Source: Scenedesmus sp. ARA3
Lineage: Eukaryota; Chlorophyta; Chlorophyceae; Sphaeropleales; Scenedesmaceae
Assembly (NCBI GenBank): GCA_004335835.1
Contig: RWJK01001708.1
Location: forward strand, 47,111 to 111,110
DNA length: 64,000 nucleotides
Direction: 5' to 3'
Each line of letters begins with the position of its first letter. Within the stretch, counting starts at the first letter, position 1. This document shows, piece after piece, positions 1 to 64,000 of the stretch. The notes beneath the pieces were generated by a model. That model did no database searches and had not been told where the DNA came from. It saw only the letters and a program-made list of their open reading frames with translations. The translations under genes were made by a program, and so were the position numbers.

Positions 1-117
1 CCACAGAGCCAACTGCAGATGCACCAGCTGCTGCATAGCTGTGGAGGATGCCAGAGCCTGCAGCGGAGGCTGGCGCAATGCCGAGGTGGTGCAGCAACGG
101 CTGGCTCGGTGCATGAA

Positions 118-148
<31 letters not shown>

Positions 149-586
149 AAGGTGGCTGACACTGCACGGCAAGAAGGGCGCAGGAGCAGGTGTAGCGCAG
201 TGAGAAAGTCAGTGTGTGGCTACCCATGCTGCTCTAAGTTACGGCTGGAAAGGGTGTGCCTGACCAGGGGGCAGCGCCCCTGGGCTCCAAGCCCATTACC
301 TGCAGCTGTAGAAACCATATTTTTACGTGGCAGTGTGCAGAACAACAGGGGCATGACCACGAGGTGCCCATGGCAGCACCCGGACGGTTGCAAAGCAGTC
401 TGCAGGCGGCTACAGCAGCACCTCACATCAATACACCATACTAGCATGTGGCACAAGCAGCCGCCGAGGCAGGATCGCTGCACTAGTCCAGTGCATCATC
501 TGCTGTGTCCCGTTCTTGGCAGCAAACCCTTGTTGTGGATGAGACATTGTACCTGAGCAGCAGAGCAGCCTGCGTTGCTTGATTAC
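1..586 (-). other. Left-edge stretch, probable intron and further exon of the membrane protein
   Basis: Downstream of the last firm exon of the membrane-protein gene. A CTG run lies at about 118-150. On the minus strand a frame stays open from about 160 to position 1 and reads as a low-complexity Gln/Ala/Ser/His segment. This fits a juxtamembrane linker of the same gene but has no recognisable motif. Splice sites joining it to the exon ending near 587 could not be fixed. Confidence 0.3.
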
Positions 587-2649
587 GTCGTGGGTCTGTG
601 CCTCGGCCAGTGCCTGTGCCAGCAAATGGCCCTGACGTCAAAGCCAAGTCATCATCGGCCTTGCTGCTGTGCAGCGGCCGCAGTGGCAGGTGCGCAGAGA
701 GCCGCTTGCTGCAGCGCCTGCGCCACAACAGGAGAGCAGTTGCGGACGCCAGCAGCAGCGCACCTGCAGTGGCAGCACCAGCAGCGCAAGCAGACGCACA
801 GACAGTGTTGTGGCGCGTGGAACAACTGCACCACAGCATGGCAAGGCATGCACATGTCGTACAAGTAATGGCATATGTTTCTGCAGGCATCTTTTGTGCA
901 GTAATCCAGCAGCAGCACTCGCAACAGCTCTGTGTCCGACGGGGCTGCGTGCGCAACGCAGCTGCTGATCCTGCACTCACAAACAACAAGCAGCAGCTGC
1001 TACTAGCAACGCACCTCCAACCGCTACTGGAGCAGCAATGGCAGCCGCCCGGCTGCTGCTGCCGCCAGCAGCTGCTGCTGCTGCTGGCCCGGCACCCAGC
1101 ACTGCCTCTGTCAGCTGCGAGATGCAAGCCTCTGGGGTCTCCCTCCTGAGGCATTCATCTGGCACCACATGATCGCACAGGCGCGTGGCGTTGCGGCGGT
1201 ACTGCGTTGGCAGAGACATTAGCGGATATGTTGATAGAGACATAAGAGAAAACACTTTCAAGGAGACATCAAAGGAAACATAATGCAAGTGATGCACCAG
1301 TGCAGCCGCGCGCTGCAGCAGCATAAGCTCACACAGCAGCGCTAAATTGCTGGATTAGCATGTTGACAAAGACGACATAAGTTCAGTAATAATGCAGTGC
1401 AAAGGGCTGACGGTTCTCACCAGAGCATAGCCGCCCACGTAGTGCCCTCCAGTCACCAGCTGCAGTGGGACATCACTGCTGATGTCTGTCACATGCACCA
1501 TGTCCGAGAACATCCTGCCCTGCAACACGCAGTCACACGCAGTCACACACAACCAAGTGAGGGGTGCGGTACTTGCAGGAAAGCAGCCGGTCAAGTGTGC
1601 ATACAGGAATACACCAAAAGACACAGCGGAGCAGCATTGTTGGTGCTGCCTTGCAATGCTGCTGCTGTTGTTGGCGCCTAACATCATCTTGCATAGAGTC
1701 GCTGCCAGAAGCACTGTCTGACATAGCCTGTGCAACACATGCCAAGTAGATGTGTGCACTGAGTCTTCGCAAACAGTAACGCTGTGATGCTGCGGGCAAC
1801 ACACCTCATAGGTAGCATCGACTGCCTCTGCCCTCTGCCGCCCTCCAGGCGCAGGGTATGCCGCGCTGCGCTGCGTGCTGTTTATAATCGCCAGCGATGA
1901 TTGTGTAGAAGGACACACCACCCGCAGCCCATACGAATCCAGATGCTCCAATCGGCCGCCTAGCCCCTGACCCCGCACCACACTAATCATGGTGCCTGTG
2001 CCCCTGCTGGATTCGTTTGCAATGTTGACTCGCAGGAAGCGAAGTGTGCATGTTGAGCAGAGCTCCCAGATGCCTGGCTTCATTGCTAGGTCCAGCACTG
2101 GCAGCTGGCCTGGCTGGCTGGTGATGGTCACATTCCTGCAAACAGGTTCAACATTTGTCACATGGCATGCAGCAGCGGAGCGTGAAGAACTGATATGCTG
2201 CATGAGGGCATGGTAGCACAGGAGGGCGCATGTTGGGGTTGAACAGCGTGATTTTCATCAGTATAGTTTTCCAAAGCATCTTCGGTGAACTCAAGCCTGT
2301 TGCTAATTGCGCCTGCCATCTGGTCCACAAGTCATGCTACATGCTAGCAGCAGCGCTGCTGTTTGTGCTTCTGGCATGGGTCTGGGAGCATGCACTGTGC
2401 CTGATCTCGCCTATTAATGGGCAAAGGCTTGTCCACAAACTCATCGAACTCCTGGCCGATAGAGTAGTTGCTGAGCAACACGATGGTCTCTGCATCGCTT
2501 TGCAGTGCAGACTGCAGAGCCAGTCCGGCATCCGGCGAAGCGTACGTGACGTACGCCACTCCAGCAGATTGAACAGATGCAATCCATATAGACATCCATG
2601 CAGCTGCCAGCACATAGGCTGCCACACGGCCAGAGCATCGCTTAGTCAT
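587..2649 (-). CDS. Secreted beta-helix-like, single-pass membrane protein (partial; continues past the left edge)
   Basis: Spliced exons on the minus strand: 2649-2411, 2135-1805, 1519-1421, 1201-1015 and 763 to about 587. Phases agree at every join. The first intron uses a GC donor (AG|GCGAG) and is accepted because it gives the continuous reading PLPINRNVTIT. The start gives a signal peptide (hydrophobic stretch ending SVQSAG). Next comes a region of short hydrophobic strands with Asn/Thr sites (NVTITSQPG, LDLAMKPG) like right-handed beta-helix repeats, then a Cys-containing spacer (LCDHVV, DECLRRETPEACISQ). A TM helix follows (AAAIAAPVAVGGALLLASA, assembled across the last intron), then a basic stop-transfer RRRCSKR. 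Proteins of this layout in volvocine and related algae often end in a cytosolic Ser/Thr kinase (recalled, not checked). No kinase is visible before the edge, so ligand and role are unknown. The 3' end of the last exon is uncertain. Confidence 0.7.
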
Positions 2650-3893
2650 AGCTCGCCCTGCTCAGACCGTGCGCACCATCACGAACGAAAACATGCTGAA
2701 CCTTTCCCTGAAACCGCTGGCATGTTTTGTTGCACAAAGATTGTTGGTTGGACAAGTGTGCGAATTTGGTGCGAACATATGGTGACTGCGCGTTATAGCC
2801 CAAAACGTCCAAGGTTTGTCATTCTGCTGTGCTGCTGTGCATGAAGACACAGTAAAGTTGTCTGCCAGCCACCAGCAACCCCAAGCCGACTAAGAAAATC
2901 AACACAAATATCTCTGTCTCAATAAAGCGTACGCAGATGTCCGTCAGAGGACAATTAACATCTGGATGGAGCCCAGCAGACACTACTGTGCAGGCGCTGC
3001 GCCAGCCTCCTCGCAAAATTTCAAGCGTGGTGGTATGAGGGAGCAGCAGTGCGTGCCTGAATTAAAGCCACACAAACCATCTCCATCTCAAGAGCCGCCG
3101 CACATCCCAATCTCACAATGTAATAGACAAAACAAGGCCCTAATGTACATAGTGCAACCAAAGCAATTCAGTAGCTCCCCTGCACCACATGCATGTATGT
3201 GCCCTGCAGCCTGCGGGATGAGCCAGCTGGCTGTAGCCAGCCATAGGCCCCTTACACACCGTATCTGCCATAGCACTCAACACACGCGGCAGTACTGCAT
3301 GGAGTGCATTGATGCTGGGCCAGCAGATGCGAAAGGGCAAAATTATACAAAGCCAGGATCCGGAAGGACGCTGGTGATGCACAGCTGCGCACCTTCAAGC
3401 TATGCTGGACCAGAAGACCCCCACCCAGGTCTCCTGGTACTCGAATGCAACGCCTGGCTTGCAGCCGCCAAGCCGAAAGCCAAGCAGCCATGCCGAACAC
3501 CAAAGCCTCACTGACACCCTGGCAAGCTCATGCTGATGCGATCGTATGGATGCAGGAAGTACACAAACAGTGCCGCCCCAACACTTGACAATCGCAGCAA
3601 CAAGACAAGTCGTGCGCACACTTAAGCTGCTGTTGAGGACACATATCAGAGACTACACACTCGCCGAACTCAAAGACCCAAACACTTTGCAAGCCTGCTG
3701 CGACCCTGCTCTGGCCGTTCCCATCAGCACACGCTGCCCATCAGTAAACGAAGCGCACCCTGCAACAGCTCATTCCTCACGCAGCACATCCCTCTCACCT
3801 CGCGCCAAACAACGCCTGCCTGGCACTTCACACATGACTGCATGATGCTACCCCACACGCAACTGCATGCCGGTTGACCGCCTAATCGTCAAC
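2650..3893. other. Intergenic stretch, nothing recognisable
   Basis: Lies between the start of the membrane-protein gene and the echo array past the stop of the CTLH/UBA gene, both on the minus strand. It should hold the promoter of the former. Open frames here (such as 2966-3514 plus) have no domain, no coding-like codon pattern and no plausible splice partners. Confidence 0.5.
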
Positions 3894-4310
3894 CAAATGC
3901 AGCCGAGATGATGGCCTGTGCATCGCCGCCCTGCTCTGCCAGCAGCTCCAGCGCAGTGCTGGAATGCAACGCCACCACCACCATCATCACCTTGTGCCAG
4001 CTTGCCGCTCAAGCGCCAAACGCAGCCAGAATGACCGCCGATGCATCACCGCCCTGCTCCGCAAGCAGCTCCAGCGCAGCTCAAATGCAACACCATCGCC
4101 ATCACCATCACCAAGCTGCCGCTCAAGCGCCAAATGCGGCCAAAATCACAGCCTGTGCATCGTCGCCCTGCTCCTTCAGCTGTGACTTCTGCGCACCTCA
4201 TGCGCTCAGCGCTATCTTCAAGATGTGTACCACCTCATGCGCCAAATGCAGCCAGAATGACCGCCTGTGCATCGCCGCCCTGCTCTGCTAGCAGCTCCAG
4301 TGCAGTAGCC
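3894..4310 (-). repeat. Stop-codon echo array: three diverged copies of the end of the CTLH/UBA gene
   Basis: The real gene ends at 4235 with the peptide AVILAAFGA and a stop. Beyond the stop, at about 4117-4183, 4003-4082 and 3894-3961, the same stretch recurs in the same orientation. Two copies keep AVILAAFGA-stop; the outermost ends AIISAAFG-stop. Spacing is about 110-125 bp. All three lie in the 3' UTR or just beyond, so they do not alter the protein. Confidence 0.85.
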
Positions 4311-6048
4311 CGGGGCAGCTCCAGCACCTCCATCACCTGCAGCACCTCAGCCTCATCAAATTCCAACCCCTCAGCATCTTCGCTGCCGCTCATGTCGGCA
4401 TCATGCAGCTCCGGAGGCTGATCCTGCAAGTCTGAGTCATCGTCAGCACCTGCAACTGCTGCTACGCCGGCTGCAGCCGCATTTGCGGCAACGCCTGGGC
4501 TTGCAAGTGCTGCTGCTGCCGTACCATCTGCAGCAGAGCCAGCTGCTGCTGCCGCTGAGTCAGCTTGCAGGAGCTTATGCAGCCCCATGGCAGCAGCAAA
4601 GGGGTCCTGGCAGCGCTGCACCCTAAACCACCCCTTGTGCGCCGTCAGCAGAACCCTGAACAGCTTCACGAGGGCCGGCGGCTCCACGCCGAGCTTGGAC
4701 TGCAGCAGCGGCAGCAGCTGCGACAGCACTTTGCTGCCGGCCTCTTCCAAGCTGCTGCTGCTGCCTGCTGTGTTTGCTGCTGCTGCTCCAAAGACAGGGC
4801 CTGGCAACAGCAGCGCCATGCTCGACTTGAGCTGCGGCAGCAGCTCTGGGTGTGCATCTGCCAAGGGAGTGAGCTGGCTGCGGGCCAGCTGCAGGGCCCC
4901 TGGCAGGTCGTTGGACTGCACCAGCTGCAGCACATACCAGAGCCAGTCAGGGGGCTTTGGTTAGTAAGGCATAGTTGGCAAAGCTTGCCCTTGAGCAACG
5001 GGTGACATACTCATCAGACAAATTTGTTGTTAGTGCTGGACCGGGCGTACCTCCCTTCACACGCGCAGTCAACAGCAACCTTCCACCAGCAACCTCGCAC
5101 GTCCTTGCTACAAGCAACCCTTTCCACGCTTGCCCAAACCCCTTGCATACCTGCTGCCACCCCAACCCCCCCTATGACACCCATGGAGCACAAATAGCTG
5201 ACAGCATTTGATACACCAGGCACTCATTAACACGCAGCACAGCACCCACCTGCATGAAGTGGCAGCGCTTCAGCTCAAACCTCAGGCTGGGGCTCTCTTG
5301 CAGCAAGCCAGGCTGCAGCTCCTCAACCAAAGCCTCAGCTTCCGGCCAACTGCCCTGTTTCACAAGCCCCTGCAGCTGCGCCAGTGAGGCCTGCAGGCCC
5401 TGCTGCTGCTGCGACGCATCCTTCATGCTGCTGCTGCCGCTGCCGCATGCTGCTGCCGCAGACTTGAGTGAGTGCTGCAGCTGCTGCCAGCGCAGCTGCT
5501 GCTGCGCTGCGCGGGCAGCATGCAAAAGCTGCTCAGCAAGAGCATCTTCAGCCGCCTTGCTGCCCGGCTGTTGCTGCTGCTGCTGCTGCTTCTCCGGCTG
5601 CTGCTGCTTCTCCGGCTGCTGCGCTGCGTGCCTGCCCGCCTGACGGCCACTGCTCGTGTCTGCTGCAGCTTCCACACCAGCAGGGTTGTCGACAATGACT
5701 TGCAGCAGCCGCATTTCCTGCTGCAAATCACCGTCAGTTGCTGCTGCTGCTCCTGCTCCAGCTGCTGCTGCTGAGCCTGGTTGTTGGCCCAGAAAGCGTG
5801 AGGGCGTCTGCTTGCAGCGCCAGCGCGGCACCTTATACGGTGGGCTCTGAGACTCACTGCGTAGCATTGCAGCTGCCACAGGGCCGCCAGCAGCAGCAGC
5901 TAGACAGTGACCATGGCCGGCACCCCCTGCAGATGTGACAGGGCTGCCAGAGCCTGCTGCTGCTGCTGCTGCTGCTGCGCCAGTGCTGCCGTTGTTGCTG
6001 CGCTTCTGAGCCTTGCCGCTGCCGCCGCTGCTGGTGCGCGCCATGTCA

Positions 6049-6081
<33 letters not shown>

Positions 6082-8459
6082 TCTGCTGGACCATGGTCTA
6101 CGTCCATCATGTCAGAGGGTGCTGCTGCTGCTGCTGCTGCTGCTGAGGGCCCTTCATCTGGCTCCACTAGACCCCTGCAGCACACAGCACACGTCACACA
6201 CACACCAGCTCGAACATGAAACAGCAAATGAAACAGCAGATGGGTCAAGGGCAGAAGCAGCATGCTAAACGCTGCTACTGCTGGGTCTGCTGCAAACCTC
6301 TCTGGTAGGCATAGTAGCGGGTGTGGCATTCTACTCCGGCAACAGGATGCTTTAGAGCCCAAGGAATAAAGGAGCACCTTTAGTATGGCAGGCGAGTGCC
6401 GAGTAGCAACAGCCCAAACAACATGCAAAAGGCAGGCGCAGGATGCGGCAGCTGCAAAACAACGGCCCAAGCAGCGTCTAACAGTACTGCTGCAATCTGA
6501 GTCTGTAACAGGTACAGCACGCAAGTTCAAGAGTACACAAGGACAACAACACACAAAGGAGTTCTGGCTGCTGCTCGTGCGCACCTTGCAACCGCATACT
6601 CCCACGCCAGCGCATCAACCTTCTTGCTGTTCAGCCTGAAGCGCATCAGCTGCCATGCCAGTGCTGCTGCTGCATCGCCGCCAGCTGCTTTGAGAGCATC
6701 CAGAGCAGCAGAGCGGGGGATGCTCACCGCAGCCATCAGAGCCTGGTGCAGCAGCACAGGGCGACAAACTAGGTTGGTCATAAGCACAACCACTAGTTGG
6801 TTATACGCAGGTGGTCACTGAGCCATCAGGGCGTTCAAGCAGCTCAAACTGCAGGCAAAAGGAATTGACAACCCTGCATGAGGCATGCGACATGCAGGAA
6901 GCACAGCAGCTGGGAATATCCTCAATTACACCTCGATAATACATCAGCATTGCTGGCGCTGCCGTCCTGCAAGCAACCAAACAAAGATGCAGCAAGGAAG
7001 GCATGAATAAAGGTAACAAAATAAACAGAAGATATCAATATAACAAACACACCTGCACGTCGCGCTCGTTTGTGGGCAGGCCTGCCACGTCAGGCGGCAG
7101 CGGGCCCTCGTCCCGCCCCTCCAGCAGCAGCAGCCCAGCCGCCAGCTCAGCACCAGCAGCCGCCAGCTGCTGCTGCAGCGCCGCATGGCTGCCGCTGCCC
7201 CTGCTGCTGCTGCTGCTGCCGTGGCTGCCGCTGGTGTAGAGGCTGAAGAGGTGTGAGAGGTACGCCAGCAGCTGCGCCAGCTGCGGCGCGCGGCAGCCTG
7301 TGGTGCAGCAAGCATGGTCAGAGGTGCAGCGAGGCGGGGAAGCAGCGCTGTGAGGCTTGTGACTGCTGCAGCTGTTGCTCATTCCGTTACTGTTGCTCGC
7401 TGAGTGCCCACTGGCAGCACCGCATTCGAACTGGAGCTCCGGAACAAGAACCACTGCTGCAGAAGTACTCCTTTCAAGTTGCAGTGAACGATACAGCAAA
7501 AACACATCATGGCCGCACCACACGACGTGTTGGCAAGCTCACCAGACTCCTGCAGCATCGTGTGCTGCAACACCTCCGCCAGTTGATGCCGCGCGCACAG
7601 GGACCCATCCTGCTGCTGCTGCTGTCCCTGCTGCTGCTGCTGACCCTGCTCTTGCTGCTGCGGCTGCAGCAGCATCAGCATCGCCCGCTTGAAGTCCAGA
7701 TAAGCCTCCGGGTAGGCATCCAGAGCAAGAGGTGCCAGCTCTTCTCTTGCACAGGCCAGCGCTGCTGCATCGCCTGCTGTTGTTGACTGCCGCAGCAGCT
7801 CAATGAACTGCTGCCGCTTCAGCTTGAACCCCAAGCGCTGGTCCTGCAAGGGCATACCGAAAGCATCAAGAAGCAATGCAGCAGTGGGTGTTGACCATGC
7901 TGCGCATTTGATAATGGGCTGTGGCAATTGCATGGAAGGCTACGTTCAGCCGCAGGACATCCATGTATGTGCTAGAAATACACCGTGCGCATGCATGCTG
8001 CTGCTACTGATTGCTGAAAAATGCTGCTGATTCTTGGCCAATGCAGCTGGCGTGAGCACACCTGCAGCACTTGCGGGCAGAACCTGGACACAATGGCCGT
8101 AGCGTTGCACACGTTGCCCTGGTGCAGCTGCTCGTATGCAGCAAAGGCAGCAAGCCTGCTTGCCAGCTGGCACTGGCTGCCCTGTGAGGAGACATCCTGC
8201 AACACCATATATTTGATAGCATTAGGCAACCGTGATGATTTGTGCAGGACGTCCTTGTTGCAGGACAGCGTTGCTGCAGGGAGGTGCATGCGCTAGCAGT
8301 GCTGCTGTGTCCTGCAAGCATGCGTCGCGCGCATATGCATGCACAAGGCCCGCGCACCTCCACCAGCTCTGCAGCAGCCAGGTACTCCAGCACCAGGCCG
8401 TCCAAGGCTGTACAATTGACATCCAGCAGCTGAGGGCTGCCCTCTGAACGTGTGTGCAT
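4235..8459 (-). CDS. LisH/CTLH protein with two CTLH regions and a C-terminal UBA-like domain (GID/CTLH E3 ligase-like)
   Basis: Eight exons: 8459-8358, 8196-8062, 7843-7543, 7297-7053, 6848-6807, 6742-6585, 6174-5250 and 4924-4235. The phases close to 865 aa. Residues 20-34 (LVLEYLAAAELVE) look like LisH. Residues about 45-115 match a GID8/RanBPM-type CTLH, with GNVCNATAIV followed by FKLKRQQFIELLRQ. A second CTLH-like segment spans about 600-680 (SLRFELKRCHFMQLVQSNDL). Residues about 825-865 resemble a UBA domain (VLQVMEVLELPR, then LLAEQGGDAQAVILAAFG). Poly-Ala and poly-Gln tracts fill the middle. CTLH proteins scaffold the GID/CTLH ubiquitin ligase; the UBA could bind ubiquitin (inference). 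The start is the nearest ATG before the LisH and is not certain. The gene is divergent to SPF30 with 642 bp between start codons. Copies of its last codons lie downstream. Confidence 0.8.
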
Positions 8460-9101
8460 GGCGCTGTACCAGGAGGGTACCAGCACGGTACGATGTTGTG
8501 CAGCAGCACACACACTAGTTGGTGCTGCCCAAGCGAGGTAAGCCAGCCAGAAGCTGTCTATGAAATGGTCAGTGACGACAATTGATGTAGAAAGAGACGT
8601 TGGTGCCTGTGAGCTTAGGCTGTGGGAGAGGAGTGTAGCAAAGCAACTGCTGAATTCAAACTGCCCCAACACAATCAAAGCCACTGATGCCCCACTCTTG
8701 CCATAATCGCATGCATGGAGACATGAAGAAGCAAAAAAATCTGGAGATCGTGCTTCACGTCGTGGCATTCCACAGACTGGGGTGCAGCAATGACAGGGCT
8801 TGGGAAGGCAACAGGTCACTGCCTGACGACGACGCTTTGCGCAAGTCTCTCCAACAAAACCACTGTATGGCCTGAAATTCACTCTGTCTGTCACTTGAGG
8901 CTCAGCTGCTGCATCGACACAGCTATCCGACTGTCCTGTGCTGTCCTGACGTCCCGCTTGATTGCGCATCGGTCGTTTTATGTAACTGACCCATCAATCC
9001 CAAAAGGATTTGCACAGGGCGCTGAAGGCGTCAGCTCGGGAGGCATAGACAGGCAGCTGCAGCAGCAGCACTGCTGAAGCACACCTGCAAGCAGCAGCAA
9101 C
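8460..9101. promoter_or_regulatory. Divergent intergenic region between the CTLH/UBA gene and SPF30
   Basis: This 642-bp stretch separates two start codons pointing away from each other, so both promoters should lie here. I see no clear TATA box or repeated motif. Minus-strand open frames across it have no domain and are treated as chance. Confidence 0.45.
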
Positions 9102-11946
9102 ATGGCTGAGGAAACTCACAGCGTGGAGGAGCTACAGCAGAACCTGCATGATTACCGGGAACAGCAGCAACAGGTGGGCGCTGCGTACTGACAAGAAGCA
9201 CCAGACACCCCATCATTCTATGCCAGCTGCAGCGGCCTTTGCCTGATGCCGTCCTGCGCGCATTCCTTTGCCCATGGAGCGGCTCACCGGTTGAATAGCC
9301 ATATGCCAGCAACTTCTGATGTATGTAGCAGTGCTTGTTACTGTGGCAGCTTGCTCGCTGCAGCTACTGCAGCACAGCGCTTGACAGGGCATGCTTCTCT
9401 GCAGCACTTGCTGGTGCGCCTCTCCAGGCCCTGTTTGTGCACACCCATCTAGCTTTATCTAGCTTTATCATGATAGCACCTGTGGTGCCTCAAACTAGCA
9501 ACTGACTGGCAACCAACTGCTTACTTGTGCATGCCAGGTTGAGACGCTGCTGCTGTCAGACCCTGGCAATGAGGAGCTACGGGAGATGTATGACAGCCTC
9601 TCAGAGGTCATCCAGCTGACAGTGGACCTGTTGAAAGATGCGGGAGCGTCAGAAGCAGCAGCAGCAGCAGCCGCAGCAGTGCCAGCAGCAGCAGGTGCGG
9701 CTGCATGCAATGCGCGCTGTGTGCTGAGCATGCTGCTAAAGCGTGAAAGACACATGGCTGGTTCGGCAGCTGCGCAGCAGAAGAATCTACCTTGCATGCA
9801 GTGCAGTGCAGTGCACCCATGTACCACCTTGTTGTTGGCAGCCGCGCTGTATCTGGTTTGTGTCTTACTGTCAGCAAGGCTTGTCGTGCGTTGTTTAAGT
9901 TCACAGTCAACCATCGCCTGCTTCGTTGGCCTTTTGCTGCCCACTCCCGCAGGTCTGGCAGCAGCAGCAGCAGCTGGAGCAGCAGCTCCAGCACTAGCAG
10001 CAGCAGCAGCTGCTGGCCCAAGCAGCCTCGAGCAGCAGCAGCAGATAGTCACGCCAGCAGAGCTCAACATCGCCGCAATGCTGCCAGCCTCAGTCGCTGA
10101 CCAGATCCGGCGAGCACAGGTCAAGCAGGCGCTTCTGGGTCAGGGCAATGCAGCCTGGGCAGTCGGGGCGGCCTGCCTGGCCCTGTACAGCGGGGATGGG
10201 CAGTACTACCCAGCTACTGTGAAGGCTGTGACAGATGCCGGCAACTTTGTGGTGCTGTTTGAGGGCTACGGCAATGAAGAGGAGGTGCGTGGGGTGATGA
10301 TGCTTTGGCCGGTGTGCTGGCAGTGGCTGTATGGTCGGCTGTGCTTGGCAAGCAGCAGTGTGGGGTCGCAGGGTGCAACTCGCAGTGGATAATGTGCACT
10401 GCCGGGGCTCAGGAACACCAGCAGCTACCAGCCCTCAAGCTGCCCTGCCGCCGCATCAGCTGCTTTCCCTGCTGCTGTGCTTCTTGCTGCTGCCAGCTGC
10501 CTGCGGCAGCATGCGTCCGCCCGCTGACCACAGCAGGGCCCCATGCTGAAAACCGCGATGTCGCTCTTCCCCTGCTGCTGCTTCTTCACATTGATGTTGC
10601 TGCTGCTGCTGTTGCTACAAACATCCGCTTGCGCTGCTTCTGCTGCCAGCTGCCTGCGGCCAGTGTGCGGCTGCGCCTTGAGGACAGCTGCAGCTCGTGC
10701 CCCTTAACTGACCCCTCCTGTCTGCCCTGCGGCTGTGCTGCTGCTGCTGCTGCTATTATGGTTGCCGTCTCAGCTGCCTGCGGCCAGCGTGCGGCCGCCG
10801 CTGGAGGACAGCAGCGGCTACACGGGCGTGGCTGCGCCCAAGCGCAAGCGCGTGGAGGAGGAGCCAACTGTGGACCAGGCGCCGCCCAAGGTAAGTTGCA
10901 GAAGCTGTCATTCTGGACTGTCGGGTGGTGCGGGGGCGGAAGTGTTGCAGTGATATGTTACGATTGTATTGCCGTCTTCATCCGTGCATGGCAATTCGCT
11001 GGAAGGCATCTCTGGAGTCTGCGCACGGAACTGTTGAGGTTGCTGCCTTGCGTGACCTGGGTTCTTATGCTGATGCTGATGCTGATGCTGATGCTGCTGC
11101 TGCTGCTGCTGCTGCTGCCGCCGCCCCCGCAGTGGCTGGAGATCAAGCCCACTGACGACGAGAAGACCGTGGCGCGCAAGAAGAAGCTGCTCAAGAGCTT
11201 CAAGAGCAAGCGGCGCTTCCAGGAGATGGACATCAAGCAGAAGGAGCGCCAGAGCAACTGGCAGAGCTTCCTCAAGGGCAAAGGGGGCAAGCCCAAGACA
11301 GGTGCGGCTGCTGATGGTGGCATGTGATGGGACGTGGCAGTTTCGAGCAGAATAGGCCTAGGCCTGGCCCAGCTGCGCCATGATGGTGCCAGTGCTGCAG
11401 GTGTTCACTTCCAGTGTGTCACCTGTGCTGTGCCTGAAGGGCAAGGGCGGCAAGCCCAAGACAGGTGCGGCTGCTGCGCCTATTGTTAAGCACTTACTGA
11501 GCACTTGCATGCCTTGTGTGACAGCGTGTGCGGCGGAGGCTGCTCGAGGGAAAGGGAGGCACAAGCTCAACACAGGTGCGGCTGCTTCGCAGAAGGCTGC
11601 TTGCATGCCTGAACTGTCCCTGGGGGAGGTGCCAGCGCTGCAATGTTGACCTGGCCACGCGCTTCGGCTGCTAGGCGCACGCGCTCAACGCACCGTCAAG
11701 CGGCAATGGTAGGTGAAGCCGCCGCTGCCGGTGATGTAAGGATGCTGGCTCTGCTGACCTTTCTGTGTTGCTGCTGCTGCTGCTGCTGCTGCTGCCGCCG
11801 AACCTTTGCCACCAGGCTACTTCACTGGGCGCAAGAAGGAGAGCATGTTCAAGGTGCCAGACAACGGCAAGGTGGGTGTCATCGGCTCGGGCAAGGGTGT
11901 GACCGAATACAAAAAGGCGGCACGCCACGAGTTCCAGGTGGAGTAA
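9102..11946 (+). CDS. SPF30: Survival-motor-neuron-related splicing factor 30 (Tudor-domain spliceosome protein)
   Basis: Six exons: 9102-9173, 9538-9694, 9953-10284, 10774-10890, 11133-11301 and 11816-11946. The phases close to 325 aa. The N-terminus (MAEETHSVEELQQNLHDYRE, then VETLLLSDPGNEELREMYDS) is a helical region typical of SPF30/SMNDC1. A Tudor domain at about 142-200 reads AACLALYSGDGQYYPATVKA with FEGYGNEEE. A basic block (KRKRVEEE) follows. The C-terminus (KKESMFKVPDNGKVGVIGSG) matches the family's conserved end. SPF30 helps recruit the tri-snRNP into the spliceosome; its Tudor domain binds dimethyl-arginine on Sm proteins. The protein is longer than the animal form (about 240 aa) because of Ala/Gln tracts at about 67-105. 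Introns 4 and 5 hold decayed copies of exon edges. Confidence 0.93.
10491..10820 (+). repeat. Acceptor-side echoes of SPF30 exon 4
   Basis: Exon 4 starts CTGCCTGCGGCC (10774; LPAASVRPPLED). In the intron before it, 10491-10540 and 10641-10697 carry the same start in decayed form (readable as LPAACGSMRPP and LPAASVRLRLED). Spacing is 130-150 bp. The third and last copy is taken as the real exon because it alone continues into the long coding stretch and donor at 10890. Confidence 0.8.
11262..11590 (+). repeat. Donor-side echoes of SPF30 exon 5
   Basis: Exon 5 ends at 11301 within GGCAAGCCCAAGACAG|GTGCGG. Copies of the exon end plus donor follow at 11431-11480 (GKGGKPKTGAAA preserved) and 11540-11590 (GKGRHKLNTGAAA, more decayed). 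Both keep ACAG|GTGCGGCTGCT, so both retain a usable 5' splice site inside intron 5. Confidence 0.85.
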
Positions 11947-14641
11947 CTGTTATACCGCGGTGACAAGATGACACAAGGGGCATGAGGTCGTAGTGGCTAC
12001 GACAAGTGGTCCGTGGATTTGCGCTTGCGCTGTGTGAAGCCTCCAAGCAGGGTTGTGACGGGGTGTTTGTACCTTTGTGAACGCTGTTGCAAGTCGGTCG
12101 GCAAGGCAGGCAGCAGCTGTGACTGCCTTGCACGGCACATCCAGCGCAGAGGTGCTGCTTGCACTGTGTGCGGCGGTTGCAGGGCGAGTCGCCTGCATTT
12201 GCGCGCAGTGTCTTGCATCCACGGCAAGCTGTAGCTTGCTGGCATCGTTGGGCCCCTGTTGTGTTTGACCCATGCAGCCAGGCAGCCAGAGAACAACTGC
12301 TGCGTGTGCTGCATGCAGCTTGGTTTCTCTGCTGTAGTGCGCCCGTCAAGCAAATGCACAGCGCTAGTCTGCTGGGTTCAGCCCGCAGCAATGGGTCACA
12401 TGGTACAGCCTGCATTGGCCAACATGCACACCTGGGCTGAGGCAGCTAAACTACTCCTGTCTGTCACGCCGCTACCAGCTTGCTCAGCTGAGCAGGCCTG
12501 CTAGGCTGTTGGCTTGTGGATGTGGCGCAATTCGCTGGCGTTGAGGATACGGTATCCTTTGTGTAGTCATGAGGACCGCCCGCCTCGCAAGCAGAGCATA
12601 TAAGCATACACATGCATGTGTGTGCTGCCCCTTGCGGAACCATGTAGTGTGTAGGCAGTTCAAGGATGCTGCAGCAGTGGCGAAGGCATCAGCTGGCTTA
12701 TCATTGTGTTCGCAAAGCTGGCTGGCAAGTCGTGGGCCAGCAGACTGGCTGCTATTTCTTCCAGAGGACATGTTGCAGGTGACAGCAGCTGTTGCGGCAC
12801 TTACTGCAGCACTGCCAGCTGCACCATCCATTTGTAGTTGAAGTGCCACTGTCAATCCTGTGATATCGGGGACGTGTGCTTGTATAAGCAGAGCGCCACC
12901 TGCAGCTTGGTGATGAAGGCCCTACGGTAGCCACAGAAAGTGCCACAAGGGCCCGCAGCTGCTGAGCTCAACAACCGTCTGCAAGCCCTGGACGGACACA
13001 AAACACAACCAACATGAAGTGTGGCAGCAGGGCCACGGCCAGTAGCTCACCTGCTGCTTTGACAGCAGCCAAGCCAGGCTGGTGGCTGTCCCGTGTATAC
13101 CTGGAGTCCTGCTTGCAACCTGCGGCGGCTTAAACTATTACTAGAGAAGTGGCAAGGGTGTTGTGGCGAAGTGTGGAGCAAACAGAGCCAGCCGAGCAGT
13201 GCGAATGCAGAGGCGGGAAGCTGCCTCCCGCTCTGATGAAACTTCGTGGAGGCGCAGGACACAGCGCACCGTGCCCTGTATTTTTTGGTCGTTTGCAACC
13301 CTAATATTATTTTGGGCGCAGAACGGAGAATACACGCCTCCACTAGCGACAGGCAACACCTGAGCAAGAGACGATACAAGGAAGTAAGGCGCGGGTAGTA
13401 CTTTGTGTTTCGTAGTTTGCAGTGGAAGTTGGTGTGCTGCCGCTGACTGAGAAATGGAGGTGTTCGCTGCTTTATAGTGTCGCCATGCCCCCATTTGTCA
13501 TCGGCAAGCGGTGGTTCAGGGCCCACATCGGCTGTGATTAGCTGCGATTAGCACACATGTTTTGATGATGTCCAGGGTCCTTTAGAGATTCTCTGCCCCT
13601 GCCTAAAACGCTTACACCGTTCCTGCAGCCGACATGTTTCGTGCCTGCACTCTGTGCACCAGCCTGGCAGCATGCAGCTGAGCATTTCAGCCTGACCACG
13701 TGCAAATAGCGGGAGGCAAGATCAGAACAAAGGTCGTGCCAATTATCAGAGTAAAACTGAGCTCTCTCAACTCATGTTACATCACAACGTTGCATGCACC
13801 AGACGTAAGCCAGCACAACTTGGAATCAAAGGTTGATGTGCAGTTGCACCATGATGATGGCCTACAATCGAGTTGCAACTCGTCCTGATGCAGCGTAGGC
13901 TTTAAAGCGTACATGCCTGAATCTGCCAGGCGTGCCGCATGACATGTGTTGCCATGCTGGCAGAATGCAGCACATACACCATGATCGTTCCTGTAGCAGT
14001 CACTGTCCTGCAGAATCCTGCCACACGGCTTATGCTGCTACTCTCGACAAGGCAGCACATCCGCCGTGTCCATTTCTGTGTAAGGGGCCATGTAGCAGCT
14101 ACTTCTGCACTACAGCCTGACTGCCATACACACATGAGCAACTGAGCATTATGAAGTGCCACCAGCAAACGCGTCATGAATCATGCATCACATGCATGCT
14201 GTGTTGTTTTGCATCAGCACCGCATGAACGCATCAAGCAAAAAGCCTCAAAAGTCAACAGCCAATACTACTGCTCACGCAAGGCTGCAGCTGCCGCAACA
14301 ACTGGTGCAAGTAACTCACTGTGCTCGACACTGCACAAACAGCACACTACTGCTGTCATCATTGTTGTATGCAATTGCGCAAATTCATGTTGTCCATAAC
14401 ACACTCTCATCAGCAAGCCACATGCTACCAGCAGATCATGATGATGAACTGCTGTCTTCTGTTGTTGATGCATCATCGTCATATGACAACAGGCATGGCA
14501 CCAGCCTAGCCACAGTTGAATAAACAACAGAACTTCCAAAATCTCGATCAACCTACTGAAAAGCTGTCTGCTTACGCCTCGTATGTCTTGCTGGTTGCTT
14601 GCATGCCAATGAGAAATCTAATTCCATATTATCTAGCGACA
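11947..14641. other. Intergenic stretch between convergent genes, nothing recognisable
   Basis: 2.7 kb between the 3' end of SPF30 (plus) and the 3' end of the decayed secreted-protein gene (minus). Several 90-180-codon open frames exist on both strands but carry no domain, signal peptide or splice-consistent structure. Part of the region (about 13,140-14,560) is richer in A/T than the genes. Confidence 0.5.
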
Positions 14642-16824
14642 TCACAGCAACAGCTTGCGCCCAGAGCTGCTTGGGCTAGGGCTTGGGCTGCCCTTTCCAT
14701 AGGGGCCCCTCGTGCTGTACCACTCCTGCCACTCCTTACTACCCCGCTTGCTCTCCCACAGCCTGCCTTCCCGCTGTTCTGCTGCACTCATGCCGCCAAC
14801 GCACCATCTGTTGTTGCGTTGTATGGAAGAGGCTCGGCCCATACGATTGCCCCCTGCGGCAACCGACCCCCATAATCCACCCTGCGCTCAATAGTCACGT
14901 CAGTCCATGAAGATGCATTGGTAAGAATCGTCATCTCGCTCGGCACAACATGATAGTAACCACAGAAGACACCGTTGTACACTGTGACGTTTGTTGCTGC
15001 TGGGTCTCTGATGAGCTTGCCAAACAGGTCCTTGTTTGTAGCAGGATCGCTAGGCTTCTTCCAGCTCCAGAGCCCATTGCTGTCCTTGCGGGCGAGTGTG
15101 TAGTCGCCCTCCCAGCAGTTGTAGGGGCTGCAGCCGTCAGTGCCCACCTGCAGCAGGAGCAGCAGCAGCAGCAGCTGCAGCAGCAGCAGCAGCACGGAAT
15201 CAACACTGCAGCAAATGAACGCAATGGTGCCAGCATCAGCCGCAATGACTGCACCGGTCATTGCGCTCAGAGGTTCGGTTTGATTGTTGCGTCAGCAGCC
15301 CAACTGCTCTGCAACCGCTGCTGCATGCACTGCCGGGGAACAGCATGATGGCTAAATTGACTTGTTCTCGTGCCAGTTAGCAAGCTGCACTGCAATAATT
15401 GGCCCCGGACGAACAATAGTGCCAGGACATAGATACAACCACAAAAACCCCTCGAAGCATCACAACCGCAGCCAGGCACCTGCTTCACTACCCACTCACC
15501 ATGACTGCAATGTAATAGCCCTTCTTTGGCTGCTGCTTGCCTCATCACGTGACACAGGCTTAGCCCCATCAGCCACCAATGCCTGCTTCATCAGCGCACA
15601 GGTGATGTCACTTTTGCCGATGATCTTATCAGTGCCGTTGGCAGAGCCAGGTAAGCACCGGCCTCCTTTGAAAATGTCCAGGGCATAGCAGTAGGAGCTG
15701 GCAAGCTCTCGGCGATCGCCTGCGCAGCAGCAACCGCAGCAACGTCTTGGTGGCTAACGTGGAAACGGCGCACAAGGTGTTGACCAATTCAGCTGGCGTG
15801 CATACCTACATGAGAGTCTGAATGACAAGTAGCACCGGATGCTGAGCACGAAAAAATGTGGGGACTGTGCAACTCTTGTGCTGAACAGCTGCGATTTCGA
15901 AGGCAACGCTAGGCACAATGTTGCTTTGTTGGACTTGCATGGCTGTCTGCAAGCCTTGCCAACCTGGCAGCTTCATCCAGGCTGTCACTGTGCCGTTGTT
16001 GTGCTTTTTGACAAAGCAGGGCCTTGAGCGGCTCAAGTTCATGGCAGTGGGCTTGTCATAGCCCTCCTCGGAACAACCCTTCCACTGGGTGTACAGTGCT
16101 TCGTGCCTGATGACAGCAGCAGCAGCAGCGGCAGCAGCAGCAGGAGCAGCAGTGTCAGCAGCAGCCAGTGCGGCAGCTGCACGATGCAGCAGCACCGTTG
16201 GACGCCTTGCAGTTGGCGTGCAGAACCTGAGGACAGTGTGGCTGCCACCTGCTGACAGCGCCTAATCATCCAAATGTTACACTCCGGCCCTGCTTGCATG
16301 TGACACTATCATGATGCAGGAGGCAGCTGGCTGATTGATCTTCAGGGGTAAAAAACCAAAAGGCACACAATGTGGAGATCAGCTGGGCCAGCGCTTGCTG
16401 GCTGTTGAGCCGGCCAACAGCGCAGCACAAGAAGCAGACTATATGCCCCTGGCTGACGTGGTCAGCATGCTGCTGCAGTAGCCTTTGATACATGGCACAG
16501 AATTGTCTGTGAAGGCTTTGCAAGTTCACGTGCATTACAGCAAAAGTATTGTAGTAGCCTGGGCTGCTGCAGATGGCACCAGCTGCTGGCATCAGCTGAC
16601 ACTCACTCATTGAGGTCTTTCTCGGTGACGTTAGCAATCGTAATCTTGTAGGCTTGGTTCCACTTGGCCAAGTCTAGTTTTGGGGGGCCGGGTGCTGCAG
16701 GTGCAGCAGCAGTTGTGCTGGCATTGGCAGCTGCACTGCACTGAGCTGCGGCCAACGCAACCATCAACAGCACAGGCAGCAGCAGTGGCCCTACATGTCT
16801 CGTTGAGGCTCTGTGAGGTGCCAT
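14642..16824 (-). pseudogene. Decayed copy of the secreted Cys/His-family protein
   Basis: Same four-exon layout as the intact copy at 18.3-20.6 kb: 16824-16607, 16106-15964, 15719-15500 and 15147-14642. It keeps a signal peptide (HVGPLLLPVLLMVALAAA), DLAKWNQAYKIT, DGAKPVSRDEA, DSNGLWSW and FCGYYHVVPSEMTI. Three lesions stand out. (a) Where the intact copy has ANCLCYALD, this one has SSYCYALD, losing the Asn-Cys pair. (b) Near 15538 it lacks 4 nt relative to the intact copy, shifting the frame and giving an early stop. (c) Near 14797 a TGA interrupts exon 4, with the homologous tail (WESKRGSKEWQEWYS) continuing in another frame. Two independent frame lesions plus loss of a key residue argue for a pseudogene rather than a base-calling error. 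The promoter still resembles that of the intact copy. Confidence 0.8.
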
Positions 16825-16975
16825 TGGAGAAGGCGGAGCAGGGGCTGTGAATGTGCCTCCTGCTGCAAGGTGCTGATCCTCCTGATTCCACTGCTGACTG
16901 CAAGTTGCTGCTGTCTGGAATTGGTGCGACAGGCCGAATCAACACTACATCTCTGCAGAGTGCAATGCGCAACTT

Positions 16976-17105
16976 GACTTTATATACGTTTTGCAGCTGC
17001 GACCAGCGCTCCACCTTGTTTTGGTCACCTGCGCCGTCGTCGTGTCGACGTGGCAGTCAAACACCGGACATCGTCAACTGCTCACACGATGAGAACGCCA
17101 CAGGA
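16976..17105 (-). promoter_or_regulatory. TATA box and conserved upstream block of the decayed copy
   Basis: Read on the minus strand, TATATAAAG lies at 16976-16984, about 155 bp before the ATG at 16824. An upstream block up to about 17,105 aligns with the one before the intact paralogue, including AGCGCT near 17,005 and the near-palindrome CTCACACGATGAG at 17081-17093. Conservation between paralogues at the same spacing supports function in the ancestor. Confidence 0.65.
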
Positions 17106-18297
17106 ACACGAGGCAATCAATGCTGTTGCAAACCTTGAAAGGGTCACTTCAGCTGCTTGTAGCTTATAACAAAATCTACGAACAGAAGACCCGTAATCAT
17201 CAAGACAGATCGCCTTGGTCGAAGACAGCGGACATGCATGTCCAACCAGCATGTGCTGGTTGAAGGGCAGGACAATCACATCGGCTCAGCACATAAGTTC
17301 CGGCCATCATTAACCTCGTTATGCTGCATGTGCTAAAGCCGGCTGCAACATGTCGCTGCGCAGCAGGCTGTGCATGACCTGCATGCATGCATATGCATGC
17401 GCTGCTGCTGTATCAGGCTTTGCCGGATTTCTTGCATGCTTGCAACCTGCCAGCAGCAGTCCAAGGCTCACATTCGTCTCTTCCAGCCCTGCAGTAGTCT
17501 TGGTAGGCTGTTCCTGCATGCACGGCAGCTGTGCTGCTGCACTGCAGCTGAGCTGCTACGCATGCATGTTATTCCTGTACGCTGTACAATCTGCTATCGC
17601 CTAATGCGCCCGGCAGGATGGTTACATTGCGCAACAATCACAGAGGCCGTGCCAGCTGTCACTGTCAACTTCTGGTCAATCGTAAAACGCGGCATGCGCC
17701 AGGCGGCTGATGCTTCGTGACGCATCTACGCAACCTTGCAATGTTTCAAGGTTGACAACACGGCTCATTTGGCTGATCTGGACACGGCAGCACCAAAGCT
17801 GGCCAGCTGAGACGCCGAGGCATGTGTTTGCGCTGCAGCAGTGACAGCTACTGTGTTACAGAAGCAGGCGCCTGGCAGATTGAACTGTTACTCTTATTCA
17901 TTACAGTACTATGTAGCAGTTGCCCTGAGAACGCACTACAGCCTGGCTGCATACTTTGGACTCAACAGCTTGCAGGGACGGCCCCAGCGTGCATCTTGCA
18001 TTCCAATTTTTGCAAAGACAGCCAAACAAATACGACACCTCACATGTGCCATGCATCAACGCGACTCGTCGCTGCCAGCAACCCAAGCTGCCAGCAACCC
18101 AAGCTGCATCGTACACAGTCCGTCCTGATGCCACCAATACATTTGCTGCGTGCACCCATAAAGCCGCTGCTGCCACACTATATCAGCACAATGCATGCCA
18201 CCAGAAGCATGTCAGATGCATGGTTGTTCAACGATGTCCAATGTTATTGGCAGCAGGCACGGCACACGCGTGTTGATGTGTGTATGACAGCAACTGA
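17106..18297. other. Intergenic stretch between the paired paralogues
   Basis: About 1.2 kb between the promoter of the decayed copy and the stop of the intact copy. It contains a short GCATGC/ATGCAT palindromic patch near 17,380-17,402. No gene is supported; open frames on both strands lack domains. Confidence 0.45.
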
Positions 18298-18822
18298 TCA
18301 CATCAACAGCTTTCGCCCAGAGCTGTTAGGGCTAGGGGCTGAGCTGCCCTTGCCATCTGGACCCTTCGTGCTGTACCACTCCTGCCATTCCTTGCTGCCC
18401 CGCTTGCTCTCCCACAGCCGGTCCTGCTGCATCAGCCGCTCACTGTAGTCAAATGCACCATCTGTTGTTTCATTGTATGGCAGCGGCTGAGCCCATACCG
18501 ATGCACCAGGAAATGCAGCCGACCAAAACTCCACCGTTTCATTGACAGACATGTCCCACTCGCCTGCCTCCGAACTAATTGTCATCTCACTCGGTACAAC
18601 GTGGTAGTAGCCACAAAAGACGTCGTAATGCACCGTGATGTTTGGTGCCTCTGGGTCTTTGATGAGGTTTCCAAACAGGTCTTTGTTGCTGGCAGGGCCC
18701 CCAGGTTCCTTCCAGCTCCAGAGCCCGTTGCTGTCCTTGCGGGCAGCATGATAGTCATTCTCCCAGCAGTGGTAGGGGTTGCAGCCGTCGGTGCTCACCT
18801 GTAGCAGCAGAAGCAGCAGCAG

Positions 18823-18857
<35 letters not shown>

Positions 18858-19899
18858 TGCAGTGCAGCAGCAGAGGTGCATATGGGAACACGTTGGCGCT
18901 AGCTTCAACAGCATTGAGAAGCCATCCTTGTGCTCAATATGTTTGATTGGTGTGTTGCATCGGCCACAAAAGTCTGCGGCTTGCTGCAGCGCGCAGCCAC
19001 AACTATGATGATCACAGTGCTGAATGACGAGCCGCTGATACCACGCTGTTCAACAAGCCTCAGTGCAAGATGAACATCATGCTCAGCAGTGCTGGTGTGT
19101 CACACTCAAATCCAGGCAGTTGCTATTGATGTCAGCTCACCATGACTGCAATGTAGTGGCCCTTTCTTGGCTGCTGCTTCAGTGCCTCGTCACGTGACAC
19201 AGGCTTCGCCCCATCAGCCACCAGGGCTTGCTTCATCAGGGCACAGGTGACCTTAGTATCATCTCGAGCAATTACTCTGTCGGTGCCGTTAGCAGTGCCT
19301 GGGTTGCACTTGCCGCCCTTGAAAGTATCCAAGGCGTAGCAGAGGCAGTTGGCGTACTGGCGGCGATCGCCTGTGCAGCGGCAACCACAGCAGGGCCTTT
19401 AGACCAACATGTCATTTGGGCCAACCTGCTGCCTCTGAAAAGTGCACAGTTGGTGTGCACCTCCAGGCTGCCTAGTCTAGCTGATGCTCAGTAGCTACAC
19501 AACACTGCTCCCAAGCTGATCAGCTCTTGTTTTTAATTATTATTATGGCAAATGTATGTTCCGTATGGTGAGTGGTGAGGCCAGGGAGCTGCCAGCCTTG
19601 CCCACAAATTGCAAGATAGCAGTCCTACGCATTAGAAGCAGGCGAGCCTGCTTGGGCCTATGCTCTTCCGCGCTGCGCAATATGGAGGAGGACAAGGACA
19701 GGCCTGGTAAAGGCCTGAGAGCTCTATTATAAAAAAAGCCTTGCCCACCTGGCAGTTTCCTCCAGGCTGTCAACGTGCCATTGTCATGCTTCTTGAAGAT
19801 GCAGTGCTCAAACTTTGCAGCCGTGGGGTTGTCAAAGCCCTGCTCTGTACAGGCAGCCCTTGATGGCATCCTGATGGTGTTGGCAGCAGCAAAAGCGGC

Positions 19900-19931
<32 letters not shown>

Positions 19932-20603
19932 AAAACGGCACCGGCAGCGGGGGGCACCAACACATCTGTTGCCAGAACAAGGCAGCAGCACTGCAAGATG
20001 CAGGGAAGAGGGGCTCACTTTTTACATGTTACACCAGCCTGAGGGCAGCGTGCCCTGCCAGGTGTTGCCGGACAGCACAAGGGTGTCGCCAAGAGACCCT
20101 GCTGCATGTGACGCTGTGCAGGAGTAAGCTGGCTTGATGGATTGATGGTGCAATCCCTGCAGTTCAATCTTCTTCTGTTTGGACAAACAGAGAGACACAG
20201 GAGAACAGGAAGGAGCAGCGCTTGCAGGCTGTCACTGACATCTGAACTGCAATTGAGCTGATGCAGCAAGCAGGCCACAGGCTTTCGGCTGCTGCCGCCC
20301 GCATGCATCTGCTGCAGCCCGCACACACGGCAGCACAAACGCATATATGATGGCGGTTGCCATCAGGTGCAACACAACAAACTCTGGACTGCCACAGGTG
20401 TCTTGGACTGCCGATACTCACATGATCATCTGTTGTCTAGTGATGTTGGCGACTGTGATCTTGTATGCTTGGTTCCATTTTGCAAGGTCGAGGTCAGGTG
20501 GGCCGGGCGGTGCTGCTGCTGCAGCTGCAGCCAGCACAAACAGCAATAGCACGGGCAGCATCAATGGCCCTGCACGCCCCTTCAAGGCGCTGGATAAAGC
20601 CAT
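18298..20603 (-). CDS. Secreted protein resembling a bacterial Cys/His (putative papain-like) family
   Basis: Exons 20603-20422, 19870-19749, 19370-19141 and 18798-18298; the phases close to 344 aa. A signal peptide (GPLMLPVLLLFVLAAAAAAA) precedes DLAKWNQAYKITVANIT. Exon 3 begins with GDRRQYANCLCYALDTFKGG and ends GHYIAVM. Exon 4 has ENDYHAARKDSNGLWSW, ASNKDLFGNLIKDP and VFCGYYHVVP. The arrangement Asn-Cys-x-x-Tyr-Ala, then Asp-Tyr-His...Asp-x-Asn-Gly-x-Trp-Ser, then an Asn-rich turn and Phe-Cys-Gly resembles uncharacterised bacterial proteins I recall with NCYxYA and DYHWYR motifs. Cys, His and Asn could form a papain-like triad (inference). The tail is basic and Ser/Pro-rich with no hydrophobic anchor, so the product is probably extracellular. 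The decayed neighbour at 14.6-16.8 kb arose by tandem duplication. Gene structure is firm; function is open. Confidence 0.82.
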
Positions 20604-20760
20604 GTGACAACAAAAGTTGTGATTTGCTTGGTCTGTTGCCTCTTTCCTGCTGCGGAGGGCTGCTGTTTTAACAACTCCGGACTGCAAAGATGGCTGATCG
20701 AAATCGCTGCACAGGCCGCATCACCACGACAAATCTGCATATTTCGGTGCAGCACCGAGC

Positions 20761-20885
20761 TTATATACGGATACGGCACTTGTCATCAGCGCTGGACCAT
20801 CTTTTGGGCACCTTCGCTGTCTTCAAGTCGTGGCAGGACAACGTCGGTCATCGTCTGCTCACACGGTGAGAAGGCCGCAGGAGCA
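20761..20885 (-). promoter_or_regulatory. TATA box and conserved upstream block of the secreted-protein gene
   Basis: Minus-strand TATATAA lies at 20761-20767, about 160 bp before the ATG. Further upstream come AGCGCT and the near-palindrome CTCACACGGTGAG at 20858-20870. The order and spacing match the block before the paralogue at 16.8 kb. Confidence 0.65.
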
Positions 20886-22568
20886 GCAGGCTTGCAGCCA
20901 GGTGCAGCTGCCTGTCCCATGCATTAAATAGAGTTGCAGGAAGCACAGTGTGCAGGTCGCATCAGCTTCTCTCAGCTTACAGCCTAGGGTCAGCAGTCAA
21001 TAGCGCCTTTTGGCAGGACAAGAAACCGCCAATGACGTGCTTGCAAGTCTGTGAACTGTTACACCAGCACAGCACACATTCAGGGTTGCACTGGCCTCAG
21101 AACTCTGCAGACTCCTGCAAGCAATGGCGACAGCTCTCTCTCCTGCACACCCAGCAGAGGTTCCGAGCACACCCACCCACCAGCACACAGCAATACCCAC
21201 TGCTCCCAAAAACCGCTTCCAAAATTGCTGCTGACAAGCACCGACCTCTGCACCTACCACCAGAAGCAAGCCCTAAACAAAATAGATATATAGCGACTCT
21301 TCCTGTTCAGCATGCGCCATGGTGTGCCGCTTTGCACAAAAAGGCAGCACTGTGGGCTCTCTTTCAACCAGGCCTGCCAACAAGGAGCATAGCATGCAGA
21401 TCAACTGCATGCGCAACAAACCTGTCATCATGATGACATCCGAAAAGTCAAGCTGCGGGCGCATTCCTGCATGCGTACACCAAATCCCACACAACAATAA
21501 CATCAAAAGAACGATGCAGCCAGCACTGTCACATCAGCATGCATGCAGTACAGCCAAAGCTCCCAGTTATCAGCAAGGCACGCCTGAGCAAAAGGCAGAC
21601 CTGTGTCAACTGCAACTGCAACACCCAGCAATACGAACATAGATGCGTGAGAGCTGCTCTGCACGAATCAGAGCCACCCATCAACAGCTGTCACATGTGC
21701 ATGCACAACTGTCAAACGTGATGCATTCAGCACACCACCAAGAAAGCAGCCAACAGCTGCAAAACCTCCTTGTGATGCATGCATTGCCTGCTGTAGATAC
21801 AGAACAAAACAGCTATGCAACACACCATGGGTAACGTACCCGCTGCAGTGGCAGCAGGTGAAAGCTGCCGGCACGTCCTATGCCGCCCGCTGCCTGCTGC
21901 TGCACACCGCCAGCAACATCACCACAGCTGTTGTAAACCAGCACATGTGTCCAGCTCAGTAGCTGCACGATGCCCTGCACACCGGCGGCGCAGCCTCGCT
22001 CCCTGAAACTGGCACAGCGCTCCCGAATGCACACAGGTAGGCAGCCAAAAATTGCTGCAAGCTGGACGCTAGGCCGCAGCTGTGCAGACCACAGCAACCA
22101 GCACCTCCAGTGCTTGGCACAGGCTGCATCAACCCACAGTGTGAGATCTGTGCCGCGACAATAGATGCTGGCTGCTACACCTGCGCTGTTCTGCACCAAA
22201 CTCATGTGGTGCAACAGGTGTTCACCCTAGTAGCACTACCAACCGCAATACGGGTGCACGTGAGGAAACAGCAAGACAGCTGATTGCAACCAGGCGCAAA
22301 TCCACTGCTCTGGTTGCTGATGTGCCACTCCTTTGACACCTAGTGTCGCGAGACAGCACATCCTTCGTGCAACCACGCGCGATCAGTGCCGTTGCCGCAT
22401 GCAGCAGCAAGCTTAGTAGCTGCCAGATACACTGCGCCTTGCCTCAATAGCCCAGCTGCGCTGTACATCACATGTGCTCACACTGTCCAGCCACAACATG
22501 ACACACACCTGCCTGTGTGGTTACCTGCCACCTACGCTCCAGCTACAGTTGCTACAGCCAACTGCGCC
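20886..22568. other. Intergenic stretch, nothing recognisable
   Basis: About 1.7 kb between the upstream block of the secreted-protein gene and the stop of the VTT gene. Plus-strand frames (for example 20948-21433) have no domain or plausible start context. No RNA gene or repeat was seen. Confidence 0.45.
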
Positions 22569-24498
22569 TCACTGCGAGCTGTCTGTCTGCTCCGGCGCTG
22601 GCACCTGCCCTGGCTGCGGCAGCAGCTGCTGCTGCTCTGCCGCCTGCTTCGCTGCTGCTGCCGCTGCTGCCTCCTGCTCCTGCTCCTGCTCCTGCAGGGC
22701 CTCTCTATCTGCCTCCTCAACTGCCTGCTTGGCCAGGCGGCCCACAAAGCCGAGTGCAATTGCTGTTGCGCCGAGTGCGAGTGCCACCTGCCAGGTCTCA
22801 ACGCCCAGGCTGCCCTCACCCTCCGACAGCACTGCCTTGCCCACATGGCCTGCACACACACAGGACAGCAGTGTGTAAGATTATGTTTGATGCTTATGGA
22901 ACAGTGTGTTTGGCATGTGTTGATACTTGCTCAACCCAGCTTTTCATGTAGACTTTGGCAAACATAACCACTGTGCGCACCTGCTGTCACATATGCATAT
23001 GTGCCTGGCAGCATGCCCAGCCAGCTTCCCAGCACGTAGCTACCCAGACCAGTGACATAACACAACTTCATAACACATTTTTGCAATTAAACAACATATC
23101 TCACCTGCTGTAACATACGCATATGTGCCTGGCAGCATGCCCAGCCAGCTGCCCAGCACATAGCTGCCTAGGTCAACGCTGGTCAACGCTGGTCGAACAT
23201 AAAATAACTTGATAGGTAGCTGACGCATCTCACCTGCTGTCACAAAGGCGTAGGTCCCCGGCAGCATGCCCAGCCAGCTTCCCAGCACATAGCTGCCCAG
23301 GTCCGCGGCTGGTCAACGCTGGTCAAACATAACATGCTTCAAAGATAGCGACAATGCTCACCTGCTGTGACATACGCGTATGTCCCTGGCAGCATGCCCA
23401 GCCAGCTGCCCAGCACGTAGCTGCCCAGGTCCACAGCTGGTCAACGCTGGTCAAACATAACACGCTTCAAACATAGCGGCGGTGCGCACCTGCTGTAACA
23501 TAAGCATAGGTCCCTGGCAGCATGCCCAGCCAGCTGCCCAGCACATAGCTGCCCAGGTCAACGCTAGTCAAACATAAAATAACATGACAGGTAACTGACG
23601 CGTCTCACCTGCTGTAACATAAGCATATGTCCCTGGCAGCATGCCCAGCCAGCTTCCCAGCACATAGCTGCCCAGGTCAACGCTGGTCAACCCATACAGG
23701 TAGTTGGAGGCAGCCAGCGGCAGCAGCGGGCTCAGCCGCAGCAGCGTGACAAACTTGAGCCCGTTGCGCGAGATGGCTCGGTCGATGGCAGCAAAGCGCT
23801 TGTTGCGGCCAGCCAGCTTCATAATCTGCGGGGCGCGAATGGGTACAGATGGCAAATGCGGCAGAAGGAAAATGAACGAGCGGTGCAAGCAAGGCAGCGG
23901 CTAGCAAGCGCTTGTTGCGGCCCGCCAGCTTCAAGATCGGCGGGGTGGGGACCGAAATAGGATAGCAACTGCGGCAACAGGAAGCTGCCAGACATGCACC
24001 GCTAGCAACCGTTTGGCAACATTGCACAGCAACATTAACCACCTACCAACAGCTACATCACTACAATGCTCAGCAATGGCTGTGCATGAGTTGAATCAGC
24101 AGCACTGCTGCTCTCATTCAAGACCTGGCCACGCGCACCTTGTCGCGCGCTGCGTATCTGGCGATCAAGAATGCGATCGTTGCTGCCAGTGTTGCGCTGC
24201 ATGACACAATGATGGTGCCCGGCACAGGCCCAAAGATGACGCCTGCTGTCATGGTCAGCGGGATGGCTGGCACGGCCAAGACCTCAAGCCCCGTGTACAC
24301 TGCTGCGTATGCAACGTAGCCCTGCAGGAGCGGAAGTACAACGCACCATCAAGCAGTCAGCAGCGCAGGTGTGAAAGAGAGTGCATAGGGTGGGATAGAT
24401 AGGTGCATGGCATGGAGCTTGTAGACGCCTGCAGCAGGCTGCTGCTATCTTGAAGCCGGCCGCTGCGCTGCTGCCAATTCTACTTGCATCCCAAGTCC

Positions 24499-24534
<36 letters not shown>

Positions 24535-25161
24535 CAAGAATACTACCACCCTGACACAGCCACGTTGTCTCCGCAGCAATCAGATGCAGCAGCTGCTTGC
24601 ATTGCAGCTGCTTTTCTCCCTGCTGCAGGCACTCACCCAGACTCCCCAGTCGTCCACTGCCTGAATGAAAAAGTCCAGAAAGTGCTTGATGGCATCCCTG
24701 AACACATAGCCGCCACCCAGCAGCACAGCAATGCCGCCAACCACTCCTATGGTTGCTGCCCAGCCTGCAGCGCCTGTTGCTTTCGCGTCCTCGTCCTCTG
24801 CTACTTCTATCGCTAGCGACTGCAGCAGCGGATCGTCCTCTGAAGGCGGCTGCGCTGCGGCTGCTGTTGCTGCGCTGGCTGCTGTCATTTTTGGTGCTGA
24901 TGCTGTGCTTGTGCTGACTGAGGAGCCTGGGGCTTTGCTGTTGCCGTTTTTGGGCCTGCTGTAGCACAGCACAGCAGCGGGGCGGGAACGCACGCTGAAG
25001 GTGGTGAAGCTAGCAGAGCGCTGGTTAGAGCAGTTATCTGCCTGCCGCCTTTGCGTTATTTTGTTGCTGAGGGTTGAATGCAGAGCTGGAGGTGGTGATG
25101 AGCTGCTGGTTGGACTGAAGGAGGGTTTGCATGCGGCAAGCAGTAGCTGTGCTGGCCCCAT
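22569..25161 (-). CDS. Plastid-targeted VTT-domain (TVP38/TMEM64, SNARE-associated) membrane protein
   Basis: Exons 25161-24637, 24321-24139, 23825-23609 and 22849-22569; the phases close to 401 aa. The N-terminus is rich in Ser/Ala/Arg without acids (chloroplast transit-like); an in-frame ATG also exists at 25293. A TM segment (AATIGVVGGIAVLLGGGYVF) precedes the VTT domain. The domain begins with LEVLAVPAIPLTMTAGVIFG and GPVPGTIIVSCSATLAATIA, then ARYAARDK, the loop RFAAIDRAI, LLRLSPLLPLAASNYLYGL, and YVLGSWLGMLPGTYAYVTAG. Exon 4 adds one more helix (VALALGATAIALGFVG) and a Gln/Glu/Ala-rich tail. VTT proteins act in membrane remodelling or lipid scrambling; plant and cyanobacterial members are often plastid-associated. 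The intron between exons 3 and 4 is filled with copies of the end of exon 3. Confidence 0.9.
22979..23698 (-). repeat. Six-copy array of the VTT exon 3 end (one real, five intronic echoes)
   Basis: Copies begin on the plus strand at 22979, 23102, 23231, 23359, 23487 and 23607 (the last contains the real exon end), giving spacings of 120-129 bp. Each spans about 70-95 bp: exon coding sequence (VLGSWLGMLPGTYAYVTAG) plus the G|GTGAG or G|GTGCG donor. Differences between copies are nearly all at third codon positions (GGC/GGA, TAT/TAC, GTT/GTG/GTC, CTG/CTA); one Tyr-to-Phe change is visible in the copy at 23231. Units 23231 and 23102 are joined by an unbroken reading frame. Confidence 0.9.
23825..23945 (-). 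repeat. Acceptor-side echo of VTT exon 3
   Basis: Exon 3 starts at 23825 (IMKLAGRNKRFAA). About 110 bp upstream in the intron, around 23,900-23,945, the start recurs (ILKLAGRNKRLLA) after a C-rich tract, but its AG acceptor is lost. Confidence 0.75.
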
Positions 25162-28100
25162 GTGCTCCACATGCATGTCATGGACAGCATGCACAGCAGT
25201 GCTGGCAGGTTTGCTGCTGCCAAAAACGGCAAAGAAAGCTCGAAACTGCTGCATACCTATCACCGAATGAAGAGGGGCTGCCGCTGCTGGCAACCTTTGG
25301 GGCTATACGATGAACAGCAGGCAAGCGCCCATATGGCCGTGTGGAGAGCCCGGTGATGCAATGCCGCTGCAATTTGCATCAGTTGATATGAAACAGTGGT
25401 AGTCAAGAGATGGAACGAAGCGAGATCGTGGCTGATTTGGCCAAAGTGCCTAGTGAAGCATAGCTCTACCTTGAGGTCTCCAGCGCCCAGCGTCTGCGTG
25501 CTTTGCTGATGTCTGCTCCCCAGCATCATTGGCCAGCAAAGTTGTGCCTTCTACTGCTCAAGATCGGGCCTCCCCCCAGCTGAATCAGCGAGAGACAGCA
25601 AGAATGCCGATGTTTTCCGTTTAGATGGACTTCAAGCTCTGTCTTTCGATGAATTCAACGGGTAAACAGGCAACAGGTGACTCGGCGCGTGATGCTAGAC
25701 AGCAGAAGCCTCTACAGCAGGTCAGCTTGCCAGCTCTTGCGGCTAATTTTCAAAGGCTGCTGCAAAGTTCATGCCACAGCTGCAGCCACCCCCTCAGTAT
25801 TGGAGCTGTCTGCGGGGGCACTCGCGGGAGTGACACCAGCTTGCATACGTGGAATGTTAGCCAGCATACCGGCCTCATAAACGAAACTGGTACGTCTGAC
25901 CCTCAATAGGGTGATTTACTTATTGTGCAGACTTGTCATAGGCTGCTGAAGCTCTGGAGTGTGCGCTGTGAACTGGTGGGCGTTATCGCTGTGGCCAAAC
26001 CGATTTCGTCGGGCGACCCAGCAACAGCTGGTATACTTTTACTCTAAATATTCATTGAGAGGGCAATGCAGGTTGATTCCACTATCCTGCAGGCCCAGTA
26101 CGAGCACTGGTGTGGCACATCATACATCAAACCAGGGAACACTGTTGCGGCTGAGCCGCTGCGGCAGGTGGCATGTAAACAATGCACAAGAAAACCAACA
26201 CAGTGCCGCACCATCCTGCAAGCCGTGGGAATCTCAACGGGCATGCGCTGATAATCCAGTCATTGTGTGCACAGCACGCATCTGCTCTGCGATATCGCTG
26301 CATATCGATATGCAGCAACACGGCTTTGTCCGATGTTGTCATGCTGCAGCCAGAGCGAACGCTGGACAGCAGGGCAGATCCCCACGCTGTAGAGGGAAGC
26401 GACACGCAAAGTGGCACAAAACTCAAGCATGCTGTCCTGACAGGCCATATCCCTGCCACGCACCGTAGCAGTTCACCTTGCGCTAGGGCATTTGTGCATG
26501 CTCCTGTAGCAGCCAACAACAAATGCTATGCAGTCGAACTGTGAACTGCAATCAGAATAACCCCTGGCAGAGCTTTTATTCCCTGCTGCCACCTGTCGTG
26601 TATGTTTCAGTCGTGTACAAGCAAACATGACAAGCACCGCCATAGCATGCAATCATGGACACGTCAGAGGTAGGGGCGACGTTCAACAGAAACCTTCTGT
26701 GAAGCTGTGGATCAAACCCAGGATTTGTATACATAACCGCAATGCAGGCATTCCTGCATACGTGTATCGCTTGTCAGGGTGCAACGGCGAGGCAAACACC
26801 AGCCGCACCCACTGCCAACCTGTGACAGCGGGCCTGGAACGGAAATCGATGTGAACCAAAACAGCTGTGACTCTTCCTGCAACGTGATAGAGCAGTAGAA
26901 GTTCACAGCCGACTATCTCCTGGCAATGCGTTCAGAACTCAAAAGCGATGCGTATGCACAAGGGCCGCAGATGCAGCTGCGTGCACTGAGCATGCTGCAG
27001 CGTAGCTACGCACTCGGTGCTTTGATGTTGCCGTGCCTGATCTCCAGATGGTGATGGCCTCAGAACAACAAGGTGAAATGCACACCATTTGTTTCAACTG
27101 CTGGGGGGCCGCCTGGCATCAACCAGGCGCAACCACACTAGTGACCAGCACCCAGAGCAGCAGGAGCACCCCACAGCAGAACAAGCTCAAGGTGGCACCT
27201 TCACCCATGCACACAGCACAGTATGCAGGCCACAGCGCCTGCATGCCCTGTGCAGCAGCTGCAATGCCGACCCATATCTTCTTTTTCAAGCTAAACAGCC
27301 AAAAAAAAACATGTCTGGGAGCACCTCCGCAATCACTGCTTTCAACTGTACTCAGAAACATGGACAGCACATCAAGACACATGCCGAGCCCTTCACTAGC
27401 AACGTCAGCCACAGCCGGTACCAGGCAAACTGGCCGCACAGCATGTGCCATAAGCTGAGTTATGCACTGTATACCAGCTGGCCCGGCAGCTAGTGAAGGG
27501 AGCAGCAGGCTCTTGAGAGTGCAGCATACATTCATAGATCCTAGTTTGTATACAGCGTCCATTAAAACCATGTCGGAACCTGCAGCACTACTATGCAGGT
27601 GACATGTCATGCTCTTCAACGAACGGACATCACAAGGGCCAATGTCACACGCAGCTCTGGAAACAAGCAGCTCTGGCATTGCACACAGCGTGCTATTGAC
27701 TGCACCTTTCCTCAACGCATGGCAAACATGGCAAACCACAAAGCAGGTCAAGAACTGCAGACACACACAACGCCATCGCAGGCCGATGGGGTTGGCCGCC
27801 TTGCAGCTCTGCATCACGACAAATGACAAAATGCAAACAGATGTTGTTGCACAGCGTGCATCAAGCTGCCACACAAAATGGCCACCGCCTCTTGCTGCTA
27901 CAATGCTTTGCAAGCAGCCGCAGCAGTACCATGTTACACGCAACAACAACAAGCGTCCATGATGCAGCAGCAGCCCAAACCAAAACCAGACGCATAGGAT
28001 GACTCAGCGTCAAACGGCCCAACATGGTACAAACAAGCCATACACATACAACACAAAATGAACGCTGACTGCCATTACACCATCAAAGGAAGCGCGTCTT

Positions 28101-28738
28101 CCTTTACAACAAGCTGACTGCCATTCCACCATCATACAGCCGCCATGCACCACACATCCTTCCAGTCACCCCTGCCAGCGCCATCGACAGCACCAGCGCC
28201 ACCACACAAATCACGCTTGTGTAGTTTGTTGTTGCTGTGAGAGTGTGACACCACACACGGAGCTGCTTACTGCGCCAACACAGGAGTGCCAGCTGCGATG
28301 CATGCAACACCACCATGCCGACACACGAGTGCCAGCCACAACACATGCCACACATTCAGGCAGCAAGTCCAGAAGCCGTTTTTCCGCTTGGCCGCCCTCC
28401 AAGGGCTGCTGCCACAGCAGCACTAGCTGCTGTGCCAGACAGCCCACCTTCAAACACGCAAAAGCATGCCTCCTACGCACACGACAAGCCCATGTTCCAA
28501 GATAGTTTTATCCATGCAATCCTTGCGTCAGCTGCCAGGCGCGCAGCACCAGCAGCATGTGTGCTCCACACCCTGCCAACACGACAGCCGCCCTTGACAC
28601 CAAAAAGCCATTACCCCTGGCTGCATGTCACAACAAAATGCAGCCAATCACACCAGCAAAAAGCACGTGGCTCGTCACAACAGCCTGACAAACATCGCAT
28701 CAACAAAAGCAAACGCGCGCCACAGCTGCTTACAAGCC
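25162..28738. other. Intergenic stretch, nothing recognisable
   Basis: About 3.6 kb upstream of the VTT gene and downstream of the cryptochrome. A 277-codon minus-strand frame at 27119-27952 is the longest open frame; it is Cys-rich with no domain and no homologous neighbour, so it is not annotated. No RNA gene was seen. Confidence 0.45.
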
Positions 28739-28975
28739 ACCTCACTGCCTGGGCCGTGAGGATGCCTCCAGCTGCAGATCCTGCAGCCTCGCAGCCACTG
28801 GCAGCCCACTACAGCCACACAAACACAACACGTCGCCGCTCGACTAATTACAACACATGTATAAGAAATAACATGTCATAACATGTCATAACACACCCGT
28901 GCCATGGCTGCTGCCACCTCACTGCCTGGGCCGTGAGGATGCCTCCAGCTGCAGATCCTGCAGCCGCGCAGCCTC
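28739..28975 (-). repeat. Stop-codon echo of the cryptochrome 3' end
   Basis: The last codons and stop of the cryptochrome (28919-28973 region, encoding LQDLQLEASSRPRQ) recur nearly unchanged at 28739-28795, 178 bp downstream. Between them lies a minus-strand TGTAA (plus 28848-28852), the usual chlorophyte polyadenylation signal, so the copy probably falls at or beyond the mRNA end. Confidence 0.8.
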
Positions 28976-31900
28976 AGCCACCAGCAGCAGCTTCTCATCA
29001 CCCCGCTGCTGCTGCTGCTGCTGCTGCTCGACCTGCTGCATCACATCATCCTCGCCAATGCTCTCCACAGCGCCATCTTCCAACGCCCCTGCGCCAGCTC
29101 CACCCTTGAAATGGGAGCAAGCAGTGCTCAAGCTTGCAGCAGGCCGGGCAGCAAACCTCCTTCCATGCATCTGCCTGCCAGCATGATACCTCCGTGCCTG
29201 CTGCTCCTCATCTTCCTCATAATCATCATCCATCATGTCAGCATCCTCATCATCACCAGCGGCAGCAGCAGCAGCAGCATCAAACCGCATTCGGCCGCCA
29301 AACTCTCCTCCTGCAAGCAGGCCATCTGCACCCACGCCGCCGCCTGCACTAACTGACGGCACCACAAGAAGCTCGCTGCTCTCAGCACGGCCGCCGCCGC
29401 TAGACCCTCCACCCCCAAATGCACCAGCCCCCAGCTGCTGCTGCAGCTTGAAGCGCTTTCCCCCAGACCCTGGCAGCAGCTCGCTGCTGTCTCCGTCTTC
29501 AACCTCCACCTCACACTGCTGCTGCTGCTGCTGCTGCCAGCGCAGCTCTTGGCTGCCGGCAGCGCTGCTGCTCTCATCCTCCATCAGAGCAGCACCGTTA
29601 TCTCCACTCTCGCTATCAATCTGGCTGTAACTCAGCTCCCCATCACCAGCAAACGTCCCACCAGACAGCTCGCCGCTGCCGCCGCTGCCCTGCCGCAACC
29701 CGCGCTTCGCGCCGGCAGCAGCAGCAGCCGCCGCAGGCCCCAGCAGCAGCTGCTGCTGGCCCATGCGGCCGCGGTACAGCCCGTAGAACCGCCCCATGTG
29801 GTCAAACCCTGTGCCATCTTGCTGCTGCATGGAGGGGCCCCACATGGGCCGCTGCTGCGCGGAGTGGCGTAGGGATAGCGGGTGGCCGGTGGCGCTGTGG
29901 ATGTAGAGTGGCGGCAGCTTGTCGCGCCAGGAGGAGGGCTCCAGCTGGGAGGCTGCCAGGAAGCTGGACATGAGGCTGGGGTCGGTTGGGGGCCTGCAGG
30001 ACAGGTGGCATAAAGAAGGACAGGAATTAGCACAGCGAGCAACGGATGCATGACATGAGCAGCAGCCAGGAAGCTGGACATGAGGCTGGGGTCGGTGGGA
30101 GGCCTGCAGGACAGAACAGAAGGCACAGAAAACAGGAGTCAGACAGTGAGGCGAGAGTGCAGCAAGTTAGCTGGGTATGCATACAGGCTCCAGCTGGGAG
30201 GCTGCCAGGAAGCTGGACATACAACGGGGGCCTGCAGGGCAGGTCGTGATCAGCAGCAGGTCAGCAGTTGTGAAATGCCTGGTGCGAGAGCTGACGGCAC
30301 CCACCTGTACGGCTCCTTGTGTGGCGTGAGGCTGTAGCCCGTGCCGCTGCTGCTGCCGCTGCTGCCGCTGCTGGGCGCGCAGCGCTCCACGACTGCTGAA
30401 GCCAGCGCCACTCCCTCCTTGGCTGCATCGGGCGCGATGATGGGCCAGGGGTAGTTGAAGCCCAGCTCAACGCCTGCGGTTGTGGCGTTAACAAAGACAG
30501 TGCATTCGGCTTGTGAGCTTGTGGAATGCAGACGCAACATAAGCATGAGCAAGTGCTGGGAGACCACGTGTGTGCAGCTGAGAAGCAGCAGTAATGATGG
30601 GCCAGGGATAGTTGAAGCCCAGCTCAACGTCTGCAGCAGGTGTGATGAACAAGGTGTACAGCGGCGATCATTTGAGCATGAGCAGTGAAGACTGTTACAT
30701 ATACGATACAACCAGCTGGGAAGCAGGATCACCAATGAGCCTGCGGCGAAGCACAAGACTACAGACATGCACACAACAAAACACACACAACATACGACAC
30801 TGCAGTAGCAGCAGCAGCAGTCTCACCTGCGTCCTCCAGCACCTCTGGCGGTGCCGCCCACGGCTGGTGGATGAACTCGTTGGGCAGCTGGCTCAGCACG
30901 GGCAGCCAGCGGCGCACGTAGTGGCCGTCAGGGTCGAAGCGGCGCCACTCCTGCTCCATGTCAATCATGTAGCTGAAGGGGTGCGCGTCTGCAAAGCGGC
31001 ACAGGGCGACAAGGACGTGTGTTGTTGAGAGACTAGGCGGATGTGAGGCATGCAGATGCTTCATGTTGATCGTGTAGCTGAAGGGGTGCGCTTCTGCAGG
31101 ACAAGGAGAGCAACAAAACAACAAAATACATATGTCAAACTGCATGAAAGAGAGCGACCAGCAGACATCAGGTCAGGCCATGCAGAGGTGCGAGCTGCTG
31201 AGTGCTGGGTGAGCCTGCACTTGCCCAGATACACATCCCTTCACGGACAGTTGGCGCATGCACACAACCAAGCGCGTTGCTCTCTCTTCTGCAGCAACTA
31301 TGCAGCACTTTAACCATTAAAACTAATTTTGAAACACGACTGTGCTGAGCGTCGCACCTGAGAGGCAGCCGCTGACGTACTGCCAGCCCAGCGCGTCGCA
31401 CTCCAGGTCAGCATCTTGCAGCTAGCCATGATGTACATATAGTGCAAAACCACTGTTACCACCGTGTTACAACCGCACCTGAGAGGCAGCCGCTCACGTA
31501 CTGCCAGCCCGGCGCATCACACTCCAGGTCAGCGCCTTGCAGCTAGCCATGTTATACATATACTGTAAAACCACTGTTACAACCCTGTTACAACCCACGC
31601 ACCTGAGAGGCAGCCGCTGACGTACTGCCAGCCCAGCGCATCACACTCCTCGTCAGCTCCTTGCAGCTAGCCATGTTGTACATAATGTGTGAGAATCGCT
31701 GTCAAAACCCTGTTACAACCCTGTTACAACCCTGTTACAACCGCACCTGAGAGGCAGCCGCTGACGTACTGCCAGCCCAGCGCGTCACACTCCAGGTCAG
31801 CGTCGATCTGGCAGTCCCACAGGTGCTTCAGCCCCCACTGCCAGGGCAGCAGCAGGTGCTTAACCATGAAGTGGCTCGCCACCACGCGCACGCGGTTGTG

Positions 31901-34900
31901 GCACCATCCCATGCTCCACAGCTGGCGCATGCCTGCATGCAAGATACAAGGTGTTACAGCACAGGCAGGGGACGGGCAAGCTTGTAGTCAGCAACACTTG
32001 CAAGCAGAGCACGCGGTTGTGGCACCAGCCCATGCTCCACAGCTGGCGCATGCCTGCAGCAAACCGTGGCGGCAAAAGCAAAGCACTCAGCAACAACAGC
32101 ATGCGAGGCAGCAAGCAGAGCACGCAGTGATGGCACCAGCCTATGCTCCACAGCTGGCGCATGCCTGCAAGAAGATGCCACAATGACGGCGGCAACAGTA
32201 GCAGCAGCAGGGGTCACCACCAGCACTCAACTTTGTCGGCAGCAAGCACTTGACAAAGAAGCACAGCCGGCAGTATCCAGTAACCTGATCCCTGGATGCT
32301 GCCGAACCTATGTGTTCCAAAACACAGCAGAATAGCAGCACCGCTCCACACCTGCGCCCACCAGCGGGTACCCGGTCAGCCCCTGCCGCCAGGCCTTTTT
32401 GAACGCGTCCTGGTCCAGCCTCTCCCAGCACCAATCTGCCAGCAGCCAATCTGCCAAAACACATATTTGCAAATCCTCATCGCATCACAGCGGCAGCAGC
32501 ACCCACCTGCGTCCACCAGCGGGTAGCCAGTCAGCCCCTGCCGCCAGGCCTTGAACGCGTCCTGGTCCAGCCTCCACGGCACCGCACGCAGGTGCGCCAG
32601 CATGGAGCGCTCCGTGATGAAGGGGAAGTGGAACGCCAGGTACCTGGCAGCAGCAGCACCAATCATACAGTTGAGTCAAAAGGAGTATGCATCAGCAAGC
32701 CATGCAGCGCAATATACATGATAAACAGAACAGGTGCAAGCAGCTGCTACTGACCAGCTACTGCAGCGCCGGCGGCAGCCAAAAGCTCCCAACACACGAC
32801 CCACCCCTGCCTGTGCAAGCACACACATGCTGCCGCAAACCCCGCAAACCACGTGACCGGCACACCCTCACCCCGCTCTGCACACCCACCTGCTGTACTC
32901 CCTGTAGCCCATCTGCTGCAGGAAGTGCAGCCGTACTTACACGCCACCCACGTCCATGCATACACAGTCTGGTTCAACTAGCCCGCCCACCTGCTAGACT
33001 CCCCTGTATCCCAACTGCTGCAGGAAGTCCAGCTTAACAGTACAGTCACCATTATTCACATGTACAAGCACTTGCACACATCAAGTCTCTCCACCAAATG
33101 CTGCCAACACAGGCCTACCCACCTGCTGTACTCTCTGTAGCCCATCTGCTGCAGGAAGTCGAGGCAGCTGCGGCCCTTGTCGCGCCCCGCGGCCTGCCAC
33201 TCCGCGTGCTTCTGCGCCACGCGGTAGTAGATATGGCGCACGCTGATGGAGCCAAAGTGGATCCAGGGGGACAGCATGGTCGTGGACTCGCGGTCCGTCT
33301 TGGCGCGGTCGTGCTCAAAGCTGGGCAGGCCCTGCGGCGGTTTCAACACATACAGTACAACACATACAGTACGATGCAGCAATGAGACAGAGCCGAGTGC
33401 TGATGCAGGTGTGCTGATAGTAAATTGCATGGTAGCGGACTCGCGGTCGGTCTTGCGCGCGGCAGCGTTTGCAATCAAGCCATGCACAGCATGAGCCCCA
33501 GACAGCAAATGGTGCTGCTGTTACACAGGAACAATCCAGCTGCAGCTGCCACGTCACCAAGCCGCTACCCCCAGCCTGTGTCGCAGTTGTTCCAACCACG
33601 CTACCGCAAGCCTCTTACACTACACTCTATGTACCGAGTGCGGCACCCACCTGCTCCAGGAAGGATTCCAGCCGTGCCACTGCAAGCCTCTACAGAAGAT
33701 ATAAAAACTCATAATCAACACATGCTGGCAACGCACATCACGGCGTTTCATCCGAGTAGGATACGGCGTTTCAGCGCCAGAGCCAGCTTCAGCCCTGCTT
33801 ACATGTTGTAAAATGAAAACTCTCCCTTTACATCAAGCAGCAGCCCAGCCTGCTCCAGGAAGGCCTCCAGCCGCGCCACTGCAAGCCTCTACAGAAGATA
33901 CAAAATCTCATACTTCTGTAGATATATAATATTATACTTCTGTAGATATATAATCTTTATAAATCAACAAATGCTGGCAACACACATCAACCAGCCAGCG
34001 CAGTACCCACCTGCTCCAGGAAGGCTTCCAGCCGTGCCACTGCAGCACTGCCGGCAGGGTCCCAGCGGTGAGTCAGCGCCTCAGTGGAGGCCTCCTGCTC
34101 GCGCGTGAAGAACCAGTCCACCTGGAGAAGCAGCAGCAGCAGCAGCAGATGTCAAGCAAGTGGAGCTACAACGCACATGACTCCTCAGTTGACACCCGCT
34201 GATTGAACAGATGCAGCGGCAGACGCCCACCTCATGCACTTCAGTAACCTGCTTCTGCAGTGCTCTGCTGGCACAGCTGGATGCATTGGCTTGCAGGAAA
34301 CAACGCACCTCGTGGACCGACATGCTGCTGTAGTGCTCTGGCACTGCCGGCAGTGGCCCAGTGGGCTCCGGCAGTGGCAGTGGAGGTGCGTAGGGCATGG
34401 CCAGGCAGCGGTCCCAGTAGGACTTGAAGGTGGTGTAGGGCTGCAGGTGGAGTGACGCGGGGAGAGTAAGAAAGACGCAAAGCTCAGACAGACACATTGC
34501 GGAGAATGGTGAACAGTGTTGCTGAACGATGGGAGGAAGAGTGCGCAGAGATGCGAGGCAGTGAGTCGCCACTACCACCACAACTTGCTGGTGACTGCAC
34601 AACTGCTGGCCTGCTCAAACTGATTCTGCACCTGCTACAGTGTTTTTTTCCCAGGTGCTTCTTTGGCTGCTCACTTGATGCGGCTGCCTGTCAGCTGCCA
34701 GCGGCAGCTCAGCATTGCATGCCTAGGCTCCTTTGCAAGCGCTGATGCTGTATCATGCTGCTGCTGCTGTTGCTGATTTACAGCTTCTTCCCAGCATAGA
34801 GCTACTGCTGCTGTATCATGCATTGCACGTAGTAGTAAGTGGGCCACACAAAAGCCCACTTACTACTCACGTCTAATTAAAAGAGCCTTCAGTCTAGTTC

Positions 34901-35486
34901 TAGCAACACAGAGCTGCACCTAGACTGCTTACCTGCTGCTGTTCATCCAGCACCTCCCAGGGCTCATACAGTAGGTCAGCATTGAAGCTGGACACCAGTA
35001 TCCTGTTGCTGCGGAGGTCATCCTTGACCTGCTGGTCCCGCACCATGCTGATGCTGTCGTAAAGGTGATTGAAGAACACAGCCTCGGCCCCCGTCTCGGT
35101 GATGAAGGCCTTGAGGCCCTCCACCGACTCCCGGGCTCTGCGAATGACCAGCCTCGAGCCCAGCTGCTCCAGACTCTGAGCTAGACACATAACGCTGTGC
35201 ATCGACCACCATCTTGTCTGGCGCCCGGGCTGAAACTGGCCCTGCACGCAGCAAAGCAAGGTGTCGATGGCTCCGGTGGGCCGTGACGACAGCACAGACT
35301 CCGAGTGTGCATACACTTCTCCAAGGGTCCAGCTATGGTATCGATAATACTCACCTCCTCCTCCGGGGCCCAGATGTAGAGAGGTATCACAGTTCTAGCA
35401 CTGTTGAGTGCAGCAACCAGTGCCGGGTTATCATACAGCCTCAAATCCCTTCTAAACCAAACTATTGCTACGTTGAGCTGCGCCAT
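28919..35486 (-). CDS. CRY: Plant-type cryptochrome (blue-light photoreceptor)
   Basis: Ten exons: 35486-35355, 35241-34933, 34440-34309, 34121-34011, 33331-33123, 32643-32507, 31932-31747, 30988-30827, 30473-30305 and 29993-28919. The phases close to 873 aa. The photolyase-homology region fills residues 1-515: WFRRDLRLYDNPAL, then LSPWIHFGSISVRHIYY, FHFPFITERSMLAHLRAVPW, AWRQGLTGYPLVDAGMRQLW and HNRVRVVASHFMVKHLLLPW. CDALGWQY carries the Asp that replaces the photolyase Asn near FAD in plant CRYs, plus a Trp of the electron-transfer chain. GVELGFNY and other blocks mark the plant CRY subfamily rather than a repair photolyase. The 350-residue C-terminal extension holds KRFK (possible NLS), VVPSV at about 726, an acidic run at about 763-779, then STA at about 804. 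This is the order of the plant DAS region (inference). Most of its introns carry exon-edge echoes. Confidence 0.97.
29941..30245 (-). repeat. Acceptor-side echoes of cryptochrome exon 10
   Basis: The real exon 10 starts at 29993 (PPTDPSLMSSFLAAS). Copies of its first roughly 50 nt with the upstream CTGCAG acceptor lie 5' in the intron at 30061-30118 (near identical) and 30186-30245 (with an internal deletion). Spacing is about 120-125 bp. Confidence 0.85.
30437..30645 (-). repeat. Acceptor-side echo of cryptochrome exon 9
   Basis: The exon 9 start (VELGFNYPWPII, from 30473) recurs at about 30596-30645 as VELGFNYPWPII preceded by CTGCAGAC, about 160 bp upstream in the intron. Confidence 0.8.
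30965..31100 (-). repeat. Acceptor-side echo of cryptochrome exon 8
   Basis: The exon 8 start (AHPFSYMID, from 30988) recurs at about 31065-31100 (AHPFSYTI) with its CTGCAG acceptor, about 107 bp upstream in the intron. Confidence 0.78.
31355..31815 (-). repeat. Donor-side echoes of cryptochrome exon 7 (three copies plus the real end)
   Basis: The real exon end (LECDALGWQYVSGCLS, donor at 31747) is followed in the intron by three copies near 31601-31670, 31477-31550 and 31356-31430. Each has the donor TCAG|GTGCG and an upstream GCAAG that could act as an acceptor. The copies differ from the exon by few changes: one is synonymous only, one has Leu to Pro, one has Leu to Glu. Spacing is about 120-140 bp. 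A (CCTGTTACAA)n tract lies at 31708-31742. Confidence 0.88.
31905..32168 (-). repeat. Acceptor-side echoes of cryptochrome exon 7
   Basis: The exon 7 start (MRQLWSMGWCHNRV, from 31932) recurs upstream at about 31995-32055 (same peptide) and 32105-32168 (MRQLWSIGWCHHCV), each with a GCAG acceptor. Spacing is about 110 bp. Confidence 0.87.
32340..32580 (-). repeat. Donor-side echo of cryptochrome exon 6
   Basis: The exon 6 end (FKAWRQGLTGYPLVDA, donor at 32507) recurs about 165 bp downstream at 32340-32435, with three added T residues and GTGTGG in place of GTGGGT. Confidence 0.8.
32880..33165 (-). repeat. Donor-side echoes of cryptochrome exon 5
   Basis: The exon 5 end (DFLQQMGYREYSR, donor at 33123) recurs at about 32988-33035 (decayed) and 32880-32932 (QQMGYREYS intact with AG|GTGGGT). 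Spacing is about 105-130 bp. Confidence 0.82.
33425..33470 (-). repeat. Echo of the 5' part of cryptochrome exon 5
   Basis: A stretch matching exon 5 positions 33276-33312 (KTDRESTTM region) sits about 150 bp upstream in intron 4 with moderate divergence. Confidence 0.6.
33640..34045 (-). repeat. Donor-side echoes of cryptochrome exon 4
   Basis: The exon 4 end (VARLEAFLEQ, donor at 34011) recurs at about 33840-33900 and 33645-33720. The inner copy reads VARLEAFLEQ but has lost the GT of the donor; the outer reads VARLESFLEQ with GTGGGT kept. The intronic part of the unit (AGAGGCTTGCAGTGG on the minus strand) is shared by both copies. Confidence 0.83.
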
Positions 35487-35788
35487 GCTCAGGAACCGAC
35501 AACAGTAGGAAGTGGCCTGCGCGCAGGTCCGAGATCACATTCTTCCCATGCCTGAGGTTTTTCGCTGTTTCAATGCGTAATAAGCTTTAAGTGCAACGTC
35601 CAGCGTGAGGGATGGGGACGGCTGTACACAAAATGCAGGTGCCACCCTCGCTCTCACAGAACCCTGCCTGCAGGCTGGCATGACAACTGCCTGCAAGCTT
35701 CCAACTGCTCAGCCCACGTGAATGTCTCATCAGGAGCAGATGATCCAAGCCAGTCGCTATGTTTCGACACCGGCGGCCGGCTCACTGC
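35487..35788 (-). promoter_or_regulatory. Spacer between the coiled-coil gene stop and the cryptochrome start
   Basis: Only 302 bp separate the cryptochrome ATG from the upstream gene's stop on the same strand. It must hold the 3' UTR of one and the promoter/5' UTR of the other. I see no clear TATA box. Confidence 0.4.
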
Positions 35789-38700
35789 TTAGGCGCTCGT
35801 GATGCGAGAGCTGCCGCCGCTTGAACCGCTGCTGTGGCTGCTTTGCTGCTTCATCAGCGCCAGTGGCGATGCCCTGCCAACACTTGCACCAACAGCATCT
35901 TGCCCAAATTCTTTGCTGCCACTGCCACTTCTGCTGCCGCCGCTACTGATGCGACTATTGGCCGCCGGCAGCTGCTGACTGGCTCCACCTGCACTGCCGC
36001 CGTGGCCATGGCTGCCGCCGTGTGCGCTGTTGCCCTTCAGCAGTGCCCGGAGGCCGTCTGCTGTAGGACACTGGCGCAATAGCTGACCACTATCACTGCC
36101 GCCAGCGCCGCCGCCGCCGCTGCTGCTGCTGCCTGCCAGTGGCACGCTGCCCACACAGGCTGGCAATGCCCCCATGCTGCTCGTCCTAGCCACCCCAGCA
36201 GCAGCAGCTTTGCGGTGCTGCTGTTGCGCCCCAGCCGACTGCAGCCGCAGCGAGTACGTCACCCCTGACGCTGACAGGGCACCACCCAACTGCCCTCCCC
36301 TCAGCGCTGGACCAGCATCACCCCTGTCAGGACTGCTTGCAGGCAGGTACACCCCAGCAGCTGCATTGACTGACCCCACAAGCCTGCCGCTGCCATCTAC
36401 AGTACTACCGCCAGCAGCTGCTCCTGCTCCTGCTGCTGCTGCTGCTGCCGTGCGTGCTGCTGCCAGCGCACTGCTAAGCGTCCCGCCAGCAGCTGCAGCA
36501 ACCTCTCGTTGTTGCTTGCCATCAACACCAACATGTGCGCTGCCACTGCTGCCATCACAACCTCCTCCTCCTGCCGCCGCTGCCAGCCTGGGACTCGTCA
36601 GCCCCAGCACGTTCAGTTGCTGCTGCAGCGCATCCGCAACCTGCTCCGCTGACGGCACCGCACTGCTCTGCACCAGCGCTGCCACAAGCGCCCGTGAGTC
36701 ACCCAGCCGAGCCCTCGCCACCTCCCTATCCCGTGCAGCCTTGGCAAGCTTTGCGTTGTGTGCGGCACTGTGCAACTCTGTTGCTGCTGGGGTGGCACTG
36801 CTGGGCCAGGGCTGCATGGATGGCGGCCGCTGCTGCTTGGTACCTGCTGGGGCTACTGGGGCTGCCTGGTGTGTGCCTGCAGGGCTGCCTTGGGGTTGTG
36901 TCAGATGTGGCTGCCTGGCAGGGCTTTTATGGCGCTTGCTGGTGGTCAGCGGCCGCACGATGGTTGCTGCTATGCCGCTGCCAGCAGCACTGGCAGCAGC
37001 AGCACCACCAGGAGTGCTGGCAGAAGTGGGATGTGCATCTGCTGGGCTACCTGCAGGAGCTGAAGCAGGACCATCCGGTGTAGATGTCGTTGCAGCAGCA
37101 CTGCAACTGGCGCTGCTGGAGCCGGACGCAGCAGCCGTTCCTGCTGCTGCTGCTGATGCGCTGCTCAAGCCTGAAGAAGGAAGCTCGCTCGCTGCTGTCA
37201 AGCAACTAACTGCATCAGCTGCTCCTCTTGCCTCTTCTACAGCTGCCGAATGTGCAGCAGCTGCTGCATCACCAGCTGCTGCACTGCCATCAGGCTGCCC
37301 ACCCATCAACGCTGAAAACAGCTCCAATGCCCCTGCTGCCCTCTGCATACGCCCTGTGTCGCAGCTGCTGCCGTACTGGCCATCAGGCACTGGTGCACTA
37401 CTGACCTGTCGCTGCTCTCTGTAATGCTTTTCTGCTACTGCTGCCGCTGCTGCCATCGCTGCCTGCTGTGCTGCTAGCTGTGCTCTCACTGCACACAGCT
37501 CCTCCCCAACCTGCTGCCGCCAGTCCTCAAACACTGCCAAGTCCGCTTTATGCTGCAGCAGCAGCGCTGCCTTGTCTCCAACCGACTTGAGGCCCAGCAG
37601 CAAGCTCTTCTCACTGCTGCTGAGCCGGGCTTCTAGGCTGCTGCTGCTGCTGGTGAGCTGGCTGACGTCTGCCTTGCCTTTCAGCTGCTTGTGCAGCGGT
37701 GCTGTTGCCTGCAGCACTGCCACCTCAATATCTGAGTGCAGCTGTGCCAGCTGGCGCTTGAACTCGTCCTGCAAGGCATAGAACATAAACAAACACATCA
37801 GCAATGCCGAATCTATGGTAGCAAGGGCTTGCAACGCCTGCTAGTCGCTAGAGGTACGACGGCTGCTGACGATTTGCCATGCAAAGCCTACATAAGGTGC
37901 CCAGCCATGCATGCACCTGTGCACGCAGCGCTACGAAAGCAGCACGTGCCGCGCCCACCTGCAGCACCACCTGCTCCTGCCGTGCTGCTGCGCCCTCCAG
38001 GGCCTCCAGCCTGCTGGTCAAACATGACAGCTGGCTGGTCAACTCATGGCACTGGCGCGTCCAGCTGCTGCTGAGCTGCGCCACTGCTGCGTTGAGCTGG
38101 CCCTGCTGCACGGTGCTGCCGAGCTTGGCTGCAGCAGCAGACCAGCTGGCAAGGCTGGCCTCGACAGCAGACAGCCTGCAGCAAGAGTAGCAGCAAAATT
38201 AGTCTAAGTCGGGTGGTGCTGCCAGTATGGCAAACTCAGCCGCTGCAGCAGATGGCATGCCGTCATTCAAGGGTGCTTCTGGGCTGCATGCAGTGCAGCC
38301 AACGCATCAAGTTGCCTGCAACCCACCTCTCCTGCAAGGGCTGCACTGCAGCGCTGATCTGCCCAGGCACGCCATCCAGCCTGCCAGCCAGCACTACCGC
38401 GCCCTGCCGCAGCTGCTCAGCCTTATCCAGCGCACTGCCAGCAGCACCAGCACACCCCGCCAGCTCGCCCCGCTGCTGCTGCAGCTGCTGCGCCAGCTGC
38501 TGCGCTGCCTGCTGCACTTCCGCCTGCAGCTCATTTCGTGCGGACTGCAAGCCAGCTTGCGTCAGCAGCAGCTGGTCATGGTCTGCTGCTGCGTCCCTGC
38601 TCAGCGCATCTGCCTGCTGCTCCAGCTCCTGCAGCAGCCGCTGCAGCTGGCTGCTTGCTGCGCTGCTTGCATCACACCTGCAGTCCAGCTGCTGGATCTG

Positions 38701-40589
38701 TGCTCGCACGGCGGCCATGTTCTGCTGCTGCTGCTGTAGCTGCTGCTGGCCTTGCTGCAGCTCCTGCTGCGCACGTGTGACCGCAGCCTCTGTTTGGCTG
38801 GCTGCCTCCTGCACAGTCAGCAAAGACACAAACAACTCTGCACAGTCAGCAAGCGCGTGCGTTGGCTCAATCACCACAGTCCTGTGCCACGGCAGTGCCA
38901 CAATGAGCCACGCCAGTGTGCCAGACAGGCAACATCAGTTGTTCAACCGTCCAGCCAGACGCACACTTCACCGCGCCACAATATTCGTTCGCTGACAAAT
39001 GCTGGCCCTCAGCCCTGCATACAGGCAGAACGAGCACTGCACTGCACAGCACACCAGTAACATGCCGCTGGACGCACTGCTGCAGCCAGGCAGACGTGCT
39101 TTACCAACAGCTGCCACACCCACCAACTGCAAGCTACTTGTCAACACACCAGGCCACACGAGCAGACACATGCATCACCTGCAGCTGCCACAGCGTGTCC
39201 AGCCTCCTCTCTGCCTGGCCCTGCCTGCCACGCAGCTCCAGCACCTGCTGCTGGCACTTCGCAGCTGCTGCTGCTGCCTCACTGGCAGACGCCGCTGCTG
39301 CAGCCGCCAGCTGCGCTGCCTTCTTCAGCTCGTTTGAGGGGTCCTGCTTGCAGGAAAGGTTGCAGGGCACTTGGTGAGCAGCAGCATATTTGAATCTGGA
39401 TCACTGCTGCCCTGCCTCAGGCACAACAAGTGACTATCACTGTAAGGCTTGCTCGCAGGCATGGCAGGTCACTGCACGCAGCGCCTAAAAGCCCTGCAAG
39501 AGCTACCAGGTTGCTCCTGCAGCGTGTGTACTGAACATGCTGGCTGTGCGGCCATATTCCTGCAAGCCAATCTCACCAGGGCATCTTCACCCCAATGCTT
39601 GACCATGCCAAACACGCCAAGATTGGCAGCAGCTGCAGCTGGGCTGTCGAGCACGGCTGCAGATGCAGAAGCTGCAGAGGCACCCAGCTTCTTGTCACTG
39701 CTAAGTCTTGCTGCGCCGCTACTGCTGCTGCTGGGGTTTGTGGCGCTGCCAGCCTCATGCTTGCTGCCGCTGCTGCTGCTGGGGACAGAGAGGGTGCCGC
39801 GCTGCTGTGCTGTCCTGCTGCTGTCTGCAGCAGCTCCTGCTGCCAGGTTGCTGCGGGGTGTTGCGCAGGCAGAGACTGGCCCGGCCACTGCATGGCAATG
39901 GCAGTACATTGATGTTGCAACCAAGGGTGAACCTTAACATGGGCTGTCAGTTGAATTAAGTGCCAGTTGATGCATATGTAGGGGTGCATGCCATTCGCTG
40001 CGCCAGCCTGGCATGCACAGAAGCCAGCATGATTGTCATGGCATGGCAGCTGGCCTGGATAGGCAGAGAAGGCAGTTACCGGCTAAGTTCAGATAGTAAC
40101 AGCTTTCACACCAGTTTCTTGTAGCCTGCTAACTGATCCTCGCACCTCTGGGGCTTGCTGCAGCACTGCCTGGGTTGCTGCCAGCCAGAGGCAGCTGCAG
40201 CTGGGTGGCCACGCTGCTGCGCCGTGCCTGCAGGCGCACCTCAGTGCTGAGGTCCAACAGCCTTTCATCAACGTCATCAAGTCTGTCTGATACGTTTGCC
40301 TGCAAGACAAATTGTGCATGGTGAAGCCTAGCCTGGAGCAGTACGGTACTGCAGCATGGCGGCAACACAGAAGGCAGAGCTGCTGGTGCAGTACCTGGAC
40401 GTCTACAAGCTGCTGCTTCAGGCCTTGCACCTGCGTCCACATTCGTAGAATAGCCGAGGGTCGGTGGTGAGTTACAGACTGGGACAGCAGGAAACATGGC
40501 ATGCATGTGGGAACCACAGCACTGACCTCTTGCAAGAGCTCCTGCACGAGAGCCTTCAGCTGCCCTTCATCCATATCATTATCAGGCAT
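35789..40589 (-). CDS. Large coiled-coil protein, unknown function
   Basis: Eight exons: 40589-40527, 40430-40395, 40299-40146, 39887-39577, 39343-39179, 38808-38327, 38175-37959 and 37768-35789. The phases close to 1135 aa. The N-terminus is acidic and helical (MPDNDMDEGQLKALVQELLQ). Heptad-like coiled coil dominates residues about 20-55, 185-420 and 475-600 (for example AVTRAQQELQQGQQQLQQQQ and LDGVPGQISAAVQPLQER). Motifs KGKADVSQL and HKADLAVFEDWRQQV resemble spaced KAD repeats seen in some cytoskeletal or flagellar coiled-coil proteins (weak similarity). The last roughly 450 residues are Ala/Ser/Gly/Gln-rich and probably disordered. No catalytic or membrane feature is seen. A structural role in basal body, cilium or microtubules is only a guess. 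Confidence 0.8.
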
Positions 40590-42453
40590 ATTCTAAGCTT
40601 GTTTTGTCAGCGCTTGGCTGCAAGTCCCGCAGTACACGCGATACATGTTTCGGTGACTGTTGCGTACGCAAGATGTACTGGATGTGCGTGATGTAGCATG
40701 CAGCCTAAATTTGTAGATGCCAGAGCTGAAGACATGGATCAGACGCGGCTCTGATGTACGTGGGTCTACGGTACAAGGGCCCATCCACTGGCAGTCACTG
40801 ACTGAGTGACTGTGCACTAGTGCGGTACTGCACTGCTGTATCATGTCAGAATGATCTTATCATGTGGTTAAGTCCACCTGAATTCAGCAGCAGACCGCAC
40901 CTCATACAAGTGGAGCTCTTTGATAGTGCGTTGTCAACTGGGAAGCTGGACATCTGTGCGTACACAGCCTGATGCGGCATCGCTGTGCACCGCCATGAGG
41001 CAGCGCCCCGGGCCGCTTGTGGGTCACCTATTCAGACCCCGCAGGATCATACTGCAATGCCACATGTTTGCTATGTAAGGATGTGCGCTGTGTCATTCCC
41101 GAACGTGCTAATTGAGCTAGCGATGAATGGCAGTGTCAGCAGCGACATGCAGAAACTGCCAGCAGTTGATAGCCAGTGTCCAGAGTTACATGCGGCAGCG
41201 CACACAAGGGAACCCACGCCAACGGGAACTGCGGCACTGCTGGCATCATCCCACTTTATCAACTAGCCTGTAGGTATAGAAACTCGACACAGCAGCCTGC
41301 AGCAGGGCGGCAAATTTAGGGCCAAGGCTGCAGGAGGCAAGTGCTGCAGCCATTGGCGTGACAACAACGGCTGCATATGCAGCAGATAAGGGCAGTCAAA
41401 GTGGTGCATTGAACACCACAAGATATGAGGACTTATTTAACTAGCTGCTGCTGGTCATTGACACCACACCAAACACACAACAAAACGGAGTTGGACACTG
41501 CTGGGTGCATGCCCTGTAGCTGACACCCAACAGCATGCTCGATAGCAGCTCACTCCCATTCAAGACGTGTCGTGAGCCAGCAACAAGCTGACATTCCAGC
41601 CTTATATTGCTGATGGCGCCAGCTGCCAAAAACAGCACAGAGATTGGGCACATGCCGAGATCAGCACTACTATCTCATGCTAGGCACACAACCTACACAA
41701 CCGGTCAGATCAAGGCCAACACATTGAGTCGTGAGCTCCTGACCTTGGCAGGCAGGCTCAAAAAGATGCGGCTGCTGAGATCATGCATTGCTGGGCAGCA
41801 AATACATCATGACCCAGCTGCTGAAGCAGCCGCTGCTGCTGCTGTCTTTGACAGGCTGCGCATGCAGCACCGTGACGCATGAGGTTGCACTTTGCAGTGC
41901 TCAGGGCAGGGATGTGGACGCAGCAATAATCACAATGCGTATCGCTGGTGCTTGCAGCTGTATCATACACGTGGTCATTGTCCATACACCCAACACAGTT
42001 GCACCGGCTGCAACGTCAGCAGCTGCAACACAGTAACATGCCAAAGTAAGTCAACACCACAACTCAAGCCCAGGCCAAGGTCGTGTCTGCATTCGTGCAG
42101 GCATTGTAGGTGGTTCAGCTACACCCTCAGGGGTTGATTGCCGGCTAGGCTCCGCAGCCCTGTGCCCAGGCCAGCAACTGCCAATCTGCACCGGAAAAAT
42201 CATCAACACTACTCAGCCAACGTGGTGCTTGCCGAGCAAATAAGTATAGACTGCAGCTAGGCCTAGCTAGCGCTCAGCAGCAACGTCAGCAATCAGAGGG
42301 TCACAGGCTACACAGCCACACGTCTAAACATCAGCCCTCAAGGCTGTTTGGAACAGCGTGTCATCAAGCAGTCAAATCAAATCACGCCAGCCTCTGCACA
42401 CACCGCGCGCCATGGTGCAGCGCGTGCCAATGGACTGCATCAAATCGCCGCCA
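40590..42453. other. Intergenic stretch, nothing recognisable
   Basis: About 1.9 kb between the start of the coiled-coil gene and the stop of the Gln-rich gene. Open frames on both strands are short and featureless. It should contain the coiled-coil gene's promoter. Confidence 0.45.
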
Positions 42454-44300
42454 TCAAATCATCCTCTCTATATCGGCCAGGGCAGGCAGGAAGCCCACAG
42501 CAGTCTTCCTGGCTGCAGGCACAGCAGCAGCAGCGCCGCTGCTGCAGCTTGCAGCAGCCACAGGCTGTGCAGACGACCCAGCAGCCGTCACAGCCCCACC
42601 TTTGAGGCCTGTGGGTGTGGGCTCATCGCCCAGATTCAGCACCCAGGAGCGCTTGCCATCTGCATCACCAGGAAATGCTGCTGCCGGCGATGCTGCAGCA
42701 CAACCTGCTGTTGCTGCTGCTGCCTCCGGATCTGCAGTGTCCTTCTCTTGCGCATCAGGGCTTGCAGCAGCAGCTGCAGTGGTGGTGGCAGCTGCAGCGC
42801 CGCTGCATCCAGGCAGGCGCTTGCCGCCAAACAGCTGCTGGAATGCAGGCACTGGCAGCGCCACGTGCTGCTGCTGCTGTTGCTCAGTGGTCTTGGGAGT
42901 GCTCAGGTCCAGCACACATTTGTACTTGCCAGATGCTGGCCGCTGCAGGGCCTCGGTAGTGCCATACTCGCTACCAGCAGCAGCGGCAGGTGCACCCGCG
43001 GCTGCAGACCCCGTCTGCTGCTGCTGCTTGTTCAATCCGGGCATGGCAGCAGTATTGCCAGCAGCCTGCTGTGCTGCACGTGCTGCTACCAAGGCTCGTG
43101 CGGCTGCTGCGATGCCAGAAGGTGTGACAGCTGGCGAGCGGGGAGTCAGCGCTGCAATGCCTGCGTTTGCTGCCATGGCGCGGACCTTTGGGGTGTCCAT
43201 GTCCATCAACAGGCCTGCAGGCAACGAGAGGCGATGTTGCAGTGTTTGAGGAAGGATGCTCCACATACATACATACTGAGCGCACAGGCCACAAGTGGAT
43301 CCATCTGTCTGGCTGCTTGGCAAGTTTACATCAGCGCAAAAGCTGGCAAGCATGCGGGAGCGCTGGTTGTTGTTTTTTTGTTTTACACTTGCTCACAGCA
43401 AAAGTACATGGGTCCCTCGAACACCAGAAATGCACAGCCGCCATCAGGCTGGGTGCGTCACCTGCAAATGCTGAATTCCACCAGCTTCCATGCAAGCAAC
43501 GAGCAGCATATACGCTTTCTACGGACCATGCCCGCAAACATTTTGTGAGTGTGCACCCTCCGCCCGTTGCCAGGCACTCAGTAAGCCCATGCGCACCTGA
43601 CACCCTCGGCCGCTTCACGCCACCGACGTCCAGCGCCAGCCCTCCCTGCACATGGCTGGCAGAGCGCCGCCCACGCTTGCGGCCGCTGCCGCTGCCATCC
43701 GCTGCAGCAGCATCGAACCCACCAGCACCGCCAGGGCCGGATACCATCGCGCCAACAGGCCCAGCTGCAGCAGCAGCCACATGCAGCCCGCCACTGGCAT
43801 TGCTGTTGCCGCGTGGGCTTGCTAGGTACAGGCCAAAGCCGCCAGGCGCTCTGCCAGGGGCTGCAGGCGGCCTGCTGCCGCCTACTGCTGGCATGCCGTG
43901 CTGGTGGCAGGTTGCCGCTGCTGCTGCAGTGGCGTCTGCAGATGCGTTGAAGGCTGCTGCAGCCATGGCAGCGCTGCTCCAGTGGTCCCTGCGAGCGTGA
44001 ACAGAGGTGACCCATGGCCTATCAGCTGCAACCCCACACAGCCATTGCTGCCAGTCGCATGCGCCACTGCAACAACTGCACAACCACCAAGAAGAGAACG
44101 TCTGCCACACAAAGAAACACTTACACAGCTTCACTCAAAGCAACTCTGCACCGTTGGACATGCAACTCTGCACCAGCCTAGAATGTCAAGATGCTGCGCC
44201 GCCACTCACCCTCCAAACCCTCCAAAGCGCGCCCCACAGGGCCTGCCAGCAGGTGCTGCCATCTCCCCCAGTGCATCTGAGATGCGTGGCAGCCCCGGAA

Positions 44301-44337
<37 letters not shown>

Positions 44338-47300
44338 GGTGCTGTTGGCGGCCAAGAATGCGTCTAAGTCTCCTAGGCATCCGTCCCCTAGAAAATCCAG
44401 CACATCGCTGCCCATGGCATACAGGGAAAGCCGCTGATGTGGCAGCGCCAGGCCATCAAGGCCCTGCAATGCAAACAGCACAACGGCAGCGTTGCAGAGC
44501 AGTATGAGCGCAGCAGGGTGTATGACTTCTTCCTGCACCAGTGTCGCGCAAGTCCTGCAGCTGGCTGCAAACACTGCTACTGCCATTGTCTCGCATAGCT
44601 GTCAAAGGAGCAGGCACATCTGCTGAGGCTACAGGGTGCTGCTGCATTTGTCCGGTGGTATTGTAAAACACACACAGCAGTGCATGCATTGCTGCCCCCT
44701 CAGCTCACCTGTGACAGCCGCCGTGCTGCAGCAGGCCCGAAGGGGCCAGAGTCCAGCAGCGCTGACACGCTGATGCGCTGCTGCTGGCCTGCAGTGTGGG
44801 CATCCACCAGGCCCGCCTGAGCATCACAGGGCAGGCAGCAGAGCAGCAGCAGAGCAGCAGCAGAGCAGCAGCAGAGCAGCAGCGGAGCAATAGCAGAGCA
44901 GCAGCAGACACAAACAGGAGTCAGATGCCAAGGCACGGCAGGAAACAGCCGATACTAACCGCAAAGCTAGCATGGCAGTGACAACCGTTCGTCATCAACA
45001 TGCCATCACTGTGATGCCGAGCATTCAGTATATGCTTGGTTAGACGATGGTGTGCGGCAGCTTGCACCAAACAGCAGCGCACCATTGCCGGCCCCTTGAT
45101 GGACTCCAGCTCACTGAGGATGCCTGCTGAGTTGTGGCCAGCAGCAGACACACCCCCGCCCATGTGAGGCTGGCAGCGCAGCGGAGCGCCTGTGGCAGAT
45201 GCAGCTGCAGCACCATTCAGGCCAGGGGCCATGCCTGCTGCTCTGAGGCCAGCAGCAGCATGTCCGTTGCTGCTGCTGAAGCCTGGCGGTGGCGGTACTA
45301 TGTCATCGCAGCCCAAGTTATCGCTGAACAGCGCTGCAGGCAGCGCCGCATCATCAGGTGCCCTTGCAAACTGCTCGTGCAGCTGGTGCAGCTCGGATTG
45401 CAGCTGCGGCATCTGCTGCTGCATGCTGTCAGCTACCTGCTGCTGCTGCTGGCTACCAGGCAACACAGATGGTGCCGCTGGGTGGCTAGCAAAAGCCTGC
45501 TGGCGCTGCTGTGGCATATGCTGTAAAGTAGCGTGTGGCATCTGTGCAGGCCAGCGCTGCGGCGGCGGCTGCATCTGCTGCGCAGGCAGCTGCTGCTGCT
45601 GCTGCTGCTGCACTCGCCCTGCATGCTGCTGTATGTGCTGCTGTGGCACTGCTGAGGCGCTGACAACAGCAGTGTGGTGTGGTTGCTGCTGCCATACCTG
45701 CTGCCGCTGGTTGCGCTGCTGCTGCGGCAGAGAGGAGAAGTGCTGCGCAAAGTCCTGCGGCATTGGAAGCAGTCCTGCCTCCTTAGCCATCCCTGCTGCT
45801 GCCACTGCAGGTGCTGCCCCTATTGCAGGGTCCGGTTTCACGTAGTGCTGCTGCTGCTGCTGTTGCTGCCTGTGCTGTGGAGCATTTGCCAGGGCGGCCA
45901 TCTCACAAGGCTCCTGCTTGATCAGGACTGGCGCTGCCACCGCTGCAGCAGCAGCTGCTGGCTGCAGCACCTGCTGCTGCTCCTGCTCTGGCAGCAAGCT
46001 GCCTTGCTCTAGCGCATTCTGCTGGTCCTGCACCCACGGCAAGCTATAAGCAAGGTCGAGGCCGCCTGCGCCACCACCGTTCAGCAGCGGTAGGTCAGTC
46101 CTGCCTGGCACAGTTGGTGAGAAGATGCTGCCAGTGACCGAGCCCAGGGCAGGGGTGAACCCTAAACCCACACCAGCGCCCAGAGGCCCTAGGCCAGGGC
46201 CTCCTGTGCAGCCAGCAGGGCTCAGCAGCAGCTGCGGCAGGTCATCTAACAGCCCCTGCGCTGCCGCTGCTGCTGTTGTGGCTGGCACTGCGACATGCAG
46301 CCCCTGCTGCATGCTTGCTGCTTGCTGCATGTGCTGGCTGTGGTGCTGCGCGCCTGGCAGCTGCACCCGCGGCAGCTGCTGCTGCTGAATGCCGCCTGCT
46401 GCTGCTTGAGGCCCAAGCATTGCGCCCAGTTCCTCAGGCCCCAGTGCACCTGGGTGTATATCATACTGCTGCTGCAGCTGCATGCTGGTCCTGTCCCGGC
46501 CCCTGCCCCTGCCGCGCCCCCTGCCCCTGCCGCTGCTGACGCCTAGTGGCCTGCTGCTGCTGTCCTGGCCATTCACGCCTTGGAACGCTGTGAAAGCGCA
46601 GGTGTCAGGGGCAGGGCTGGGGGTTGGCACTCCACTGTCCCTGCTCGGCCGTCTGCTGCGGCCGTCTCCCACGGCATCAGGGTCTGCTGCTGCTGCTGCA
46701 GCAGCAGCTGCTGCGTCTGCTGAGCATGGTGTGCTGTTGCGCCTGAATGCAATCACATCCTCACCACCATCATCGTCGGCGTCGTCAGTGTGGTCCTGCA
46801 AGCAGACACAGCGCAGCACGCAATCAATGGTCAACTATATGACATGTTCCTGCACAAGTCCGCCACTGACGGTTCAGCTGAAAAATGCAATCAGCAAACC
46901 TTACTGCCTGCTTTGTGCTAGCCTAGTGCCTATCACTGCAGCCTTACATGCTGTTGTAGCCTATGATGTATGGGCTGGCATGCAGGGCACATGCAATCAA
47001 TGACTCATGTGGGCCGTGACCTGGCACGCTGCTGCTCACGTGTTTCTTCTTTTTGTGCTCCCTGTAGCCATCCCTGCCTGATGTAAGCGTTCGAAGGTGC
47101 TTTGCATGTAAGTGTGTGTCCTCTAGCGAGGGCCTCTCTGTGCCCCACGCTGCAACAGATTCTGAATGGTACCACCTGCACAGCAGCAACGCAGGTCAGT
47201 CAGTCAACCAGCCAGTCAATTATACAGTTGACCGACTCACAAACAACTGCTCTTGGCTCATCTTGCAGATTTGATGTTAATAGCCATGCAGTGATGCAAT

Positions 47301-47584
47301 CAGCGCTGATGTAATGTCGCTGCAGCCTCAGTGGCAGGGTGCTGCATAAGCTGACCATGCTGCTGGCTGGGGTTGTTGACCAAACGGCTGCTGCTGACTC
47401 GCCTGGTGATGTCGTCCATGCCAGGGCGCCTGCCATCATGCTCCAGGTGGTGCCTCCACCAGTTGTTGAAGGGCCTCCAGAACTGCAGGGGCTTGCTGCC
47501 AGCTGCCACTGCTGCAGCACCTCTGCTGCTGCCTGGTGAACCCCTGCTGCACATCCTGAGAGGGCTGCTGTGCTCCTGACTCAT
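42454..47584 (-). CDS. Gln/Ala-rich, probably nuclear protein with a Trp-rich basic N-terminus
   Basis: Seven exons: 47584-47403, 47175-47040, 46795-45083, 44816-44709, 44463-44210, 43988-43597 and 43214-42454. The phases close to 1181 aa. The first intron uses a GC donor (ACCAG|GCGAGT); the GT alternative breaks the frame. Residues about 30-105 form a compact region (FWRPFNNWWRHHLEHDGRRP, then MDDITRWYHSESVAAWG, HAKHLRTL, YREHKKKK) that looks like a small DNA- or RNA-binding module I cannot name. An RG-rich block (GRGRGRGRGRGRD) follows, then long poly-Gln stretches. A later segment (LSLYAMGSDVLDFLGDGCLG) is more ordered. KRGRR could be an NLS. Near the C-terminus two related motifs occur, KYKCVLDLSTP and KRSWVLNLGDEP. 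The composition suggests a transcriptional regulator (inference). Confidence 0.8.
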
Positions 47585-48875
47585 GGTGCGCACGTGTCAG
47601 CGCCGAAATATATCAGTATAAACTACTGAAGTCAGCTCAAGCTTGCATTTCGCAGCGCTGAGCCAACCAGCACAAATTGGAATGGTGTGCTGAGTAATCA
47701 AGCCGTGACCAACTGTCAACCGCGCACAAAACACATTTACTGCACAGATAATCCAATAGTACAAGTTTACGGGGCCGAGCGCACCCAGTCGCGCAGCTGC
47801 TCGTCACCTTTGCAGAGGTGGTTAGAGCTTGGATCGACTACAGCTCGCTCGCATTTTAAAATCTTGTGGAAAGTGGTTTAACCTGCATATTTGGGATTGT
47901 TAACAGGCCACAAAGGCCGCTACAGCGGAACCTGACAAATGGTCGAGGTTTTAAACTTGAGGACTTGTCAGCTCGCGACGTGCAGCTTTTCCGTGACACA
48001 AAGCTGGTATAAAGAGGCTTAAAACAATGTCGGTGAAATGCTGTGGAAGGTTGCTGCGCAGGCACTTGCAGGCAATGCCTCAATGATGCGAGGCTCACTG
48101 TATGCAAGTCATAACAGGTGCACCCACTTGTCAGTTCTGAAAACTGGCTGAACCAAAGCATGCACGCTTCACCACTGCACAGCCCCACACCCAGAAATTG
48201 GGGAGTCTCAACTCCGTATCCCGGACGATCGTTTCCTTGCTTTTGTGCGAGGCACGCGCCATTTCGCATGCACGCATGGGTGCAAGTGCTGGGCTACTGT
48301 CACCATTTTTGTGGTGACCTGGTATGAAGCCATCCGGCCACCCATCCACCCCTTCCAGCCCTACGAGGCACTTCATTACCTTTAGTTACATTGGGAAGTA
48401 TCTTTTCGTGACGTGCTATGGGGAAATACCTGCCTGCAAACTCTGGCAAAGTCAAAACTCACTGGGTGGGCCACCCAAAACACCAGAAGCCATTGACCCT
48501 GGCGAAGAGGCAGAACTGGACGTCGTAATTTGCACATTTGCTGAAGCACATTGTTGAATAGTTTACGCGGCAGCATATTTGGCCTGGTCCGACGTATTTA
48601 GAGACTGTTACTGCTCCACGACGCTCTCCAACGCCTGCGCCTCGCGCGCTCAAAGTTCAGCTATAAAGGGGGACCGAGTCTCACACTGCAATGAGCCCTC
48701 GCGAGCCGTCATAGCTTCATTGACTTCAGAGCAATTCGAGGCGAAAGAGCCGGTTTTCTAATAGTTTTATTTTGAGCCTCGCACACACGCAAGGGTGCAA
48801 GTGCTGAGCCAGTGTCACAGTTGTTGCCTGGTATGAAGCCATCCGGCCACCCACCCACCCCTCCCAGCCCCTACG
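47585..48875. other. Stretch left of the assembly gap, no supported gene
   Basis: This region has fewer CTG runs than its surroundings. It contains one arm of a direct repeat (48271-48366) and a plus-strand TATA-like CTATAAAGGG near 48660. Upstream of the Gln-rich gene, TATATCAGTATAAAC lies near 47,608-47,623. No open frame here has a recognisable domain. Confidence 0.4.
48271..48875 (+). repeat. Direct repeat whose second arm runs into the assembly gap
   Basis: The segment 48271-48366 (containing GGTATGAAGCCATCCGGCCA) recurs at 48783-48875 with moderate divergence. The second copy ends exactly at the first N. A longer repeat collapsed in assembly is the likely reason for the gap. Confidence 0.8.
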
Positions 48876-49027
48876 NNNNNNNNNNNNNNNNNNNNNNNNN
48901 NNNNNNNNNNNNNNNNNNNNNNNNNNNNNNNNNNNNNNNNNNNNNNNNNNNNNNNNNNNNNNNNNNNNNNNNNNNNNNNNNNNNNNNNNNNNNNNNNNNN
49001 NNNNNNNNNNNNNNNNNNNNNNNNNNN
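48876..49027. other. Assembly gap (152 N)
   Basis: A run of N. Open frames that read through it are artefacts. Confidence 0.99.
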
Positions 49028-49070
49028 AACACAAAAAGTAACGCTGGCCGGAAGGCGACAGTCTCCGTCC

Positions 49071-49337
49071 TCATTCTATTCGTCCGGGTAAATCCATGCA
49101 GAAACTGTACACTTGGGGCCCCTTCGTGACTGCACGCTGCACCGTGGTGCCGCAGCAACTTGTGTTGAACACAGGGCGGGCGCCATGCAGCCACCGGTCC
49201 AGCAGCTGTTGCAGTCGCTGGTGCCTCATGTTGCTGCAGCCGTTGGCGGCCTGCCACTTTTGCCAATCATGGAACACATCTGCAACTGTGACCACACCCC
49301 AACCACGGGGAGCCGCTCCATGGGCGCCATCGCGCAC
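49071..49337 (-). CDS. Small hypothetical ORF beside the gap (88 codons)
   Basis: Unlike the low-complexity frames around it, this one has a mixed composition (VADVFHDWQKWQAANG, then LLDRWLHGARPVFNTS and KGPQVYSFCMD). It could be the C-terminal end of a larger gene or a mobile-element fragment. Splice partners are not evident and it lies within 50 bp of unresolved sequence. I do not recognise the family. Confidence 0.3.
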   Translation of the reverse strand: MRDGAHGAAPRGWGVVTVADVFHDWQKWQAANGCSNMRHQRLQQLLDRWLHGARPVFNTSCCGTTVQRAVTKGPQVYSFCMDLPGRIE

Positions 49338-49769
49338 TTTTCGTTGGCAAATTGCCTAGTGTACAAGCACGCCGCAGCACAACACGTCACAACACAACCC
49401 AAATCCTATCAACCGCCAGAACTCAATGTTGTGACTCTGACGCTTTTCAAAAGACTACTGCAGCTACAGCAGCGCCTGTGACAATGCCAACAGACTCAAC
49501 ACTTGCAAAGTGATGATGCTGCCGGTCACGCCACAGCAGTTGATTGCACACTGATACCAGTGGGGTCACGCTGATCGGCGGGGCTGGCCGGCCACCAGCA
49601 AACACACCTGCAGCATTCAAGGCTTGCATGACACCTCAACATAAACTCGCTGCTCATTCTTCATTTCTCTCTCACGCGCTCGCTCCCACTGCCACAGTCT
49701 GAAGACCCACTAAACGCTCACAAACTCTGCGCTCTGCCCCAACCCCATAGCTGCTGCCGCCACTGCTGC

Positions 49770-50461
49770 CTACTTCCTGCTCTGCTGCCGCGCCAAAATG
49801 AAGGCTGTTGCAGCCGACGCAGCTGCTGCCGCTGCTGCTATGGACAGCAGCAGTGAGCCAGCACCCAGGCGCTGCCCATACCGCACGCCCTCCTGGAAAG
49901 CCACCTCCTTGCCGACAGTCCTCTCTAGCTGCTGCACCGAGTCCTTAATCGACAGCAGCAGCCTGGATATAACAGCAGCACAGCAGTAGCAACAACGAAC
50001 GCAGCCTCAGCAACGTTTGTGCTGGGTTGCTCAGCACATGATAGTGCGCTATCTGCACACAGCTGAAATCCTTGCACAGCCTGCGAATGTCAAGAGCCAC
50101 TTTTGCAGGTCTCTGCTGTGCTGAGCAGCTAGCCTGGAGTACGTCAGGTAAAAATTGCGAGCATGCAACAGACAGCACCTCGTCTCTGCGCACCTGTTGG
50201 CTTCCTGCCGCGCTGCCTGTGCCTGCTTGAGCTCACGCAGCATAGCCTCCAGCACTGCATTCGACCCCTCCGATGCATCAAAGAACACATCAGCCTCTTC
50301 TGCAACCACTGCTGCTGCTGCCGCTGCTGGCACGACTGCGCGCGGCTGCAGCGGCGCGCGGGGTGCAGTGCTGCGTGCATCTGCCCACACAACAGCAGGC
50401 GGGCCTTGCTCGCCAGCTGCCGGTGGCGTGGCGGGCTGCTTCGCGGGAGCTAGCGCTGCTA

Positions 50462-50493
<32 letters not shown>

Positions 50494-50962
50494 GCCTCCA
50501 GCTCCTCGACTGCTGCCAGTGCTGCTGCTGCAACCTCGATCGCTTGAGGCGCCTCTGCGACGAGTGCAAAGGAACACGAGCAGCAAGCAGCATGAAGGAA
50601 ACCGGCCTTTCGAAAACGCAACACTAACTGCAAAACTATGTAAAAGACGCAATTGCAGTTGAAGCACTATCCCAGGGTGCTGCATGTCTCGATGCATCCA
50701 CAGACATCAAGCAAGCATGCTCATACGCCACTGAGCTCAAAAGTACCTGCTGTGCTGGCCTGGCGCATCCTCATCACCCACCTTGTTGCTGCACCTGCTG
50801 CAGCTGCTGCTGCATTGCTGCCTCGTTGTTCATCTGCTGCAGCACACCCTCCACATACTTTGTGATGTAGTCCACGTACTGCCCTACCGTCCTCTTGGCC
50901 TGCAGAAGCACACACAGGCATGCGCATTGCTCGAATGGAACCACGCGCCATGCATCTGAAAC

Positions 50963-51010
<48 letters not shown>

Positions 51011-51896
51011 ACCCTGTTGGTCTCGTCCCTGCAAGTGAACTGTGCACACATTACATTGCTGCATGTTACCACGGCGGCTGCTTGCAACACCAGCAGTGCA
51101 GAGCAGCAACTCACCCTTGACTGACAGAGCAAAACGCACCCCTACCATCAGCTGGAGTGCAGCACTGCTGCTGCTGCTGGCGGTGACAGCCAGTATCTTA
51201 CCTCGTCAGCCATGAGTGCCTCAACAGTGCTCGTCATGGGCCAGGGCACGCTTGCGCTGACGCTGACAGTCACGTCAATCTGGCAGCCCTCGCTGCTGTT
51301 GCTGATCAGCAGCTCAGCACGCGTGGACAGGCTCTTGGCGAGCGATATCTGTTGAATGATGCACAGCACAGGAGGAGAGCAGATGTTGCGTCGGTCTCAG
51401 CAGGCCGCAGAGGCAGCTGTTGCAAAGAGCAGACGCTGTTATACATCACCGCTTGAGATGCGCAGCACTGCCAACAGCTGTCAAAGTGCAGTAACTACTT
51501 TGTCAGCAACAGTTTTGAATGAATAGCTACTGCATTCCTCTGCACTGGCAGTATCGGCTAAAGCGCCAGCATTGCTGAGGCATGTGCTTGACATGTTTCG
51601 TCCCGTTTCCGTTGTAGAATTGCGCACCTGCACGATGGGGATGGACACAATCTTGAGTGTGTCTCCCTCTAGCCACTCAAAGCTCTGCTTCTCTTTGATG
51701 CGGATGGGCTCAGCACCTGCAAGGGTGCAGCAGCACGCCACAGCATATGCATGTTTGAGCACGCTTGCCTGCACAAAGCGTCGTTTGCGGTACCAGACAT
51801 GCTCCGCTGTTGTGCAGTCGCTGCTGGCTGCACCTGCTGCTGATGCATAGTTCAGTGAAACCGCTTCTTGAGGTGACAGAGCCCGGTAGTGAGGGA

Positions 51897-51931
<35 letters not shown>

Positions 51932-52760
51932 GGTGGCACAACGCCATCAGCATGCACACCGTGTTATATCAGATTGCCATATGCGCCACAGCTCTGCTGC
52001 TGAACATTTGCGCATGCTGGCACTGGTGCTGGCCTGCCTGCTGCTGCTGCTGCTGTCGCTGCTGCTGCTCACCCACAAAGCGCTTCACTGATGCTGGAAT
52101 GGCCATGGCCAGGGTGAAGCAGACCACCCTTGTGCATGCTGCTTCATCCCAGTCAGAGGCTGTCACTGTGTCGTCCTTGTTGGCCTCTATGTGAAACTGC
52201 CGGATAACACTGCTGTCCTTGACTGCAATGCGGAAGAAGTCCTGCAAGGGACATGTGTTGAGCAAAGGGTGCGTCAAGGGTGAGTGGGCGTGTCCCACAG
52301 CGAGTGCCAGGGACTTCATGTCATGTTGTTTGAAGTGGTTTATGTGTTTGATGCAGGATTCAGCATGAGTGTGAAGCTGCGTGGCTTGGTCAGGGCACAT
52401 GGTCAGCATCTGCATGCTGCGCACAGATGCGTGAACAGCACCAATGAAGAGTCCAAGGCCCAAGGTAAGGCATGGGAGCTGCTCACAGCACCCCACCTTT
52501 GTAGAGCATCCCGCAATCACGGCTTGGAATGTAAGCTCACGCATCTTCTCCGTCTAGCTGATGGCTGCTGCTGTGGGTGCAGGTTGTGGCACTGCGAGTG
52601 CTGATGATAGCCTGGATGAGCAACAGAGTGCTAGCAGTTAGGTGAGGGGAATCAATAGCTGATGAAACATACTTATAAAGTCTAGAGCTTCACCGATGGC
52701 CCCGCAAGCCCACCATACCTTGTGGAAGCTGTGCAGACGATGAAAGGTTTTTTGGACCAT
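49770..52760 (-). CDS. VASt-like domain protein with a C-terminal membrane anchor
   Basis: Exons 52760-52719 (tentative first), 52241-52073, 51716-51628, 51348-51202, 50899-50782, 50554-50194 and 49962-49770; the phases close to 372 aa. Residues about 15-175 have the spacing of a VASt (StART-like) sterol-binding domain: DFFRIAVKDSSVIRQFH, TASDWDEAACTRVVCF, IRIKEKQSFEWLEGD, LKIVSIPIVQ, then CQIDVTVSVSASVPW and TVGQYVDYITKYVEG. The usual DVPYGD motif is missing, so the assignment is provisional. The middle is Gln/Ala/Pro-rich. The end (LGAGSLLLSIAAAAAAASAA, then TAFILARQQSRK) is a tail-anchor-like TM helix. Eukaryotic VASt proteins with a C-terminal TM move sterols at ER contact sites, usually with a GRAM domain that I do not see here. 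The ATG could also be at 52778. A (CTG)n tract lies in the intron at about 50,964-51,010. Confidence 0.68.
51894..51932. repeat. CAGC tetranucleotide microsatellite in an intron of the VASt-like gene
   Basis: About eight tandem CAGC units lie between the exons ending at 52073 and starting at 51716. Confidence 0.85.
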
Positions 52761-52860
52761 GTACCTGGCAGGACACATCTCGCATGTTTCGGACGGCCTA
52801 TGTTTTTTTATGTTGTCGAGTTTGAAAAAGTTGGCTGTCGAGAGTGATATTGTACAAACA
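52761..52860. promoter_or_regulatory. Very short divergent promoter between the VASt-like gene and the bifunctional nuclease
   Basis: Only 100 bp separate the two proposed start codons (ATGs at 52760 minus and 52861 plus). The stretch is unusually A/T-rich for this locus, with runs of T and A near 52,803-52,828. If both starts are right, 5' UTRs are minimal or transcripts overlap. The nuclease ATG has good context (ACAATGG). Confidence 0.5.
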
Positions 52861-55800
52861 ATGGCGTTCAGCCAGGCCTGCTCGTCATCGTGTCTCTTGT
52901 CGAGAGGAACTGAATGTCGCCAGATGCAGCAAATTTGCAGCATCACGCGGCCAAGCAGCCTAGCGCGCCATTGTCTGAAACTCCGTTGCAACAGCGTGTG
53001 GACCCACCTCAGCAGCAGCTGTAGAAACAGCACAGGCCCCTGCCCTGCCGATCCCAGCTCCAACAGTAGGTTTGGACGCAGTGGGTCCCGCAGGCAGCGA
53101 GTGCAGCGGTCTGCAACTGGAGGGGGGAACGGTCAGGGGAAAGACGACCTAGAAAACTATGTGGAAGTCAAGATTGAGTCCGTGAGGGTCTCACAAGGTG
53201 GGTCATAGCGTAGTTGTGGTATGTATAATCACCCGACAACTGCAGGGGGTACGTCTGACCTGCTGTCTGCCAGATGCTGCAGCAGTGCTGTCTGTTGTGC
53301 ACAGGCAGTTGATGCACAGCTGGTGATGGGTGCATGCTGTGCTTCCTGGGCGTGCATGATGGTTGCTTTGCTGTCTTTTTGTTGCACTATTGTTTCCTGC
53401 AGGCGCCAGCGTGGTGTACCTGCGGGTAGTGGGCAGCGAGGGTGTCATCCCAGTGCACATAGGTGAGGAGACGCCTTATGCTGCTGCTGCAGTTTGTTGC
53501 CTCGTCAGCAGCAGCAAAAGCTGCAGGATACAACCCCCTGAGAAGACGGCACGTAGTTTTGCGCGCCAAGTTTGAGGACTGCAAAACTTTGACTCCTGGG
53601 CCCATGATGCTAGCTTCGACATGCATCAGCAGCAGCGCCAACAGCCGCAGATCATGCTGCGAGTTTCATGTTATTCTGGTCCTGCAAGGGACTACAGGAG
53701 CTGCTTAGGCAGCACACAGGCTGGTCTCACACTTGCTGCGCTGAGGTTGTCATCCTGTTTATGAGCGCAGGTGAAAACGAGAGCAATGCACTGCTGAGGG
53801 AGATCAACAAGCAGCGGCAGGTGCGGAGCGACCTGGTCTTCTGCTGTTTTCCTGCAAGCAACCGCAGCCCACCTCTATGCTTGCAGCACACTGGTGTGCT
53901 AGACACCCAGCAGCAGGACGCGCAGCAATATGCTAGCTGCTTGCTCACGCTCAGGAACTTTGCAGCTGCGGTGGCGTTGCAGCGCACTCCTGTGTATGCA
54001 CACCCCAGTGCATTGTGTGACCAGCTGCCATGCTCAGCAAGAGTCCCAGCTGCCCTCTTAAAGAAACTTTGAAAGTAATGTTGTTGTTTGCTGGTGGCCG
54101 CTGCAGGTGCGGCCGCTGACGCATGACCTTATGAAGAACATGCTGCAGGAGGTTGGCTACCGCGTGACCAAGGTAAGCATGCTACTGCCGCTGCCGCGCT
54201 GCTGCTGATGCTGCTGCATGCTCCGCCATGCATTGCCACATGCCTGAAGTAGTTTGGGCCTCATTGTCTAGACGGCAGCATGTGGCCTGGTGGACTGGCT
54301 GCTGGAGTCCATCACCCACTCTCCTGCCTGAACTCGCACCCGCTCAGGCTGGCGCCAATCGTGTTCAGGATCGCCTCGTTGATGCGGTAGCACGCGCGGA
54401 CGGCGCGTACTACCGCTTCAACGAAACAACCCTGAACACGATCAACGCCAGCCTGCACGAGTGCGAGTTCAGGGGGGTGAGTGGGTGACGGAGGGCGCCG
54501 TCATCGACCCGCACTGGGAAGTGGTGAGGGTTGGGCCATAGTTGACCTGGCGCAGTTACCACACGGAGCACTGCAACTACTCTGCGTACTTCTGCATGTT
54601 TGATATCCTTTGATGCGTCATAGGATATCCTGATGCACTCCCCAAGCTCTTGCTTGGGCTGTGCCTGTGCCAGCTGCTGCTGCAGTGTTCACCACCTGCC
54701 CATGCCCCAGCGATATCGCCACGGGGTTGAATCCCGACATCTGCGGCATGAAAAGCATCACAGTCAGGCTGGACGCCACTCATGCATAGCACACTCTTCT
54801 GTACAGTGCGTTCAGCAGCCTGGTGCCAGTGCAAAGATAGCAGTAGCATCACAAAGTACAACGATCTGTGACCGGCAGTGTGCACTCTCTGATCAAGTGC
54901 AGCTTCACCCAAGAGGCACCACGGCCAACACCTCTCAGCCACCCCCCACCCACCCCCTCTGCGCCTGTCGCTCTGCAACTGCTGGGTCATGCCTGCAGGT
55001 GCGCGTGACCGACATCATCGCCAACACCTACTACGCGCGCGTGCACGTGGCACGGGCGGGCGGCGAGGGCGAGGTGGATGTTGACGCGCGGCCAAGTGAT
55101 GCAATCAACCTGGCGGTGCGCTTTGGGGCACCCGTGTACATCGCCAAGAAGATCGCAGGTTTGTGGTGCTCTCTGTTACAAGCAATGGCTCGATGGGTAG
55201 ATTTTTGATGATGGTCGTGGTGGTTGTCTGTGTGTAACTTAGCTGGGTGTGAGTGTTGATTTTGGGGGGGGGACTGCGTGCAGGGGCCAGTGCTTGGCGC
55301 AATTTTGCGCGGAAGGGTGAGGCAGCAGCGCAGATTGCAGGCTGTTGTTTTGCTGGTGCCTTCTTTGTGCTGCGTTGGCATGCACCTGCAGTACAGCTGG
55401 TAGCTAACAATGCTGCTGACTGCTCTGGCTGGCTGCTGTAAAGGTGGGCGGTACGCCTTCACTGCTGCCGCTGCTTGTTGTGCTGCAGAGTCGGCGGCGC
55501 CTGCTCCCATTGAGCAGTACCCAGCAAGCAGCGAGAGCCATGCAGAGATTGTGCGCAGGTGAGCTGCGCTACCACTTGCTGCACAACCCTTGGCGAAGCT
55601 ATAGCTGTTCTGCAGCGTCAGAGTGCATGCAGCAGCCAAAGTGACAGCTGGTTGACTTTCGAACTACTGTTGTGAGCTTGCACAGCGGTAGCCTGCTGTG
55701 TTGGTCCAGGGCGCACACGCTGTGCAAAGTGCACGTGTCTCGGCGGCAACAGCAAGCTCCTGCTGATTGTCAGATGCTCTGCATAACCACGTTACTGATA

Positions 55801-56532
55801 TCGCTGCCGATATTGCTGCTGCTGCTGTAGTGTGCGCGAGACGCTGGCCAACTACGAGGACCCCACCATCATGTACCAGCTGCAGAAAGAGCTGGCCGTC
55901 AAGGAGGAGCGCTTTGAGGACGCGCAGAGCTTCCAGGAGAGGTGAGGCGGGCTTCTGCGCTGTTGAGGTGCAAGCAGTTCCGCAAGGTTTGACTGATATT
56001 TAGGTTGTTTTCCAAGGACGAGCGCTTTGTGAGCGCGCATACCTTCCAGGAGAGGTGAGGCGGGCGAAGAGTGTGCGGTTTGTCGACCTGTTGGTGCAGC
56101 AAGTTGGTCAGCGCAAGCAGAGTTGTTCACAGGCGCTCAAGCTCGGGCTTTGTTGCAGATGATCCTGCACCAACAGTAGTAACGCAGAGCTGAACAGCAT
56201 CAGTTCGTCGCAGCACCACTCAGTTTGCCGAGGCAGTTCGTCATTTGTGTTGGACGACACACAGCTCATTGCTCATGCCTCGCACCACTGTGCTTGCTGC
56301 TGCCTGTTGCGCGGCGTCTTCTGCCTCCACCCACCTGCTCACTGCTGCCGTCCACCGTCTGCTGCTGCCGCGCAGCATCGTGCACGAGATGACGCACAAC
56401 CGGCTGCTGCGCCTGGTGGTGGCCATGGAGTCCGCGCTGGCAGACGGCAGGTATGAGGAGGCCGCTCACCTGCGCGACGAGTACAAAAAGGCGGTGCAGC
56501 AGTCGCAGACAGCAGACCGCAAGGCGCTGTGA
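52861..56532 (+). CDS. BBD1: Bifunctional nuclease (DUF151) with C-terminal UVR motif, plastid-targeted
   Basis: Eight exons: 52861-53197, 53403-53462, 53771-53820, 54107-54172, 54999-55158, 55489-55558, 55831-55941 and 56376-56532. The phases close to 336 aa. The N-terminus (MAFSQACSSSCLLS, many Ser/Arg, few acids) is a likely chloroplast transit peptide. The DUF151 core follows: VVYLRVVGSEGVIPVHIGEN, ESNALLREIN, RPLTHDLMKNMLQEVGYRV, TDIIANTYYARVHV, then DVDARPSDAINLAVRFGAPV. The end (VVAMESALADGRYEEAAHLR, DEYKKAV) is a UVR/UvrB-C motif. This DUF151 + UVR layout is that of plant BBD proteins, which act as DNase/RNase in basal defence. The symbol is by analogy with Arabidopsis. Intron 4 holds a long fold-back, and the intron after exon 7 has an echo of that exon's end. 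Confidence 0.94.
54346..54454. repeat. Inverted repeat (45-nt arms, 19-nt loop) in nuclease intron 4
   Basis: The left arm 54346-54390 and the reverse complement of the right arm 54410-54454 agree at 37 of 45 positions. The loop is 54391-54409. Of the eight mismatches, seven are transitions. The transcript could form a long hairpin. Part of it reads as protein-like sequence, so it may be a coding fragment duplicated in inverted orientation. Confidence 0.8.
55898..56062 (+). repeat. Donor-side echo of nuclease exon 7
   Basis: The exon 7 end (KEERFEDAQSFQER, donor at 55941) recurs about 115 bp later at 56010-56062 (KDERFVSAHTFQER) with the donor GAGAG|GTGAGGCGGGC fully preserved. Confidence 0.85.
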
Positions 56533-58792
56533 AGCAGCGCAGCGTGGCGTGCAGCATCTGGCCCTGTCGAGTGCGGCAACCGCGGTGGCATCAAGCACTG
56601 CAGCCGCAGACAGGCGCTGCAGACAACGCAGCAGTTGTAGCGCGAGCGCAGCAGCTGGCGCTGTCTGTTTGTTGAGGGCGCTGCAGTCGCCAGCAGCAGA
56701 GCGCAGGGCGCTGTGAGCAGCGCAGCAGCTGGCTGCAGCACGTAGCGCAAGGCGCTGGGAGGCATGCAGCAACAGTCCCAGCTACCGGCTTAGTGATAGA
56801 CGAGTGTTTGGGTGCCTGTGGCAGGGCAACCCCCGCTGCCGCGTGTGGTGTATTTTTCTCAACTTCTCTCTCCTTTCGTACCTTTTTCCTTCTGCTCACT
56901 GCAAGACAGCAACATGCCAGCGCTCTTACAGGCTGCATGTTTGATGTGGATTGCTTGTGTGCGCCTGCATTGTGTATTTCAAATGCTACGCCAGCTGTGC
57001 GGTTTGCAGGGTCGGGCTTGATGCCTGCAGGGTTTTTGTGCTGGTGTTGGTGTGTGCTTGTACTCTATGATGATATGTATTGGCGTTGGGTTGGCTGGTG
57101 TGTTTTCACTTGTACCTGTATTGTAGAGAACGACCTTAGCTGGCAAGCAGCTGCTGCGGCTGTTTTGTGCGCTGAGCTGTCAGAGCTTTGCGTTTGTGTG
57201 GGCTGCATTGCGGCTGGGACATGGGTCCTGATGTCTGAGCGATGCGCCAGGTGTATGGAAGCAGGGTGTGTGCGTAATCTGTGATAGCATTTTGTGGATC
57301 TGCGTAGGTAGGTGTACAACACGGTTTCCGGCAAGGCTAGCATGTGTCTGGTGTTGGGCCCCCTGGGTGGTAGCTGGAGGAGCTGCCGCCAGCCAAGCAC
57401 AACGGCAGAGGCGTTTAGCATGCACAGTTGCTCCTGCTGCAGTGCAGCTGCTTTTGTTTGAAATGCTTCTTTGAGGGCGTCATTCTCTGCGTGCAGTGAC
57501 TGAGCGTTTCAGGCTGCATGCTGCTGGCCAGTGTTCTAGAAGCATCATGCAAATATATGCTTTCCCCTAGATGGGCTTTGTGTTGTTTGCTGTTTGCGGC
57601 AGCAATTGTAGGCAGGCACAGCACACGTTTTCTGTATGCGGTACAGGAGAGCACAGCTTGCAATCAGATGGCTTGTTGCTTACGTCGCTCACGCACTGAC
57701 GCAGCTTGCTGATACTGTTGCTGCTTGCATCTGTCATGTGGCAAGACCACGATATGCTACCATTGCATGCAGATGTATCACGTATGGACTAGCCATCACT
57801 TCACTTCACGCGCAAACAATGTGCCGCTACATGTTGACAGAGGGATTGTACTGATGTGTTGTGTTGCAGCAAAGGTTGCAAATGTTTGCCACAGTTATGT
57901 TGTAGCATGGAGGCGTACCTGGCTTGCTTCCGTGACTGTAGCCCTCCTGTTGCAGCCTTGAGGGTAGTGTGGCATGCTTCTGCATGCATGCAATGCTATG
58001 TCTGCTGCTCGCTGCGCTGAATTTGCTGACTGTGTGGCTTGCTGTCAAGGGTGTAGCAACAGGTTGTACAATTTGTTTCAAGGGTAGTTGGGTGGGTGTA
58101 ACAACAGGCATGTGAACCTTGTCAGGGCCCGCTCTTGCTGCTGAACTTGTACAGACTTCAAGTATGTTCAATTTGAACCAGTCGACTGTAGCCCCTGGAA
58201 CCGACAGAGATCTCTTACTTTTGAGAAGGCCTGAACGTGGTGGGGTTGATCATAGATACTGTGCAAACAGATGGAAACATTCCCGGTTGCCAAGCACAGC
58301 TGGCAGAGGAACTAAGACAACCCTGTTAAAGGATACTTTTGGCGGCTGCATCCGCATGACAAGCAGCAATGGCATGGTCAACTGCCCACACAGTGACACT
58401 GTGTGGCGCCAGTGGCGATGCGCAGGCGAACTTGACGTGTGCCACACGCAAACGTGTGCTGTGCCAACAGTGCTGTGAACTTGTGTACACAAAAAAACAT
58501 GTTTTCGTCAACATCATGCAGCCCTCTCTATGCATACACACTTGCCTAGCATATGATGATGATGACTTGCCTAGCATATGCTTACGTCAGGCTTGCAAGC
58601 CAAAGCAAAACAACGCCGTCAACCACTGCTGACTGAGCTGAGTTTTGGCAGCGATGTCATTTGAACAGCTGTGGGCAAACTCTCTCAGCAACTGCAAAAG
58701 GTGCGCAAACACCAACATCAAGCCCAGGGCATCTATTAATACATAACAGAGGCTGCATCTGCATGCCCCTTCAACCATCATGGCTCTGCCGC
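56533..58792. other. Intergenic stretch between convergent genes, nothing recognisable
   Basis: About 2.3 kb between the 3' ends of the nuclease (plus) and the MYND gene (minus). It contains the 3' UTRs, a small direct repeat with CTTGCCTAGCATATG at about 58,542-58,582, and featureless open frames. Confidence 0.45.
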
Positions 58793-61012
58793 CTACGTTG
58801 CCTGGCTTGCAGCAATGCTTTTGCAGATCTTCTTGTGCGCCGGGTGGTGCGCCACCTGGCAGGCCTTGCTGCAGTAGCGCGCAGCCCTGCAAGCAGCAGA
58901 TAGTGCATGGGGCACTCTGTCAAGCAAATAGTGACTCGATTGCAACAAGAAGATGGTGGTCATTATGTGAAGCAAGCGCAGGAGCAGACACAGCAGTCAC
59001 CTGTCATATCGCACACCTGACAGTCGCAAGCACAGCCAACAACAGCTTGCAAACAGCTCACAGGCATAGCCAGATGCTAAGCTGCGCACCTGCAGCGGGA
59101 GCATACGCAGCCCTTGCCCGCCACCAGCTGCTGCTCGCTCAATCCGCGCAGCTCCTCGCAGCGCGGGTTGTTGCAGCACAGCGGCACAGGGCACAGCGCA
59201 GTCAGCGCCTCACCACACGCCACCAGCCTTGCACCCAGCGCAGGGAGCAGCGCAACAAACGCCGCAGGCATCGCATTCACTAAGTTTGGTGAACTGCCAC
59301 TGCTGCTGCTGCTGCCACTGACACTGCTGGTAGGGGCTGCACCTTCTGCAGCATTGCCACCCTGCACGAGTGTCGCCAGTGCAACAGCAGCCTCCTGCTG
59401 CAGCTGCTGCACGTCCTGCAGCAGCCGCTGCTGCATGCTGCCACGCACCGCTGGCTCCCCCGGCAAACTGCAGTCCGGCAAGTTGGCCTGCAGCAGTGCG
59501 GCATAGCCTATGCACCCAACCAGCCCTGGAGCTAGCTCACCGAGCATCCGCTCATCAGCTGGCTGCATTGCTGCTGCTGCATCTGCATCGTCAGCCAGCT
59601 GTACTGCTGCCACCTGCGCCGCAGCGTCGCACACTGCAAGCGAAGCGAGCGCCTCGCCGGCAGCGATTGCGCTACGAGCCAGCAGCATCAATGCAGCACA
59701 GTTCCTGACCACGGCTGCGCTGCTGGTACTGCTGCTGCCAGCAGCACTGCCAGCAGTACTGCCGGCAGCGGCTGTTGCTGCTGTTTGTCCTGCCTGCGCA
59801 TGACTGCCAACAAACACCCGGCCCGCAAGCGCCATCACATCCAGTGCTGCGCGGGCCAGGTCTGCACACACAGCTGTGTTGCGGGGGCGGCACCCTTGGC
59901 AGGCGGATGCAGCAACAGCACCTGCTTGGACGCGCTTGATGCAGCTGAATTGCAGGGAAAGCAGCTGTGCAACTGGCAACGCCTGCTGCCCTGTCCAATC
60001 TAGGGCATGCAGGCACACTTCGCTACTGAGATGAGCCAGCGGCACAGTTGTGTGGTGGTGGGTCGTTCTGGTGCCGCGCACCGCCAGCTCTAGGGCTTGG
60101 CATGTTGCGGGTGGCTGCTGCTTGGCCACTGTTAGCAGTAGCTCTAAGTCGCCTGCGGTTGCAGCAAATGCAGCACAGTTGTGTTGATTGTCAACTTTGT
60201 CGATTGTCATACATGGATCAAGGGTGTGTGCATGAACCATCCTCATGCATACAGCTGGCCGAGTGCTGCACTGTGACTGTATCCCTAGCAATGCCTGGGT
60301 CAATTATGTGTACACGCGTGTCTGGGTGCAAGCGGGTGATGCATTTGCATTGGTGTATGACACAGCCTGAGGTGCACGCAAATCATGTGCTGCACTAACA
60401 CTTAGTAATATATGCTAGCACCAACACTGACAGAAGTGATTGCTGATTGCCGGGTGACAAATGCCTAAGTGCTCACACCAAAGCACTCACCGTCTTCTAG
60501 CATGCCACCCACAAGTGCAGCATATATCTCGCATACTGCTGCCACCTCCCCCTCATCCTTCAACTGCTCTGGGTGCTGCATTACATGCTGCACCGGGAGG
60601 TGCAGCAGGTGCAGCACAGGGGGCAGCAGCAGCGGAGCAGCAGCCCCCAGGCAGCCGGTAACGTGCAGTGATTCGCCTGTGATGCAGAACAGGTCGACTG
60701 CAAATCTGCAGAACTGCGCTGGGTCCAGCAGTGCCGCCTCCAGCAGCAGCAGCAGCTGCTGCTGCGTCGGCACCACTGCAGCCGCCTGGAGGCTGCTCCA
60801 GCTGGGAGGATCCGAAGGAGACTGCTGCTGCTGCTGCTGCTGCTCCTGCTGCTGCTGCTGCTGCTCCTGCTGCTGCTGCTCCTGCTGCTGCTGCTGTTGC
60901 AGCGGCAGCGGCGGCCGATCGCCTGGTGAGGCCTCCGGGCCGTGACCGCCGCCGCCGCCGCCTCTGCTGCTGCTGCTGCCGTTGCCATTCATGCTGGGAG
61001 GATCCGCGGGAC

Positions 61013-61062
<50 letters not shown>

Positions 61063-61174
61063 AGCGGCGGCGGCGGCAGCGGCTGATCGCCTGGTGAGAC
61101 TTCCGGGCTGCCGCCGCCGCCGCCGCCACCGCTGCTGCTGCTGTTGCCAATCATGCTGGGAGGATCCGAGGGGC

Positions 61175-61206
<32 letters not shown>

Positions 61207-61957
61207 AGCTGCTGCTGCGGCTGCGGCTAATCGCTTGGTGAGGCCTCCGGGCTGCCGCCGCCGCCGCCGCCGCCGCTGTTGCCGCTGCTGCTGCTGCCAT
61301 TCATGCATGCCAGCACTGCCCTCAGGGCAAGTGAGGCTCACATGCAGGCCGATTGGCAGATCAAGCGGTTCCATGCGCAGCATCAACTGCTTAGCTGGAG
61401 CCCCCATCGCCGCCAGAAACTCCTCGTGGTACGGCACAACAGCCAGACCCTGCTGCCGCCTCCCACTGCTGCTGCCGCTGCTGCTGCTGCCGCTGCTGCT
61501 GGAGATCCCGTCCTGTGCTGCAATCGGTGAGATGCCTTTCGCGCTGCTGTGTATCACTTGCAGCTGCAAAGCCAGCCGCAGGTACATCAGCTGCATGAAG
61601 GCAGCTGCACCAGCAGGATATCCACGCACCAGCTGGTCATAGGCGGCTGCAGCCTCCGGACCTTCTGATATGTCAGCTGATGTCATTAACATGCTCATAG
61701 CCGTAACCACCAGCTCAGCATCCTGTACGTACGCTGCTGCTGCTCCTGCACTTGTGGCGCTGCGCTGACTGCTGCTGGATGCTGCAGTGCTCCCGCTGCT
61801 GCTGCTGCTGGGTGGTAGCCAAGCACCCAGCAGAGTGACCCCCAGCTGCGCTGCGGGCAGCAGCAATGCACGCCACTGGGCGCGGTCAGACTGCCGGTGA
61901 TCAGACGCGCAGGACATGAGGAGCGAGAGCACGGATGTAGCCAGCAAGCTGCTGCTG

Positions 61958-62016
<59 letters not shown>

Positions 62017-62074
62017 ATTGCCGCGCTGCCACATTCTGCGGGCCCGCTGCTGCGGCTGTGGAGCCGGCACCTGC

Positions 62075-62142
<68 letters not shown>

Positions 62143-63139
62143 CGCGTTGGCGACCACACACAGTGCTGTGATCCAAGGGATGGCAGCAGCCAGCGCATCT
62201 AGTAGACCTGTAGCAAGCGCAACGAACAGCAACAGCGCAGGTTGAACTGGCATAAAACTGTGTGCAAGCAGACTATCCCAGATGAGAGCGAACCAGACCA
62301 TTTTTAACATAAGCATCAACACTATTGCATGGGCAAAAGGTTGGCAGCTGCAAGAAGCCAACATGTGATACGCAAGTTGACAGCATGCCAGTGCAACGTT
62401 ACCGACACATGTGCAGTGTGCAAGCAGGTCACACTGCCATGTACACACAACCCTGCTAGCAGCCGTTCTATTTGCAAGCAGTTTCCTGTCACATCCATGG
62501 AGATGGCAAGTTGAATTATCTGCTGACAGGACAGGCAGCTGTACTGATATGCAGCAGCGCTGCTGTCAGCTCACCGCTGGCATTGATGCTTGCAAGCATA
62601 CGGTTCCTGCAACTGCTGTGAGCAGCGCCCTCATTGCCGTCCACACGAAGCAGCAGCTGGTGTGTTGCAGTTGTTAGAGCTGCAAGGGTTGCTAGCGCAC
62701 TGTCGCTTGCTGCCGCTGCTGCTACTGCTGTTGCTGCTGCTGCTCCTACTTCTGCAGGGTTGGGGGCTGCTGTGGCCAGCAGCTGCAGCACGTGAGTCAA
62801 GCTGCTGCACAGCTCTGCAAACAGGTCACTGCTGGCAAGCACTTGAAGTAATCTGCTGCGCTGTGTGTCCCGTATGAACACGTTGAGGGCAGCAGCGCTG
62901 CGTAGCCACTGCTCCACATCTGTGAGAGTTGCTGAGTTGCCCAACACCAGCAGGAAGCGCGCTGGCTCTGGCAAAGGGTCGTTTCCTTGTAAAATACTGT
63001 TCATGGCTCCACTAGCAGCTGCTGCTTGCGTGCCGGATGCTGCAATTGCGGAGTGACACTGAGCAGCAGCAACAGTAACTGCTGCAGCGTCCCAAGCCAG
63101 GCCCTGCAGACTTTTGAAGTGCTGTGAACATGCAGTCAA
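58793..63139 (-). CDS. MYND-type zinc-finger protein (algal family), with large poly-Gln/Ala expansions
   Basis: Firm exons: 63139-62575, 62207 to somewhere near 61,300, an exon ending at 60491, 60152-59090 and 58886-58793. Joins at 62575/62207 (ASINAS|GLLDALAAAIPW), 60491/60152 (LEDG|DLELLLTVAK) and 59090/58886 agree in phase. The C-terminus is a MYND finger: CCNNPRCEELRGLSEQQLVA, GKGCVCSRC, then RAARYCSKACQVAHHPAHKK and ICKS, with Cys/His spacing as expected. MYND fingers are protein-interaction modules. The preceding 800 or so residues are helical, Ala/Leu-rich and without a known domain. Two CTG runs (about 61,963-62,010 and 62,076-62,141) encode poly-Gln. A repeat block at 60.8-61.3 kb separates two reading frames that I could not join, so the middle of this model is unresolved. 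Confidence 0.8.
60799..61301 (-). repeat. Three-unit tandem repeat inside the MYND gene
   Basis: Units start at 60799, 60990 and 61152 (191, 162 and 150 bp), each opening with GCTGGGAGGATCCG on the plus strand and containing a CTG run plus a GCC/CCG-rich part. In one frame units read as poly-Gln plus Gly/Pro segments (SPEVSPGDQPL, GPEASPGDRPPL); in another as poly-Ala plus Arg-rich segments. Length differences come mainly from the CTG runs. Confidence 0.85.
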
Positions 63140-63696
63140 AATGTTGTGGAGGCTGCGAACAAACTAATGCCTGCGTGCGGGGCTGACCACGGCAACAGCG
63201 TGTTTGCACGTCCACGATGCGCGCGTTCGAACAGCGGGAGCAGACGAGTGGACAGAGCGTCAACAGCTGCTGCAGTGCTTGAGTGGCGATGAGGCCGTGT
63301 GGCGACAGGTGGGCTGCGGTTCTCGTGAATACATTGCGTTGAACCCTGCTGCAGATGGGTGTGTCACTGACGTGGCAGATCATGTGCAGCCCCGTGGGTC
63401 CGACTTAGCAGAACACGTGCCCATATGCGCATTGCTATGCCTTAGCTTTTTCTGAGAGAGCCAGTGCAGGAGTCTGCTGTGCGCTTGGGCTGACAGCTGC
63501 TGGCAACACTTTGAAAGCCGCTGGCCGAACGGCTGGCCAGTGGCAGCGGCTGGCGGATTCCATGTCCCACACTACAATTCAAAGCCAGCCAAGCCTGGAC
63601 ATCAAGCCCCATAATCTTGCCGAACAAGTGCTTGTTACAGCAAATCAGTAGGGGGCAAGTGCATGCCTTATCAGCCATAGCTCCTAGAGCCCAAGC
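63140..63696. other. Spacer between tandem MYND genes
   Basis: 557 bp between the start of one MYND gene and the stop of its upstream paralogue. It should hold the promoter of the former. No other feature was seen. Confidence 0.45.
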
Positions 63697-63790
63697 CTAC
63701 TGTGCCGTGCTGGCGGCGATGCTCTTGCAGATCTTCTTGTGTGCCGGGTGGTGCGCCACCTGGCAGGCCTTGCTGCAGTAGCGCGCGGTC
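63697..63790 (-). CDS. Last exon of a second MYND-finger gene (partial; continues past the right edge)
   Basis: The exon reads TARYCSKACQVAHHPAHKK then ICKSIAASTAQ and stop, after a CCGCAG acceptor. It matches the last exon of the MYND gene at 58.8 kb almost base for base, including the length (94 nt). Earlier exons are not found in 63,791-64,000 and must lie to the right, so this is a tandem paralogue with the same intron position inside the zinc finger. Confidence 0.85.
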
Positions 63791-64000
63791 CTGCGGGCGG
63801 CAACAGTAGGTGCAGCACTTGATTGTTTGAGACAGTGTGTGAGTAGTCGCAATCAAGTGACTGCGCTGGCATGCTCAGCGGATCGAGGCCAGTGTGCATC
63901 CACAGCACAGACCTAACAAAGATATAAAAATAGTCATGATCATGATTGCCTTGGGTGTGTTACAATATCCCCATCCTGACTTAACATAACAACAGACATG
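63791..64000. other. Right edge: probable last intron of the second MYND gene
   Basis: No exon is recognisable in these 210 bp. By analogy with the paralogue it is the intron before the final MYND exon. Confidence 0.4.

Follow-up and report, generated by a model that had tools for sequence, protein, structure and literature searches.

A cryptochrome gene in a 64-kb window of Scenedesmus sp. ARA3 DNA (the whole stretch analyzed here) raises the question of why so many of its exon edges recur in the adjoining non-coding sequence, and whether these extra copies, hereafter echoes, persist only passively. The initial annotation attributed them to frequent tandem duplications that survive only where concealed by splicing or the stop codon.

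Exon-Edge Copies in the Window

The gene is a plant-type cryptochrome whose closest homolog is that of Tetradesmus obliquus (P0001). On the minus strand, its exons run from exon 1 (35486-35355) to exon 10 (29993-28919), total 2622 nt, and form a single open frame of 873 residues plus stop. Sixteen echoes are spread over 10 of its 20 boundaries (nine donors, nine acceptors, start, and stop). The donors of exons 4, 5, 6, and 7 have two, two, one, and three echoes; the acceptors of exons 5, 7, 8, 9, and 10 have one, two, one, one, and two; and the stop codon has one (Table 1). The exon 5 acceptor echo is partial and begins about 23 nt into the exon. These are the ten boundaries first listed, with one to three extra copies each, but the accompanying statement that nearly every boundary is duplicated went too far. 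Introns 4–9 contain at least one array apiece, and none passed the threshold in a local-array search of introns 1–3. In the public T. obliquus protein (P0001), the opening 26 residues of exon 5 are repeated, i.e., an echo stands as coding sequence.

The pattern had also been noted in four other genes of the window, where we count 12 copies: stop 4236 (2), donor 11301 (2), donor 23608 (5), acceptor 23825 (1), donor 55941 (1), and stop 56531 (1). The resulting total of 28 agrees in order of size with the earlier figure of about 30. Two near-identical public proteins, P0241 (99%) and P0121, are without echoes.

Table 1. Positions of the cryptochrome gene and of the exon-edge echoes in the window.
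Feature	Position	Strand	Evidence or remark
Plant-type cryptochrome gene, 10 exons, 873 residues	28919..35486	-	Open spliced frame; T. obliquus homolog P0001; PF00875 and PF03441
Stop-codon edge echo, 3′ of stop, copy of 28913-28980	28736..28803	-	94% over 68 nt
Exon 10 acceptor-edge echo 1, copy of 29952-30004	30062..30114	-	94% over 53 nt; no first/second-position differences in aligned part
Exon 10 acceptor-edge echo 2, worn	30201..30253	-	Family D4; 66% ungapped; gapped copy by reading
Exon 9 acceptor-edge echo, copy of 30437-30477	30594..30634	-	95% over 41 nt
Exon 8 acceptor-edge echo, copy of 30952-30993	31057..31098	-	88% over 42 nt
Exon 7 donor-edge echoes, three in tandem, period 121-144, donor boundaries 31357, 31478, 31602	31353..31721	-	Spacers homologous
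Exon 7 acceptor-edge echoes, two (32000-32058, 32111-32169)	32000..32169	-	Family D2
Exon 6 donor-edge echo, copy of 32482-32574	32327..32422	-	83%
Exon 5 donor-edge echoes, two (32884-32926, 98%; 32986-33028, inserted base by reading)	32884..33028	-	Family D5
Exon 5 acceptor-side partial echo, copy of 33274-33308	33427..33462	-	89%
Exon 4 donor-edge echoes, two (33650-33713, 33849-33912)	33650..33912	-	Family D3
Stop-edge array, two echoes, gene at 4236-8459	3893..4285	-	Local repeat-array search
Echoes of donor 11301, two, boundaries 11464 and 11575	11433..11600 (end approximate)	+	Local repeat-array search
Donor array, VTT-domain gene: five echoes (23490, 23362, 23234, 23105, 22981) beside the true donor (last exon base 23609)	22974..23691	-	PF09335 homolog P0241, segment single-copy there
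Acceptor echo, exon 23609-23825 of VTT-domain gene	23906..23983	-	Local repeat-array search
Donor echo, true donor 55941	56013..56065	+	Local repeat-array search
Stop-edge echo, stop at 56531	56677..56715	+	82% over 39 nt

Frequency, Placement, and Spacing

In a genome sample, roughly one intron in four contains slightly altered extra copies of a neighboring exon's edge; echoes occur at 61 donor, acceptor, and stop boundaries of the sample. Genes in the sample were predicted with a penalized gene finder, which replaced a version trained for six rounds that fragmented genes into tiny exons. Locus L008 (7,233 N in 10,000) was left out before the counts, which for echoes omit exons below 60 bp and exon overlaps below 25 bp. 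In the discovery set (217 kb of this Tetradesmus obliquus-like genome), 42 of the 85 local repeat arrays cross a coding boundary, versus 11.6 expected from uniform placement (~3.6-fold); in a replicate of six fresh 10-kb stretches, the count is 17 of 33 versus 4.3 expected. Intron-only arrays are not in excess in the discovery set (10 versus 13.9 expected), and both-coding arrays are scarce (9 versus 23.9 expected; replicate, 1 versus 7.8). Edges compared with their own introns at a score of 22 gave matches in 36 (donor) and 26 (acceptor) of 189 introns, versus 0 and 0.12% for a null of foreign introns. Judged by an excess of boundary-spanning over intron-internal duplications, the check first proposed, the outcome is mixed: the excess appears among arrays, but the rates are about equal in unmasked 120-base tiles with local copies (donors 35/156, acceptors 46/159, intron-internal 81/338; exon-internal 83/290, inflated by low complexity; null 5.9% per flank). 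Because exon-internal tiles are inflated in the unmasked test, simple repeats were masked in later tests.

The copies lie on the side hidden by splicing or the stop codon in 81 of 85 copy rows of the discovery set and in all 35 of the replicate, as was first described for donor copies (3′ of the exon) and acceptor copies (5′). At least one of the four contrary rows (window 23436) is an echo mispredicted as an exon. Splice dinucleotides are kept in 50 of 57 donor rows and 35 of 38 acceptor rows.

The copies are also local and direct. At a score of at least 24, 245 pairs lie within 1 kb, compared with 8 at 3–9 kb in the same loci and 23 between loci in 227 kb of this small genome sample (replicate, 0 between loci versus 90 local). 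An introner-like family was rejected on this scarcity of sharing between loci. Inverted local pairs, sought at the direct-pair threshold, numbered 0 versus 244 (discovery) and 90 (replicate) direct pairs, and templated insertion, from which inverted copies are also expected, was rejected as well. Classical intron gain by duplication (AGGT signature) was set aside with 1/189 and 2/189 introns above the 99.5% null, where 0.9 is expected for each.

The spacing of adjacent copies has a minimum of 88 bp and a median of 134 bp (n = 107), with 89 of 107 below 200 bp. Most spacings fall within 100–200 bp, and the full range is wider than the units of 105–190 bp first reported. Shorter periods are rare (one 63-bp array, L011; one 84-bp array, L016). 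The proposed nucleosome scale is here a coincidence of size only. The median aligned length of boundary arrays is 0.49 of the spacing. A motif scan of the spacers gave only weak 7-mer enrichments, and a search of the plasmid collection was without a match.

Divergence of Exon and Intron Parts

The divergence tests omit start-edge and contrary-direction rows. The exon parts of echoes are about 88% identical to the true exon (0–27% different), and the intron parts are mostly unrecognizable past ~9 bp. Out to 30 bp, exon-side identity is mostly 0.82–0.98 at donors and acceptors, whereas the intron side is near background after ~9 bp; the transition from coding to non-coding sequence is less abrupt at stop edges. 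Within single arrays, 23 of 55 spacer pairs are homologous at z > 3; the remaining 32 have a mean z of 1.03 (9 at z 1.5–3, 23 at z ≤ 1.5). The observed intron identity is 0.54. Neutral simulations calibrated on first and second codon positions gave 0.62–0.83 at one to two times the rate, and about three times the rate would be needed. Exon divergence is 0.117 in copies with unalignable introns (41/77, z < 2) versus 0.103 in those with alignable introns. Where the introns align clearly (20 of 77 copies), the divergence of the exon part (0.10) and the substitution of the intron part (0.14) match the neutral expectation.

Differences within the exon parts are concentrated at third codon positions. 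The third-to-first/second position ratio is 2.54 (interval 2.06–3.22) between echo and exon and 1.78 (1.39–2.36) between echoes. In 22 of 107 copies, changes number 0/784 at first and second positions versus 69/392 at third positions. Third-position divergence has an intercept of ~0.12–0.15 and rises little with first/second-position divergence, and its differences are clustered (88 versus 69.8, P 0.006). Changes private to echoes come to 100 non-synonymous and 67 synonymous, close to neutral, against 2 and 15 for the true exon. Frame shifts or stops occur in 24 of 107 copies, and 15 of 17 indels in the discovery set break the frame, an indel count that overlapping alignments may inflate. The coding-like signature is fitted to a fraction of 0.2–0.5 of the copies, and the neutral likelihood is below either alternative by 6–12 log units (eight draws, one copy per boundary).

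The genealogy of the copies is suggestive of sequence exchange, clearly in the VTT array and more weakly elsewhere. Exon sites of the VTT array are without tree signal (14 steps versus 13.4 permuted, P 0.98; 7 of 10 site pairs incompatible), whereas its spacers are tree-like (21 steps versus 26.7 permuted; 0 of 100 permutations as low). Across 11 boundaries with at least three echoes, not all informative, spacers are not tree-like (29/51 pairs incompatible, 26 of them from one array) and exon sites behave as random (28/47 incompatible versus 28.2 expected). This wider test has no exon/spacer contrast, so the contrast depends on the VTT array.

Origin and Maintenance of the Echoes

Tandem duplication followed by hiding is well supported, and this part of the original proposal stands. 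Merely passive persistence is not supported, since the exon part is too intact relative to the spacer and its differences fall too predominantly on third codon positions. We favor, at somewhat less than even confidence, tandem duplication across the boundary, a process of a known kind, and then recombination within the exon part only; this would keep some copies coding-like. Direct tandem duplications of roughly 90–200 bp would be frequent, and selection would purge those internal to exons. Edge-crossing duplications would survive because the outermost splice site, which touches the intact exon, stays in use, as the two public proteins without echoes suggest; the surviving copy would then sit inside the intron, 5′ of the start codon, or 3′ of the stop codon. 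Its exon-derived part, the only stretch remaining homologous, may go on recombining with the real edge by gene conversion or unequal exchange. Such exchange would refresh the copies, mix synonymous variants, and expose them to a selective filter whenever they occupy the coding position, while the intron-derived spacers diverge by drift. A simple two-copy conversion model is argued to give a third-to-first/second ratio of at most ~2; the higher observed ratio and the excess of zero-change copies mean that extra constraint is needed, whereas the ratio between echoes is lower. Also weighing against this reading are the dependence of the exon/spacer contrast on one array, the near-neutral private changes, the frame-shifted or stop-bearing copies, and the less abrupt transition at stop edges.

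Plain survivorship would have hidden duplications persist and decay neutrally, with the intron part looking worse because both copies drift. The direction rule, the few coding-internal arrays, the homologous spacer pairs, the copies with alignable introns that fit neutrality, and the mostly non-synonymous private changes of echoes are all consistent with it. We consider it rather unlikely given that copies with unalignable introns are barely more diverged in the exon, that neutral simulations miss the observed intron identity, and that the neutral likelihood is the worse one. Exchange between diverged haplotypes could account for the third-position intercept and its shallow rise: in a hyperdiverse or hybrid lineage, echoes derived from or beside alleles ~12–15% different at third positions would carry synonymous differences and foreign intron flanks from the outset. 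The related strain's difference at the exon 5 edge (P0001) also agrees with this origin, which is nonetheless unlikely. Five echoes within one array would require many alleles, and the spacers of several arrays are at least 80% alike. Moreover, a search of the assembly for a second haplotype of the VTT, isopropylmalate synthase, L025 gene, and cryptochrome stretches returned, among the scored candidates (40 of 50 in one search), only the gene itself, diverged paralogs, and short repeat-like matches.

Alternative exon edges with a function, or splicing decoys, selected for their coding and splice-site content, would fit the coding-like signature, the intact splice dinucleotides, and the echo coded in P0001. 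This is improbable, however, as stop-edge echoes have no splicing role, 24 of 107 copies are broken, indels mostly break the frame, and P0241 and P0121 are without echoes. Uncollapsed or misjoined pieces of an assembly of 1567 contigs with some N runs are a highly improbable source: the exon parts differ from the exon, the spacers differ too, the window's only N run (48876-49027) is away from the boundary arrays, the cryptochrome frame is intact, the direction rule holds, and the exon 5 echo is present in the public T. obliquus protein.

Comparison with Known Systems

Work by Gao and Lynch in 2009 on internal gene duplication and intron creation reportedly describes duplicated gene segments with splice sites in them, as in the copied part here. 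Short tandem duplications of the patch-mediated type in plants (rice) are direct and mainly 50–200 bp (extract of PMC7971508, which cites Vaughn and Bennetzen 2014). The echoes are similar in being direct, adjoining their source, and of comparable size. On whole-unit duplication of that type, 23 of 55 spacer pairs are homologous, and the others, most of them at z ≤ 1.5, still have a positive mean. The echoes differ in that their spacing has a floor of ~88 bp, one edge can have several copies, the copies survive long, and the exon part stays coding-like.

In a single potato case, a tandem duplication across an intron-exon boundary yielded a new intron and extra exon sequence in the mRNA (extract of PMC3443670). 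Unlike that case as extracted, the protein here is apparently unchanged and the classical signature is absent. Mutually exclusive exons arise by tandem duplication and leave exon-related copies inside introns (extract of PMC6071210); unlike those described there, echoes usually comprise one edge and one splice site. For mutually exclusive or cassette exons, each copy is expected to be a whole exon with two splice sites and to be present in mRNA; the aligned length here is about half the spacing, and P0241 and P0121 are without echoes. Introners are a repeated sequence tied to introns genome-wide (extract of PMC9860276), and unlike those in the extract, each echo resembles its own exon, with little sharing between loci. 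In extracts of open-licence PMC papers, we found single-gene cases and reviews and no genome-wide pattern like the echoes.

Significance

It is possible, if on the unlikely side, that introns act as reservoirs of spare exon edges, in which duplications park copies and exon-part recombination moves variants between copies and gene; purifying selection would thus reach non-coding DNA, since a bad copy can spoil the gene, and would hold the parked copies in a coding-like state. If our interpretation is correct, roughly one in four sampled introns of a common green alga bears the record of a high rate of tandem duplication. Coding-like conservation would occur within spliced-out DNA and mislead gene finders and conservation scans, a risk illustrated by the echo in the public T. 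obliquus protein. The echoes would also offer a natural system for how splicing chooses among near-identical sites, and a natural test of gene conversion letting selection act on non-coding copies.

Sample and Gene Prediction

The discovery set covered 217 kb and consisted of the window, L007 (a diverged cryptochrome paralogue, identified in a search) and L009-L023. L007 is non-random, as are L009-L011, which adjoin it or the window; L012-L023 were chosen by contig number. L008 was left out for its long N stretches (7,233 bases; L027 holds 4,112), which may be either gaps or sequence withheld. Six more 10-kb stretches (L024-L029) formed the replicate set. The assembly spans 87.27 Mb, split over 1567 contigs.

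A small hidden Markov gene finder, trained on the discovery set, supplied the gene predictions. Where a short predicted exon copied a larger one, it was masked and the finder run again; genome-wide counts of echoes (slightly altered exon-edge copies) and arrays (groups of local repeat pairs) rest on these predictions. In the cryptochrome gene the finder placed splice sites exactly from the exon 2 donor through the exon 10 acceptor, missed exon 1 and truncated the start of exon 2. The predicted isopropylmalate synthase of L017 matches the Tetradesmus obliquus protein (P0121) in 385 of 400 aligned columns, and 13 of the non-matching columns are gaps in the prediction.

Coordinates of the window, an excluded locus and individual features
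Sequence	Positions	Feature
C1307	47111-111110	Window
C1241	164001-174000	L008
Window	60822-61224, 61948-62143	Examples of CTG/CAG-type triplet runs, very common in the window
L007 (C1241)	2386-3682	Apparent extra intron within the exon 5 counterpart (by translated match), flanked by four donor and two acceptor echoes
L007	5397-6193	Exon 7 donor region, with three extra copies in each cryptochrome paralogue
L017	7578-7946	In-frame echo predicted as an extra exon of isopropylmalate synthase; duplicated LGVDVIEAGFPVS segment, single in P0121

The Cryptochrome Gene and Public Proteins

The plant-type cryptochrome lies on the minus strand. Its 10 exons, placed by hand with GT-AG introns, join into 2622 nt of uninterrupted reading frame that encodes 873 residues and ends in a stop, and the closest protein, in a search with 571 residues, is a T. 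obliquus cryptochrome (95% identity). This match and that of the L017 isopropylmalate synthase place the alga in T. obliquus or a close sister. The initial annotation listed the copies of this gene correctly, 16 at 10 boundaries, and overstated their reach as nearly every boundary, since copies are found at 10 of 20. By our count the window holds 28 copies in five genes.

P0241, a homologue of the VTT-domain gene (99% identity; four member sequences, the longest contig being 2998 bp), carries the exon segments once and without echo, as does P0121. We infer that P0241 is transcript-derived because its frame is unbroken across introns. In the cryptochrome P0001, from another T. obliquus record, the 26 residues that open exon 5 are repeated; at this edge the window's own echo is partial and worn. 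The repeat could reflect either translation or an annotation error.

Abundance, Placement and Geometry

With simple repeats masked, 245 direct pairs scoring at least 24 are local (offset <1 kb) vs. eight at 3-9 kb, and no local inverted pairs were found at this threshold. Excluding L008, 244 pairs within 1.2 kb form 85 arrays, classed by their best pair. Arrays across coding boundaries exceed random placement in both sets; counted by any pair, 50 discovery arrays cross a boundary and seven are intron-only. In a count by 120-base tiles, intron interiors have matches about as often as boundaries do, so that the excess is one of arrays.

Observed arrays and numbers expected under random placement
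Class	Discovery observed (of 85)	Discovery expected	Replicate observed (of 33)	Replicate expected
Across coding boundary	42	11.6	17	4.3
Intron	10	13.9	2	4.7
Intergenic	14	26.9	1	12.2
Both copies coding	9	23.9	1	7.8
Exon-internal piece copied	9	8.1	10	3.7
Mixed	1	0.5	2	0.3

Across both sets, echoes occur at 32/200 donors, 21/200 acceptors, 8/54 stops and 5/55 starts. Of the 189 introns that could be tested, 50 hold an echo. Echoes cluster by gene (46/169 introns, 35 genes; chi-square 70.3 vs. 34.1 permuted, with 0/5000 permutations as high as the observed value). Isopropylmalate synthase has them in 7/11 introns and a gene in L025, presumably a lactate permease, in 7/9; a gene in L013 has none in nine. 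Median intron length is 474 bp with an echo vs. 261 bp without.

Copies lie 3′ of donors and stops and 5′ of acceptors and starts (81/85 discovery rows, 35/35 replicate rows). Neighbouring echoes are at least 88 bp apart (median 134; 34/107 at 100-120). Non-coding arrays (medians 132 and 126) are spaced like boundary arrays (121), which suggests that the ruler is a property of mutation, not of splicing. A tandem repeat scan of the window gave periods ≤24 and ≥121 and none between; the sampled loci outside it hold one 63-bp and one 84-bp array. Spacers within arrays are often homologous (z>3 in 23/55 pairs; the other 32 average 1.03), in support of tandem duplications whose units extended into the intron.

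Codon Signature

Echoes diverge from their exons by 0.077, 0.069 and 0.185 at codon positions 1, 2 and 3 (107 copies, 61 boundaries), a third-to-first/second ratio of 2.54 (bootstrap interval 2.06-3.22), with 2.48 (1.69-3.69) in the replicate alone and 1.78 (1.39-2.36) between echoes. By our reasoning, a neutral copy next to a fully constrained exon cannot yield a ratio above about 2. Third-position divergence rises only slightly across classes of first/second divergence (0.176, 0.159, 0.164, 0.208, 0.249), and 22 copies have 0/784 first and second positions changed and 69/392 third positions. In eight draws of a single copy from each boundary, a neutral fit lies 6-12 log units below an intercept or constrained-fraction fit. 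Counting against strong constraint are private changes (non-synonymous:synonymous 100:67 in echoes, 2:15 in the true exon), indels in exon parts (15/17 frame-breaking) and broken copies (24/107 frame-shifted or stop-bearing). The copies look like a mixture, part decaying and part coding-like.

Exon Parts and Intron Parts

Aligned from the boundary, donor and acceptor echoes mostly keep 0.82-0.98 identity on the exon side to 30 bp, where it stops, vs. 0.54-0.68 on the intron side beyond about 9 bp (unrelated introns, about 0.55). The 11 stop-edge copies fall more gently (0.64-0.73 over 25 non-coding bp). Between echoes, both non-coding, identity is 0.80 in exon parts vs. 0.545 in intron parts, the exon part being better kept in 44/48 pairs. 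Exon divergence is barely greater where introns are unalignable (0.117) than where they are alignable (0.103). Neutral simulations whose ages were set from codon positions 1 and 2 gave intron identities of 0.71-0.83 at equal rates and reached the observed 0.54 only with introns evolving three times faster and many long indels.

The VTT-domain gene has its true donor edge and five echoes spaced 119-129 bp apart. Thirteen of 69 exon sites vary among these copies, 11 of them third positions by our reading. The exon sites show no tree structure (14 steps for the best tree vs. 13.4 permuted) and 7/10 site pairs fail the four-gamete test, whereas the five spacers are strongly tree-like (21 steps vs. 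26.7, 0/100 permutations as low; 5/36 pairs fail). The other arrays are too small or too noisy to reproduce this contrast (failing pairs when pooled, 28/47 exon, 29/51 spacer). Third-position differences cluster along exon parts (103 pairs, P 0.006).

Origin of the Echoes

Duplication and hiding of exon edges is well supported. Our preferred reading of the well-kept exon parts is recombination with the coding edge, limited to the exon. Exchange between diverged haplotypes would explain the codon signature of the echoes as well, but no second haplotype turned up in the assembly when it was searched with stretches from four genes. The commonest insertions in rice are short tandem duplications 50-200 bp in size (PMC7971508), a new intron arose in potato from duplication across a boundary (PMC4974935), and a genome-wide boundary-echo pattern was not found within the open-licence PMC texts searched.

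The apparent extra intron of the cryptochrome paralogue is a candidate for intron gain or loss, and the three extra exon 7 donor copies in both paralogues may reflect either independent origin or homogenisation. Some echoes may be functional as alternative edges.
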